A stretch of DNA of 64,000 nucleotides, from positions 24,704,375 to 24,768,374 of the forward strand of contig CM077827.1 of assembly GCA_039720395.1 (NCBI GenBank). The letters run 5' to 3'. The notes beneath the pieces are model-generated. The model did not search any database. It had not been told where the DNA came from and saw nothing but the letters and a program-made list of their open reading frames with translations. The position numbers and the translations under genes were made by a program. Shown here piece by piece: positions 1 through 64,000 of the stretch (the first letter of the stretch is position 1; every line of letters begins with the position of its first letter). This DNA comes from Liquidambar formosana. Lineage: Eukaryota; Streptophyta; Magnoliopsida; Saxifragales; Altingiaceae.

Positions 1-1190
1 AAAACAATAAGCACCAATGGAATATGTACAGAAAGCAACTTATTAATTGTCCACTAAGCTTGGGTGCATACGCATCTATGCTAGTTGTGTACGCAACCTG
101 TATGGATCTATAATATCAACAGTTCATGCATATATTACAAAGATAAAACCCTAAGATGTGAATCACATATACGTAAGATAAACTCTAAATATGAACAAAA
201 GAAACTTTGTCTACCCTAATGTGGTGCGTAGGCAACTATGTTGGGTGCGTACACAACGCGTAGGCATTTGGTCTTAAACTTTGTCTACCCTAATGTGGTG
301 CGTAGGCAACCATGTTGGGTGTGTACACAATGCGTAGGCATTTGGTCTTAACCTAGCAACTTAGTATCTATCCTAATCACAAATGTGCAGATCCAGAGAC
401 AAAGAATAAACAAAAACCAAGACGAAATATATCCAAAGAAACTATCAATTTCATTTATACACATTCTCAGCATTGAAAGGTGAAAACATAATGAACAAAG
501 CACATTTAATTAATAAATTGACAACTAATCACCAATACTACACATTTGAAAATTGGACAATACCAAATATGCATGATATCATGGTACTACTTATTTCTAC
601 ACATGCTCACATGATTAATAAATACCAACACTCATATGATTAATTATGCAAGCTCGTTAAGTAGGATTAATGTAACATCATACCATTGACAAAGATATCA
701 GAGAAATCGAAGAAGGAAAGAGTAGAGTTAACCTCAGGTTTATATGCCTTCAACTCCACTAAGTTTCCCCTTCAAAACCTCTAAAATCACAGCTTTCTCT
801 CTCAATTTGGGTTTTAGGCTTAAGTGTATGGTGGCTCTCTCTCTATTGGGGTTCCGTCCCCCAACCTAGAATTATAGTGGTGTTTATATAGGGATTGTTA
901 GGGTTTAATGAGAGTTATCCCATATTCCTGGCCAAATTGTATCAAATTGGGTTCCTTCCTTGTCAATTGATAGGCTTGAGGGGAAAGAAATACCAAATCC
1001 GAAGTTTCCATAAAAATAAAGGGTGCATACGCAACCCAAGTGGATACATACGCATACATGCATCCGTAACCATGACAGGTGCGTACGCAACAAGGGTCAT
1101 GCTGGCAAGAATCAAGGGCTTATGCTATGACTTTGTTAGCTTGTTTGGGATTGTTTAGCGTCCATCAAGATGAATAATAAATCTCATCAT
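1..1190 (-). mobile_element. Possible LTR fragment of a gypsy-type element
   Basis: No gene is visible here. A minus-strand TATA-like box (TATATAAA) lies at 883-890. To its right, at 1019-1092, is a block of GGTGCGTACGCAAC-type motifs, and more copies of the motif occur at 60-340. A 74-bp segment is duplicated head to tail at about 203-350. The order of TATA box then motif block, and the CCCTAA-rich, CT-rich flanks, resemble the LTRs at 38.4, 43.2 and 60.8 kb, although the sequence itself differs. I see no LTR terminus or primer site, so the limits are guesses. It could equally be another AT-rich repeat. Confidence 0.35.
203..350. repeat. Two-copy 74-bp tandem repeat
   Basis: Two head-to-tail copies of a unit beginning AACTTTGTCTACCCTAATG differ at only a few positions. 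Each carries GGTGCGTAGGCAAC and GGGTGCGTACACAAC, variants of the self-complementary core GTGCGTACGCAC. Confidence 0.8.
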
Positions 1191-2025
1191 CGGGATACAA
1201 AGGGATTTTAAAATCATTAGACGGTACAAAATGGAATGTCTACAAACATGTTTAGGAGTAGGATTTCAAGTGATTTTGCTTTCTATCCAAATTGCTTAGA
1301 GACATTTTATGGCATTTTATGGTACTTTAAGTAGTCTCTTAGATGATTTTGGTATGATAATTGTCTTATAGCATAAATACGATGATTATATATTACTTAT
1401 TAGTTAAATGTTACTCTTAAGACTGATAAGGTAATGTTTTTTGAGTGGTTATATTGTTTATTTGTTTTTACGATTGATAGAGTGGTGTTTTGGTGATATG
1501 ATAGGCTTGCTACGTATAATTACCTTTGAGACTAATGGAATAAATTTACGTAAAAAAAAAATTGTTTTTTTAGACGTGAAGTTATTATTATTATTTTTCT
1601 CTAACTAGGTTAATTTTTATTAGAATTATTGTAAATTGATCTAGAAAATTCTCCTTCCCTAAGGTTACCCATAGAGATTTTTTAATGTCAAAAAATTGTA
1701 GTAATAATAGAATTCTAACAAAAATAAACTCCTTTAATAAACTTCTTTCCACAAAAAAAAAAAAAAAAAAAAACCCTAAGTAATAGAGTTATTTTGAAAT
1801 TGAATGTCTCTTTTTGATAGAATTATAGCATTTATGACACTCAAAACACACTGTAATAAATGTTATTGATGGCGTATTTCCTTTGTATGCCATGAATTCT
1901 GTCTATATGAAGTCTTTTAACGAGTTTCTAAATAAATATGTCATAAAAGACCTATATTAATGGCTTGTAAACATGCATGCCGTTAATTTTACGTTGTAAA
2001 TACTCCACATCATTGTAGTGAATAA
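1191..2025. other. Intergenic, AT-rich
   Basis: No convincing reading frame or RNA gene. It contains a poly(A) tract at about 1753-1774. I see nothing else in it. Confidence 0.6.
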
Positions 2026-2027
2026 TA

Positions 2028-2297
2028 CTCCCTCTGTCCCATAAAGATAGGCCAAATTTTCTACTTTTTCTGTCCCAAAATGTTTATCTATTTGGAAAAG
2101 TCAAAGCATAAATTTTTTGAACTTTCCTATATTCCCTTTGTTATTTCAATAATTACTTTCAATACAAAACCAATATTAAATAGGAGGGGTACTTTTAGAA
2201 AGATGAAAGTTAATAAATGATAAGTAAATGCAATGATGACTTTTCTTAAATTGCGTGTTTTGTCAAACTTGGCCTATCTTTGTGGGACTGAAGGGAA
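2028..2297. mobile_element. Stowaway-like MITE, copy 1
   Basis: Terminal inverted repeats CTCCCTCTGTCCCATAAAG and its imperfect complement bound a 270-bp AT-rich element with TA dinucleotides on both sides. The CTCCCTC terminus and TA target site are those of Stowaway/Tc1-mariner-type MITEs. No coding capacity. The interior matches the copy at 4865-5150, for example the stretches around AATTACTTTCAA and AAATTGCGTGTTTTGTCAAA. Confidence 0.85.
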
Positions 2298-2830
2298 TAG
2301 GAAGTAAGTATATTATCTTCCCTTTTAAATAGTGATATTTACTTTCCAACTGGCTTCTGTTGTAACCAATCACCCCATTCTTCTCCACCTTCGCATTTTA
2401 CTTCATACCAGTTTCTTCAAAGGAGTCTATCCCCTCTTTCTTTTATCTAATCCCTTGACGCATTTAACGAGATTATCTTACATTTCAGTGGTCCTCAAAA
2501 ACAACATCTATTAACACATAAGAAAAATACATGAGTTGTAGTCTTATTCTGCAATGGTTTGTGGAAGAAATGGGTTTGACTCCCCACAAACCCGATGTGG
2601 CCTCGATTAGGAAAAAAATAGGGGGAAAAAAAATAGAATGAAAAGAAAAAGATCTTCTTGTTAATGAGATTGATTTGGTATGACAAGCGTTTTCAAAGGC
2701 AAATATTATTAATAAAGAGGAAAAAAGAGAGAACCAAAAAACAAATAGCTTACTTCTTGAGATCGCTGATGCAAAGATTGCTGCTTCTCTTCAAGTTTGT
2801 AGCTCTCCACCATTATATATTGATTATTTA

Positions 2831-3111
2831 GAGCATCTCTAATGTTGTACAATTTAATTAGCAATAGCACACAATTGTGTTGCTCCAATAGTGTGCTAAA
2901 GAGTGCTAAAAATAGCTATGGAACACACTTTGTCAAAATAGCACAAGGGTGATTAGAAAATAAGAAAGAATGGTGGTTGTGCCAAAAAATTTGTATACTG
3001 TGAAACTTGCACCATTATAGCACATTGTGCCAAATTATAGCATTTGGCACTATAGCAAGTGCTAAAATAGAAATCGCACAAGTAAAATAACACAAACCAC
3101 TAGAGATGATC
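2831..3111. mobile_element. Tourist/PIF-Harbinger-like MITE
   Basis: The element begins GAGCATCTCTAATG and ends with the imperfect complement CACTAGAGATGATC. It is flanked on both sides by TTA (2828-2830 and 3112-3114), the target duplication typical of PIF/Harbinger elements. It is 281 bp and AT-rich with no open frame. The interior repeats words such as AGCACA and GTGCTAAA. Confidence 0.7.
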
Positions 3112-3114
3112 TTA

Positions 3115-3614
3115 GTAGAGATAAAAAGGGACATTGAAGTAACTAAATGAAAAATGTATTGTTCTATTACGCATTTGAGATTTACTTAATGTGTTAGATT
3201 TTAATTTTGAGATGTGTCTACAAATATATTAAGTTCTTAGTTCTTACTTTTGAATTCGAAGATATGTCTACATATATATAGTGTTTTTTTAAATTAAAAA
3301 AAAAACTTTTTTCAAGTTCTCTTTAATCTTTCTTGAAATGCCTCCGATTTGATTGGATGTTGGGTCGATATAGGAAGTAGCTAGCGGTTAGGCCACTTAT
3401 GACAATGGATAAAGAATTGGTGCATCTTTCAAGGTTTTTATTTTTTTATTTTTTTATATTTTTCTGTACTTTATAAGGTAGGGTTTAGACTATTGTACAC
3501 CCATATGATTGGATTAATGAAAAATGGTGAGTTAAAATTTGTAGACTTACGAAGTAGTATAGAGATGGAGCACACAAATTTGGTAATAGGGCTCAAGAAT
3601 GCAGGGAATCCATA

Positions 3615-3645
<31 letters not shown>

Positions 3646-4864
3646 AAATCATATGCCCTCTGCATTCGTTATCAAAATCTACGTCACTAACACTTTGGAA
3701 AAATTATATGTTAGTGGTTTTAGTTTGCATAAAGGAGCGAGTTTTGCGTATTTTAGGGTTGTTTCATGCATATTAGTTATCTCTTTCATATAGGATTGCT
3801 TTAGGGTTTTGTCATTTGCATGTTTTATTATTGTATGGTTTTTAGAGTATTCTTGGTAGAACTAATTTTCTATCTAGATACGTTTTTGTTCATTTTTAGC
3901 ATATTTAGTCATTATTTTGATGTCTCTTGCATGATGATAGCCATTTATGATAATTAAGGTTGATATCTTGTTGTTTTGTGATAATTGGATGTCAATTTTA
4001 TATATGATGGTTTTGATATGATTGTGATGTGATGTAATGCATGCTTGATTTTGGATTAATTGGCGGTTAAGAATAGTTAATTAATTTATAATATTTTCTC
4101 TTCTCTCTTTGGACTATTTTTCTCATATAGAATTATGGTAATTTGTGAATTTCCTTTTTCTTAAACTTTCATTTTCTAAAACTTTCATTTTTCTAAAAGT
4201 TTCATTTTTATTAAACTTCCCTTGAAAAAAACAAAAAACATGTGGAGCTTTGAAAACTATCGTAGTTCTTTATGAGGAGAACAATCATTCTTTCAAATTA
4301 TGTGAACATTAATTCTAAATAGGCAACTAGTAAGGTACATAAGTGTTCATTTGAGATCAAATTCGCCCTAAAATATTAAGTGTGCTTTTGACATACTGAT
4401 TGGGAGGGTCCAAAAGACTTTTTTGGAGGTAAAAGTCATTTTGTATATTTTAAGTGTGTTTGATGAGCCACTTAAAAGGCCTGTTAGAAAAAGACATTTT
4501 AAAATGCGGATTGAAGAAAAGCAAAAGGCTCTCAAGTTATTTAAATATCAAAAAAAAAAGAAAGGAAAAAGGTGCCAAATTTATCTTTATTTTCCAACCT
4601 TTTTGACTCAAAATGACTTTTAAAATGTGCATTCACCAAACATGAACTTTTTTCCAAATGCCTTTTTAAAAACAAGTTTTTGAAAATGCCGTTCTCTAAA
4701 AGGACTCTTATTTGAAACGGTGCGCCAAATGCAAACTTAGAAATCCTTAGTTTTCGTTACTTGTTTGTTTTGATTGTTTTTTTTTTTGTTTTATTAAAAT
4801 TATTGTTTGTCCTTATTATTTATTTTGTTTCATTATCAGTCCTACTTGTTTTTAGTAATTATTA
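3115..4864. other. Intergenic, AT-rich with a possible decayed inverted-repeat element
   Basis: No gene is visible. A long poly(A) tract lies at 3617-3650. Between about 4390 and 4740 are loosely complementary stretches (AAGTGTGCTTTTGAC and GCGCCAAATGCAAACTTAG) that suggest a decayed MITE, but I could not fix its ends. Confidence 0.45.
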
Positions 4865-5150
4865 CTCCATTCGTCCCACAAAGATAGGCCATTTTGCTAC
4901 TTATTTTGTCCCAAAATGTTTGTCCATTTTGAAAAGCTATAGCTTAATTTTTTTGAACTTGCCTATACTACCCCTTGTCATTTCAATAATTACTTTCAAC
5001 ACAAAACCCAATACCAAGTAAGGGAGGGTTTTTTTTTTTTTTTTTTTTGTGGAAAGATGGAATGTAAAAATTGACAAGTCAATGCAATAATGACTTTTCT
5101 TAAATTGCGTGTTTTGTCAAACTTGGCTTATCTTTGTGGGATGGAGGGAG
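4865..5150. mobile_element. Stowaway-like MITE, copy 2
   Basis: CTCCATTCGTCCCACAAAG at the left end and its near complement ending GGATGGAGGGAG at the right end enclose 286 bp, with TA on each side. The interior closely parallels the copy at 2028-2297 but includes a poly(T) expansion at 5030-5049. Confidence 0.88.
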
Positions 5151-5152
5151 TA

Positions 5153-5471
5153 TTTAGTTCATCCTGTTCTTATTCTGTGTTTTCAATTATTAAATGAGTT
5201 GTGTAGATGGATATTTGATTATGGTACATACTATTTTTTTATGATTGGTTGATGATATTCATTGAGTTAAGAGATTAAATTAGTCCAATTAAATTAGAAA
5301 ATCAACTTAAGTGGTGTGAGTGCCTATAGATTTATTCCAGAACCTTTCCATATTGTAACTCAATTTCCTGAAAACTCAATCTTTTCTTTTCCTTAAAATT
5401 GAAGTCACTTGAATTTTGAAAAATTAAAATATTTTTATGATTTCCCTTTAGGTGGTGACTCATTTGTTAAA
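5153..5471. other. Intergenic, AT-rich
   Basis: Short AT-rich spacer between a Stowaway-like MITE and the MULE-like element. I see nothing in it. Confidence 0.5.
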
Positions 5472-6391
5472 GGAGGATTTAGCCATTAGTCAAGAAACTA
5501 TATCTTATTTAGCAATTAGTCACCTAACTTTTTTCTTAATTCAATCAGTCCATTTTTATCATTACTGACCAAAATACCCTCACTTTTATTTCTTTTTCCT
5601 TCCCTCTCCACTTACCCCTCTTCATCCTTAACCCAAACCAAGACCCCCTCGCTATCTCTTTCTTCTCAAACCCCAACCAAACAACAACTCCGACGATGGT
5701 AGAAACTAGCCACTGCTACCCTACACCCATAACCTCATATATAGATGACCTACTACCGTTCGAGCTTTGACCACCGTCTAACGACTTTAAGACCTCCTCC
5801 GGCGACTGCTTGTTGTCCAGTAGTTAAGTTTTGACTACTATTCAGACGAACTTTGGAGTGGCTATAGGAGATTTCCAAAACAAAAGAAAAGGCTATGGTA
5901 TTGTGAACCAAATCTCTCTTTCTCTCTGTTATCAGATTTCTTGCTTGAATTCTCAAATAAGAGAAAAAAATAGCACAGTATAATCAGCATCGATCAGTTG
6001 GGGAAAGGATTATCACTTCCATCTCTTGTCACCATATTCTAAAAAACTTTCCCTTTACCTTTTTCCCTTTGCACCAACATACATTTACACACATACTATA
6101 TATATACCTTACATATTGGCAACAATGAAGAGAGACATTTTTTCAGGGTAAAAAAATAAAAATAAAAATTCCAGATTTGTTTAAAGATGCTGTGTTACAA
6201 AGGTGCAATTAGGTCTTGGAGTTCAAAATGGAGGAGAGACTTGACTGGAAATTGCTATTGTGACTAAGACAAGACTGGAAGGGACTTGCTGTTGCAAGGG
6301 CAGATCTATGATATTCAAAGACATCATCAGAAATGAATGTAGAAGAAGTGGTGAAACTGGTCGTAAGAAGGAAGAAGAAAAGGAAAAGAAT

Positions 6392-6394
<3 letters not shown>

Positions 6395-6432
<38 letters not shown>
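6395..6432. repeat. (GA)n microsatellite
   Basis: About nineteen GA units in a row, inside the MULE-like element. Confidence 0.95.
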
Positions 6433-6435
<3 letters not shown>

Positions 6436-6624
6436 GCGGCAGATAAAATTATAGAAAAATGGGTGGGCTTGCATTAATTAGAAAATTAAGCTTTTGAAAA
6501 GAAAGAAAAAAAAAATTAAAGCCCTTTGCAAATCTACAATAGCTAGCTTGAAAACAAGTTCAAGAGGCAAATAAATGCACTTTACAAAGGGATGATCCAT
6601 TTTTTTTAAGTGATTACAATTTAA

Positions 6625-6835
6625 CAAAGTAGTAAAATTTTACTACTTCAGTGTAAAATTTATTTTGTAAAGTAGTAAAAATTTTCATTTCGTAAAGTAG
6701 TAAAATTTTACTACTTCATTATAAATTTTACTACTGAAATAGTAAAATTTTTCTACTTCGTAAAGTAGTAAAATTTTACAATTTTATGAAGTATTACGTT
6801 AGACTGTGTTAAGTAGTAAAATTTTACGATTTTAA
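6625..6835. repeat. Cluster of GTAGTAAAATTTTACTAC palindromes
   Basis: The 18-bp perfect palindrome GTAGTAAAATTTTACTAC occurs at 6629-6646 and 6697-6714. Several half-sites or near copies (AAAGTAGTAAAATTTT and relatives) surround them in both orientations. The cluster can fold into several alternative hairpins. Confidence 0.85.
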
Positions 6836-7191
6836 TTTTTTTAAGAATTACCTAATCAATATGGATCTTTTTTCGAAAATATCAACGAGTAGATTCCAAA
6901 AATATAATTTTTTTTAAAAAAGATGGATATGTATAATGTAAGTTATGAGCTTTTAAAAATTATAATACTAAAAGGCTAAGTTAATTACATAGGGTGCCCT
7001 TAATAACAAAAAAGGAGGGCTTAGTAATAATAAGGGTAAACCAGGCATTTTTAAAAAATATGTGACTAATTGATAATTAAGTTCAGTTTCTTTGCTTAAT
7101 TAACTTAGAAAAACTATAAATTGATTAATTGCCAATATTTTACCAAAAAGTAGATTAATCGCCAATTTCCCCTTTGTTTTATATGGATTTG

Positions 7192-7216
7192 TGTGAACCC
7201 CTTTTCGGGGTTCACA
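7192..7216. repeat. Perfect 10-bp-stem hairpin
   Basis: TGTGAACCCC and GGGGTTCACA are exact complements around a 5-nt loop (TTTTC), just to the right of the MULE-like element. Its role is unknown. Confidence 0.85.
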
Positions 7217-8250
7217 ATATGATGACATGAAATTCTAGTGAGGACGCCACGTAGACTTTGCTAAGGCAAGCACATTTGAGCTCAAATGCATTTTCCTTTC
7301 GTTAAGCAGTGTCTGTAATTGGACTACACTAAACACCTAAAAATTAGGTGGCGTTTGTAATTGGACTCCATTAAGCACCAAACTACAATAAACACTGGAT
7401 TGTAGTTTAAATACTAAATTGGACAAAAAATTTATTTGGGTACTAGATTGAAAAACCCTACAAAATATAGGGTACCAAAGTGATTTTTACCCTAAAATAT
7501 ATCAGAAGATTAACCCAAAAAAAAAAAAAAAAAAAAAGGAAGGAAAATGGTAAATGGTGTTATCTGAGCAGGACTATCTATATAATATATCTATAACGGA
7601 GGAAAGTTGCCTCTTTTAATGTCACGTGTAAATTTTGTGCAATTTTCTTTTCTTTCTTTTTCTCTTTTGTTAGGGAGTTGATTGGTTCACTCCATTGCAC
7701 CGTTTCTCTCTCTCTCTCTTTCTCTCTCTTAATGATCAAACGTGAAGGCTATTGCTCTGACCCTCTCTCTCCTAATAATGACAGTACCTAAACCTATCCA
7801 TGCTTTCTTTCACATATTCTTTGTCTGTGTTCTCCTTCAGCCAATGACAGTACCTAAACCTATCCCAACTAAAACCTATCCACTGCACTCAATTTAGCAT
7901 AGCTTAAGAGTTCCGTCTCCAACTCCAACTCAGGGAAAAAAAATAAAAAATGCTGAAGCATATCTAACCTTAAATTTTTTTTTGTGCCCTTAGATTCATA
8001 GCTCAAAACAATAAAAAATTAAGAAGCCATCAGGTGAATTAGAAAAAAAAAAGTGACGAAGAGGAGGGAGCATCCACAAAAACTTGGCTGCTACGTGTCA
8101 CCATTTCCAAAAGCTTCAATGTTTGTTCCCGTTTCTCTGACCCCCCCTCTTCTCTCTTTCTCTCTCTCTCTCACATGCAAAAAAGGCAAAATATTTTAAT
8201 AGTGGTCTGAAAATAGTGAGCTAATATGTAAATAGTGAACTAACAGCAAA
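7217..8250. other. Intergenic, AT-rich with CT-rich tracts
   Basis: No gene is visible. There is a poly(A) tract at about 7518-7537, and CT-rich tracts at about 7706-7730 and 8145-8172. A phrase built on ATGACAGTACCTAAACC occurs twice, near 7780 and 7845. Confidence 0.5.
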
Positions 8251-8950
8251 AAGAGAGAGCTAAAATATAGAAATGGGAAAAAAAAAGAAATCATTACAGC
8301 TTTTGAGCTAAGGCCCAGTCAGCGTCAACATCAAATCTCTTTCTGCATAGATATGATTTATTCCCTCTCCCTCCCTTCGTCCTCTGCTTCTCTCATTCTC
8401 ACACACGTACCTAGCCCTAATAAATGCATTACACATTCTTAGAAAGAACTCTCCAGAAGTCTAAACAACGAAGAGAGAGCTAAAATACAGAAATGGGAAA
8501 AAAAGAAATCATTACACCTTTTGAACTAAGGCCCAATCAACATCAAATCCCTCTCTGTGCATATATGCTTTCTTCCCTCTTCCTCGCTTTTTCCTCTCTC
8601 TCTCTCTCTCTCTCTTTCTCACACATACCTGCTCTAATAAATGCATACACATTCTTAGAAAGAACTCTCCAGAAGTCTAAACTAAGGAAGGACACCATAA
8701 AAGAAAGCGAAGGAAAAAGAAGAGAAAAAATGGATAGATATCCTCTCCTCTCTCTTATTCTCTCTTAATAAATGCCCAGACATTCTCACCAAATGCACAT
8801 ATATTTTATCTCATCTTTTAATAAATATAAAAATATTCTCACCATATTCAATCTTCTCCTCTAATAAATGCATAGATTTTTTGTCTCTCTCTTAATAAAT
8901 GCACACACATTCTCAGCATAGAAGAAGGAACTCTCCAGAAATCTAAACAA
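8251..8950. repeat. 220-bp tandem duplication plus a third partial copy
   Basis: A unit starting AAGAGAGAGCTAAAATA is present at 8251-8470 and 8471-8690. Both copies carry TCATTAC(A/C), an AAGGCCCA(G/A)TCA block, a CT-rich tract, AATAAATGCAT and AGAAAGAACTCTCCAGAAGTC. A third partial copy (AATAAATGCACACACATTC to ACTCTCCAGAAATCTAAAC) lies at about 8893-8948. There is no convincing reading frame. Confidence 0.85.
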
Positions 8951-10120
8951 GATAGCAAGCTCTATTTATGCTCCATTTATACTCAGACTCATATATACTC
9001 CGACTCTTCACTTCTTTTCTCTCTGCATTTACTCTTTCTATCAACTGGCTTGGATTGGACAGTGACAACAGAATTGGTGTTATTCAACTCATCAAGTATA
9101 AATCATCAGGTTTTAATCTCTTAGCCACTTTCAAATATTTTATAACATTTGGTGAATAAAATCTCACATTCAATATTTGTTTTGATTAGTTAATCTAGCA
9201 TCCTCAAACTCAAATAGCATTAGAATTTGGTTTTCTTTAATATATATATTAAAAAAACCCAATTCATAAGTAAACATTCATATGCAAAATAATTTCAGGT
9301 GTTTCTCTATTTGATTTTAAAACCTTATTTGTGTGAATGCATGCAAATTAATGATTTTAGATCATGTTCTGATTTCTAATATAGAATATAATAAAAAAAA
9401 TTCAAAGTTAAAAGAGGCAAACTATGTAATAAATGGAGATCAGTGCAAAATCAAAAGGCAGCCCTACTACTATCCTCCCTGTCGAGGAAAAGAGGGGGAG
9501 GGGGGGAGTACTTAGTAGCAGCTGGTCCTGGAGGCAAAGAATGAAAAAAGAAACTCCAAATAAGGGGGGAAAAAAACCGTGTCAGCAAAGGGGGAAAAAA
9601 AAAAAAAAAAAAAAAAACATGATCACATTTTCTCATAAGCCAAACAAGTACAGAAGTCCCAAAAAAATCGAAAAAACCCCGAAGATATTTATGTATCTAG
9701 GCAACCAAATAAGAGCATAACAAAAAACAACAACAATAACGGCCCCAGTTAAGCAAAAAATATATGCAAGAGGGGACGAAGAAAAGCTCACCAAAAGAAA
9801 AAACCATAGGAAAAAGACAGCAACTCTACATTTTCTATGCAACCAAACAAGTAAATAATAAATGATCGGAAAAAATAAAAAATAAAAAACTCACCATACA
9901 TACATATAGAACCAATTATAGCCAAAATTATCCAAAACTTCAAATCAAGATCTCTATAAACACTTCAAACTGCACACATATACAAACACACACAGATCTA
10001 CAAAGCGGTAACATACTTATATGAAACTAATCACAATTAAACATTGAAAACCAAGCAAAATCTTCTTCCAAATTCAACAAAACTACCATTTCCACACACA
10101 CATATAAAATTGAAATTAAA
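8951..10120. other. Intergenic, A-rich
   Basis: No convincing gene. A homopolymer A tract lies at 9595-9617. The part nearest 10150 may be the remnant of the first intron of the adjacent NRS/ER-like exon, but I cannot see the expected second exon anywhere in it. Confidence 0.5.
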
Positions 10121-10153
10121 TTAAAAAGAATAAGGAAAAAAAATTACATTTAC

Positions 10154-10568
10154 CATGGCCTTCGTCTTAGAATAGAAGGAACCAATGAAGTTAGGCGAAT
10201 CTTCCTCTTTGAACCCGATCCCAATCCCAATCGGGTGATCCAAATCGTACTCGAATATACAACCCATGGGGTTGTTGATCAAGACCAAGCCTTTCTCTCT
10301 GCAAACGTCAACTAGGGTTAGGGTCCCCACCACATTGGTTCGGATGGTCTCGACCTTATGGGATTCGCACCAGTCGATGTTGGGGCAGCTGGTGACGCCG
10401 GCAGCATTGAAGACGTGGGTGGGCTTGACGGCGACGAGGTCAGCTTCTAATGAGTCGCGGTTCTCGAGGCGGCTAGAGCCATAAGCCGCCTATCCAGGCT
10501 GTACGACCGTAGATCAGGAACTTGAATGGCTTGGCTGATGCTGATGAGCTGTTTGCTGGGAAACCTAT
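10154..10568 (-). pseudogene. NRS/ER-like first exon (dTDP/UDP-rhamnose synthesis), broken
   Basis: Read right to left, this is recognisable as the first exon of a plant nucleotide-rhamnose synthase/epimerase-reductase. Intact relatives convert UDP-4-keto-6-deoxyglucose to UDP-rhamnose in the cytosol. The Rossmann start is visible as KPFKFLIYGRT-WIGG, followed by KPTHVFNAAGVT, the WCESHKVETIRTNVVGTL block, NNPMGCIFEYD, and GFKEEDSPNFIGSFYSKTKAM ending at a GT donor (GTAAAT at 10153). Defects: the expected start codon reads ATA (10566-10568), and a deletion with a frameshift near 10483 removes the helix after WIGG. In addition, no second exon can be found downstream. The MGFPAN-like beginning favours the stand-alone NRS/ER gene over the RHM C-terminal domain. 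The (GA)-rich flank at 10570-10860 may be its old 5' leader. Confidence 0.8.
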
Positions 10569-10928
10569 GACAGATAGGTAGATAGAGGAGAGAAGAACAA
10601 AGTGTTCGTCTGTGTTGAGAGGGGAAAATGGGGTAAACAAACCCTGGAAGTAGTCATCGAGGGATAAGGGGATATGGTTAGGATGGGTTCTTGGTCTGTC
10701 TTGATGGGGGGTTTTGAGTTATAGAGACAGTTAAAAAGAAAGAAAGGGAGAAGTGTGTTTGAGAGAGAGAGAGAGAGAAGAGACGTGGGTAAATGGGTTG
10801 AGAGAAAGAAGTGTGTTTGGAAGATCTGGACTCTTCCATGAAAATATCTCATATGGTTTGTTTGGTTGTAAGGTTTACAATAGATGGGTCAAAGTATAAG
10901 TTGCTTTGCGAAGTGGCCAAATTGCTAA

Positions 10929-11771
10929 GGAAGCGGCTATTGTAACCCCCGAAAGTTATTAGTTGCCCCCCCTTATTTCCCAACCCCCCAAATTTACACA
11001 CCCACCCCTCCCAAAGACTAACATGCCTTTAACCCTTCTCACCTACCCCACCCCACTCCCCCACACAACGGTAACGGCGGTGGTGATGGCAAGAAAGGGC
11101 GACGACCGGCGAGGAAGGGCGATGACCACGGCGAGGAAGGGTGACGACGGTGAGGAAGGGCAACAGCGACGATGACGCCCCCCTTTTTTCAGATATGTGT
11201 TTTTCGGTAAGGGAAGTTTTTTTTTCAAAACCTCAATTTTTTTCGGCAAGGGAGGTTCTTCCTCTTCTTTCTTCTTCTCCTCTTCTTTTTTTTTTTTTTT
11301 TTTTTTTTTCCTTTGCTGGTAAGATTTGTGTGTTTTTCGGCAATGGGGTTTTTTTTTTTTCAAAACCTCCATTTTTTCCGGCGACGGGAGGGAAGAGAAA
11401 GAAAAGGAAAGAAAAAAAAGAGGGTTGCCGACAGGAGAGAGGTGCGAGAGAGGGGTTCTGGGAAGGAAGGAAAAAAAAAAAAAATAGAAGAAGAGGGAAG
11501 AGGAGGAATAAAGAAGAGGGGTGCAGCTCGCCGTCGACGAGAGAGGGGTGTGGGAGAAGGGTTCTGGGAAGGAAAGAAAAAAAAAAAGGGAAGAAGAGGA
11601 GTACGGGAGAGGGGTGCGGTGCTCGCCGGTGGGGTGGGGTGCTGGAAAGGAGGGGTGCGGGAGAGGGATGGGTGAGGGTAAACCTTTTTTGGTAATTTTG
11701 CATAATAATTTTTTTAATAAAAAAATATGGGAGGCAACTTAGATGTTTGGGGGGTTGCAATAGCCGTTCCC
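10929..11771. mobile_element. MULE-type element with 9-bp target duplication
   Basis: The ends are inverted repeats: GGAAGCGGCTATTGTAACC at the left, and the complement of the right end reads GGGAACGGCTATTGCAACC; similarity extends about 38 bp. The 9-mer AATTGCTAA flanks both ends exactly (10920-10928 and 11772-11780), the signature of Mutator-like transposition. The 843-bp element has no transposase. Its interior is strikingly strand-asymmetric, with pyrimidine-rich tracts at 11180-11380 and purine-rich tracts at 11380-11680. It contains locally repeated modules around TTTTCGGCAA and GGGTTCTGGGAAGGAA. Long frames across it are low-complexity and are not taken as genes. Confidence 0.85.
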
Positions 11772-11780
11772 AATTGCTAA

Positions 11781-12474
11781 ACCATTCAAGTAGGGGTTTG
11801 GGTTGGTTCGTTGAGGAAGCCCAAGGAGACTCCTTCCTTATTCTAATGAGTTGTAATTAAGGTGCCACTTAATAATGAGTTAAGCCCAAGCAATTCATGA
11901 GACAAGGGGGTTGGGGATGGTGTAAGAAAATTAAGGAGATTGGAGAAGAATGGGAAACTGCAACTGCCCAACTTTACATGTAGACAGCGTTATAAGATAT
12001 TTTTGACAAAATAAAATGGTTGAAAATAATGGTGCGTTTGAATGAGGGATTTTCAAGAGAGATTTGGATTAGGATGAAATTTCAACATCATTCGTTACTA
12101 TTGCTACCATCATAATTAATTTGGCGAAGCAAAGTTAGGCTCGAATTACTAGAAGATAATGACCATTAAAAGGAAATGCTACTTAACCCCACACTTTGGC
12201 CTACACTCCTATCCTACTAACTCAGTCAACCAAATAAATTGGGTTGAGAGAATCCAAATTTTCTAGTCATGGAAAATAATAGTTCGTTTCAACTAGTTTG
12301 TATGGCACACTACATTTTTAAGCAATTTAAAATATGGTGTATTATGCCACTTATTAGCATAGATTTGTTCTTCCTAGGAAATTGTTGTCCTTCTCAGTTT
12401 TTTTTTTCTTGGTTTGCAATCATAAATTTCAAATTTAATATTGAATTTCATATGTTCTCTATTTTTTAATAGAC
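11781..12474. other. Intergenic, possibly the Helitron body
   Basis: No gene is recognised. The 5' end of the Helitron that terminates at 12781 may lie here, but I could not identify a convincing TC start. Confidence 0.4.
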
Positions 12475-12674
12475 TACAAATTGCTTCTTATCAACAAGTG
12501 GAGGAGATATACATGACAGACTTCCAAGGAGTTGAAATTCCAATTTCTTTTAAAGCCTACTTAAACAAAGTAGTTGCAAAATTGAGGCTACCACCTGTCG
12601 CATATGATCACAAGCTAAAATATAGTGAATTTTATGCAACTGCCAAAATTAAGTGTTTCTACTATATTTTGTGA
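12475..12674 (+). pseudogene. Unidentified exon-like fragment, possibly captured
   Basis: After a T-rich tract and a TAATAG acceptor-like site, an open stretch encodes peptides including SYQQVEEIYMTDFQGVEIPI and KLRLPPVAYDHKLKYSEFYA, then stops. The amino-acid composition looks like a real exon rather than random AT-rich sequence, but I do not recognise the family. It lies about 100 bp upstream of a Helitron-like 3' terminus, which makes gene-fragment capture by a Helitron a plausible origin (inference). Confidence 0.4.
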
Positions 12675-12749
12675 ACATCCAGTAGCATGCTTCCCCTCTA
12701 ACATATAACTTAGATCTAACATAAATTAATCAATTAAAAATTAAAAATA

Positions 12750-12781
12750 ATTTCCCGTGCATTGCACGGGTTGGTAACTAG
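12750..12781 (+). mobile_element. Helitron-like 3' terminus
   Basis: CCCGTGCATTGCACGGG (12754-12770) forms a perfect short hairpin, followed about 7 nt later by CTAG (12778-12781) and a T. A GC-rich hairpin just upstream of CTRR, with insertion before T, is the classical plant Helitron 3' end. The 5' terminus was not found, so the length of the element is unknown. No Rep/helicase is visible. Confidence 0.7.
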
Positions 12782-13024
12782 TTGTATTCAAAAGTTAACG
12801 AATCTCAAGCCCACTATTGGGCCATCTGTTGTTCCAGAAGGCAGCCTTTGAATTTTAAAAATTGGGCCTAACCTAAACTCAACCCGACCAATGGAAGGGC
12901 TTAATTTGGATATGGTTTATTGGTTTGTATTGAGGTAGAAAACCCGACCAAACTCAATCCCTAGCATTATTTAGGGAGTTATATGATTGGTTTAGAAGAC
13001 ATACAGCTGCCAAAGATGGAGTGT

Positions 13025-13205
13025 AGCCCACGAGGGTTGCTCAGATAGCAAATGATTGTAAGTCAAAAATCATGAGACTCGAGTTCAAGTATTTGGTTCC
13101 TCACTATCAAATTCACAGGCTTACGGATAGTTTGTGTATCATGGGAAATTAGTCTATGCTTAATGGTTTTGGATACTCTTGTCTGGCCCAAAAAAGAAAA
13201 AAAAA
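13025..13205 (+). mobile_element. tRNA-derived SINE
   Basis: An A-box-like region (GGTTGCTCAGATAGCAAATG) and a B-box-like region (ACTCGAGTTCAAGTATTTGG) are spaced as in tRNA-derived SINEs. They are followed by a body and an A-rich tail (13189-13205). Near-identical 10-mers GATGGAGTGT (13015-13024) and GGTGGAGTGT (13206-13215) flank it, as expected for a target duplication from LINE-type retroposition. Confidence 0.75.
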
Positions 13206-13215
13206 GGTGGAGTGT

Positions 13216-14536
13216 GAACAAGTGGCACAACCCTTGAAAGAAAAGTAAAAGTAAACAAAACCCAACTGCCTCATTGCTCATTTTTTCATCCGCTCAATGT
13301 GATAAACCTTATGGATTTGGATTTGGTGCAGTTTTGCACTTTAACTGTACTGTGTAGTGGCCGTCAGATGAGTGACACGTTGCAAGGGAAAGACAAGAAC
13401 GGTTAGGATTTGAAAGAGAAATTTGTCGCGTAAGCTTCGCAATGCCGTGAGCTGCAGTCTTCGTCATTCCAACTTCAAAGAAACAATTGAGTTCTTGGCA
13501 TATAATTTTGCTTTTGGATCCGAAAAGTTTTGCCAAGGCCGGGCTTAAAGCATCTATCGATTGGTCACAACAAAACAACCAAACGAGTGGAGCACATGTG
13601 CATGCAATGGAAAAGAAAACGAACTCATCGCTCATTTTGTAGGTTGGTTACGTTTGTGTTTATTTATTTTCTCTCTTTAATGATATATTATGGAAAATTA
13701 GGGATTAGAGACTATTGAAAATGCAAATCAAGAGTGAGAGAATTGATAAAATGTCTCTAGCTTGTGGGTTGATTTTTAATACTTTTGTGCGTACCCCACC
13801 ACCACTAATGGCATGAGTAACATGCACAGCACAACCTACTTTAGCTACTTCACTGTGAATGTGTCTGTCTTATGATTGGGTGTTTCACTACCACTTCCCT
13901 TCCTTCAATTATATTTATTCTTAATGGTAGGAAGTCATAGCCATGCATGTTTGTTAATTTATTGGAAAAGGTAAATTAAAAACTATTAAAAATAATAATT
14001 GAAAATTTGTTGGTGGGGGGATGTGCTTCAACCATATAGGATTGTGCATGTCTGTGTCATTAAATTAGTTGAGAAATATCAATCACGTACACTCATACAA
14101 CCCAGAGGAAGAGCAGCAAATATCAAGGATGGATAAGGATGTTCCCAAGATTAGGACCAATTGGACCAGACATGACCCATAATGATGAAGACCCATTGGC
14201 TAGGAATTACAAACCAAAGCAAAGAAACGTGAAAAAAACTGTAGACAGACAACACAGCCCACAGAGTCAAAGATGATGCCAAAGATTTTGTTTAGCTGCT
14301 AATACCAGACAGTACTGATAAAATTATACAATATATTACTGTTAAAACATCTCTCTTTCTTTGATGTTTGGATCATACTCTCTCTCTGTCTCTCTCTTAT
14401 TTGACTACACAAACCCTGGGACAGTTGGCAGTGGCAGTGGCAGTGGCAGATAGAGAGAAAAAGGGTTAATAGTAAATAGTAACTAGTAAGGGGTTGGATT
14501 AATTGACAGTAGGATGGGAAGTCATGTGAAGATGGA
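13216..14536. other. 3' flank of the FAF-like gene
   Basis: No second gene is recognised. Short frames exist (for example minus strand 13309-13635), but they lack recognisable domains. CT repeats lie at 14375-14397, and a GGCAGT hexamer tandem lies near 14427-14449. Confidence 0.5.
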
Positions 14537-16198
14537 TTAGGAGGTGGCAACACAATAAGGCTCCCAAAACAAAAGAGACCTTCTAGGCTCCTTGCAACCC
14601 CTTAACATGGGGACTATGTAATCTGCCTTGTTTCCTTTCAAAAGTAGCCTCTGTTGTGGCTGGTCATGTGCCCTTGGGTTCTTTGAAACAATGAACACAT
14701 TGTCGTTGTTTTTGAGGGGTGGGTGCTGTTGGTTAAGAATGGCGGCCACTGCGGTGGGCTTGGACCGCCAGCCGTACTCGTAAGCATTGAAAGAAGCGGC
14801 CGCTGTGGTCGGCGGTGATGATTTCAGCCGACCCACCGGAGGCCGCGGTGGGAGTGATTGTGGTTGTAGGGTTGGCTCCTCCCCCTCTTCCTCCTCCTCA
14901 AATTTGGTTACTTTATTAAATTGATAAGGCCCAGTTGGGTTCCCATTAGCCAGCCTCATGAGCTTGTTCATCATTAGTGCTGGCCTATGATGCACATTCA
15001 TCATCTCACTTGCCAGCTTTGGTGCTTGCTCTATTGCAATTCCCATCTTCTTGGCAACATTCTCAACCTTCTCTTCCTCTGCTTCTACCTCATCATCATC
15101 ATCATCATCATCATCGTCATCGTCGTCGTTGTCGTCGTCGTCGTCGTCGTCGTATTTTTTGCCTTGTCCTTCTTCTTCTTCTTCGAACTTTTCGATCTCT
15201 TCATCAAACACTTGAACTTCTTGGCCTTCCTCCTCTTCAATCATCTCTCCCTCGTTGGGTTCTTGAGAAGTGGGAGTATTGACAAAAGTGAGTAGTAGCC
15301 TGCCGTCTTGGCGTTGAGCGCGGAAGCAATTTTGGGAAGGAACGGACACGGCTTCAAGGACTAATCGACCGTTTTCGCGACGCGATTGCATGTGAAGAGA
15401 TGCTCCATCGTGACAAGAGAGGGAAGGAAGAGGTGGAGGGAAGGATTTAGAGGCCGATTTCTTCCTGTAAGTGCAATTGTATTTCACCACTCGCAATTCC
15501 TCCATATCGAAATGTGGCGACACTTTCTCTCTTCTTCTTCTTCTTGTTGCTCTTCTTGTTCTACTTCTTCTTCTTCCTTGTCCTCTTCTATGTCCCCAGT
15601 CTCCGAAGGTGGGTATGAGGAAAACCCTTCGGAACCAGTCTCTGATCCAAGGCTCTCTGTGCAGATTTCAAGACTCTTCTCGCTCAAAGAGCTCGCCGAT
15701 CGTTTCACAAGAGGGTGAATATAAGGAGCCTGAATCGGCAAAGATTTGGATGAGTCCTCATCGGCCTTTTGAGACAGAATTGAGCTCCAAATATCGAATT
15801 GTCCCTGATTTTCAAGCTCATTCTTCTTCTTTTCTTCTGATTGGATTGAGCTCCAAATATCGAATTGTCCAGATGGCTTCTCGAGCTCCTTACTTTCTTC
15901 GTAATCTTCTTCTCCTTCTGATGACGACGACGACGACGACGGAGGAATCCGCAATTGAGACAAGGAATTGTTCAGATGATGCGATCTTTTTCATTGGGGA
16001 GAACCCATGTTGGGCCAACCATTTCTTTGATGACATATCGGCCGATAGAGTTCGCCTCAACGAAGCAGCTTTGCCTCTTTCGCAGACGTCTGACCCAAGA
16101 ATGGAGACTATCCCCTGCTTCTGATCAGTGACCTTGCCCTCTTCGTCCATCTTGAAAGACGAAGATAAGCGAAGGGACTTGCTGAGAGAAGTCGACAT
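14537..16198 (-). CDS. FANTASTIC FOUR-like protein (FAF-like), with two frame breaks
   Basis: Three overlapping minus-strand frames together spell one FAF-like protein of roughly 550 residues. FAF proteins are plant-specific; in Arabidopsis the FAF genes influence shoot meristem size, and the longer FAF-like relative is annotated as chloroplast-targeted. The N-terminal part (from ATG at 16198) contains [19 protein letters not shown] and [12 protein letters not shown]. The middle part (about 15940-15540) contains two QFDIWSSI repeats, [20 protein letters not shown] and [15 protein letters not shown]. The C-terminal part (about 15530-14537) has the FAF domain with [14 protein letters not shown] and [12 protein letters not shown], a very acidic Asp/Glu stretch, and ends [12 protein letters not shown]. 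The frame moves once in a (GTC)n tract near 15930-15945 and back in a (GAA)n tract near 15525-15560, so the two shifts compensate. No splice sites explain them. Either the assembly miscounts the repeats or this allele is damaged. Confidence 0.85.
15085..15152. repeat. (TCA/TCG)n triplet tract encoding poly-Asp
   Basis: A run of about two dozen TCA and TCG triplets on the plus strand. On the minus strand it encodes the long aspartate run of the FAF-like protein. Confidence 0.95.
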
Positions 16199-17522
16199 CT
16201 TTGCAGACCAGAGAAGAACAAATTAATTTTTCACTGCATGAAAGTGATGAACCATGAGAATTGAAGGAAAAAAAAAAAAAACAAAGGGCGAACCCAAGAA
16301 GCAGAACCTACAGTGGAATTTTAACAAACACTCCTTAGCTAAAAATATGCATGTGGAACAGTACAAAAACAGTTTCGATTCCCCAAAAAAAAAAAAAAAA
16401 TGAAAAAGTAAATATATAATGTTATACCTCACTCAGGCAAGCAACAGCATCCAACGGGGGTCTGCTAGTGGACCGCTGGGTGCGAGTTGCAGGCTGAAGA
16501 GAAGGAGGGGGAAAATGAAGAAGATTTTGAGGAGTCTGTGTGGCTGATGACTACACAAGAAGTGGGGAATGAGGGGTATTTGTAGGAAGCCAAAAGGCCT
16601 TTGGAACCCTGTCCACGGGACCCGCCTACGCCAGGCCACCATGAAAAGATCCTTTCATTGGTTTCCAGTTTTTTATCTCATCAGAAAACAATAAAATTCT
16701 CATTGAAAAAATAATAATTATTTTTTCTTTAAAAGAAAAGGAGAAAAAAAAAGGAAAAGAGTTAGGACCTATTTCTAATTCCAAATCAAACAATTCAACC
16801 AATTTTATATGGTGTTAGAGGTATAAATCTATCATCTTTAATTAGAATTTTTAAAAAATGTTTGAATTATCATTATAGTTTACAATGTAGAATTAATTTT
16901 AAGAAATTAATAAAATTCTACTATTATGAATTTTCACTCTTATTTATAATGATGGCCATCGGTTTCTTGAATTTGTTTGGTCCTCAGAGAGTATAAAGGA
17001 GGCTTCATTTTGCTTCCTATGAGTTCTCTTTCCACACTTTGTCATTTTATTTATTTATGATATTTTCATAAGTGTCTAATGTTATTTCATTCTTGCCAAG
17101 AGTGTCGTGATCCCACCATCTTTTCACACTACGTCATTTTAGAATCTTTTGACAATATTTTCGGAAGAAGACTATCGAATCATATGGTAAAACACATCAA
17201 ATTAGATTACTTTTTGTTTAATTTTTATTAACCAAATGAACATCAAATGGTAGGTTTCAATAATTTTTTCTTGTATTTTTTTTAATTTAAATTTTTAACC
17301 AAATTAACGATGGAAGAACGCACACCTACATATTCACTTACACGGAGTTGAAATCAAAATTTTTACAAATCCCACAATTCTAATGGGATAAGACATGCCA
17401 TTAGACCTAAAGGCGATTATAAACTTTTTCTTGTATATATTGACATGGCAAAAGTAAATTTTTTCTTGTATATATTGACATGGCAAAAGTATTGATCGGT
17501 GAAATGAGATCAATAAAGAGTA
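16199..17522. other. Upstream region of the FAF-like gene and spacer
   Basis: Two A-tracts lie at 16269-16280 and 16386-16400. The segment up to about 16640 is less AT-rich and may hold the leader and promoter of the minus-strand FAF-like gene, but I cannot point to a clear TATA box. Beyond it is AT-rich spacer. A 49-bp phrase (TTTTTCTTGTATATATTGAC and onward) is repeated at about 17407-17490. Confidence 0.45.
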
Positions 17523-17781
17523 CTCCCTCCGTTTCATAATAAGTGTCCTACTTTCTTTTTTGAGAAGTTTCAAAATAAGTGTCCCATTTCAAAAGTTAAT
17601 GAACCTTTTTCGCTCATTTTCTAAAATACCCTTAAAAAGATTTTTTTTTTTTAATATTTTATAAATTTGAGGATAAAATTAAAATTTCAAAATATATGTA
17701 TTGATGTGAAAATATTTAAAAAGTTTTTATTAAAAAAACACGTTTTTTTCAAAAAGGACATTTATTATGAAACGGAAAACG
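17523..17781. mobile_element. Stowaway-like MITE, second family
   Basis: The left end CTCCCTCCGTTTCATAATAA matches the complement of the right end around TTATTATGAAACGGA, with further internal complementarity. TA lies at the left flank. It is 259 bp with AT-rich, homopolymer-rich content and no coding potential. The outer right end is degenerate. Confidence 0.75.
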
Positions 17782-19534
17782 TGATATTTACCAGTTTTTG
17801 GTCCACTGAGCACTGCCCTTCCTTCCTCGATGCTGCTGTTTTCATCATTTGGTGATGATATGCACTGCCATAATCGTACATGACCAATTAATCTCATGGA
17901 AGTGATGGGACAATTTTTATTTTAAGAGGACAAAAACTCAGAACTCATTGTATTCACAACGAGTCGAAGTGACATCCACCCATGCAGTGAAGTTCAAATA
18001 TAAGTTAGTCATTCACCTTTTTAATTAGGATAATAATTTTAAAACGATCCAAAATAAAAAAGAAAACAACTAGTATGAAATGGAGGATTACTATGTGGTT
18101 ATTGAATTGGTACATGTTTTTAATAATATAAACACTCACAAATCAAACCCCGTTCAAAGTTTGAAAGATAAAATTAGTTAATTGATTAGGAGCAGAGAAT
18201 ATGAAACCCTATGGCAGGCCTATGATCTAGTTTATGCGGCATTTAGGTCTACGAATTTGACAGTGGACTCCCAACTAGGTCCTCTTAGTCTTTTTCGTTC
18301 GTGTTTGAGCTATTAGTAGGATGTTCTCATGCTTTGCAAAAAGCACTTCTTTTTACCATCTCTCCCTAGTTGGTTTAAAGTATTAATGATTTTTTTTTTT
18401 AATTTTAATTTTATTTTATTTTTAAATTTACGTGTTTTGTCAAAGATGGCATGTAGAGTGGAGAAGGTACTTTGTTTAAGTGATGCACATTTGTGTTGGG
18501 AAGTTCTATATTTTACGTCATCCAAAATTAAATTTGGCTTATGTGGTTATGCTTTTAATTCAGAAATTTAATATGATATCAAAATCCATCGTTCTTAGAC
18601 TCCTTTTATTTATGTATTTATCTTTTTTGTTTACATAATGACTTGTTCTTATCTGGTGCTTATAAAAGATTGGAGGATAAAAAAAATTTAAAATATTTAG
18701 GGTGAAATTTTTTTAAAATGGACAAACATTTTGATACAACAAAAATTGAAGACATGACCTATCCCACAAAGAGAGTATGGGACAAGGGACTTCAAAAACT
18801 GTGCCATGGGGCCATTAATTATTGGGGATGGAGCTCCCTCCAACTTGCAGGAAAAACAACCCAAGGCAGCAGAGATCCCTCCACTCCCTTTTTGATCTTA
18901 GCAGTCTTAATAAGAAGGGTAATCTTTGTTAAGATTTAATTATGAGGGAACCCACAAAAAAATGCTGTCTTTTAGTAGAACTAAAGGAGCAAACGTCAGC
19001 CCAACTTCCAATCAAATCTAACTAATATTTGTGTCTCTTGTTTTAATTTAACGAATTAAAACTTAAAAGAGAAGACAACAACTAATTAAGCAATTAAGGA
19101 CGTATGTAGAAAGGTAATTTACCAATTAGAGTGAAGGGGAGGAAAGGTGACACTGATTGGGTGAAAATGGCTTAAGGAGGAAGCAAAGGAATCACTTTCA
19201 GAGGCCCAACACGATTGGGCGGCCAGAAACCCATCATCAGAGAGGGAGAGGGAGAGGGAGGGCCCAAAGAGAGAATCATCACAATAAAAAATAAAATGAA
19301 TTACCAATAAAATAAAAGCGGAATAATGTGTGTGGAAACAACAGAATGCGTCACGTCGAGGTGTCGGGGCCCCCAATGCAGGAACTGTCCTCTCCTTCCT
19401 TGGGAAAAGTCCCGTGGTTCTTATACATCTAACGTATATGTGAAGCACCGGCCAGACATCCTCCACTCATACCAAAAGGTACTGATGTTGACCAATTAAT
19501 AAATAAATAAATAAATACATATGGTTGTTCTAAT
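17782..19534. other. Intergenic, AT-rich
   Basis: No recognisable gene. A minus-strand frame at 19119-19466 has no domain I can identify. An ATAA tetramer tandem lies at about 19498-19516. Confidence 0.5.
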
Positions 19535-19740
19535 ACGAAGTATGCACTATACAACTTTGTATAAGATGCGTCTCAAAACTGCTATCCATTATTTGTATTT
19601 TGTGAAATTAATTGTTGAATTAAATAATATTCTTATGTGGATGATTTACGTTAAAAATCAAATTGATCTGAAATTAGTTATTATTCAATTCAAAACTTTT
19701 ACGTTTTGCAATCAATAACAATTGTTTATTGATAAACATT
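19535..19740. mobile_element. Decayed member of an inverted-repeat MITE family
   Basis: The stretch around GAAATTAATTGTTGAATTAA, TGTGGATGAT and AAATTGATCTGAAATTAGTT aligns over about 100 bp with 26315-26415, with frequent point differences. No clear termini. Confidence 0.5.
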
Positions 19741-19920
19741 TATGGGTAATAGCTCTTAACGGCAGATTATCTTGATTTTTAAAATGCAAGATCTATATAT
19801 CAATTTTAATTCAATAATTGGTTTGTAAAATACAAATCATGAATAAAAGTTTTGAATTACACTTAATATAAAATTACATCTAGTGTGTTTGATATTAAAA
19901 AGACTTTATATTTTATATAT

Positions 19921-20270
19921 ATGATCTGGTCAGCACGTATTGATATAACTTATATCAGCACTATGCATTAGGGATTGTGTCTCGTGCATTGACCTAATGT
20001 ACCCCATAACTAACTAATACATGAGGTACAACTTAATGTAGGGGTTGATATAAGTTATAACAGAACATGCTCACCTTATAATCATCCATTTTATATATAT
20101 AATCTTGATCAGGTCAGTACATGTTGATATAAGTTATATTAACACCATGCATTGAAGGTTGCATCCTATGCATTGAGCCAATGTACCTCGTAACCCATTA
20201 ATGCATAAGGTATAACTCCCAATGCAGGTGTTAATATCAATTATATCAATAGTGTTCATTTGATTATCTT

Positions 20271-20272
<2 letters not shown>
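19921..20272. repeat. Two tandem copies of a palindromic repeat (family P)
   Basis: Copies at about 19921-20090 and 20101-20272 share the sequence TGATATAA(C/G)TTATATCA (itself a palindrome), followed by GCATTNNNNNTTGNNNC and then its reverse arrangement. Each copy is thus an imperfect inverted repeat of about 170 bp. A third copy is at 24349-24525. All lie beside TA-rich microsatellite DNA. Confidence 0.75.

Positions 20273-20324
<52 letters not shown>
20273..20324. repeat. (TA)n microsatellite
   Basis: About twenty-five TA units, followed by a short TTCATA-type tandem to about 20342. Confidence 0.95.
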
Positions 20325-20326
<2 letters not shown>

Positions 20327-20342
20327 TATTCATATTCATATT

Positions 20343-20956
20343 CGCATGCGTATGAGAGAGGGAAATGAGTGCCACTTATTAGCTCTGCCACAAACCGAGG
20401 AAGGAACTAGAGAACCCGGATGCGCTCTGTCTGTATACAAAGCAATGCCACTCAATCCACAATCTTATCTGCTTGTGGTCTTAGCATGTGGTTTTTCTTT
20501 CACGCGGAATGACGCTCTTTTCTTTTAAAGTTTAATTAATAATTAAAGGTATCCTAAAATTAGATATTTTTGAATACTTTTTTTCCTTGCCATTGAACCC
20601 TGAACCCTCTTAGTGCAAGGAAGCCCGGTAAATTTCACTTGCCAATTTTTTTTCCGTGCTATAATAAAAAAGAAAAATGAAAAAAAAAAAAAGGAAAAAG
20701 AGAAAAAGAAGAAGTTATATACAGTTCATAGTTATAACACCTAAACGTGGCATAAGTTAATTCACAAAAATACTCTTAAAGCTAGTTACAAGTAATTCAT
20801 TATCACATTAGATGCTATCTATATGATGTTGTATATGGTGTTACGTATAATATTATCCTAAAAATTAAGAACATTTTTAAATTACGCCACAACAACCGTT
20901 CATTTGCTTAGCGGGAAAAAAACAAAGAACAAAGAAACTTGGTGAAAACTACCGGT
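20343..20956. other. Intergenic
   Basis: AT-rich spacer with an A/G-rich stretch at about 20667-20712. A 60-codon frame at 20346-20528 has no recognisable domain. Confidence 0.5.
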
Positions 20957-21178
20957 AAGGCAATAACTAGAGAGGAAGGTTTTGTAGTGAAATATCTACA
21001 GATGAAGGTTTTGTAGTACATTAAGTTGATAAGGCAATAACTATAGAAGAAGGTTTTGTAGTGAAATATCTACAGATGAAGGTTTTGTAGTACATTAAGT
21101 TGATAAGGCAATAACTATAGAGGAACGTTTCGTAGTGTAATATCTATAGATGAAGATTTTGTAGTACATTAAGTTAAG
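20957..21178. repeat. 74-bp minisatellite, three copies
   Basis: Units starting AAGGCAATAACTA lie at 20957, 21031 and 21105. Each contains the phrase GA(A/G)G(A/G)TTTTGTAGT twice, so the unit is itself an internal duplication of about 37 bp. The third copy is the most diverged. Confidence 0.92.
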
Positions 21179-24100
21179 GCAGACACAATTATTTTTCTCC
21201 CATTAAAAAGATATTGTACTTTTTTCTTTTTCAGCAAAATAAAATAAAATAAAATAAATACGGCATTCATTCTAAACACAAGAAGTGGGATTCATGTGGT
21301 CCCTTCTTTTTATATGCGGTGCTTGAATGAAAAAAGCATCATCAATTAAAAACCATGCCGAATGTACTAATTCTCTTACCCTACCAAAAACTTAATTGCC
21401 TCGCTCCTTGAGTCAAACGACTTTGATTGGGTGGTGAGCCGACCCATTACCTATATTTAAAAAATTAATCAAAAGATTAAAAAAATATCGTACGAAGATT
21501 GAGAAATATTTATATTCTTATGAAAAATATTAACAAATGTAATTAAAATTGTAATCCTTTATTTTCACAAAAATTCTTCTGGTTCCAACTGGATGGATCG
21601 ATTCTGAGTTGACAGGCCGATATATTAAATGATAACCGAGAGAATCTGGTAACCACTATAAAAAAGTTAAATTCCATTACTATTCTTATTATTATTATTG
21701 TTATTAATTCCGTCATCCTATATTTTTATAGTGAGTAGGCATAAAGGTTATGGATTAGGGGTATCATTAATGTACCTAAGTATGAGTTTAATATCTTGAT
21801 AATATTGACCATATGATTCTTTTTATTCTTCCTAGATATAATAGATGGTCAATATAATAAGCGATAGTATTTGACTTACATTTAGAATTAAGAATGAGTG
21901 AGAGGGTGAGGGATGACTGACTTTTGATGGCCATTAGAGGATGCACAATTGCCTATTGGGGGAAAAAAAAATCTTTTTATCTATTACCTTTTTGCAACCT
22001 TGTAATTCTTAATCATAGTATACCATACTTTTAGCGTAGTTAACAAAATATGGTATGGGAGAATACAGGACGACATATGTACGAAATATAATTCGTTTTT
22101 TCTTAACAAAAATATGATGAAAAATTTGGCATAAAAAAAAAGTGAAACGGAAATAATACAAATACATGCATATACAGGTACAATACGAATCTTAATTAAA
22201 AATTTGGAATAAAAAATATGCGAGTATGTTATGTATTTCATTTAGTTCATCACTGTTAATCACTATTTTTATTTTTTATTTAAATATTGATAAAATATTA
22301 TTAAAAAATCAATCACATATAAAATAATAATCTATTTGATTATTTTATTTTGTTTTATTTTTTGTACATTTACTTAAAAAGAAGCAGAAATTTGACTAAG
22401 AAGATGACTGAAAATTAATAAGTATATAAGTCTTGATTTATATATATTTTCACATTTCCATCCCCTAAACTATTTTATAAGTTTTGTCCCTAAAATCATG
22501 TGAAATGTGGTCTATATAGAAAAAGAATAGATACAATCATCTAATCTTTAACAAACCTAAAAAAATTATATCAAGAGATAAGAAATTATAATAGAAAAAT
22601 TATAAATTAGATCTTGAGTTAACAAAATAAAGATAAGAATCAAGATATTTTAAATATTTACAGTAATATTGTCGATGATTAAAATAAGAGTTGCATTGTA
22701 AACATTATTGTAGTCGAATTGTCAACTACAATGAGGAGTATTTTAACATAAGTATAATACGGAATACGTCAAATATGTAAACTATACGTTTGCTACTAAA
22801 AACACGAGTATTTTTAATTATGTTTGAACTTTATACGGCAAATGGGAGTTAAAAAAAAAAAAATATACAAACGTACGCATATTATATAGGTATAGTACGA
22901 GTATTTACTAAATAGGCGAGTTTAAGGTTATGTTTGCTATGACCGATTAAGAGGTTGGATAGGTAGAATTGTTATATGAAGAAGTTTTTGGTTGTTTTGT
23001 TTGAAATAAGAAAGATGGTCACTTGGACATTTTTCTCTCTCTCTCTTTTTTATTTTTTTATTTATGAATGGGATAGTATCTAAGAATAAAAATATACCAC
23101 TTCTTGATCTCATAGGTTTATTATCTCCCACATATGGAGGATATAACCATCATGCGTACAAATTATATATTCCTTATTTGAAAAGAGTACCAAACATATG
23201 AAAATATATGTTTATCATATTTGACCCATCCTGTATACGAAATATTGCCTTAGGGCCTATTTGTGAGTTTAGGAGAGAAGGAAAGAAGGGAAAATATTTT
23301 AATTTTAATTTTTTGATAGGAAAAATATACTCTCACCAGAGGATGCGAATTTTATTTATTCATTTTTGTTTTGCAATTATTATTACTCAAATAAATAAGA
23401 TTTTCAAAAGACTTAGGAGATTAAATTAGATGGGTATGGCTAGTCTTGTAGGGCTCAAGTTGAATATCTCGTTTGTGCATAGCTTTCTGGATAGCTCCTC
23501 GGAAAAGTTTTTGGTTGATGGGTCTGGGAAGAAAGAAGATGGTAGGCTTTATTTGGCCAAACCTAAAGGCTAAAACTTACCATTTGCCTTTCCTTTTCTT
23601 TTTGATATCTTGCTAAGGAAGGTTAATAGATCTTTGGTTCACAAAGCCCATACGTGGACGTACTGTGTGGACCAGAATTGTATGGATGGTCTCCATTACT
23701 TATGTTGGGTGGTTTCTTTTCCTTTTACCCAAAATAATATATATATTTATATAAAGTTTTGATAATGTGCGGGATATCCCGAATATCTGAGACTAGGCGA
23801 TCACCTTACACTTGCTATAAGGCTTTTAATTCTTAGTTTCTTACCAATTAATAACTTTTTGTAGGACACCCATTTCTTTTCATAAATATGAACCATATTT
23901 TAGTGCGCTTTATGAATAAGGTAGTTTAATGCATGGCAAGCTCCAATCAATGTAATATTTCGCGAGCATGATGGTTAACTGTAGAAAACATAATCCAATT
24001 GTGAGTTTAACATAATATAGATCGTATAGTGCAAAAATTTATTAAAGGGTGTAGAACTTTTTACTATTACTTTCATCAATATTTTTTTGTGGGATTCATG

Positions 24101-24310
24101 TTACAATCTACCATATAGGATTAGACATTCCTCGCATAGTCCCATGTATGTTGTGTATGTCAAATCTCCTCTTAGTGGGATGTCAAGAAGCATATTTTTC
24201 GATTAGTAAAAGAAACCATTTTATTAGATAAGAATGAAATTACAACTAACAATCCCGATTAAAAACAAGACAACACCCTAACTGTCGGTTAGGCAAAATG
24301 TGGATATTAC
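21179..24310. other. Intergenic, very AT-rich
   Basis: No gene is visible over about 3 kb. A 100-bp segment at about 23115-23213 (TTATTATCTCCCACATATGG and onward to ACCAAACATATGAAAATAT) recurs at 32871-32970. Confidence 0.55.
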
Positions 24311-24317
24311 ACCTCCA

Positions 24318-24348
<31 letters not shown>

Positions 24349-24351
<3 letters not shown>

Positions 24352-24518
24352 ATGATGATCAGGTAAGCATGTGCTGATATAACTTATATCAAAACATGCA
24401 TTGGGAGTTGTACCTTGTGCATTAGTGGGATGTGAGGTGCATTGAATCAATGCAAGAGGTACAACTCCCAATGCATAGTGCTAATATAACTTATATCAAC
24501 ACGTGTTGATGGGATCAC

Positions 24519-24525
<7 letters not shown>
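24349..24525. repeat. Palindromic repeat family P, third copy
   Basis: Left arm GTGCTGATATAACTTATATC, then ATGCATTGGGAGTTGTACCT. The right arm gives the complement, with TACAACTCCCAATGCAT and TGATATAAGTTATAT when read backwards. TA repeats flank both sides (about 24319-24348 and 24531-24550). No coding potential. Confidence 0.85.
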
Positions 24526-24550
<25 letters not shown>

Positions 24551-24672
24551 TGCCCTTAGCGGATGCGTTGGTGATTTCTCCCCCAACCATTCCAAATTGA
24601 CTGATGCACACCCCTATTCAGTCAATTTGGAATGGTTGGAGGAGAAATCACCAACGCATCTACTAGGGGCGG
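24551..24672. repeat. Long near-perfect hairpin (122 bp)
   Basis: The left arm, 24551-24604, and right arm, about 24618-24672, are complementary over some 50 bp with only a handful of mismatches, around a 13-nt loop. Core words are GATGCGTTGGTGATTTCTCC and CAACCATTCCAAATTGACTG. It may be a very young MITE or an inverted-repeat small-RNA locus. Confidence 0.9.
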
Positions 24673-26253
24673 TTTGCAAAATTTTCAACTTGGTGTCAAA
24701 TCGTTGGTCTTAAAAACAAACAAATTGAATAGTTGATTTATTTATTTATTTATTTTTTTGTGGTTTCGAACGAACAATTTGAGCAGGTTGTGCTCATACC
24801 CTCTATTAGGATTGCCAAAGGACTGAAAGGTGTGCTTTCAAATACACATCTATTTTGACTACAAGCATTCCACAAGATAGCCAAAATTTTCAAAATGCAA
24901 TATAATTGAGATTTATAATTGGCAAGTAGACTGATTGATGAAGTCGATTTGTTTTCTTTGAATTGGTTTGCAAACCTCATTAGCAGGCATGCAAATGAAA
25001 AAAAAAGGTAGAATTTGGAAGAGTGATTCCCCTTGAAGGGAATGAATTGTTTCATAGCAATGAGCTTTATAGAAAGTGTTCATATTTTGTATCGAGTTAT
25101 ATATATATATATATATTATTAAAGGCGAGTTAGGCTGGTTTATTACTAGATTGACAACGTTTACCCATCAACCAAAACAAATCAAACTGTTAGATTTATT
25201 ACTCAAGCCACCAACTTAAATCAATCTGCCTACTCTTGCAGTTTTCGTGGATATATATATTGGTGCAAAATAGAGTAAATGATTAGATTTGACATATTGA
25301 ACCTTTTTATTTATTTATTTATTTGTATTTTGCACATCCCTAATGGAAACTATTGTACAAAAAGAGGAATACATGGGTACATATACATCACTGTACTCTC
25401 TAATACAAAAATTTTCCCTCAATTCATAAGTTAATATCTCGTCTCAGGTGACAACAAACTTTTAAATAAAAGGCACTAGAATGACGATTTTTCTTTTGAA
25501 GTGGCAGAAAATTATACACGTAAAATAGCGAATGGGAAGCAGCCACGTAACAAAGACAGATATATTTCCCAACGAGGCCACAGCCAAAAGGGCAATTCCC
25601 GAATAAAGAAATGAAACAAAAAAAGGGGGGCCATACGTTATGGAAAGAGAGAGCATATGGTTCTGTCCACCATCCTTTTTTAGCACAACTCTCTCAGCTC
25701 AGCTCAGCTGTGTCTCTGATTCCCACTTGCACTGTGACTGAGAGAGAAATAAATGGACACAGTGGATATCTACTAGGAGACCCTCTAACCTCATTTTCCA
25801 TTTGCTACATTTTACCATAAAAAGCAAATGAGGCCACAAAGCTCACACATGACATACCCCTTAGCCATTTGTGCACCTACTTTGGGGACTACGACACATT
25901 TGGATTGTTTTCCCAACTATTGGATTATTTATTTATTTTGCCCATTTGGTTCCTCTCTGCTTGTCTTCTCCACTCGTTGCAGTCATATTCAGCTAGCCCC
26001 AATGCACGTGAGTTATTGTTTGAAGAATTGCGACCCACAATATATATGTTTTTGGGTTCAATATTGAAACAAAACAAGCATGAAGTCGATAAACTTGATT
26101 GGTTGATTTTATTGATTAGAGTTGATTTTATTTTTAATTAAGGTAATCCTGAGGGTACCAGTTGGTTTTTGCAGTCGGGTTCATACCCTCTATGCCCAAT
26201 TATTTTATATATATATATATTGAGTCTCTTTCTTATGAGGTTAACCTAACCTA
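24673..26253. other. Intergenic
   Basis: AT-rich with short TA tracts (25098-25113, 26208-26221). No frame here has a domain I recognise. A CAGCT tandem lies at about 25694-25709. Confidence 0.5.
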
Positions 26254-26500
26254 ACTTTACATTAAGTCACTTTTCAAAATTATGCATGTGATTCATATTT
26301 TACGAAATCAACCGTTGAATTAGATAACCTTATCATGTAGATGATGCATACCAAAAATAAAGTTGATCCGAAACTGATTGCTATTCGATCTAAAAATTAC
26401 ATTTTTGGTATGCATAATCTTCACATAAAGTAAATCTAATCCAACGGTTGCTTTTAAAAAATAAAAATAAAAAATAGAGTTTTGAAAGGTGACCTAACAC
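26254..26500. mobile_element. Inverted-repeat MITE
   Basis: Left words AAGTCACTTTTCAAAAT and AACCGTTGAATTAGAT, then GATGCATACCAAAAAT, are answered on the right by ATTTTTGGTATGCATAAT, TAAATCTAATCCAACGGTT and GTTTTGAAAGGTGACCT in reverse. The element is about 250 bp, related to the decayed copy at 19535-19740. Target duplication is not certain. Confidence 0.7.
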
Positions 26501-28772
26501 ATTTTACTCTCTCTCTCTCTATATATATTTAAAATAGGAAGTAAAGATGGCCATCTAAAATACGAAATTTTTTGATAATCAACTAAATTTTGCCTTGTGG
26601 TTTAGAGATCTAAATTTTAATAAACTAACCTTAATTTTTGTTGAACACCAAATAAATGGAAGAAAATTACCCAAAAGAGCAAAAATAAATCCAAGTATAC
26701 AAAGTACTAATATTCACATCAAGAACGAAATTACTAAAGAAATCATTTTTTAAATAGGAAGAAAATTACAATTTTGATGGTCTCTAAACGAAGGAATTTA
26801 GAATTGAAACGCAAAAAATCCATTGCATGTGAAGCAATGAATCTTGAAGATATCTGTCTGCATTTTAAATCAGATGGGCAGATCTCACGTGATTTCATTT
26901 GGACTTCTGGTGATCCAACTTATCCTACATAATGTTGAGAGTGGAAAATCAAAGCAACTAAATATTCCAAAAAAAACATAGACGATATTTTTGTATACAC
27001 GTGCCATCCTTTCGGTTCTTATTTCTCTGGCCTGTCCAATGCAGAGATCAACGATGTCCAACTTTCTGAACTTCTTTCGGCTTCTGCCGAGAAAGTGGGC
27101 TATCAACAATTCGAACGTGCAGCCACATTGCTCAACCAGTGCACATTGTCTTCTACATAACCTTAAATGATTGGGAGGTCTGATGCTTTATTTCGTTTTC
27201 TTAAGCATGATGCCAGATAATATCCACTAATGTGACACACCGTCTCCCCCACTAGTGCTACTTACTCCCACTACGACTAGTACACACCTTTTTTTTTTTT
27301 TGGGTTGCACCGCCGGCCGTATGGCCTATGAGCAAGGCACACCTCATAGGATCATGATTGAAAATTGGGTGGGGACGTTTCAGTTGTCATCACTGACCCA
27401 AAAAAAAAAAAAATAAAAAAAATAATAATAATAATAATTGGAAAAATTAATTATGGTGTGCTGTTTACGTAAAAAGTACAAATGTCATGCCTAATAAGAC
27501 TTCGTGAAAGAATACATTCAAGCAAAAGAAAACACGTCATAACTCTATGATTTTATGAACTTAATTGCATCCATCTCAATCTTATCAAGTGTCCAATAGG
27601 ATTTTGAAATTTACGATGCATGAAGCGAGAAATTAAACGTACATTCAACCTTTTGTTTCCTTTCAGTCACATCAATTAGAATTTTCCTTAATGTTTGTCA
27701 ATATGATAAGCACGGTAATCCTATCTGTATTTAGAATTTAATCACATCAAAAGTTTAGATATATTGGTGGCACTAACACTAGAAAAAAAAGAAAGAGAAA
27801 AAAAAGAAGAAATTCTTTCTTTCAAAAGAAAGAGATTTTAGGTTTAGTTGTGGAGATAAAATTTCTTTAAAAAAGAAAAAAAGAGGAAGGGTGAGGATCC
27901 CATCTTAGGAGAGAGAGTGCGTGCAAGGTTCTAAGACTGCTCGCTACCGTTCTCATTTGTCTCCTTATCTTGACATAATATCTGGCTGTAATTAAGTCTC
28001 TGAGCGTACCATTGGCTTGCAGGCAGAAGATCCTATTCAATAATTTATGGAACCCACATAATAAATTAATCATATATTATTTATGAACTGATTGTGCTGA
28101 TATTTTGTGGTGATGTCCTCTGGACCTCCCTCCTGCATGTCCAAACCATTTACACACAAAAAAAAATGCTTCCATGTCTGAACTCAAAATTCATATTTAT
28201 CTCCACAAATGGCTTTTGAATCAAAGCACGTCATCAGCCCAAGCACTACCTCTTCTTTCTGAAAAAGATTTTCCCTAGAAAAATAAAGGAGAAATTAATG
28301 ACGCCACTAGAGAAAGGGTGGGAACAACAAGAAAAGGGAAGATATTGCCCTCCAACAAGTGTTGCTTTATGAAGCTTTATAACAAACGCTTTAACACCAC
28401 CTTTATTATTCTCAGAAAGAAAGATCTCACCCCCATTATCACAGTCATTGCCATGATCTGGTGGCACAGAAAGAAAGACACAGAAAAGAAAAGTGCGAGA
28501 AAAAAAGGAATGGGAAAATGCCAGAATATGTTGAGAACTATACCTTTCAAGTTTCAACTTCAAGGTTTTCGTCCCCCCGTTCTAGTTGTATCATTCTTCA
28601 TTTTGTCAATAAATTCCCTTCCTACCGCGGACGTTTAAAAAAACAAAACAAAAGTTTCAACTTCAAGAAAAATACCATAACAATAATCATTTGAAAGAGA
28701 TGTTGCCAATTAGGATGAACCACGTGGTGAAATGGGTAAGGGGATAAGTAGGTGGGTATGGCTGGATTGATT
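26501..28772. other. Intergenic
   Basis: No recognised gene. A poly(T)/poly(A)-bounded segment lies at about 27289-27425 (T-tract, then GGTTGCACCGCCGGCC, then an A-tract running into AATAAT repeats). It looks like a small retroposed or inverted insertion, but no target duplication is clear. A purine-rich tract lies at 27780-27895. Confidence 0.45.
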
Positions 28773-29013
28773 GGGAGAGGATTCAATGTTGAGCTGATAA
28801 AATTTAGAACAATGCCGAGGTGAAATGGATTATTGGATTAACTTTTGGACGGCTCGGATTTAAAGATTAAAAGTTATTATTGAAATTACCAAAATGACTT
28901 CAATGGACAATTTTTTGATCCTTTAAATCCAAGCCGTCCAAAATTCAATTCAAAGATCCATTTCACTTTGACATCATGTTGAGTTTTATCAATTCGGCAC
29001 TGAATCCTTTCCC
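28773..29013. mobile_element. MITE with ~85-bp inverted repeats
   Basis: The left end GGGAGAGGATTCAATG through ATAAAA, GTGAAATGGAT and TTTTGGACGGCTCGGATTTA is matched in reverse by the right end, whose complement begins GGGAAAGGATTCAGTG. The inverted arms are about 85 bp each with scattered mismatches around an AT-rich centre. The target duplication is not certain. Confidence 0.85.
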
Positions 29014-29414
29014 ATATTGAAGTCTATGGAAAAGTGTTTGTCCTGCATGGTCCAAACCTTTAGCCCTAGTGATGGTGAGACTAGCGGTGGGTGTGGGTTT
29101 GGCTTTTTTAATCATGGCCTGCGAATGAATCAAATTAGCACCGAATCCTCTCCCGGATTGAAGTCTATGGGGGGATTGTTTGTCCTGCATGGTCCAAACC
29201 TTTGGCCCCTGTGATGGTGAGACCAGTGGTCGGTATGGATTTGGCTTTTTTAATCATGGCCTGCCAATGAATCAAATTAGCACTGAATCCTCTTCCGGAT
29301 TGAAATCTATGGGGGGATTGTTTGTCCTGCATGGTCCAAACCTTTGGCCCCTGTGATGGTGAGACCAGCGGTGGGTGTGGGTTTGGCTTTTCTAATCATG
29401 GCCTGCTAATGAAC
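28989..29414. repeat. 142-bp tandem repeat, three copies
   Basis: Units begin at AATT(C/A)G(G)CAC(T/C)GAATCC (about 28991, 29132 and 29274) and continue through GAAGTCTATGG, TTTGTCCTGCATGGTCCAAA, GATGGTGAGAC and ATCATGGCCTG. The first copy begins inside the right terminal repeat of the MITE at 28773-29013, so every unit carries about 23 bp of MITE end plus MITE flank. Confidence 0.9.
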
Positions 29415-30901
29415 CACCCACCTTGGTATTGGTGGCCAGCCTAGCAGAATCTTGGTAATCTTCCCAGTTTAATATTCGTACATGCCTTGCTAATTACACG
29501 TGTGACACTTGGTCCAATGGGTCCAACCTAAAGGCCCTTTTTCTAGCTCACTCCTTTTGAAGGTCTATTTGTGGGGAGGGATGAATTTCGGGATCCTGTC
29601 TAGAATTTCTGGAAAAATGTGCACAAAGTTATTCTTTGGATTATGCTGATGCATCAAATGATCCACAAGGACCATCATTTTGATACCCTTATCCTCCTAC
29701 CCATTTTTTTATGCATTTAATCTTTCTTTCTCTTTTTTAATGGTTATTATTACTTTTTTTGGGAATAAATTTCACAAATTAACGTAGTTGCAAGAATATA
29801 TAAGAAAAATTGATCCCATACTACAAAAAACCTTACAATACAGATGCCAAAAAACAACCACAAAAAGAAGTCAATATTGAGGTTAATTTAGTGGTGAAGG
29901 AAGATATGATAGATGATAAAAATACGATAAATTAGAGATTCAAACTCCTTCCATTATTACATAAAAAAAAAAAGAAAAAAAAGAAAAAAAAAAAGGGTGC
30001 TGTCAAACGACATAGAAACGGATTTTGCTAGTCTTGTCGCTATTGCCATGATGTAACTAGCTTTAATTTATGTACTAACTAGACTGATTTCATTTAGAAT
30101 GTTTTGGAAGTTTTGTTTCTATGGTTTCCACAATTTCTTTTACTTACCTCTCGGGCCCAATTAGGAAAGTTAAAAATTTGAATACAAGGGTCAATATTAC
30201 TCATTCATTCAAGTATTTTTTTGTACATAGATTAATGGTTTCAACTTTCAAACCACTGTCGAAGGAATCCTACCACCTCAAACCTAGCTAGCACTCACCT
30301 CATCTTTACCTTTAAGGATGGAAATTACTTGACAACCCAAAAATGCTAGTTAAGGATAAAATCTCATCTCAGGATGTCGTTAGAAAATGATTACACAGAA
30401 ATGGATACTATTTTTTTCCCCCCTCCTAAAGGGAGATATATACATATCGTACACATGCATACCATGCTGCTAGTATTAATTAAATTTTAAAAATGTTTCG
30501 CATGCATCACACGTACACTTTGACTAACATATGTGAGAATATTTTTTTGATACATGTTGCCCAATTGATTTTTCTTTTGGGCATCGATGGAGTATTCAGA
30601 CCTCTTTGACATACTAATCCTAGATACAGATGAGGCACTATTCACTCTACATCGATTAAAACTTGCGATAAATTCAACTGATAGTTAAATACAAAAAGTA
30701 CTAAAAAGTTAAACCCAGAACCTTCAGATACATAGCAAAATTGTTTTTAGCTAGTACAAGTTTTTGCATGAATAATATCTAAAATAGTATAAACTAATAG
30801 CTTGTTTATTTGGTTGGAATCAGCGTAAGTGGAATAAAATGGGATTTCAATAGCGAATCGCCGCGACGAGAGGAAAAGAGAAGAGAACACATTAGAGGTG
30901 G
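29415..30901. other. Intergenic
   Basis: No gene is recognised. A/AAAG-rich tract at about 29961-29994. Confidence 0.5.
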
Positions 30902-30980
30902 AATCAGAAGCCTCTTAAAAGCCTCAATTCCATTATCACCATCCGTGGTGGCAATGGGATTGAGGAAGAGGCTTGTGATT
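30902..30980. repeat. 79-bp stem-loop
   Basis: AATCAGAAGCCTCTT plus CCTCAATTCCATTATCACC pairs with the right arm (complement AATCACAAGCCTCTT plus CCTCAATCCCATTGCCACC). There is one 4-nt bulge, a few mismatches and a 6-nt loop. The size and imperfect pairing resemble a plant microRNA precursor, but I recognise no known microRNA in it. Confidence 0.8.
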
Positions 30981-32245
30981 TAGACATACAAAACAGCTCA
31001 ATAGATAAGAAAAGAAAACAACATATGAAAATTACAGCTTAGCAAGAGTAATAAAGAGAGTAGTACCGAAAATCTTGGCACTAGTGTGGAATCATATATA
31101 GTGTAGGAACTTTTAAAGCAAAGAGCTAGGGCGAGCGACACATGGGAAAAGTTTTTGAGGGGTGGTGGAAGCACAAAACCAGACATGGAGATGATGTGGT
31201 CGGATCCTGTCCCGGCGGCCCATAATCCATTCGTTATGGTTGTGACTGATGCATACACTCGTTGAGATGAGACACCACTTTCTTTGTTTTGTTGGGCTTA
31301 TGGCTCTCATTATAAGTGTGTCGGTTCCCTTTGATTCTCCATCCTGCTTCCTTGGCGGATTCCCTCTCCTTTTAATTCTTTTGTGTACTTCAATATGAAA
31401 TTATGAGTAGGGGGGATGGCCGCCCATCATTTTTTTTCATTGGGGTTGGTTACAATATTATATTATTGAACTTTCAGTGGTGAATTATTGGTTCACTTTT
31501 TTTTAGGGATTTATTTATTTATTTATTTTATTTCTAAATTTAAGAAGCAGAAAATTTTGAGTTTGATTTTTCACTTTCTCTTGAAATTCAATAATCAATT
31601 GATTTTTTTTTTAATTTCTTTTTTTAGTATTTTAAGAAACAGAAGGTGTTGAATTTGATTTTTCATTTTCTCTTGAAATCAATCACCCATTGATTTTCTT
31701 TTTTCTTTATTTTATTTTGTTTTATTTTGTTTTGTATTAAGTGATGCAGAGTGGGAGGTAAGCTTTACCATGTGAATGATTAATTGAGTTAAAGCTTTGC
31801 ATATCCTCTTAGCCAAAAAGAGAGAGAGCGAGAGAGAGAGATTATTGACCGTCATTTGGTTTTACTTAAATTTGTCCTCTCTTTTTCCTTTCTTTCTTTT
31901 TTGTTTTGGGTCTTAATTTTCAATAATCTAATAAACTTCTTGTCACCTTTTAGTTCTCGCAATATGAGAATTGGGACTCAGTCTCACGGTCCCTCTCACC
32001 CGAATTCTTGTTTTTCCTCGTTTATTTTATTTATTTATTTATTTATTTGGTTGGGTTTGGTGTCATTGATAAAGTAGAATTCATCATCCCATTGTCCACT
32101 CTTGCATGTTATAGTCACAAATCACTATTGGTCTAAGCCCATGGCGTCCTCCTGGAAGTACCTCAACTAGTCCAATCCCAATACATCTATTTGGTTTTTT
32201 GAAATAATCTTATAATTATTCATTTACTTGGTATATATATCATAC
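30981..32245. other. Intergenic
   Basis: No recognisable gene. Minus-strand frames at 30998-31310 have no known domain. A (GA)-type tract lies at 31821-31840 and TTTA tandems lie at 31510-31530 and 32026-32048. Confidence 0.5.
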
Positions 32246-32253
32246 ATTTTTAG

Positions 32254-32733
32254 TAGGGGTGCAAATCGGGTGGGGTCAGGTGTATATCTGGACTGGATCG
32301 AGTTAATTCGGGATCTCAAAAATAGGACTGAAATCAAACCAAAAATTATATTGAACTGGACCAACAAAAACGGTCTAGTTTTCAGTTTGGTTCTCGGTGG
32401 TTTTTTTTTTTTTTTGTTTGTAAAAGGTAATAAATTTATTGAAAGTATTATTATTTATTCAATAATACTTATGTATGGAGTATAATATATTAATATAACA
32501 TATATATATATAATCATTTATATATTTATATATTTATTTTTTAAATTTTTTTTTCGCAATTCGGGAATTCTGTCCGGGGTGGTTCTGAAACCCCTTAAAC
32601 CATGGACCAGAGCCGAATTCATTGATTTTTAAAAATTTGTCCTGAAAATCAGACCGTTTACTATTTGGACCAAACCGAATTGCACAAAACAGTCCAGGTT
32701 CTAGGGTCTAACCCGAACCATTTTGCACCCCTA
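32254..32733. mobile_element. hAT-type non-autonomous element
   Basis: Termini TAGGGGTGCAAATCGGGT and TTTTGCACCCCTA are inverted repeats. The 8-mer ATTTTTAG flanks both ends exactly (32246-32253 and 32734-32741). An 8-bp target duplication plus a TAGGGGTG-type end is characteristic of hAT elements. It is 480 bp with no transposase. The interior shows further self-complementarity (for example GAACTGGACC- and GGACCAAACCG-type words). Confidence 0.9.
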
Positions 32734-32870
32734 ATTTTTAGTACTCTGATGTCCAAAATTTACAATTTATATCTAATTCCAAAGCAACAAAATAATTTGT
32801 ATGCAATTAGCATAATTTCTTTACTTTCAAATTGGTCCAGGTTCCTTATCCAAATCACCTCTTTCTAGGG

Positions 32871-32970
32871 GTTTATTATCTCGCATATATGAGGGATATA
32901 ATTATTCAATGGATAGTGTATTCTTTATTTGAAAAGAATACCAAACACATGAAAATGATATGTTACCGTT
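32871..32970. repeat. Dispersed repeat shared with 23115-23213
   Basis: TTATTATCTCGCATATATGA through TTATTTGAAAAGAATACCAAACACATGAAA matches the copy at 23.1 kb with moderate divergence. It is probably an end or fragment of a transposon family not resolved here. Confidence 0.7.
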
Positions 32971-33381
32971 TGGTTGCACTTTTTAAAAGATCATTTTTTA
33001 AGTAGAAAAATTCATTTTTTACTTTCTTGCTTTCTACTTTTAAGTATGAGTAACAAAAGTAAACGCATGGTAAAATTGATTACGCCGGTAATCTTTTGAA
33101 TGTCATGGGAAACTTTACCGAATGATCGTTGCCCCAAACGGAAGCTTAGGACAGGCACAACTTTTCTCGATCATAAATTTTTCGAGTTAAGGTCAAATTT
33201 GTCCGAAAGATAAAAATGACTTTTAAAAGCAAATCATCATTGTTTTTGCTTAAAATCTAATATTTTGTTTCTTGCTTTTTAGAAGTTCTTTTTAGTTCCT
33301 CTAACCAAGCAGCGTTTTTTGTTTTTACAATTTTTTGCTTTCAAAAGTAAAGAAGATTTTAAAATAAGTAAAACCAAACGG
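32966..33381. mobile_element. MITE with CCGTTTGG termini
   Basis: The left end CCGTTTGGTTGCACTTTTTA and the right end TAAAACCAAACGG are inverted repeats, with TA on both sides. It is 416 bp and AT-rich. A related decayed sequence (CTGTTTGGTTATGTTTTTTA) begins near 35747. Confidence 0.7.
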
Positions 33382-33673
33382 TACATAACCTTAGGCGAGG
33401 CCAGGGCCGGGCAGCAAGCTACCTCAAAGTGCGGGCCCAACCCGACCCATGCACACCATCTGCTTAAAGTCCTGTCCAGTAAGTATGGTCATCAGACAAA
33501 AGGAAAAGAGGAAAAAAAGGAGAGTAGTATGGTCAGCATGAAAAGGAGTAACTCTATGTCTAGCTGCTACCTGTTTTTATATTTATTTATTTTTTGGGTA
33601 AAAAGCTGCTACCTGCTTAAAAATGGTTAGTTTAGGTAAGGTTTCTGGGCTGATGGGCTCAATTAATGGGTAA

Positions 33674-34066
33674 GGGGGCTTATTGGTACCCAAGATTTAT
33701 TTTTCATCCTCACTTATTTTAAATTTTAAGGTTTTATAAAAAATATAAAACGTTTTCATGAAAACTATTCCATAATCTATTAGAAAATATCATTTTGAAC
33801 AACTTTATAGTAATAAAGTTTTTCTAACATCTATCGTTTTAAATGAACTTTTTAACTATTTATAAAACAGATATTGTAAATGATCAAAAAATCCATTTAA
33901 ACGACATATTTTAGAAAACTTTATTTTACAAAGTAGCTCAAAATGATGTTTTTTAGTGAACGGCGCAAACGTTTTTTGCGAAAACCTTTCATATTTTTCA
34001 GAAAACCTTGAAATGTAAAATAAGTGGGGAATGAAAAGTAAGTCTTGAAGTGCCAATAGAGACCCC
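33674..34066. mobile_element. MULE-type MITE
   Basis: Left GGGGGCTTATTGGTACCC and the complement of the right end GGGGTCTCTATTGGCACTT begin arms that match over about 85 bp, including CACTTATTTTA and AAGGTTTT. Flanking 9-mers AATGGGTAA (33665-33673) and AATGGGTGA (34067-34075) match at 8 of 9 positions, as for Mutator-like elements. Confidence 0.82.
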
Positions 34067-34075
34067 AATGGGTGA

Positions 34076-34835
34076 ATTATATCCAACCCACATTCAGTTG
34101 CTGGATTCAAACGGCTCGATTTTTATTTTTTCCTTAAAAAAAAAAAAATATTTAAACCAATTTCCTTGAATTTGACGTAAGTTTCCAAAACAGGTATGTA
34201 TTCGTGCCGAATCAAATGATGAAACTCAATTTTCTCCAATTGTCATCAAATGATCAATTGCATGTATGATATTTTTCTACTCAAATTCAACGTTCCAATC
34301 AATCATTTTGGCATTTAGACATCTTATTTTAATTCAAATTTGGCTAAGTTTACGCATCAATATTTGCGGTCGCTGAAATTTCGTATGAAACTAGGACTAT
34401 TCAAATTCCTGGGCTGGGCTTATGAAACCCAATGACACCTTACCCGTTTGAGAAGTTTAAAATAAAGGGGGTTGGAAAGAAAGTTGATTGCTACCTGTGG
34501 AAAATCTCAACTTATTTTTCATATTATGGTCAGCAAAACTACTATGCATGCACGCTATTGGCATGTTTGTTTGGAATGGGAAAATTAAAATAGAATAGCA
34601 TGTTTGTTTGGCCATGCTCATTATTGAAATTTCATTCTATTTCATTATGATTTCCTCCGTTTCCTGCCAAACATACGTGTCATATGAGCATCATATGAGC
34701 TTTAAAGCATTCGATTACAATCTAGGAAGTCATAAAAATTGCTAGGTCCGAACCTAGCCCAAGATGTATTGAGGCCTTATAAATTCAGCCAAGTTGGGCT
34801 TCATGGTTTTGCCTTCCTGGTTCAAGGTGGCGGCT
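34076..34835. other. Intergenic
   Basis: AT-rich spacer. I see nothing in it. Confidence 0.5.
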
Positions 34836-35040
34836 TTTGCCACCCCTTGATTTTTTTGCACCCCCACTTATTTCAATGTTTCAAGGTTTTATGAAAAATA
34901 TAATATGTTTTTATGAAAACTGGCCACATTATCTACTAAAAAACATCATTTTAATAAAGTTATTCCAAAATTTGTTGTTTACGTAGACTTTAAGACCAAA
35001 AATAAAATAGAGACTATCAATGGCCAAAAAGTCCATTTAT
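34836..35040. mobile_element. Partial copy of the MULE-type MITE at 33.7 kb
   Basis: CACCCCCACTTATTTCAATG, AAGGTTTTATGAAAAATATA and AACATCATTTTAATAAAGTT parallel the left half of the element at 33674-34066. The right half is missing or unrecognisable. Confidence 0.6.
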
Positions 35041-35123
35041 GTTGTGGTTGGTTCACAGAAAGTGCAAGGAAATAAAAAATGTGGGAAAAGGGAGAGAGAG
35101 AGAAAAAAAAAAAAAAAAAAAAA

Positions 35124-35155
<32 letters not shown>

Positions 35156-36079
35156 AGAAAGAAGAAAAGAAGAAGGAGGAAAATTAATAACTTTTTTGTG
35201 TTTGGTCGTCTTGAGAAAAATAGAAGGAAAAGGAAAATGAACTCTGGAGGAAAAATATTTTTTCTATGGTTGTTGAGAGAAAGATAGAGAAAAAGGAAAA
35301 TATATATAATAATGGAAGACAACACAACCATAACTCCTAGCCAAAAAAAAAAAAAAAAAAGAAAAAAAAAAGAACACAATTATGGCCAAATACACATTTT
35401 CTTTTTAGTAGGCAAAAGAATTTATACCATGAGGCCAAAAAGCCCATCCGCCCATAGAAAAAACAAAAAAAAAAACAAAGACACCAAGCAGTCAAGCACT
35501 ATGTCTGATATAGCACCAAATACCCACCCACATTAACAACGAAGCCTATCTCATAGGCAATACAACAAAGACAAAGGCTACACCACCAAACAAAGCAAGC
35601 AATGAGACTACAGAACCCCCGACCACCATAGTAAAGCACAGACTATAGATTCAAAGAAAAACCTGCAAAGCTATCTAAAGCAGATGCCTCCGAACCAAGA
35701 AAGCACCAAAAACACCCAACCAAAGCCCCAGAATCTGTTGGCACTGTTTGGTTATGTTTTTTAAAAGATCTTTTTTTTGCTTTTGAAAGCAAAAAGTTAC
35801 AAAAGTAAAAACTAGCGTTTGGTTAGAAATTTTAATAATTAAAAAGCACTTAAAAGCAAATTGCCTTTAAAAGAAAAATTTATAAGTTCTCTTACCCGAT
35901 TCAACCTCTTGACCTCACAACTTTCTTCAACTATGTCTCGTGACAAACAGGGAGAGGGGCGACGACATCTGCTTTATTCCGATGACTTCCGCTGTATTTG
36001 CTTTTGCATTTATAATAAAAAAATAAAAGCAAAATTCAATTTTATCAAACATGTTTCTGGTTTTGTTGCTTTTACTTAA
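35041..36079. other. Intergenic, purine-rich microsatellite region
   Basis: Poly(A) and an (AAAG)n tract at 35105-35152, and further A/G-rich tracts to 35370. From about 35745 a decayed relative of the MITE at 32966-33381 starts (CTGTTTGGTTATG). Long lysine- or phenylalanine-rich frames here are low-complexity. Confidence 0.55.
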
Positions 36080-36330
36080 TAGAAAAAAGAAGGGTTAATT
36101 ACCTTTTAATATCTTCAACTTTGGGGGTACTTTCAATTTGGTCCACAAACCTCGAATTGTGTCAATTTGGTCCAAAAACTTCGAATTGAGTTTCAATCCG
36201 GTCCAGAGACAAACGGATGTTAGGAAATTTGACGGAAAAGACATGTGTAGCTCATGTGCTGCTTACGTGAAGCCTATGTGGCATCTACGTAAGCATTCCC
36301 ACCCAAAGTAGCCTCACGTGAGCCTCACAT
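36080..36330. repeat. Dispersed-repeat end
   Basis: The stretch starting GGGTTAATTACCTTTTAATA and containing CAATTTGGTCCAAAAACTTC and GTTAGGAAATTTGACGGAA resembles termini of a widespread plant repeat class. I could not find a matching opposite end. Confidence 0.4.
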
Positions 36331-36344
36331 GTATACTTTAGGTA

Positions 36345-36620
36345 TATTGTAGTCAACTATATCATTTTATAGTCGACTATAATAAACAGAGAGTTGAAAT
36401 AGTTGAAATTGATGTTTGAACATTCAATATAGTCGACTGGAAAATATTATAGTCGACTATAACAAACAGAGAGTTGAAGTATAGATGAAATTGATGTTTG
36501 ACCATTCAATATAGTCAACTATAAAATGTTATAGTCGACTATAACAAAAAAAATTTATTTTAGTTATGGAATCCATTTATAGTCGACCATAATTTGTTTA
36601 TGGTCTACTATAACAGCCAG
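36345..36620. repeat. Cluster of TATAGTCGACTATA palindromes
   Basis: About eight copies or near copies of TATAGTCGACTATA (for example 36367-36382 as TTATAGTCGACTATAA, and near 36450 and 36529) occur in 280 bp. They are partly organised as about 80-bp repeats containing AACAGAGAGTTGAA and TTGATGTTTGA. Another half-site lies near 36783. Confidence 0.85.
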
Positions 36621-36856
36621 AAAATGTAGTTACGTATGTTTTGATGTGAAATTATCGTTTATATCCGTGATGTTAACTTAGGCCATTTCAAATAAGATGT
36701 TATCATACTCATGTGCTTAATGGAGTAATCATTTACAATACTAAAGACCTAAAAAGTGGGGCAAAACTCACACTCGCAATGTTATAGTCGATTCCTCCCT
36801 GAACCAAAAGGCATCAATTTAATTATGACCAATCCCTAACAACAACAGCGGGCTGC
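36621..36856. other. Left flank of the older retrotransposon
   Basis: AT-rich spacer ending at the TGTGAACCC terminus of the older LTR. I see nothing else. Confidence 0.5.
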
Positions 36857-39391
36857 TGTGAACCCATGAAACCGGCCCACATGATTTAAAAGAAAATAGG
36901 TTTGAAAAAGAAAAGGAGTCGCTATCTCATTTTTTAAAGGAAACAAGGAAAACCCTAAAACCATTTTGTTTTAAAGAAAACAATTAAAACGACTCCATGT
37001 TTAAAAAGGAAAGGGAAAAAGCGATCTTTTGGAAACCAAAGAAATCGGGGATTCAGAGGCTAAGTTATGATATGAGAAGGTTCTAGGCAAAGCCTATAGG
37101 CATCCATGTTACCCTTTTGGTCTCTCAGTTTATTTGGGCTAAATTAAGATCTTTTCAATATACAAACCAACATATATCATCACAAGACAGTATGCATATC
37201 GTATATCCCATCTAATCATCCATGCATAATCAAATAAAGAAAACAAAATAAAACAGAAAAAAGAAGAGAGGAGAGAAAAACTTAGGATACTTGGATCCTA
37301 GAACGGACTTGAGCCTCAAAACGAGCGCCTACGTACTATGCAACGAAATACATAGATCAAAGTCTATGTAGTTTGATTAGAATTAGGGTTACAACCTAAT
37401 ATCAACCTATGGTAAAAACCCTAGGTTTCCTCATTTGAAAATATAGAAAGTGTATTAAATAGTCCAAATTTGAAACCTTCCACAAGATGGAAACTTTTAT
37501 AGAAAATCAGTATTTTATTAATTAAGGAAACCCTTGATAATTACCATAGACTCATATTAAGAAATTACCCTAAAGAGGGAGAAGAAAAAGAGTTAAGAAG
37601 AAAGAAGTGAATTGGGGCACTACCACACCCTACTTATTTTCGCGCAATAACTCCAAACAAAAACAAGCTTAAGTAATAACAGCCCTATTTGCAATAGGAC
37701 GATCATCACACCTGTTTGCATCCTTACACGTGCTCAAAACCATGTAGAAACAACAACATGAAAATCTGGACTGAATAGTATTATGGCCTATAATCATTCA
37801 CTAAACATGTAAACAGCAGAAATAGTGAATAAACATAAACCCTAATGCAATCCTAATACCATAACATGCATAAAACCCCTAGAAATCTACTATATGAATG
37901 CAGAAAATATCATAGTTATTCTATACATACCATATATGTAACAATCATGAAGAAAAACTAACACAAAAGCCTAAACTAACATGCTATATGAAACTAACCT
38001 AAAACAAGGACAATGACAACCCTAAACTTACAATCATGCTTAAAAACTTATAGAACAACTCTAAAACATGCTAAAATTAACATGAATAGCATTTAAAACA
38101 TGCATATTAACTAACTAAAGTGATAACACATGATAAAAATCCTATCTTTAGCATGCAATGGGTCTATCCTATATGAAACCCTAATTTAAACTTGAATAGA
38201 AAGAGGTTTTACCTTAGGAAGAGCTTCTTTGCTGCTGTAGGAACTCTCTCTTGCTCTTGTGAATGACTTGAACCAACCTTTTTCAAGGCTACAGTAGGAA
38301 CTCTAGCTCTCTTTCAGCTCTCTCCCTCTTATTCTCTCTCACAAACTCCAATTTAATGCACAAAAGTGGCTATGAGTGCCTCTCGCAGTGCTGAAGCATG
38401 GGGGTATTTATAAAGTTCAATTAGGATAAACCAACGGCTAGGATTAAAACCCTAAAAATTAATCCAAGGGTTATTGAAGACTCCCTTGGTGCTTAAGAAA
38501 CTCAAAAGTTGCCAAAAATTAGAAGGAAACTCGTAAAAAAGAGTCTATGTACGTCAAAATTGAGGAAAATCTGCTTTAGCACAAAAATAGGGGAGAGGGC
38601 CTTGCGTGACCACCCAAGGCTGGGCGGCTAGCCACCTAGGCCCAGGCGGCTAGCTGCCCAGGCTTGGGTGGTCACCCGAGCCTACTTCAGCTTTTTGCTT
38701 TTTCTGGACATTCTTTCCTTCTAGGAGTGTTTTAAGGGTCAAATCAACTCCAATTTTGATGAAACAAAAGCCAAAACGATCATGTTTCAATAAGGAATAC
38801 ATTTTTGAACATTTTAGGATGAAAATCACTAACCATGGGTGCATGGTTAGGTTTGAAAAAGGCGGTTAACCGTTATGTTCTACCTTTGCAAAGCATAGGT
38901 ATGCACACTAGGATCAAACCAAATGCTTTCCTATATCAAAATTAAACTTTCTAAAACACTTTTAGGGATGAAATAATGACTAATTAAATTTAAATTGAAA
39001 AGATTTGGTTTGTAATTGTTAGTCAATTTGAAGCTAACGCAAAGAGGTCAATTAACCAACTTGAACCATATCGAGCCATTTTAACTCTAAGCCATTGATT
39101 CATCAAATTAAACCAAAAAATACCTCATATGCATCAATATGAACTCCAATTGGCACTTTGGGGATTATTTCAAGGTCAAATGAAAAGTTTGTGACCTAAA
39201 AGACGATTATGCCCCTTAAGTTGCAAAAGTTCTTATTATCCCTCAAGATCAACTCCAAATTGAACCAAAATTCATACCCATTGTCTTTATGACTCTAGAA
39301 AACTAATGCAAGTGACTAGACTTAAAAACAAGACAAAAATATGCATGAAATGATGAGCCCTAGTAAGGTGGTGCAAAAATGGGGTGTGACA
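36857..39391 (-). mobile_element. 3' LTR of the older TAT/Ogre-type element
   Basis: It begins TGTGAACCC and ends GGGGTGTGACA like the young LTRs. It follows their order of blocks throughout (AAAAGGAGTCGC, CTAGGCAAAGCC, AGCGCCTACGTAC, the CCCTAA-rich interior, a minus-strand TATA box at 38405-38412, the palindrome at 38604-38680) but is clearly diverged. At 2535 bp it is about 740 bp shorter than the young LTRs, mostly by lacking duplicated interior units. The element reads leftwards, so this is its downstream LTR; the upstream LTR lies beyond the right end of the window. Confidence 0.9.
38604..38680. repeat. GC-rich palindrome, older LTR copy
   Basis: Begins CGTGACCACCCAAGGCTGGG and ends GGTGGTCACCCGAG. 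It is a diverged copy of the ~80-bp palindromic module of the young element, with a GGCGGCTAGC core, lying upstream (minus-strand sense) of the TATA box. Confidence 0.85.
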
Positions 39392-40916
39392 GAAGCCCCT
39401 CATTGGCGAACAAGTTACACTTGTGAACCAATGATAAAGAACAACCCATTTTTGCCTGATAGCCTGGAGAAATCACACACTAACGCCAAAAGTGATATGG
39501 GACTGACGATTGAGACTGAAATAGGGAAGCATACTCTCAAGTCAAAAATATACTTAAACCACTAGGGATTGAGAATTGATAATTGAAACAGAAAAGCATA
39601 TTCAATCCACTAAGAATAAATATACTTTTAAAGTGGAGAAATATATTCAAGTCATGAATATATTTAACCAAGTGAGATTGAAAATTGAGATTTGAAATAG
39701 AGAAGCATATTCAAGCCACTACGAATGAATATACTTTTGAAATGGAGAAATATATTCAAGTCTTGAATATATTTAACCAAGTGAGATTGAAAATTGATAT
39801 TTGACATAGAGAATCATATTTAAGGAATGAATATACTTTTAAAATGGAAAAACATATTCAAGTTATGAATATATTTAACCAAGTGAGATTGAAAATTGAT
39901 ATTTTGAAATAGAGAAGCATATCATGAGTGAATATGCTTTTGAAATGGAAAAATATATTCAAGTCATGAATATATTTAACCAAGTGAGATTGAAAATAGG
40001 AATTTGAAAATTGAGAAGCATATCATGAGTGAATATGCTTTTGAAATGGAAAAATATATTCAAGCCATGAATATATTTAACCAAGTGAAATTGAAAATAG
40101 AAATTTGAAAATTGAGAAGCATATCATGAGTAAATATGCTTTTGAAGTGGAAAAATATATTCAAGCCATGAATATATTTAACCAAGTGAGATTGAAAATT
40201 GATATATGAAAATTGAGAAGCATATCATGAGCCAATATGCTTTTGAAATGGGAAAATATACCCAAGCCATGAATATATTTAACCAAGTGAGATTGAAAAT
40301 TGAGATTTGAAATAGAGAAGCATATTCAAGCCACTACGAATGGATATACTTTTGAAATGGAGAAATATATTCAAGTCATGAATATATTTAACCAAGTGAG
40401 ATTGAAAATTGATATTTGAAATAGAGAAGCATATTCAAGGTATGAATGTACTTCTGAAATGAAAAAACATATTCAAGTCATAAATATATTTAACTAAGTG
40501 AGATTGAAAATTGATATTTTGAAATAGAGAAGCATATCATGAGTAAATATGCTTTTGAAATGGGAAAATATATTCAAGCCATGAATATATTTAACCAAGT
40601 GAGATTGAAAATAGAAATATGAAAATTGAGACGCATATCATGAGTGAATATGCTTTTGAAATGGGAAAATATATCCAATCCATGAATATATTTAACCAAG
40701 TTAGATTGAAAATAGATATATGAAATTTAACTTATTGAAATGTGTATTAACATGGAATAGGGGAATAGTGCTTATCATATGAATACTTGAACTAGCATAA
40801 GATGGGGGAAAACATTCAACCCATTTGAAATTAAAATCAGTTCATGAGATTGATTTCAAAGTGAAATATGTTTGATTTTAAGTTCAAAAAGTGTTTAACA
40901 TTTCATTTGGAAGAAG
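39392..40916 (-). mobile_element. Older element, 3' internal region with ~101-bp tandem array
   Basis: This is the sequence just inside the older 3' LTR. From about 39600 to 40720 some eleven copies of a unit of about 100-105 bp are strung together. Each contains ATATTTAACCAAGTGAGATT, GAAAATTGATATTTGAAA, GAGAAGCATAT and an AATATATTCAAG block. Tandem arrays at this place are known from Ogre/TAT elements. The array shares no obvious unit with the young element's 3' region. The sequence is cut by the young insertion after GTTTG. Confidence 0.88.
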
Positions 40917-40921
40917 GTTTG
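40917..40921. repeat. Target duplication GTTTG, left
   Basis: GTTTG directly precedes the left LTR of the young element and recurs at 61783-61787 directly after the right LTR. Confidence 0.95.
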
Positions 40922-42409
40922 TGTGAACCCTAAAAAGCGAGTTAAGGGCCCACGGGGCGGTTTTAAGTTTGAAAAAGGAAAAGGAGTCGCCACCTTATTT
41001 TTTAAAGGAAACAAGGAAAACCCTAAAAAAACAGTTTTGTTTTAGGAAAACAAAAGATTGACTCCATGTTTAAAATGGTAAGGCAAAAAGTCTTTTGGAA
41101 ACCAGAGAATTCAGGGATTCGGAGGCTAAGTTACGATATGGGAAGGTTCTAGGCAAAGCCTATAGGCACCCATATCGCCCTAAACGGTCTCTTAATTTAA
41201 TTGGGCTAAATTAAAGTCTTAATCACACACAAATCAACAATTATCATCACAAGACAGCATGCATATCATTCATTCATTCATCCATATAACCAAGTAAATC
41301 AAAGAAAAACAGAAAAAGAAAGAGGGAGAGGAGAAAACCTAGGATACTTAGTATCCTAGGGCGGACTTGAACATCACGAAGAGCGCCTACGTACCATGTA
41401 TAGAAATACATGGATCAAAGTCCACGTAGTTCGAAAGGGAATAGAGTTATAACCTAATCAAGGCCTATGGTAAACCCTAAGTTTCCTTTCAAGTAAAACA
41501 TGGTAAGTTTCCAAAATAAATGATTCTCAAAAGATTTTTGGTAAAATATGGAATTTTGATAAAAGATGGAAACTTTGATTTAAAAGGTATTTTTTATTGA
41601 AAGGATACTATAGGAATCACCATATTCCCCTATTAGGAAACAACCCTAGGGGGGAGAAAGGGAAAGTTTCAAAGAAAGGAAAGAAGGGTGAATTGGGGCA
41701 CCCTCATACCCTACTTACCTTAAGCAAAAGCAACCTGTCAAAGTAACCACCCTATTGCATAGGGTAATTACCTTATTTGTAAGATTTCATCTCACAATAG
41801 CCAAAATAACCACCCCACATTGGTGGGGTAGTTGCACCTGTTGTACCTGTCAAAGCACCTGCAATTTCCATGCAAACATACCAAAAATGCCAACCAAGCA
41901 AGCTAGATTCCAAATCAAGCCATTATCGTGCCCAAACATGGGCTAACACATGCTCAAAATATCATATCAAAGACAAATAACAGATCTGGACAGAATTGAA
42001 ATAAGGTTTAAAATCAACCACAAGTCATGCAACAACATGAATCATAAGCTAACTAAAACCCTAATTCAACCCTACATGCAATGACATGCAAAAAACCCTA
42101 AAATCAACTATATGAATGCTAGAAATATCATAGTTATCAAATATGCAGCACATATATATCAACCATGAAGAAAACACAAAGAAAAACCCTAAGCTATCAT
42201 GCTATATGCTACTTTCCTAATACAAGGATGAATGAAACCCTAGAATCACAATTGTGCTCAAAATCACATAAAATAACTCTAAATCATGCAAAGCCCATCA
42301 TAGACATCATGCTAATCATGCATATTAATCAATAGAAGCATCCACACATGAGAAAAATACAAGCTTGCACATGAAATATAGCTATTCTAAACATAAACTC
42401 CATTTCAGC

Positions 42410-42900
42410 ACTAAGGAAACCCTAGAATCCCAAACATGCAGAAAATCACATGGAACATCATCCTAGCATACTAAACAGCCCATAAATATTATCCTAATCA
42501 TGCATACATTCCAATGGAAGCAACAAAACACAATAAAAACATAGGCTCTAATATGCCAAAGAGTTATTTCATGCAGAAAACCGTTTTAAGCACCTAAGAA
42601 ACCCTAAAGTCCCAAACATGCAGTAAATCACATGGAATAACATCCTAGCATACTAAACAGCCCACAAATATGATCCTAAACATGCATGGAAGCAACAAGA
42701 CATGATAAAAACACAAGCTCTAATATACCAAAGAGTTATTTCATGCAGAAAACCATTTTAAGCACCTAAGAAACCCTAAAGTCCCAAACATGCAGTAAAT
42801 CACATGGAATAACATCCTAGCATACTAAACAGCCCACAAATATGATCCTAAACATGCATGGAAGCAACAAGACGTGATAAAAACACAAGCTTTGATATGC
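42410..42900. repeat. Internal tandem duplication in the young LTR
   Basis: Units marked by CACCTAAGAAACCCTAAAGT, CATCCTAGCATACTAAACAG and CATGCAGAAAACC recur at about 42410, 42590 and 42762 (spacing about 172-180 bp). The same structure is in the other LTR at about 60010-60480, minus 10 bp. Confidence 0.88.
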
Positions 42901-43406
42901 AATCATCCTATTCTATGCAAAAACCCTAACTTTAAAAGAGAGAAGAGGAGGAAGGGGGGAATACCTATGGTGAAGTATCCTTTTGCTGCTGTAGGGAGTC
43001 CTCCTTCTCTTGTGTACTGCTGGGAGTTCCTTCCTTCAAGCCTTCAAGCAATGCTCCAGCCCTCCTCCAAGCTTACTCTCACACTCTCTCACTCAAAGTA
43101 TAGGTTAAACTACCCTAAGGATGGCTGCCATAGCCTCCAAGTCTCACACATGCCTCACACTTCAGAATTTTCTCTCCAAGTGGCCTCTTCTATTGCTGAA
43201 GTATAAGGGGGTATTTATAGGGATTGAGGGAAAACCCTCAATGGTTGGGATTAAAACCCTAGGGATTGATCCAAGGGCTCTTAGAGGTTACCTTGGGGCT
43301 CAAGTAGGTCAAAAAGGGCTGAAATTAGGGTTAAATGGCGGCTAAAGGCGAGCAAATCCGAGAAAATAGGGAAGGAGCCGCGTCAAAGCTCAAAAAAGGA
43401 AAGTGG

Positions 43407-43486
43407 CTCGGGTGACCACCTGGGGCTGGGCGGCTAGCAGCCTGGGCCCAGGCGGCTAGCCGCCCAGGCCTGGGTGGTCACCCGAG
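43407..43486. repeat. GC-rich palindromic module, 3' LTR copy
   Basis: 80 bp from CTCGGGTGACC to GGTCACCCGAG. The two 40-bp halves are near-perfect reverse complements around GGGCCC, and each half contains a GGCGGCTAGC(C/A)GCC-type palindrome. Confidence 0.95.
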
Positions 43487-44193
43487 GCCATGTCAGCTTC
43501 AGCCCAAATTTGACCCTTTCAGCTTCCAAATGTGTTTCAGGGCCCAAATCAACTCCGATTTTGACGAAACGAAAGCCAAAACGACCGTGTTTCGAAGGGG
43601 AATGTAATTTGAGTCACTTGAGGGCAAGAAACCCTAGCCATGGCTGCATGGTTAGGTCCTACAAAGGTGGTTAACCGCTATGCCTCACCATCGCTTAGCT
43701 TTGGTATGCACATAGGGTTGCACCGAATGCTTTCCGATTCGAAATTCAACCTCCCTAAACACATTTGGGGATGAAATCAAGACCAATCAAGGTCAAATGA
43801 GTAGTCATAGAGTGAAAATCATGAACCAATTCGAGCTAACCCGAAGTAGGTCTTTTAGCCAACCTGAGCCTTATTGAGCCATTCTAATCCCGAACCTTCA
43901 ATTCATCAAATTGAACCTACAAATACCTCAAATGCAACCATATGAACTCCAATTGGCAACTTGGAGATCATTTCAAAGTCAAATGGAAAGTTTGTGATCA
44001 AAAAGACGATTATGCCCCTCAAGTCACAAAAGTTCTTATTAACCCTCAAGATCAACTCCAAATCGAACCAAAATTCATACACACCATCCTTAGGACCCTA
44101 GAAACTCAATGCAAAAGACTAGACTCAAAAAGGAAACAAAAAGACACATGCAATGACAAACCCTAGCTAAGGTGGCAAAAATGGGGTGTGACA

Positions 44194-44206
44194 GAAGCCC
44201 CTCATT
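44194..44206 (-). promoter_or_regulatory. Candidate polypurine tract
   Basis: On the minus strand, AATGAGGGGCTTC abuts the first base of the 3' LTR (TGTCACACCCC). This is where plus-strand priming occurs in LTR elements. The purine run is short. The older element has the same sequence at its LTR border. Confidence 0.5.
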
Positions 44207-44279
44207 GGTGAGCAAGTTTCACTTGCAAGCCAATGACCAAAAGAACAACCCATTTTTGCCCGGGGAATTGATTTCATCA

Positions 44280-45340
44280 AGACCCACTGGGGAAAAGAGG
44301 GTGAACATATCATTGAATTCTTCGAATTCATCATACACAAGCACAAAGGTACTCTTCATAAGTTCTATAGAACTCTTCTCATACTGTATACCAGTTTCAC
44401 TGGGGGACAAGATGAGGTATCCACAGCTTACATCGAACTTCATTCGATGAAAGGTCTTCCAATTCTATGCCAGTGACAACTGGCGAATGGTACGAGGTAA
44501 CATTATGCCATCAAGGCCATCCCAAAATATGAGAAAGATACATCCTTCTCATATTCAAACCGTCAAGGTTATTACTCAATTATCAAGGTAATCACATCCC
44601 ATACTGCACCAGTGACAACTGGTGAATAATACAAGGTATCCATAGCTTACATCGAACTTCGTTCGATGAAAGGTCTTCCCTTACTATGCCAGTGACAACT
44701 GGTGAATAGTACGAGGTATCCATAGCTTACATCGAACTTCGTTCGATGAAAGGTCTTCCCATATTACACCAGTGACAACTGGTGAATAATATGAGGTAAC
44801 ACTATGCCATCAAGGCTATCTCAAAATATGAGAAAGATACATCCTTCTCATATTCAAACCATCAAGGTTGTCATTCAGTTGTCAAGGTAATCACATAGCA
44901 CGAGGAAGGTCACGTCCTTCTCTCGCTCAAGTCAATCAAGGTAAACACATACCACAGGAAGCCATCAAGGCTATCTCAAAACATGAGAAAGATACATCCT
45001 TCTCATATTCAAACCATCAATGTTATCATTCAATTGTTACGGTAGTCACATAGTACGAGGAAGGTCATAACCTCCAATCAGGGTAAACACATACCATTGG
45101 GAAAGATCGCATCTTTCAAGTTATCAAGGTAAACATGTGACATGAGAAAGATTGCATCCTTCTCATATCAAACTCTCAAGGTGAACACATAGCATGAGAA
45201 AGATCGCGTCCTTCTCATAATCAAACCATCAAGGTCAACATAAATCATGGGAAAGATTGCATCTTTCAAGTCATCAAGGTAAGCATGTAATCATGAGAAA
45301 GATTTCATCTTTCTCTCACTAAGTCATCAAGACAAAGGTA
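44280..45340. repeat. Array of short hairpin repeats in the young element's 3' region
   Basis: Repeated short palindromic words include CATCGAACTTCGTTCGATG (44649 and 44729, 80 bp apart; a variant at 44428), CCAGTGACAACTGG (several), and ATGAGAAAGAT(n)ATCCTTCTCAT (at least six, from 44529 to 45300). They are separated by phrases such as CATCAAGGTAATCACAT. No long frame crosses it. The position corresponds to the ~101-bp array of the older element, but the sequence is unrelated. Confidence 0.85.
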
Positions 45341-45759
45341 AGCTTCTACTCACCAACACACAACAAGTTCACCAAGTCATCTCACATGGAGGCTATTCAT
45401 GCCTCAACTCGAACGCCAACTCATATAGGAGACACAATTATCTCATGAAAGCAATCATTCACATGCATATAGGGAAGGTATCTTTATCCCAAATGACAAC
45501 AAATCATAGTGATATAGGAGGGAATTCATCCCTAACGACCAAAACCATATGCATAGAAAGGGTTGTTCAACCCTACTAGCATGCCATGCCCTTACAAGGG
45601 CCATCAATGCAATCTCTTTCAAATCATTTCATGTCAAACAAAGTCAAGATATTTATTCATTTTTCAACCCAAAACAAGCTTGAGAATCCATCTCAAAGAG
45701 GGTTCAAGAGCGCGAATAGGCGAGCAAAGGCCAAACGGGCGCAACGGAGCGAGCAAGGG

Positions 45760-45837
45760 GGGGTGACCACCTGGCTGCTGGTGGCTTGCCGCCCAAGCCC
45801 AGGCGGCTTGCCGCCCCATGCTGGGCGGTTACCCGAG
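45760..45837. repeat. GC-rich palindromic module upstream of the PMD gene
   Basis: A diverged copy of the LTR palindrome, from GGGTGACCACCTGG to GGCGGTTACCCGAG, with TGGCTTGCCGCC cores in place of GGCTAGCC. It ends about 300 bp before the first ATG of the PMD gene. The sequence just before it (AGGCGAGCAAA) also resembles the matching flank in the LTR. Confidence 0.9.
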
Positions 45838-46134
45838 GCTAGGGTCCTCAAAATTCTGGGTTTTTAAACCCTTGACCCCCCATTTGATGCACACACACAC
45901 CCAATTCGAAAATAGAGAGTTTCTCTCTCTAGAAACCCATTCCATCTTCTCCAAACACTCACAAACACATTCTCATTCAAAGTTTCACTTGCAATTCAAG
46001 TTGTGTGCATGAAATAGCATCAAGAACAAGTCATTCAACAACAAAAACAAGCATCAATCATCAAGTTACAAGATCAAATTCATCATCCTTCTTATCAAAC
46101 CCATTTTTCTCACATACAAGCTCAACCACCAACA

Positions 46135-48796
46135 ATGGCTTCTAGCAATGATTCCAACATCAAGTATCCATATTATGTGATCAAGAATACATACAAGGCA
46201 CCAATCTATGATGCATCCCAAGACAAGGTGTTGCTTGAACCTAAGAAGCATCTCTCCTACCTCCATTCCCAACATGAGGTTAGTTCTTTCCAACTTAACA
46301 TGTTTATCATGAAATTTTGATTTCTATTGGATAAAATGCATTCCCATGATCTTCTTTTGATTGTTTCTATCATTGTTAAGCCAAGTTCATTGATTTGGCA
46401 AGGATTGAATGTGCAAAAAGCTTGTTTCCCAATGCTTGAGAAAAGATGCCCACCAAGTGTTTGATAAAATGCCAAAGAGACAAAAACATGTTCAATTCTT
46501 GAAAAATCGATTGGTTTGCATTGTAGAGCCAAGTCATATGGTCTTGGCAAGGATTTGATATACAAAAATCTTTCATTTCAATGCTTGAAAACAAGTCACA
46601 CACCAAGTGTTCGATAAAATGCCCGAAAGGCAAAAACATGTTCAATCCTTACAAAATCAATGAATTTGAATACACAAGGTCATGGGCATTCATTCCTAAT
46701 TCATTTCATGAATCAAAACCCATATTTTAAAACTTTTGGAAAACCATTTGAAATCAATTACCAATGCATGCCCAATATCTCTATGTTTTCAATGCTAACT
46801 CAATACACAATCTTTTGACATAGCCTAACTTCCAAAGTCTCCGTACAAGGACCTCAATAAAGGGGCTCATCTCTTGGTGGAGACATATGAATCATGCCCA
46901 ACCACGTGCTCGCAAGATAATAAAGAAGGCGGGTTTTGAGCCCTTCCTAGATGCTCTATGGAACGAGCAATGGGATAGGCAAGCATTATTTGCCTTGACA
47001 GAGCTATGGTGGGACACCACCAACACTTTCCATTTTAGCTTCGGGGAGATGACCATGACTCCTAAGGATTTCACCATGATAACTGGGTTGAGCTTGAAGG
47101 GCAAGCGCTTGGAATACTACGAACAAGCCAACATGGACCAGAACTACATAGTAGCTCTACTCGGGGTTGAAGCGGAACTGAGCCCAAAAGGTGTGCGCCG
47201 TACTTGGCTCTACAACACCTTTGCCACTGAAGAAGAGAGTGAGGGGACGGATCCCCAATACATTGTGAGAGCTTTCTTGCTCTACATGATTTCATGTACC
47301 TTCTTTGCGGGCACCAATGACATGGCTCGACTAGAGTTGCTAGCTAGCATGGAGGATGTGAACAAAATTGGGAGATACAATTGGGGTGGAGCTGCTTTCG
47401 CAAACATGTATCGCTCCATGACTGACATGTCCCGAGGAGTTGCAAAGAACTTTGGGGGACTTCCTTTCGTTTGGGAGGTAACAAAGAACATTCAATTCTC
47501 TATTATTTCCCGAAACTTAACACATACATGATTTCCTCTATATTTTTTGATTTTCCACAGATATGGTACTACGAGTACCTGAACATGTGTCGCCCGACTC
47601 TTGCTAGTGATGCCATGTCATGGCCCATCCTTCAGAATTATGCTCCATCTTGCTTGGCTACAAGAGCCTCCAATCGACATGATTATGCCCATGCAAGGGC
47701 ATATCTTGCCAGCTTGACTGCTGATATGGTAAAATCTTTCTCTCACTTTATCTTTTTTATCTTTCTTTTTTCATTTCTCATTTCAAACTCAACAGGTGGA
47801 ATGGGATCCATGGAGGCTGTGGGAGCATAGGCTTCCCGAGAAGTACTCCTCTTGTTTGGAGTTGACAAGCAAAAGGGTCCTCTTTGAAGGCCCCATAGGT
47901 AGATGCTGGTATCTTGGGGAGCGAGTCCTGAGACAAGTCCATGGAAATATGAATACAGCTGTGACACCTTCCATGCCACCAAAGAACATGAGGCACACTA
48001 GCCACCTAGTGGGGGATGAACTAGAAGAGGCTCTGAGGGGTTGGGATGCTGAGGGATTCACCTCCCCTCGCATAGAATACACTGCCTTCTGTCGACAATA
48101 TCTGATGAATCCTAGGGTCACTGGTCTCCCACCTCAAGGGGTAAGCTCCCCACACTCTTAGACTCTTTTTTAAGATTATAAGAAAGACTCCATTTGACAA
48201 GCATTTGAATTTCAGGGCCGACGGGCAAGGGGACACAGCTCCACAGTTGGATCTGCCACTGGGATGACTTACAATGACGAGGATGAGGACCTTGAAGGAA
48301 ATCAACCTCCACCCCTCCCACAACTAAATTGGTATGTGAACTTGTGCAGTGGGACAAAATTTGTGAAGACTGACATTACCCATCCACCATTCGATGAATA
48401 TCCCAAGATCGATCCATATTATGAGAATGTGAGTTCTAAACTCTTATCTTCTTGAAATTGGATTCTCTCATTATTGTTAACCATGTTTATACTTTCCTAG
48501 GTTCCACGGGAGTATGCCCAGGAATGCATCGAACTCAATGAAGGATTGAGGAGGGATCTTGTGCGAATGAGTTTAGAGAACTCAGTTCTGGAAGCACGCT
48601 TGAATCCCCAAGTGAGTGATCATCTTATTAGCTTTCAACTAGGATTGGCACCATTACCCTCCTAACTCATTATCTTTGTTTGCAACAGGCATCATCGTCT
48701 AATCCACCACAGGATATGCCCCCTTCTAGAGCACCTCGTTCAGGGCATGATGGAGCTGGGCCAAGTCGAAAGAGAAGGCCCACGGGAAATCATTGA
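46135..48796 (+). CDS. Plant mobile domain (PMD) protein, seven exons, inside the retrotransposon
   Basis: Exons proposed at 46135-46278, 46863-47477, 47561-47728, 47796-48140, 48216-48428, 48501-48611 and 48689-48796. All have GT-AG borders and all are multiples of three, giving about 567 residues and a TGA stop. Exon 2 shows PMD hallmarks: RKIIKKAGFEPFLDALW, ELWWDTTNTFHFSFGEMT and TPKDFTMITGLSLKG. Exon 3 begins IWYYEYLNMCRP and exon 4 begins VEWDPWRLWEHRLPEKY. The C-terminus is basic (PSRKRRPTG), a possible nuclear signal. PMD proteins such as MAIN and MAIL1 of Arabidopsis are nuclear and affect transposon silencing; PMDs are also found in transposable elements. The gene is antisense to gag-pol. 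The exon 1 border is the least sure part: the acceptor at 46862 has a weak pyrimidine tract, and the in-frame ATG at 46887 is an alternative start. Confidence 0.82.
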
Positions 48797-49048
48797 GTTT
48801 CACTCACCTCTTGTTAGGAATGTTTGGAACTTACTATCTTCTTGTCATGTACTAATTAGGAATTTCGATTCCCAACCTTGAACCTTTATTATGGATACTT
48901 GATGAATCTATGTTGAACTTTATTGCAATGATATGATCTTGTATTGAGTGAAAAATGGGCTTGAATCAAGCACAAAAAAGTCGAAACATCACAAACGGGC
49001 CAAACGAAGGCATAACAAGGCAAAAAATGGGCGAAACAAGACGGCGGC
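48797..49048. other. Spacer between the two antisense genes
   Basis: 3' flank of the PMD gene, with CTTTATT-type words but no clear AATAAA. It then runs into the flank of the next palindromic module. Confidence 0.5.
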
Positions 49049-49128
49049 CTCGGGTGACCACCTGGGGCTGGGCGGCTAGCCGCCTGGGCCCAGGCGGCTA
49101 GCCGCCCAGGCCTGGGTGGTCACCCGAG
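49049..49128. repeat. GC-rich palindromic module upstream of the DUF7745-like gene
   Basis: 80 bp from CTCGGGTGACC to GGTCACCCGAG, almost identical to the LTR copies but with both GGCGGCTAGCCGCC cores perfect. It ends about 87 bp before a TATA box. Confidence 0.95.
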
Positions 49129-49215
49129 CCCGAAGCGGTGTTTCGCCTGATTTTAGGAAACTTCCTATTTTGACGGGATTCCACCTTCCAAAACACGAAT
49201 TTCCGAATTTTTTCC

Positions 49216-49223
49216 TATAAAAG
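49216..49223 (+). promoter_or_regulatory. TATA box of the DUF7745-like gene
   Basis: TATAAAAG lies 49 bp before the ATG at 49272, suggesting a transcription start near 49245-49255 and a very short leader. Confidence 0.7.
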
Positions 49224-49271
49224 CACATCCAAGGGGTCTCAAACCCTACTAACATTCATTGAGAGCAAGTT

Positions 49272-50558
49272 ATGGAAGCCCTAGACAAACTCTTGAGTGA
49301 TTTTCTGAAGGTTATGAGTGCGGAGGCAAGGAAGGAGTTCAAGCGCTACTGCCTGGATCCGTTGTTTTCTTTGATGCATGTGAAGCTTGAAATCACTCTT
49401 CTCACTGCTGCTACATACTTTTGGGATCCCCAACTTCATGTATTCCGCTTCAACTATGAAGAACTATGCCCAACAATGGAAGAGTTCTGCGCTTTGTATG
49501 GAGTTTCACCTGTAGGACCTTTCATCCTCCCTACTCCACGCTCAAGTTACTTGATTTCCTTCTCCAACTTCCTTGGGATTTCTCAACAAGAGGCCTCCAT
49601 ATTTGTGAAGGATCACATGGTGAACCTTATGGAAATAGCAACTTCCTTCTTGGCTCATGATAGCAAAGGTACCCTGAATTTCAACCTTCCCACTCAACAT
49701 GCTCTTGCTTTCTGCTTGATTGGTCGCTTCCTTATCTCCACGGGGACTCTCTATGTCCCTATTCAAATATGCGAACTGATCCCTTTTCTTCTTGAACACA
49801 ACAACCTGATTCCCATAGTGCTAGCTGAAACCCTCAACAGTTTAGACAAAGTTCATGATATCCCACAAGCCCCATTAGGAGGGAGCCCCATTCTACTGCA
49901 GATGTGGCTTCTTGAAAGGCTTAATTTCTTATCTCCTGCCACCATTAATCCATACAAACCCCAACATTATTGTTGCCGTCGAGTTGAACTCCCTGGTCAA
50001 TTTTCTTTGAGGGAATGGTTGGGCTACTTTCACACACTCTCATGGCGAAACATTAAGTGGTTTGTCTTTATATGGGGATGCAAGGAACAAATTCTTCTTC
50101 GAACTTCTGGGTGTGCTATGGTCAAACTCATAGGGTTGAGGTCAACTTCATTCTATTGGACTTCAAGAATCCTTCGTCAACTGGGTGCCATGCAAACCAT
50201 ACCTACTTCTGTGGTATTTGATCATTCTGTCGAACCTGTGGGCCCCACAATGATTAAGTGGGCCAAGACTAGATGGACTGACCAACTGAAACTGACTCGA
50301 GTTGAAAACACTGACGGGCCTTATGTCATGAGCCCTGAATACAAGACATGGTTGAAGACTAGCTTGGGTGAAAGAGAAACCCTACACAGGGAAAGGATTT
50401 ATGACCTTATCAAGGACACAAGGCTAGGATTTTGCAGGGAAGACATTCTAGAAGCAGTGGAAGCAACACAGGCCCATGATTTACGAAAGAAGCGAAGACT
50501 TGAAAGAAAGGAGCAGAAAGCAAACCAAGAGACTCTGAAGAAGAACAAAAAGACTTGA
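49272..50558 (+). CDS. DUF7745-like protein encoded antisense in the retrotransposon
   Basis: An uninterrupted 428-residue single-exon frame. It contains KLEITLLTAATYFWDPQLHV, FRFNYEELCPTMEEFCALYG, GGSPILLQMWLLERL and FIWGCKEQILLRTSG, and has a very basic tail (RKKRRLERKEQKANQ). The pattern (conserved FWDP, LCPT-EEF, GSP-LLQ-WL) fits the DUF7745 group, plant proteins of unknown function often found in or near transposable elements. I do not know its role. It has its own TATA box, a 5' palindromic module and an AATAAA signal (50613-50618), so it looks like an independent gene. It runs towards the integrase end, antisense to gag-pol. A decayed homologue sits in the older element at 62041-63318. 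The family assignment is from memory of its sequence pattern. Confidence 0.8.
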   Translation: MEALDKLLSDFLKVMSAEARKEFKRYCLDPLFSLMHVKLEITLLTAATYFWDPQLHVFRFNYEELCPTMEEFCALYGVSPVGPFILPTPRSSYLISFSNFLGISQQEASIFVKDHMVNLMEIATSFLAHDSKGTLNFNLPTQHALAFCLIGRFLISTGTLYVPIQICELIPFLLEHNNLIPIVLAETLNSLDKVHDIPQAPLGGSPILLQMWLLERLNFLSPATINPYKPQHYCCRRVELPGQFSLREWLGYFHTLSWRNIKWFVFIWGCKEQILLRTSGCAMVKLIGLRSTSFYWTSRILRQLGAMQTIPTSVVFDHSVEPVGPTMIKWAKTRWTDQLKLTRVENTDGPYVMSPEYKTWLKTSLGERETLHRERIYDLIKDTRLGFCREDILEAVEATQAHDLRKKRRLERKEQKANQETLKKNKKT

Positions 50559-50885
50559 AGACCTTAGAAATAGGATATCTATGGCATGTCAATAGTTCTT
50601 TTATCTAACACCAATAAATTGCTATGTCAATTAATTAGTTCTAAATGAATTGCCAATAATAATTCAATTTTGAGATTTGTTGTCGTGGTGTTGTTTGGAC
50701 CGCACCCAAGGTAACTTTATGGGCTGCCTACGTATCCCCATCCTTTTTTCATTTTTTCTTTTCTTTTCATTTTTTTTTCATTTTTTTTTTTTTTTTTTTT
50801 ATAGGAATGGGGAATCAGGCCCTCGTAGTTCAAATGCCTTAACTTTTGCCTAGGCCGCCCTTATGGGTTTTCAACCTAGCAGGCC
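50559..50885. other. Spacer between convergent DUF7745-like gene and integrase
   Basis: Contains AATAAA at 50613-50618, a T-rich tract at 50745-50800 and the 3' flank of the pol frame. The two genes converge here tail to tail. Confidence 0.6.
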
Positions 50886-53399
50886 TTACACATAGTACTT
50901 CTTCAATTGATCCAAATTGGTAGGACGAGCGAACTCAATTCCATCCAAATCCATGAGGCGAACAGCCCCTGCTGGTAATATCTCCTTGATAACATACGGG
51001 CCACCCCAACTTGGCTTGAACTTCCCTCGTGGATCAAAAATTGGAGCTCTGATTTCTTTCAACACCAAATCCCCTGTCTTCAAACCTCGTTCTTTGACAT
51101 GCTTGTTGAATGCTCTTGCAACCCTTCGCTGATATCCCTGCACATGATACAAGGCCCTCAATCGCCTTTCATCGAGCAATGCCAGCTCATCATAACGGTT
51201 CTTAACCCAATCTGCTTCTGCTATCCGACTCTCCATAGCAACCCGTAATGACGGTACCTCCAACTCAATAGGCAAAACAGCCTCCATCCCATACACCAAG
51301 GAATAAGGGGTAGCCCCTGTTGATGATCTCACAGATGTTCTATAGCCCCACAAGGCTAATGGCAACTTCTCATGCCAATCAGTGTAGGTGTCAGCTGTTT
51401 TCTGTAATATCTTCTTAACATTCTTGTTGGCGGCCTCCACTGCCCCATTAGTCTGTGGGCGATAAGGGGAGGATAGATGGTGCACTATATTGTATTTCTG
51501 CAAAAGTTCCTTGGTTTCTTTCTGAAAGTGCTGACCATTGTCTGAAATAATCTCATGGGGTACCCCATACCTGTAGATAATGTTGAGCTGTATGAACTGT
51601 GCTACCTTCTTGGCATTCAGGGTCTTGAAGGATGCTGCCTCTACCCACTTAGTGAAGTAATCAATAGCTACCAAGATGTACTCATGCCCATTGGAGGCTT
51701 TCGGCTTAATCTGCCCAATTATATCTATTCCCCACACTGCAAACGGCCAAGGTGACGACATACTTGTCAAAGGCATGGAAGGTAAGTGTTGTCCATTAGC
51801 AAAGACCTGACATTTGTGACACTTCTTAACATGTGCATGGCAATCTCTCTCCATTGTAGACCAATAGTAACCCAACCTCATGATCTTCTTAGCTAGCATA
51901 TAACCATTCATGTGCGGTGCTCCAACTCCTTCATGGATTTCACTAACAAGACGTTCGGCTTCTTCCTCGGTGACACGCAACAGATGGACCCCGTCGTATG
52001 ACCTCCGGTATAGCTTTCCTCCACACAAAACATAGTGACTTGCTAGCCTCCTCAGTGTTCTCCTATCAATGCGGGATGCTCCTTCAGGATACTCCCTTTC
52101 CTCGATGAATTTCATGATGTCATAGTACCAAGGATGGCCATCTTTCAACTCTCCTTCTCGAATAGAACAGCAATACACGGGTTTTTCTCTACATTCTATC
52201 ACCAACGGTTTTACATTCCCACCATCCGGGATTTCCACCATGGAAGCTAGAGTTGCCAAAGCATCGGCGAACTGATTCTTATTTCTTGACAAATAATTGA
52301 ACTCTATTTCCACAAATTCTTTAGTCAAGGCTTCTAAGTAGGCATGATACGGTAGCAGCTTCTCATCACGAGTCTTCCACTCTCCCTTTATCTGGCAGAT
52401 AATCAGTGCTGAATCTCCGAAAACCTCTAACTCTTTGATCCCCAATTCTAGTGCAGCTTCCAACGCGAGGATGCAGGCTTCATACTCAGCAATGTTGTTG
52501 GTTGCTTCAAACCCTAGCTTAACTGCCAAGGGTGTAAATGCTTCTTCAGGTGAAACCAATAGGACTCCTATCCCATACCCTCTCTTATTTGCAGCTCCAT
52601 CAAAGTATACTTTCCAACTCTTCCTTCCAATCTCCAGGACATCCTCATCGGGGAATTGATCATTAAATTGTTCTGATGACGCCACAGGGCAGCTAGCCAA
52701 GTAATCTGCAATGACACTTCCTTTTACTGACTTCTGTGTTACATACTTTATGTCGAATTCATTGAGAAGAATCGACCATCGGGCAGTTCTGTAGGACAAG
52801 ACCGGCCTTTCTATCAGGTACTTCAGTGGGTCCATTCGGCTTATCAAGAAAACCTCATACGACATCATGTAGTGACGTAGTTTCTGAGTTGCCCATACCA
52901 AAGCCACACAAGCCTTTTCTATGGCATTGTACTTCACCTCATAATCTGTCATCTTCTTGCTTAGATAGTAAATGGCATTCTCCTTTTTCGACCCCTCAAG
53001 GTACTGAGCTAGCATAGCTCCCGTCGCGGTTTCAGTGACCGTCAAGTATAACAATAACGGTTCACCTTGTCGCGGGGGAACTAGAATTGGTGGATTACTC
53101 AAATACCTTTTAATAGTCTCAAAGGCTTCTTGACATTCTTCATTCCATACCTTCGGCACACCCTTCTTAATCAACTTGAAAATCGGTTCACACACCATAG
53201 TCAAATTAGCAATGAACCTACTTATGTACTGAATTCTCCCCAAGAACCCTCGAATCTGCTTCTCTGTGCTAGGCGGCTCCATCTCTACAATGGCCTTGAT
53301 TTTTCCCGGATCGACCTCGATTCCTCTCTGAGTAATCATGAATCCTAATAGCATGCCTGCAGTGACACCAAAGGCACATTTCTGTGGATTCAACCGCAA
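50886..53399 (-). CDS. Retrotransposon pol, part 2: RT end, RNase H, second RNase H, integrase
   Basis: 837 codons, continuing the frame of 53415-54356 after a TGA stop. In order: the last part of RT (LRLNPQKCAFGV), the classical RNase H region (ATGAMLAQ, YYLSKKMTDYE), and a second, archaeal-type RNase H (VYFDGAANKRGYGIG, NIAEYEACILALEAAL, VFGDSALIICQIKGEW). Integrase follows with its H-H-C-C finger (HEGVGAPHMNGY through CHKCQ), the catalytic WGIDIIGQ and IISDNGQHF, and RPQTNGAVEAANK. It ends GPYVIKEI and LDQLKKYYV, with no chromodomain. The dual RNase H is diagnostic of the TAT lineage. These functions copy the RNA and insert the cDNA. Confidence 0.93.
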   Translation of the reverse strand: MRLNPQKCAFGVTAGMLLGFMITQRGIEVDPGKIKAIVEMEPPSTEKQIRGFLGRIQYISRFIANLTMVCEPIFKLIKKGVPKVWNEECQEAFETIKRYLSNPPILVPPRQGEPLLLYLTVTETATGAMLAQYLEGSKKENAIYYLSKKMTDYEVKYNAIEKACVALVWATQKLRHYMMSYEVFLISRMDPLKYLIERPVLSYRTARWSILLNEFDIKYVTQKSVKGSVIADYLASCPVASSEQFNDQFPDEDVLEIGRKSWKVYFDGAANKRGYGIGVLLVSPEEAFTPLAVKLGFEATNNIAEYEACILALEAALELGIKELEVFGDSALIICQIKGEWKTRDEKLLPYHAYLEALTKEFVEIEFNYLSRNKNQFADALATLASMVEIPDGGNVKPLVIECREKPVYCCSIREGELKDGHPWYYDIMKFIEEREYPEGASRIDRRTLRRLASHYVLCGGKLYRRSYDGVHLLRVTEEEAERLVSEIHEGVGAPHMNGYMLAKKIMRLGYYWSTMERDCHAHVKKCHKCQVFANGQHLPSMPLTSMSSPWPFAVWGIDIIGQIKPKASNGHEYILVAIDYFTKWVEAASFKTLNAKKVAQFIQLNIIYRYGVPHEIISDNGQHFQKETKELLQKYNIVHHLSSPYRPQTNGAVEAANKNVKKILQKTADTYTDWHEKLPLALWGYRTSVRSSTGATPYSLVYGMEAVLPIELEVPSLRVAMESRIAEADWVKNRYDELALLDERRLRALYHVQGYQRRVARAFNKHVKERGLKTGDLVLKEIRAPIFDPRGKFKPSWGGPYVIKEILPAGAVRLMDLDGIEFARPTNLDQLKKYYV

Positions 53400-53414
53400 G
53401 TTGTACTTCTTTGC

Positions 53415-54264
53415 TCACTCCAGGAACCTTTCCAGTGCCCTGAAGTGTCCTTCTCGATCCACGGACTTCACGATCATGTCGTCCACATATACTTCCACCT
53501 CCTTATGGATCATGTCGTGCAGCAATGTTGTAGCAGCTCTCTGATAGGTAGCCCCGGCATTTCTCAAACCGAACGGCATCACTTTGTAACAATATGTTCC
53601 CCACTGTGTGATAAAGGCCATTTTCTCCATATCTTGCGGCGCCATCTTTATCTGATTGTATCCGGAAAACCCATCCATGAAAGAGAGGAGCGCATGTCCT
53701 ACAGTGCTATCTACCAATACATCAATGTGGGGCAAAGGGAAATCATCCTTAGGGCTTGCTGCATTAAGATCTCGAAAATCCACACACATCCTCACTTTTC
53801 CATCCTTTTTAGGCACGGGAACTATATTGGATAACCACTCGGGATACTCCACAACCTGTAGGAACCCCGCATCGAGTTGTTTGGTTACTTCCTCCTTTAC
53901 CTTCAATGCCCACTTGGGTTTCAATCTTCTCAATTTTTGCTTTACCGGCTTTTTAAGGGGATTGGTGGGGATGAAGTGCTGCACAATGTCTGGATCTATG
54001 CCGGGCATGTCTTCATAAGACCATGTAAAGGCCGTTATGTTGGCCTTTAGGAGGGCTATAAGCTTTTCTTTTTCAAGTGGTGAAAGGGTTATCCCAATTT
54101 TAATTATCTTTGGCAATTCATTTGTCCCTAAATTGATTGATTCCAATTCATCCATGTTAGGTTCGGTGACACCCCTTTTCCTTCGCTCGACGAGCTCCGG
54201 GGGGACGTCATTCCTAGGATCTATATCCATGCCATAAATATCCATAGAAGAGAAAAAGGAAACA
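53415..54264 (-). CDS. Retrotransposon pol, part 1: reverse transcriptase, ending at a TGA
   Basis: The open stretch entered from the predicted intron acceptor at 54265 carries the RT core: a linker (LSPLEKEKLIALLKANI), FIPTNPLKKPVKQKLRRLKP, GFLQVVEYPEWLSNIVPV, RMCVDFRDLNAASPKDDFPL, LLSFMDGFSGYNQIKM, PFGLRNAGATYQRA and the catalytic YVDD (VYVDDMIVKS). It stops at TGA (53415-53417) between YVDD and the thumb region. The same frame resumes at once, so this is a single nonsense break in an otherwise well-preserved enzyme. The open frame extends rightwards to 54356, but that part is likely intron. Confidence 0.9.
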
Positions 54265-54441
54265 CTGCAAGCAAAATATATAAAAGAAACACACTTCATT
54301 AAAGGAACAAACAAAAAGACACAAACTTGAAAAGGAAACAAAACTTGGTGCCACAACTATGCAACGACTCCTAACTCCACAAAGTGGGATAGGCGGACAC
54401 ACTTTATTGAAAGCAGGAAAGACTCTAACTAAGGAACCTAC
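54265..54441 (-). other. Predicted intron between protease and reverse transcriptase
   Basis: On the minus strand a GTAGGT donor (starting 54441) overlaps the gag-pro stop codon, and a pyrimidine-rich TTGCAG acceptor ends at 54265. Removing these 177 nt would delete the stop and bring gag-pro into the same frame as RT. Ogre-type elements are known for a spliced intron at this place. Confidence 0.75.
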
Positions 54442-57400
54442 AAGCTACTATCAGGCAGGTCATGATCTTCTTCTTCAAGGATTTCTGCAATGGTTCCATC
54501 TTCTAGGTACCAATTGTGAAGTGGCATGGTTGCATGGTGAATTGACGAATCTTGGCAATCTTCTGTTGCTGACTCCCCTAAAGTAAGAACCATATCTTGG
54601 AACATGGTAACCATGGTTTCAGAATCCATGTGCTCCACCCAGTCTTCTTCTTTCTTCTCCCAATAACTGTCATTGATGGCTTCATCATCCACGATTTCGG
54701 CGGTGATTGGATACCACTCGGTGAAGAAAATCTCAAATCCTGGGATTCTGATCTTGGTTGTTGGATTGAACATAGGCTCTGGGAACCCACAGTACAGGAA
54801 GTCATCCCCTTCCTTGATGAAATAGCCATTCAGAGTCGGCCTGTATGGTGAAATCTTAAAGTCTGGCACCCTTCCTTCTACTCTAGCTTTTCCCTTCTCC
54901 TTATTCCTCCTTGTCATTTCTGCATAGTCATTCTTAGTGGGCTCATATCCTAACCCAAAAGTGTAGGAAACAACCCGACTTTGAATAGAATGGGGAATTC
55001 CTTGTTGGCGACGCCCTAGGCCTATACCCGGGAAGAAATTCATTTTCCGCATTATCTCACCAACATGTAAATTACCATGGGGACAATAGTCAAGGGGGAT
55101 CAGTTCTTCCTTTTCCAACTCCTTTTCAATGCATTGCACATACTCAAACCCCGACAAGGGTATCTCAACTGATTCTGGTTTTATTTCGCATATGGGTACA
55201 CCCGCCATTTTCAAATCATAATCCCCTTGAAGTGTAACAACGGCTCCCTCATGTGGGAACTTTACCTTTTGATGCAATGATGATGGTACAGCCCCAGCGG
55301 GATGAATCCAAGGCCTTCCCAATAACAGATTGAAACATGACGGCACATCCAGGACTTGAAACTCTACTCTGAACTCCGTGGGTCCCATGATTAAAGGTAG
55401 AGTGACCATCCCAATTACTTCTCTACGGGTATTATCATACGCCCTCACTGTCTGCCCAGATGGGGTGAAATCAGTGGGCCCCAAGCCCAAAACAGTTGCA
55501 GTTCTCAAGGGACATACATTCAACGCGGAACCATTATCAATCAAGACCGTAGGAACTCTCTTCCCCATGGTATCAACAGTTATATGCAAGGCTTGGGAGT
55601 GGCTTGGCCCACTCTTAGGTAAGTCCGCCTCTGTGAACACTATAGTGGAATTCTTCGGAGCAGGGTTTACTAGATTCACCAATCCCTCAGGGGACAAATC
55701 AACCGGAACCTGTATCTGGTTTAACAACTTCAACACTGTCTGTCTGTGTTTGTGAGAGGCCATAAGCAAGCCCCATATGGTGATATTGGCATTGGTCTTC
55801 TTCAATTGTCGGAGTACTTCATCCTCTTCTTCTTGCACATCAAGGCGCTTATCTAACTCACCCAGTGGATTATCAGATTCCAAGTGCGGAGGCTTGAAAT
55901 GGCGGCCCCCTCTTGTCATGTGGTCTACTTCTTCATCACTAGCCCATATGTCATCAATTTCATTTGTGTCACCCATCAGGTCATCCCATTCAATCATGTC
56001 AATGTCCTCCATCTGCACCTCTTCGGGTATATCATCCCAGCCCGTAGGAATTATGGGCTCACTTGGCAATGGATCAGAATAAAGCACATAGTAATCAAAC
56101 CTCCCCGAAGGTTCTCCCAATAACCCCACTTGAGGGTCTCCTGCTTCGTACCTTTCTTTCAACTGCTGTTGGATGGACTTCTTTGGCAATTGCAGGGTCT
56201 TTTGATCAATGAGGTCTTGAACGACCTTTCTCAACATAGCACAGTCCTCAGTGTCATGGCCGGGTATACCATGGTATTGGCAATATTGATGGGGTGTTTG
56301 GGGTCTTGGCTTTGGAGGGTGAGGTATGATAAGGCCTTGGTTACAGCATTGGTGAAAGGCTTGGGCCAAGGACATGGGTAATGGAGTGTATTGTCTTATG
56401 GGTAGGCAAGGTCGAGATGGGTCGGCTTCAATGGCATTTATGGAGTTGGATGAATTATGAGAGGGAAGTGGATTTTGAGTGACATTTGGGCGATTTGGTG
56501 GAGTTGGTGGTGAGATGATTTGCTTGTCAAGTAAGTCTTGGATCTCATGCCTAAGGCGATAGCAACGGTTGGTTGAGTGGCCTTTGGCTTGGTGAAATTT
56601 GCAGTATTCATTCTCATTGTAGCTCTTGGGCAATGGGTTTGGTGGTGGTCTTGGGTCGAGAGGTTTCAACAGGCCTCGGCTTTTTAGCTTTTCAAGTACT
56701 TTCTCAAGTGGCATATGCAGCTCGGTGAATTGGCGAGGTGGGTTGGTGTCATTTAGGGAGATAGGTTGAATGGGTTGGGCTATGGCATTGACCTCGGCAC
56801 TGTTTTTCCCAGCAAAGTTCGGCCTGCGGCTCTTTTGGACTTCTTCTGTCTTGATTGACCCATCGGCAATGGCATCCTCAACTTGTGTACCTGCTCCTAT
56901 AAGAGCCTTGAAATTAGGGAAGTAGTGAGCAAAGAGGTGCTTGTGATACACCGGCAATAGGTTCTTAACCACCAACTGAATCTGATCTTCCTCATTCGGT
57001 CTATCTGCCATTCTCGAGGCCTTTTGCCTCCACCTTGTAATGAAAGCAGAAAAGGTCTCATTAGCCCCTTGTTTTGTGGTCTCTAGGTCCCTTCTTGTGA
57101 CATCCACCTCAGTGTTGTACTTGTAGTGCTCTGAAAACTCATTACATATGTCCTCCCAAGTTCGGGTTCTATTCTCATCCAAGGCTAGGAACCACTTTAA
57201 GGCAGAAGTGGCTAGGGTTTCATGGAACATTTGGGCCAAGAGTTCATCTGTCGCTCCTCGAGGGTGCATAGCTCGCATATACATCTTCAAATGGGTCTTA
57301 GGGCAACCCGTTCCATCAAACTTTTCTAATTCAGGCATCTTGAATTGTAGTGGAATACGAGCTTGAGGAAACAAAGATAGGGTACGTACATCCACCATGT

Positions 57401-57773
57401 CATCTGTCCTACGGATTCCCTTTATAGTTCTCTCCAAGGCTTCTACCTTGCTAGCCAACACAGAGTCTGTATCAGAGGTCTTCCCCTTACTTCCCCCTTC
57501 CAGGTTAAAAACTTCAGGTGATTCATTCCCTTTGGGCTGAGTACTTCCCCCATCATTGGTCTTAGTGCCCTCTCCAGACTGGGTCCCATTTTCGGTGTTA
57601 TCTCCCGGGGTACGGCCATTATTCTGTTCGGGTTCGGACATCTTATGTTGGATATCTTGGGCCATTTTCAATGCCCTCTCGGATACATCAGTGGTGTAAT
57701 CAAGTTTGGTCATGATAGCTTTCAAACAGGTCTCAACATCAAAACCCCCTTCACTAGTTGCTTCATCGGCCAT
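54438..57773 (-). CDS. Retrotransposon gag-protease polyprotein
   Basis: Positions count from 57803, where the open frame has a GTG codon; the first ATG is at 57773. The gag domain lies at roughly residues 150-315 (QMFHETLATSALKWFLAL, TWEDICNEFSEHYKYN, FITRWRQKASRMADR). Two CX2HX4HX4C knuckles follow at about 401-414 and 508-521, the protease active-site motif (VLIDNGSALNVCPL) at about 753-766, and a G-patch-like segment (VGEIMRKMNFFPGIGLGRRQ) at about 914-933. Gag packages the element RNA and the protease matures the polyprotein. The frame is otherwise intact over about 1110 codons and ends in TAG at 54438-54440, inside the predicted intron. An in-frame TGA lies upstream near 57845, so the true N-terminus may have been longer. 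Confidence 0.93.
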   Translation of the reverse strand: MADEATSEGGFDVETCLKAIMTKLDYTTDVSERALKMAQDIQHKMSEPEQNNGRTPGDNTENGTQSGEGTKTNDGGSTQPKGNESPEVFNLEGGSKGKTSDTDSVLASKVEALERTIKGIRRTDDMVDVRTLSLFPQARIPLQFKMPELEKFDGTGCPKTHLKMYMRAMHPRGATDELLAQMFHETLATSALKWFLALDENRTRTWEDICNEFSEHYKYNTEVDVTRRDLETTKQGANETFSAFITRWRQKASRMADRPNEEDQIQLVVKNLLPVYHKHLFAHYFPNFKALIGAGTQVEDAIADGSIKTEEVQKSRRPNFAGKNSAEVNAIAQPIQPISLNDTNPPRQFTELHMPLEKVLEKLKSRGLLKPLDPRPPPNPLPKSYNENEYCKFHQAKGHSTNRCYRLRHEIQDLLDKQIISPPTPPNRPNVTQNPLPSHNSSNSINAIEADPSRPCLPIRQYTPLPMSLAQAFHQCCNQGLIIPHPPKPRPQTPHQYCQYHGIPGHDTEDCAMLRKVVQDLIDQKTLQLPKKSIQQQLKERYEAGDPQVGLLGEPSGRFDYYVLYSDPLPSEPIIPTGWDDIPEEVQMEDIDMIEWDDLMGDTNEIDDIWASDEEVDHMTRGGRHFKPPHLESDNPLGELDKRLDVQEEEDEVLRQLKKTNANITIWGLLMASHKHRQTVLKLLNQIQVPVDLSPEGLVNLVNPAPKNSTIVFTEADLPKSGPSHSQALHITVDTMGKRVPTVLIDNGSALNVCPLRTATVLGLGPTDFTPSGQTVRAYDNTRREVIGMVTLPLIMGPTEFRVEFQVLDVPSCFNLLLGRPWIHPAGAVPSSLHQKVKFPHEGAVVTLQGDYDLKMAGVPICEIKPESVEIPLSGFEYVQCIEKELEKEELIPLDYCPHGNLHVGEIMRKMNFFPGIGLGRRQQGIPHSIQSRVVSYTFGLGYEPTKNDYAEMTRRNKEKGKARVEGRVPDFKISPYRPTLNGYFIKEGDDFLYCGFPEPMFNPTTKIRIPGFEIFFTEWYPITAEIVDDEAINDSYWEKKEEDWVEHMDSETMVTMFQDMVLTLGESATEDCQDSSIHHATMPLHNWYLEDGTIAEILEEEDHDLPDSSL

Positions 57774-58499
57774 GTCTGACTGGTTGGTAGAATCAATCTT
57801 CACTAAGCGCCCTTGCTGGTCGCGGATCCAAGCCAGTACGTCTTCTCACTCCTCTATGAAAGGGAACAATCAGTCTCTCATCCTAAGGGTATGTCCTAGG
57901 CTTCCATATTTGTCTCAATGACTTCACGCCATATATACTCAATTAGTCCCTTTTAATCCAATCACCTTTACAAGGGTCATGGGCGAAAGGTACGTATTAA
58001 GGATATAGGGTGCAAAGGTCCTCTATTAATTTTTCCATTAAGCACATCACAAACACGGTCATGATATCATTACAAACAATGTGGGTGCATAAGGGTGAAA
58101 CCATAGTGTCCTACAAGTCTGTCTATATGGACTAATGATAAGGGTAGGCTGGGGTCCTTCACTTGCTTGAGCAATCTTTATACCTAACCACATGTGGCAT
58201 CAGGAACGCCACGTGGGTCCAGCAGTACGTGATTAACTCATTTAATATACCCAAGGGCAAGCCCAAGGGTACTTGGCAAGAGAGGTTGAGAGCTTTCGCC
58301 CCAACTCATGGAATCAGGAAAACCAAGGTTGAGGCTAGGCCCGTCAGTGGCAAGGGACATCGATCCTAACATGCAAGAGTTTGCGCACACAATGCAATAA
58401 ATGAAAGCACACAATCAAGCGGATGCAATGTGATTGATTTTAATTAAACAAAAGAAATTAACTTAGCCCAATCAAATTGTATAGAGTCTAGCCCACAAA
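57774..58499 (-). other. 5' leader of the young element
   Basis: About 0.7 kb between the primer site and gag with no convincing frame. I see no ORF1 of the kind described upstream of gag in classical Ogre elements. Confidence 0.6.
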
Positions 58500-58517
58500 T
58501 CCCCAGTGGAGTCGCCA
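58500..58517 (-). promoter_or_regulatory. Primer-binding site
   Basis: The plus strand here reads TCCCCAGTGGAGTCGCCA, like a tRNA 3' end with CCA. Its complement, TGGCGACTCCACTGGGGA, lies 3 nt inside the 5' LTR. Ogre elements are reported to use tRNA-Arg; I could not check the tRNA identity. Confidence 0.85.
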
Positions 58518-60800
58518 GTTTGTGAACCCTAAAAAGCGAGTTAAGGGCCCACGGGGCGGTTTTAAGTTTGAAAAAGGAAAAGGAGTCGCCACCTTATTTT
58601 TTAAAGGAAACAAGGAAAACCCTAAAAAAACAGTTTTGTTTTAGGAAAACAAAAGATTGACTCCATGTTTAAAATGGTAAGGCAAAAAGTCTTTTGGAAA
58701 CCAGAGAATTTAGGGCTTCGGAGGCTAAGTTACGATATGGGAAGGTTCTAGGCAAAGCCTATAGGCACCCATATCGCCCTAAACGGTCTCTTAATTTAAT
58801 TGGGCTAAATCAAAGTTTTAATCACACACAAATCAACAATTATCATCACAAGACAGCATGCATATCATTCATTCATTCATCCATATAACCAAGTAAATCA
58901 AAGAAAAACAGAAAAAGAAAGAGGGAGAGGAGAAAACCTAGGATACTTAGTATCCTAGGGCGGACTTGAACATCACGAAGAGCGCCTACGTACCATGTAT
59001 AGAAATACATGGATCAAAGTCCACGTAGTTCAAAAGGGAATAGAGTTATAACCTAATCAAGGCCTATGGTAAACCCTAAGTTTCCTTTCAAGTAAAACAT
59101 GGTAAGTTTCCAAAATAAATGATTCTCAAAAGATTTTTGGTAAAATATGGAATTTTGATAAAAGATGGAAACTTTGATTTAAAAGGTATTTTTTATTGAA
59201 AGGATACTATAGGAATCACCATATTCCCCTATTAGGAAACAACCCTAGGGGGGAGAAAGGGAAAGTTTCAAAGAAAGGAAAGAAGGGTGAATTGGGGCAC
59301 CCTCATACCCTACTTACCTTAAGCAAAAGCAACCTGTCAAAGTAACCACCCTATTGCATAGGGTAATTACCTTATTTGTAAGATTTCATCTCACAATAGC
59401 CAAAATAACCACCCCATATTGGTGGGGTAGTTGCACCTGTTGTACCTGTCAAAGCACCTGCAATTTCCATGCAAACATACCAAAAATGCCAACCAAGCAA
59501 GCTAGATTCCAAATCAAGCCATTATCGTGCCCAAACATGGGCTAACACATGCTCAAAATATCATATCAAAGACAAATAACAGATCTGGACAGAATTGAAA
59601 TAAGGTTTAAAATCAACCACAAGTCATGCAACAACATGAATCATAAGCTAACTAAAACCCTAATTCAACCCTACATGCAATGACATGCAAAAAACCCTAA
59701 AATCAACTATATGAATGCTAGAAATATCATAGTTATCAAATATGCAGCACATATATATCAACCATGAAGAAAACACAAAGAAAAACCCTAAGCTATCATG
59801 CTATATGCTACTTTCCTAATACAAGGATGAATGAAACCCTAGAATCACAATTGTGCTCAAAATCACATAAAATAACTCTAAATCATGCAAAGCCCATCAT
59901 AGACATCATGCTAATCATGCATATTAATCAATAGAAGCATCCACACATGAGAAAAATACAAGCTTGCACATGAAATATAGCTATTCTAAACATAAACTCC
60001 ATTTCAGCACTAAGGAAACCCTAGAATCCCAAACATGCAGCAAATCACATGGAACATCATCCTAGCATACTAAACAGCCCATAAATATTATCCTAATCAT
60101 GCATACATTCAACAAAACACAATAAAAACATAAGCTCTAATATGCCAAAGAGTTATTTCATGCAGAAAACCGTTTTAAGCACCTAAGAAACCCTAAAGTC
60201 CCAAACATGCAGTAAATCACATGGAATAACATCCTAGCATACTAAACAGCCCACAAATATGATCCTAAACATGCATGGAAGCAACAAGACATGATAAAAA
60301 CACAAGCTCTAATATACCAAAGAGTTATTTCATGCAGAAAACCATTTTAAGCACCTAAGAAACCCTAAAGTCCCAAACATGCAGTAAATCACATGGAATA
60401 ACATCCTAGCATACTAAACAGCCCACAAATATGATCCTAAACATGCATGGAAGCAACAAGACGTGATAAAAACACAAGCTTTGATATGCAATCATCCTAT
60501 TCTATGCAAAAACCCTAACTTTAAAAGAGAGAAGAGGAGGAAGGGGGGAATACCTATGGTGAAGTATCCTTTTGCTGCTGTAGGGAGTCCTCCTTCTCTT
60601 GTGTACTGCTGGGAGTTCCTTCCTTCAAGCCTTCAAGCAATGCTCCAGCCCTCCTCCAAGCTTACTCTCACACTCTCTCACTCAAAGTATAGGTTAAACT
60701 ACCCTAAGGATGGCTGCCATAGCCTCCAAGTCTCACACATGCCTCACACTTCAGAATTTTCTCTCCAAGTGGCCTCTTCTATTGCTGAAGTATAAGGGGG

Positions 60801-60808
60801 TATTTATA
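60801..60808 (-). promoter_or_regulatory. TATA box of the retrotransposon promoter
   Basis: TATAAATA on the minus strand in the 5' LTR. The same box is conserved in the 3' LTR (43212-43219) and in the older LTR (38405-38412). Confidence 0.75.
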
Positions 60809-60995
60809 GGGATTGAGGGAAAACCCTCAATGGTTGGGATTAAAACCCTAGGGATTGATCCAAGGGCTCTTAGAGGTTACCTTGGGGCTCAAGTAGGTCA
60901 AAAAGGGCTGAAATTAGGGTTAAATGGCGGCTAAAGGCGAGCAAATCCGAGAAAATAGGGAAGGAGCCGCGTCAAAGCTCAAAAAAGGAAAGTGG

Positions 60996-61075
60996 CTCGG
61001 GTGACCACCTGGGGCTGGGCGGCTAGCAGCCTGGGCCCAGGCGGCTAGCCGCCCAGGCCTGGGTGGTCACCCGAG
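60996..61075. repeat. GC-rich palindromic module, 5' LTR copy
   Basis: Identical to the 3' LTR copy: CTCGGGTGACC to GGTCACCCGAG, 80 bp. Confidence 0.95.
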
Positions 61076-61782
61076 GCCATGTCAGCTTCAGCCCAAATTT
61101 GACCCTTTCAGCTTCCAAATGTGTTTCAGGGCCCAAATCAACTCCGATTTTGACGAAACGAAAGCCAAAACGACCGTGTTTCGAAGGGGAATGTAATTTG
61201 AGTTACTTGAGGGCAAGAAACCCTAGCCATGGCTGCATGGTTAGGTCCTACAAAGGTGGTTAACCGCTATGCCTCACCATCGCTTAGCTTTGGTATGCAC
61301 ATAGGGTTGCACCGAATGCTTTCCGATTCGAAATTCAACCTCCCTAAACACATTTGGGGATGAAATCAAGACCAATCAAGGTCAAATGAGTAGTCATAGA
61401 GTGAAAATCATGAACCAATTCGAGCTAACCCGAAGTAGGTCTTTTAGCCAACCTGAGCCTTATTGAGCCATTCTAATCCCGAACCTTCAATTCATCAAAT
61501 TGAACCTACAAATACCTCAAATGCAACCATATGAACTCCAATTGGCAACTTGGAGATCATTTCAAAGTCAAATGGAAAGTTTGTGATCAAAAAGACGATT
61601 ATGCCCCTCAAGTCACAAAAGTTCTTATTAACCCTCAAGATCAACTCCAAATCGAACCAAAATTCATACACACCATCCTTAGGACCCTAGAAACTCAATG
61701 CAAAAGACTAGACTCAAAAAGGAAACAAAAAGACACATGCAATGACAAACCCTAGCTAAGGTGGCAAAAATGGGGTGTGACA

Positions 61783-61787
61783 GTTTG
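61783..61787. repeat. Target duplication GTTTG, right
   Basis: Matches 40917-40921. Sequence to the right resumes the older element. Confidence 0.95.
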
Positions 61788-61838
61788 ATCACACGTCAAG
61801 GCGAAACAACGTGAGGTGTAAGTTTCAAAACAAGTTGG

Positions 61839-61897
61839 CTTGGGTGACCACCAAGCTTTGGGTGGCTAGCCGCCTAGGCCTGGGGGGGTCACCTGAG
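61839..61897. repeat. Shortened GC-rich palindromic module
   Basis: From CTTGGGTGACCACC to GGTCACCTGAG, with only one GGTGGCTAGCCGCC-type core. About 20 bp of the centre are missing compared with the 80-bp copies. Confidence 0.8.
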
Positions 61898-62040
61898 CTC
61901 GAAGTGGAAATCCTACTTTAAGTAGGAAATTTCCTATTTTGATGGGTTTTTTCTTTCTAGAACTTAGATTTGTGATTTTTTTCCCTACAAAAACACATCT
62001 AAGGGGTTCCTAAACCTACTTGTATTCATTTATAGAAATT

Positions 62041-63318
62041 ATGGAGGCTCTAGACAAATTTTTAGGAGGGTTTTTGAGAGTTATGAGTGTTGAAGCAAAA
62101 TCTGAGTTCAAGTGCTTTGGCTTGGATCCATTGCTTTCCTTGAGGCATGTGAAGCTTGAAACAAACCTCCTAATTGCTGCTGCATATTTTTGGGACCCCC
62201 AAATTCATGTGTTCCGCTTTAACTATGAAGAATTGTGCCCAACCATGGAGGAGTTTTGTGCTTTGTATGGAGTTTCATCGGTAGGTCCTTTCATTCTCTT
62301 TACTCCTCGCCTAAGCTTTCTTATTTCTTTCTCCAATTTCCTTGGGATTCACCAACAATATGCTTCCATATTTGTAAAAGACCACATGGTGGATTTAATG
62401 AAATTGACAACCTTTTTCTTGTCTTATGATAGCAAAGGTATTTTGAAATTTACCTTTCCTATTAAGTATGCATTTGCCTTTTGCCTCATTGATCGTTTCC
62501 TTATTTCCACTGGTGTTCCACATGTTCCCATACAAATCTGTGAGTTGATTCTTTTCCTTACCAAGGGCCATAACTTGATTCCCATGGTACTAGCTGAGAC
62601 CATGAATAGCATAGATAAAATCCATGAGGACCCGAAAGTTCTCTTAGGAGGTAGCCCCATTTTGCTACAGATGTGGTTGCTTAAGCGATTGAAATTCCTG
62701 TTACCCACTATTATTACACCATACAAGCCCCAGCATTACTGTCTCCATCGTATTGAACTACCTGGGAGATTTTTATTGAGGGATTGGCTAGGTTATTTCT
62801 AAACTCTTTCATGGAGAAATATCAAGTGGTTCGTTTTCATATGGGGCTATAGTGAACAGGTGCTTCTACGTACTTCTAGATGTGCCATGGTGAGGCTCAT
62901 AGGACTAAGGTCTACTTCTTTTTATTGGCCTTCAAGGGTTCGTCACCAGATGGGTGCCATGCAAACCATACCCACCTCCTAGAAAGGTGACTATCTTGTA
63001 GTGCTTGTAGGTTTTTCTGTGGTTACTTAGGTGAAAGATCGATGGCCTAGCAAATTAACACTAACCCAAGTTACGAATACTGACAGTCTATATATGATGA
63101 ACCCCGAGTACAAGGAATGGTTGAAAAACAATTTGCGCGAAAGGGAGACTATTTGAAGAGAAATGATTTTTGGACTTATTAAAGACAACAAACTTGGACC
63201 TTGTAGAGAGGATATTATGGAAACAGTGACAGCGGCTCATGAACATGGCTTGAGGAAGAAAAGAAGAGAGAAGAGGAAAGCTGAAAAGCGGGCTGCAAAG
63301 AAACCCAAGAGAGATTGA
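62041..63318 (+). pseudogene. DUF7745-like gene of the older element, decayed
   Basis: Colinear with the intact gene at 49272-50558. It opens MEALDKFLGGFLRVMSVEAK and keeps AAAYFWDPQIHV, FRFNYEELCPTMEEFCALYG and GGSPILLQMWLLKRL. A TAA at about 62800, right after RDWLGYF, stops it where the intact copy continues. Beyond the stop the homology goes on (WRNIKWFVFIWG) with further stops (for example near 62981) to a basic tail ending about 63318. The TATA position is degenerate. An AATAAA lies about 50 bp downstream. Confidence 0.88.
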
Positions 63319-63643
63319 AAACTTATAGAATAGGATATTTATGGCATATTTATAGTTATTTTACTTAATATCAATAAATTGCTATGTCAATCAATTTTAG
63401 TTTTGAATGAATTGCCAATAATAAATCAAATTTGGGATTTTTATTTTGTTATTTGATTCAAACTGCACCCAAAGTAACTTTATGGGTTACCTATGTATCT
63501 CCATTATTTTCTTTTCTTTTTTCTCTCTTCTTTTTTATATTTTATATATTTTTATTTTTTTTAATAGAGAATCAGGTCTTATGTAGTTTTTATACTTTAA
63601 CTTTTGCCTAGGCTGCCTTTACGGGTTTTTAACCTAGCAGGCC
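63319..63643. other. Spacer of the older element
   Basis: Matches the young element's 50559-50885 spacer, including the AATAAA and a T-rich tract. No gene. Confidence 0.6.
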
Positions 63644-64000
63644 TCATACATAGTATTTCTTCAATTGGTCCAAATTAGTTAGACGAGCGAACTCGATTCC
63701 ATCTAAATCCATGATGCGAACAACCCCTGTTGGCAATATCTATTTGATGATGTATGGTCTACCCTAACTTGGCTTGAATTTTCCTCACGGATCTAATACT
63801 GGAGCTCTAATTTCTTTCAACACTACATCTCCTTTCTTTAGACCCCGATCTTTGACGTGCTTGTTGAATGCTCTGGCAACTCTCCACTGATACCCTTGCA
63901 CATGATACAATGCCCTTAACCGTCTTTCATCTAGTAAAGCTAACTCATCATAACGGCTTTTGACCCAGTCCATTTCTATTATCTGATTCTCATGGCAACC
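63644..64000 (-). pseudogene. Integrase C-terminus of the older element, decayed
   Basis: Homologous to the end of the pol frame at 50886-51240, including SRYDELALLDERRLRALYHV and VARAFNKHVKDRG and ending LDQLKKYYV. Two in-frame TAG codons interrupt it near 63755-63770. It is cut by the window end. Confidence 0.88.

Follow-up and report, generated by a model that had tools for sequence, protein, structure and literature searches.

Why would a retrotransposon carry the same palindrome ahead of promoters that read in opposite directions, and what keeps it there? The question is raised by a 64,000-nt stretch of the Liquidambar formosana genome, the window analysed here, in which a young LTR retrotransposon (40922..61782, minus strand; 20.9 kb) is nested inside an older element. 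The young element was recognized by its LTR pair, domain order and 5-bp target-site duplication, GTTTG (40917-40921 and 61783-61787). Its ends and the duplication were read from the sequence, as were the limits of the 3' LTR (40922..44193, minus strand) and the 5' LTR (58521..61782, minus strand), beyond which the LTR alignment extends by one chance base; the aligned LTRs are 99.4% identical, with 9 mismatches in 3263 positions. The primer-binding site, TGGCGACTCCACTGGGG, is one that we take to resemble tRNA-Arg.

Pfam domains follow one another in pol as RT_RNaseH (118-220), RVT_3 (271-389), H2C2 (482-537) and rve (557-653). Because reverse transcriptase lies ahead of integrase, the element is Ty3/gypsy and not Ty1/copia; a second RNase H (RVT_3) between RNase H and integrase places it with the Tat clade, Ogre or Retand, and Pfam also detects a plant mobile domain (PMD) eORF, an Ogre trait. 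On domain order and the PMD eORF we classify it as Ogre/Retand-like. Among the 120 of 1268 pol relatives listed, the best named plant protein spanning the whole pol query is 63% identical, and the open reading frame listing has no sense ORF of at least 150 aa between the 3' LTR and pol. Two genes run antisense to the element, on the plus strand: a PMD gene with seven predicted exons (46135..48797; 580 aa, open in the splice model; Pfam PMD 8.5e-25 in the second exon) and a DUF7745-like/PMD gene (49272..50558; 428 aa, open; Pfam PMD 1.2e-13, DUF7745 3.7e-13).

A palindromic module at sense and antisense promoters

The first-pass annotation had described a near-perfect palindrome before all three promoters of the young element. 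That description stands for both LTRs (3' copy 43407..43486, 5' copy 60996..61075; self-reverse-complement identity 72/80 in each) and for the DUF7745-like gene (49049..49128; 74/80). Before the PMD gene (45758..45837) it does not: the diverged module there, 73% identical to the DUF copy and with its sub-sites at the same positions, is symmetric at 46/80 ungapped, with 23 of 40 pairs intact where random substitution would leave 21.8, and is therefore not near-perfect. A central GGGCCC, around which the halves were said to be mirrored, is confined to the young LTR copies and the DUF copy. The older element does have, as had been proposed, one copy in its LTR (38601..38680; 68/80) and a shortened one before its DUF7745-like gene (61839..61897; 26/59), a two-unit module of 59 nt, 21 nt shorter than the others. 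The module copies supply the top four 80-nt palindromes of the whole window (DUF, 37/40 pairs; the two young LTRs, 36/40 and 36/40; the old LTR, 34/40), followed by an AT repeat at 32/40. As they outscore the maximum of 24/40 reached in five mononucleotide shuffles of the window, the symmetry is far beyond chance.

The spacing to the promoter depends on the gene. The annotated distance of about 190 bp to a TATA box applies to the LTR only, where TATAAATA (60801..60808, minus strand, starting at 60808) lies 188 bp downstream of the module. The DUF copy is 88 bp upstream of TATAAAAG (49216..49222, plus strand), a TATA box at the same place in 19/20 copies of the gene, and a search for TATA-like sites upstream of the PMD gene returned only a TTTAAA, 26 bp from the module.

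These positions recur across the host genome. An outer-arm pattern, CGGGTGACC-N45-75-GGTNACCCG, finds 4423 sites in the forward and 4457 in the reverse orientation, against 0 and 1 for its reversed control. All 60 places picked by patterns that require intact arms lie inside relatives of the young element, 52 in LTRs (three of them carrying a divergent ACCGGT type) and eight in DUF7745 promoters (contig 1 only), which bears out the proposed relation to LTR or accessory-gene promoters. With the window copies included, and L057 and the ACCGGT type left aside, TATAWAW occurs 188-200 bp from 51/52 LTR modules (6/52 on the opposite side) and 85-88 bp from 9/11 DUF modules (0/11 on the opposite side), while a clear TATA box accompanies one of eight PMD modules, PMD promoters being mostly without one. 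The three ACCGGT-type LTR modules have their TATA at 199-200 bp. One PMD module, L041, stands beside an o-type LTR, more likely a nested LTR than a sign of a mixed element. Pattern searches matched two GC-rich contigs in viral_contigs, neither match showing such a palindrome, and none in genome_contigs; protein scans of viral_contigs gave no matches.

We also considered a MITE-like palindrome inserted three times, which would be dispersed without fixed relation to promoters. Similarity between the flanks is weak at best (a score of 28 for the left flanks at LTR and PMD modules, with a shuffle maximum of 26; the remaining cross-promoter flank pairs do not exceed their shuffle maxima), but the places are fixed across subfamilies, every sampled place is in the family, and the TATA distances in LTRs and DUF promoters are fixed; we rejected this origin.

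Six half-sites in a fixed phase

The module is best read as three 24-bp inverted repeats that overlap at a period of 22 bp, each built from half-sites of the form TRRCCRYC around an 8-bp spacer, with flanks CTCGGG/CCCGAG. In the DUF copy, unit 1 is TGACCACC-8 bp-GGCGGCTA (49055..49078), unit 2 is TAGCCGCC-8 bp-GGCGGCTA (49077..49100) and unit 3 is TAGCCGCC-8 bp-GGTGGTCA (49099..49122). Among nine modules, from three contexts in each of three subfamilies, divergence is 18.5% in half-sites and 39.7% in spacers, the spacers being higher in 33/36 pairs. Information is likewise 1.51 bits in half-sites against 1.09 in spacers, and the proposed phase is the best of 22 offsets in a test run after the pattern had been noticed. 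Between the young and old LTRs of the window, changes within conserved words (6/56) are not clearly rarer than those outside (4/24; p 0.48).

Half-sites change together within a module. Of 53 modules, 41 have T at position 7 of 0-1 of their six sites and 12 have it in 5-6, with none intermediate, and the T type occurs among LTR, PMD and DUF modules despite their differing spacers. The box reads GG-CGG-CTAG-CCG-CC in the window and, where the other type occurs, GA-CGG-TTAG-CCG-TC; half-sites come in at least three types, CCGCC, CCGTC and ACCGGT. AGCCGCC is the core of the GCC box bound by ERF factors; the GCCGCC type contains it, whereas the CCGTC type has AGCCGTC instead, and an ERF operator, attractive when the window is viewed alone, was rejected as a common explanation. 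We know of no plant factor that fits TRRCCRYC in all types. Judged by these patterns, the conserved entity looks less like one long hairpin than like an array of six half-sites with a period of 22 bp.

That the selected feature is instead the long hairpin itself, as a DNA cruciform or an RNA hairpin, seems to us quite improbable. As RNA the module folds at -87.5 kcal/mol (z -11.8); two-sided changes occur in 10/38 long-range pairs, and the 61 two-sided cells compare with 30.3 in shuffles and a maximum of 27 in slid controls. The ACCGGT type, though its letters differ, is also still partly symmetric (50/64, 40/66, 56/75), and in a few of the divergent modules, L035 for one, long-range pairing is better than pairing inside the 14-bp dyads. 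However, the two-sided excess is equally present in the nested 14-bp dyads and in the 24-bp units, so that covariation cannot distinguish the long hairpin from these; all such counts are inflated by relatedness, and neither the pairs nor the pair types with two-sided change are more numerous than in shuffles. Nor are the variable columns of four window copies mirror-paired (10 against 9.6). G.T cells outnumber A.C cells by 151 to 99, but 16 pairs lean one way and 14 the other among 53 modules, with no clear strand preference; so weak a lean does not support a strand-specific RNA hairpin as the main reading, although the five folded window copies are all more stable on the plus strand. The conserved palindrome of the first-pass annotation thus seems to survive in its constrained arms and not as one long hairpin, since the spacers drift and the PMD copy loses the long symmetry to a random level.

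A hairpin could also be a small-RNA source through which the host silences the element. The stable fold would suit such a role, as would the precedent argued for maize Sireviruses in PMC10760457 and the PMD genes that excerpts of PMC10673657 describe as phasiRNA loci in tea. Yet from the element's side it predicts loss and not conservation, and the module sits upstream of the TATA boxes; we regard this role as very unlikely.

Constraint and copying

Copies chosen without regard to the module give the same picture: 19/20 DUF7745 genes selected by protein alone, among the closest relatives and at least 95% identical, keep it. Within them the module differs at 8/1556 positions (0.5%), the 5' flank at 189/3518 (5.4%) and the 3' flank at 55/3280 (1.7%), despite the higher CpG content of the module. 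At PMD promoters, where 5/6 stretches match, the module has 9/400 differences and the flanks 104/1088. Between subfamilies whose synonymous p-distance is 0.61, differences number 5/80 in the DUF module, compared with 89/199 in its 5' flank and 44/143 in the stretch to the ATG. These counts are not independent, module copies being mutually related. In 4/45 LTR pairs (hand count) conservation of the module falls below that of the remainder, and three other LTR windows equal it in conservation. Overall, the first-pass proposal of a conserved module tied to promoters and common to sense and antisense ones is supported, and the arms are constrained and show two-sided changes.

Likeness between places might reflect copying, by template switching or gene conversion, rather than selection. 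LTR and DUF modules differ at one position within subfamily y and six within g, against 17-19 between y and g; seven of 16 young-type LTR modules, L050 for example, have C at position 33 as DUF copies do, and the left flanks at LTR and PMD modules are weakly alike. Against this, nine of the 16, besides the two in the window, have A at position 33, which is found in 0/23 DUF copies that include this position. PMD modules have half-sites, not spacers, in common with other modules, and in subfamily o the LTR and DUF modules differ by nine, more than their y-o counterparts (5-6). Copying is, in our assessment, a rather unlikely account of the conservation.

A candidate operator and its reader

The explanation that we consider probable is that the module is a phased operator for one trans-acting factor common to the sense promoter and the two antisense promoters. 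The palindrome would act in cis: a 22-bp repeat, about two helical turns, would align the six half-sites along a single face of the helix for a DNA-binding factor that acts as a dimer or oligomer and is encoded by the element or the host. The same factor would be recruited to the gag-pol LTR promoter and to the antisense PMD and DUF7745-like promoters, by which sense and antisense expression would answer to one signal, through activation or repression; the array, being symmetric, could function for either orientation of promoter.

As a special case of this operator, the reader may be an element protein, PMD or DUF7745-like, closing a self-regulating circuit as the first-pass annotation proposed, a possibility that we consider less likely than not. 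It is in keeping with the confinement of all 60 pattern-sampled modules to the young element's family, the all-or-none switch of half-sites and the basic stretches in which both proteins end, as read from the translations. The DUF7745-like protein is also under purifying selection as judged from a dN/dS of 0.08-0.11 between subfamilies (311-312 codons), and a stop is present in only 12/98 scored copies (counted by hand). On the other hand, dN from the window copy is 0.136 in the switched subfamily, hardly above 0.131 in the unswitched one, and the DUF7745-like structure model (mean pLDDT 67.6) shows no DNA-binding fold and no PDB match at E<=0.001; with a model of such middling confidence, fold gave no answer on DNA binding. 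Excerpts of PMC7156037 link the PMD proteins MAIN and MAIL1 genetically to the DOWN promoter motif, and leave chromatin binding by host PMD proteins to further study. These are host PMD-C proteins, unlike the element-encoded PMD, and are likened here by description and not by motif letters.

Palindromic boxes before promoters are not, in principle, new. According to the available text of PMC2829016, Sireviruses carry repeated palindromic boxes, built on a CGG-CCG core, that precede both the LTR TATA box and ENV; these are likewise CpG-rich, and vary in letters between families while the symmetry stays. The present module has the same core and a cluster upstream of the LTR TATA box (51/52 LTR modules); by this analogy it is a Ty3/gypsy (Ogre/Retand-like) counterpart of the Sirevirus boxes, the closest known system. 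The differences, as far as that text goes, are that a Sirevirus is a Ty1/copia element and has 8-32 short boxes standing apart from one another, whereas here each promoter of a Ty3/gypsy element has one fused three-unit array of 22-bp period at a fixed TATA distance, and the extra copies precede antisense accessory genes of the PMD and DUF7745-like kind instead of ENV.

For Ogre (Tat) elements, the accessible part of PMC6317226 reports PMD eORFs in 57% and a further RNase H lying between the usual one and integrase, both as here, and large LTRs and tandem repeats in non-chromoviruses; promoter palindromes are not described in that part. Grande gene23 and Retand TRP28 are antisense genes between pol and the 3' LTR, the Grande gene having its own promoter, and a regulatory role has been proposed; they belong to other protein families, and the portions of PMC7264820 and PMC11963269 available describe no module shared by LTR and antisense gene.

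Antisense genes have been a puzzle in giant Ty3/gypsy elements; the module links them to the main promoter, and would give antisense proteins of obscure role a concrete candidate DNA target. A more doubtful extension is that an antisense-encoded PMD or DUF7745-like protein is the putative reader of the phased half-sites family-wide, and that subfamilies evade cross-regulation by switching all half-sites together; if true, the CCGCC, CCGTC and ACCGGT types would be that subfamily switch. With thousands of copies in one genome and at least three half-site types, the module provides a natural series for following changes in transposon promoter recognition, and it parallels the Sirevirus boxes independently.

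The host element and its copies of the module

The young LTR retrotransposon (40922-61782, minus strand, 20.9 kb) sits within an older relative in the window, and its LTR pair shows 9 mismatches over 3263 aligned sites. Its pol domains run in the order RT, RNase H, second RNase H, integrase. Together with a plant mobile domain (PMD) gene, this order appears to place the element with Ogre and Retand in the Tat clade (PMC6317226). The pol frame of the young copy is broken by a stop into adjacent ORFs. Two genes lie antisense to pol: the PMD gene (46135-48797, plus strand; seven predicted exons and 580 open residues in a splice model) and a 428-residue DUF7745-like gene, which has a PMD match as well. 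The introns of such antisense genes survive retrotransposition, as expected if sense RNA alone is copied. Antisense genes are known from Grande and Retand, those of Grande having their own promoter (PMC7264820 and PMC11963269, available portions).

The annotation of a Vicia villosa pol protein (P0068) includes a DUF7745 domain, and both PMD and DUF7745 domains are found in a PP7-long-form homolog from Coffea (P0011). Tandem repeats at 44374-45315, between the 3' LTR and the PMD gene, hold a second small palindrome, CATCGAACTTCGTTCGATG, and its close variants several times. In the older element a tandem-repeat array lies between its LTR and the insertion site (39517-40728), where no PMD gene was noticed. 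The window also contains a host gene (14540-15667, minus strand) that encodes a FANTASTIC FOUR domain.

Copies of the module lie in the 3' LTR (43407-43486) and 5' LTR (60996-61075), upstream of the DUF7745-like gene (49049-49128) and, in diverged form, upstream of the PMD gene (45758-45837). The first-pass annotation had described a near-perfect palindrome at all three promoters; this holds for the LTR and DUF7745-like promoters, but the PMD copy is only partly symmetric, with no excess symmetry. The two LTR, the DUF and the old-LTR copies rank as the window's top four palindromes. The older element does keep one copy in its LTR (38601-38680) and a shortened, 59-nt form at its DUF7745-like gene (61839-61897).

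Genomic placement and constraint

The host genome spans 718 Mb in 370 contigs. Searched with a half-module pattern, it yielded 3094 matches on the forward and 3135 on the reverse strand (reversed controls, 0), and an outer-arms-only pattern gave 4423 and 4457 (reversed controls, 0 and 1). Places were listed from the first matches, all on contig 1, and flanks were taken for 60: 40 came from the start of the first listing, which comprised 60 modules, and another 20, chosen as new or divergent, from the second. All 60 fall inside relatives of the young element, in an LTR or a DUF7745-like promoter (36 and 4 in the first set, 16 and 4 in the second), as the proposed link to promoters predicted. 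When the first 40 loci and the window were searched with a profile, 58 modules emerged: 40 in LTRs, 9 at PMD promoters, 7 at DUF promoters and 2 unplaced, near locus ends (L027:4821-4901 and L032:5018-5076). Three of the 16 second-set LTR modules (L055, L056, L066) belong to a divergent ACCGGT type. A distal stretch of ~180-200 bp with 71-73% identity and a TATA box at 199-200 bp assign them to LTRs; their palindromes have other inner letters (ACCGGT/AACCGGTT), with outer arms and TATA distance unchanged. Another LTR locus, L057, has an irregular 86-nt module with an extra GGTCACC within.

The distance to the TATA box is likewise fixed in the LTR and DUF contexts. TATAWAW occurs 188-200 bp downstream of 51 of 52 LTR modules (40 from the first loci and window, 12 from the second set) and on the opposite side of 6; for DUF modules it occurs at 85-88 bp in 9 of 11 and on the opposite side in none, and for PMD modules in 1 of 8. 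L057, the ACCGGT type and a PMD module missed by the search expression (L013) lie outside these sets. Because the copies are related, these counts show persistence, not independent origins.

Constraint could be gauged in copies chosen by protein rather than by module. Of 5974 candidates in a protein search, 98 DUF7745-like copies were scored, each with an identity of 95% or more; 12 of the 98 rows contain a stop. Upstream DNA was taken for 20, of which 19 have an intact 80-bp module at an unchanged position; the other, L072, has lost 44 nt from inside it, leaving roughly one unit. Across the 20, differences from the window numbered 8/1556 in the module, against 189/3518 in the 5' flank and 55/3280 in the 3' flank, consistent with constraint on the module. 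At the PMD promoter, five of six stretches taken from the expected place match (module 9/400, flanks 104/1088), and the sixth, L092, in the same element as L072, has no match within the stretch.

The same pattern extends between the three subfamilies (y, which includes the young LTR and DUF modules, o and g). Between them, the DUF7745 genes show a synonymous p-distance of 0.61-0.70 and a dN/dS of 0.08-0.11 over 311-312 codons. The y-o and y-g differences are 5/80 and 17/80 in the DUF module, 89/199 and 83/189 in its 5' flank, and 44/143 and 50/142 between module and ATG. The window's two LTR types are identical at 70/80 module positions and 755/1088 of the remainder. Across a 940-bp region of ten LTRs, mean pairwise identity is 0.806 in the module and 0.693 in the remainder, with three other windows equally conserved and the module less conserved than the remainder in 4 of 45 pairs.

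Anatomy and the half-site switch

A gapless alignment of 53 distinct 80-nt modules resolves into CTCGGG, three overlapping 24-bp inverted repeats at a 22-bp period, and CCCGAG; left out were seven modules of 59, 79 or 81 nt, the irregular L057, the ACCGGT type, the duplicate L054 and L013. The weighted half-site is T-R-R-C-C-R-Y-C (T 85% at position 1; C 96, 97 and 98% at positions 4, 5 and 8), and half-sites carry 1.51 bits per column against 1.09 in spacers. The proposed phase, picked after inspecting the pattern, scores best among 22 offsets. Comparison of nine representatives gives differences of 18.5% in half-sites and 39.7% in spacers (more in spacers in 33 of 36 pairs); these comprise 253 transitions and 40 transversions in half-sites and 181 and 162 in spacers. 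Across the window's four full copies, columns that vary number 13/56 inside the words singled out in the first-pass annotation and 15/24 outside (p 0.0017), a rarity that rests on the PMD copy, since young and old LTR alone differ at 6/56 and 4/24. Losses come in approximately whole 22-bp periods (21 nt in the older element's DUF copy and in L032:5018-5076, 44 nt in L072), which could also arise by slippage between repeats.

At half-site position 7, the y and o representatives have C in 36 of 36 sites, and those of g, from LTR, DUF and PMD modules, have T in 17 of 18; T counts per module (n=53) are 0-1 in 41 and 5-6 in 12, with none between. The g PMD representative, L041, adjoins an o-type LTR, probably a nested one. 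A T-type search, whose pattern fixes both outer sites as T type, found three triplets of modules, spaced 2.7-3.0 and 3.3 kb apart, all T type; their spacing and likeness suggest LTR, PMD and DUF modules. Since the spacers of PMD modules do not resemble those in the LTR and DUF contexts, a single reader would explain the common half-sites more readily than simple whole-module copying; each subfamily may, however, have inherited them from one ancestral module.

Symmetry and a possible common factor

The compensatory changes anticipated for the arms were found in part. Long-range pairing gives 61 two-sided-change cells against 30.3 in shuffles and at most 27 in slid controls, but the three 24-bp units (44 against 28.4) and nested 14-bp dyads (30 against 11.3) give the same excess, which copy relatedness inflates. 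For long-range pairing, neither the number of pairs changed on both sides nor that of pair types exceeds the shuffles, and the four window copies show no mirror pairing of variable columns. Symmetry is thus maintained, and a long hairpin is not singled out by covariation.

The closest precedent is the repeated motif of Sireviruses, palindromes built on a CGG-CCG core that lie upstream of both ENV and the TATA box of the LTR (PMC2829016, available portion). The accessible text of PMC10760457 cites Sirevirus palindromes as cis-regulatory and small-RNA-rich, and describes maize Ty3 elements as generally without an obvious peak of miRNA-like structure. In the open-access literature searched, no listed title or abstract opening reports such a module in Ty3/gypsy elements with PMD genes.

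An element-encoded protein is an attractive candidate for its reader, because both antisense proteins are without known function here and the DUF7745-like protein is under purifying selection; however, the structure model of the latter finds no clear counterpart among solved structures, and the protein's overall divergence fails to follow the half-site switch. Whatever its source, the reading best supported by the places, constraint, anatomy and switch is a phased operator, for which we infer binding, a single factor and a sign of control: one factor would be common to the sense and antisense promoters of the element.
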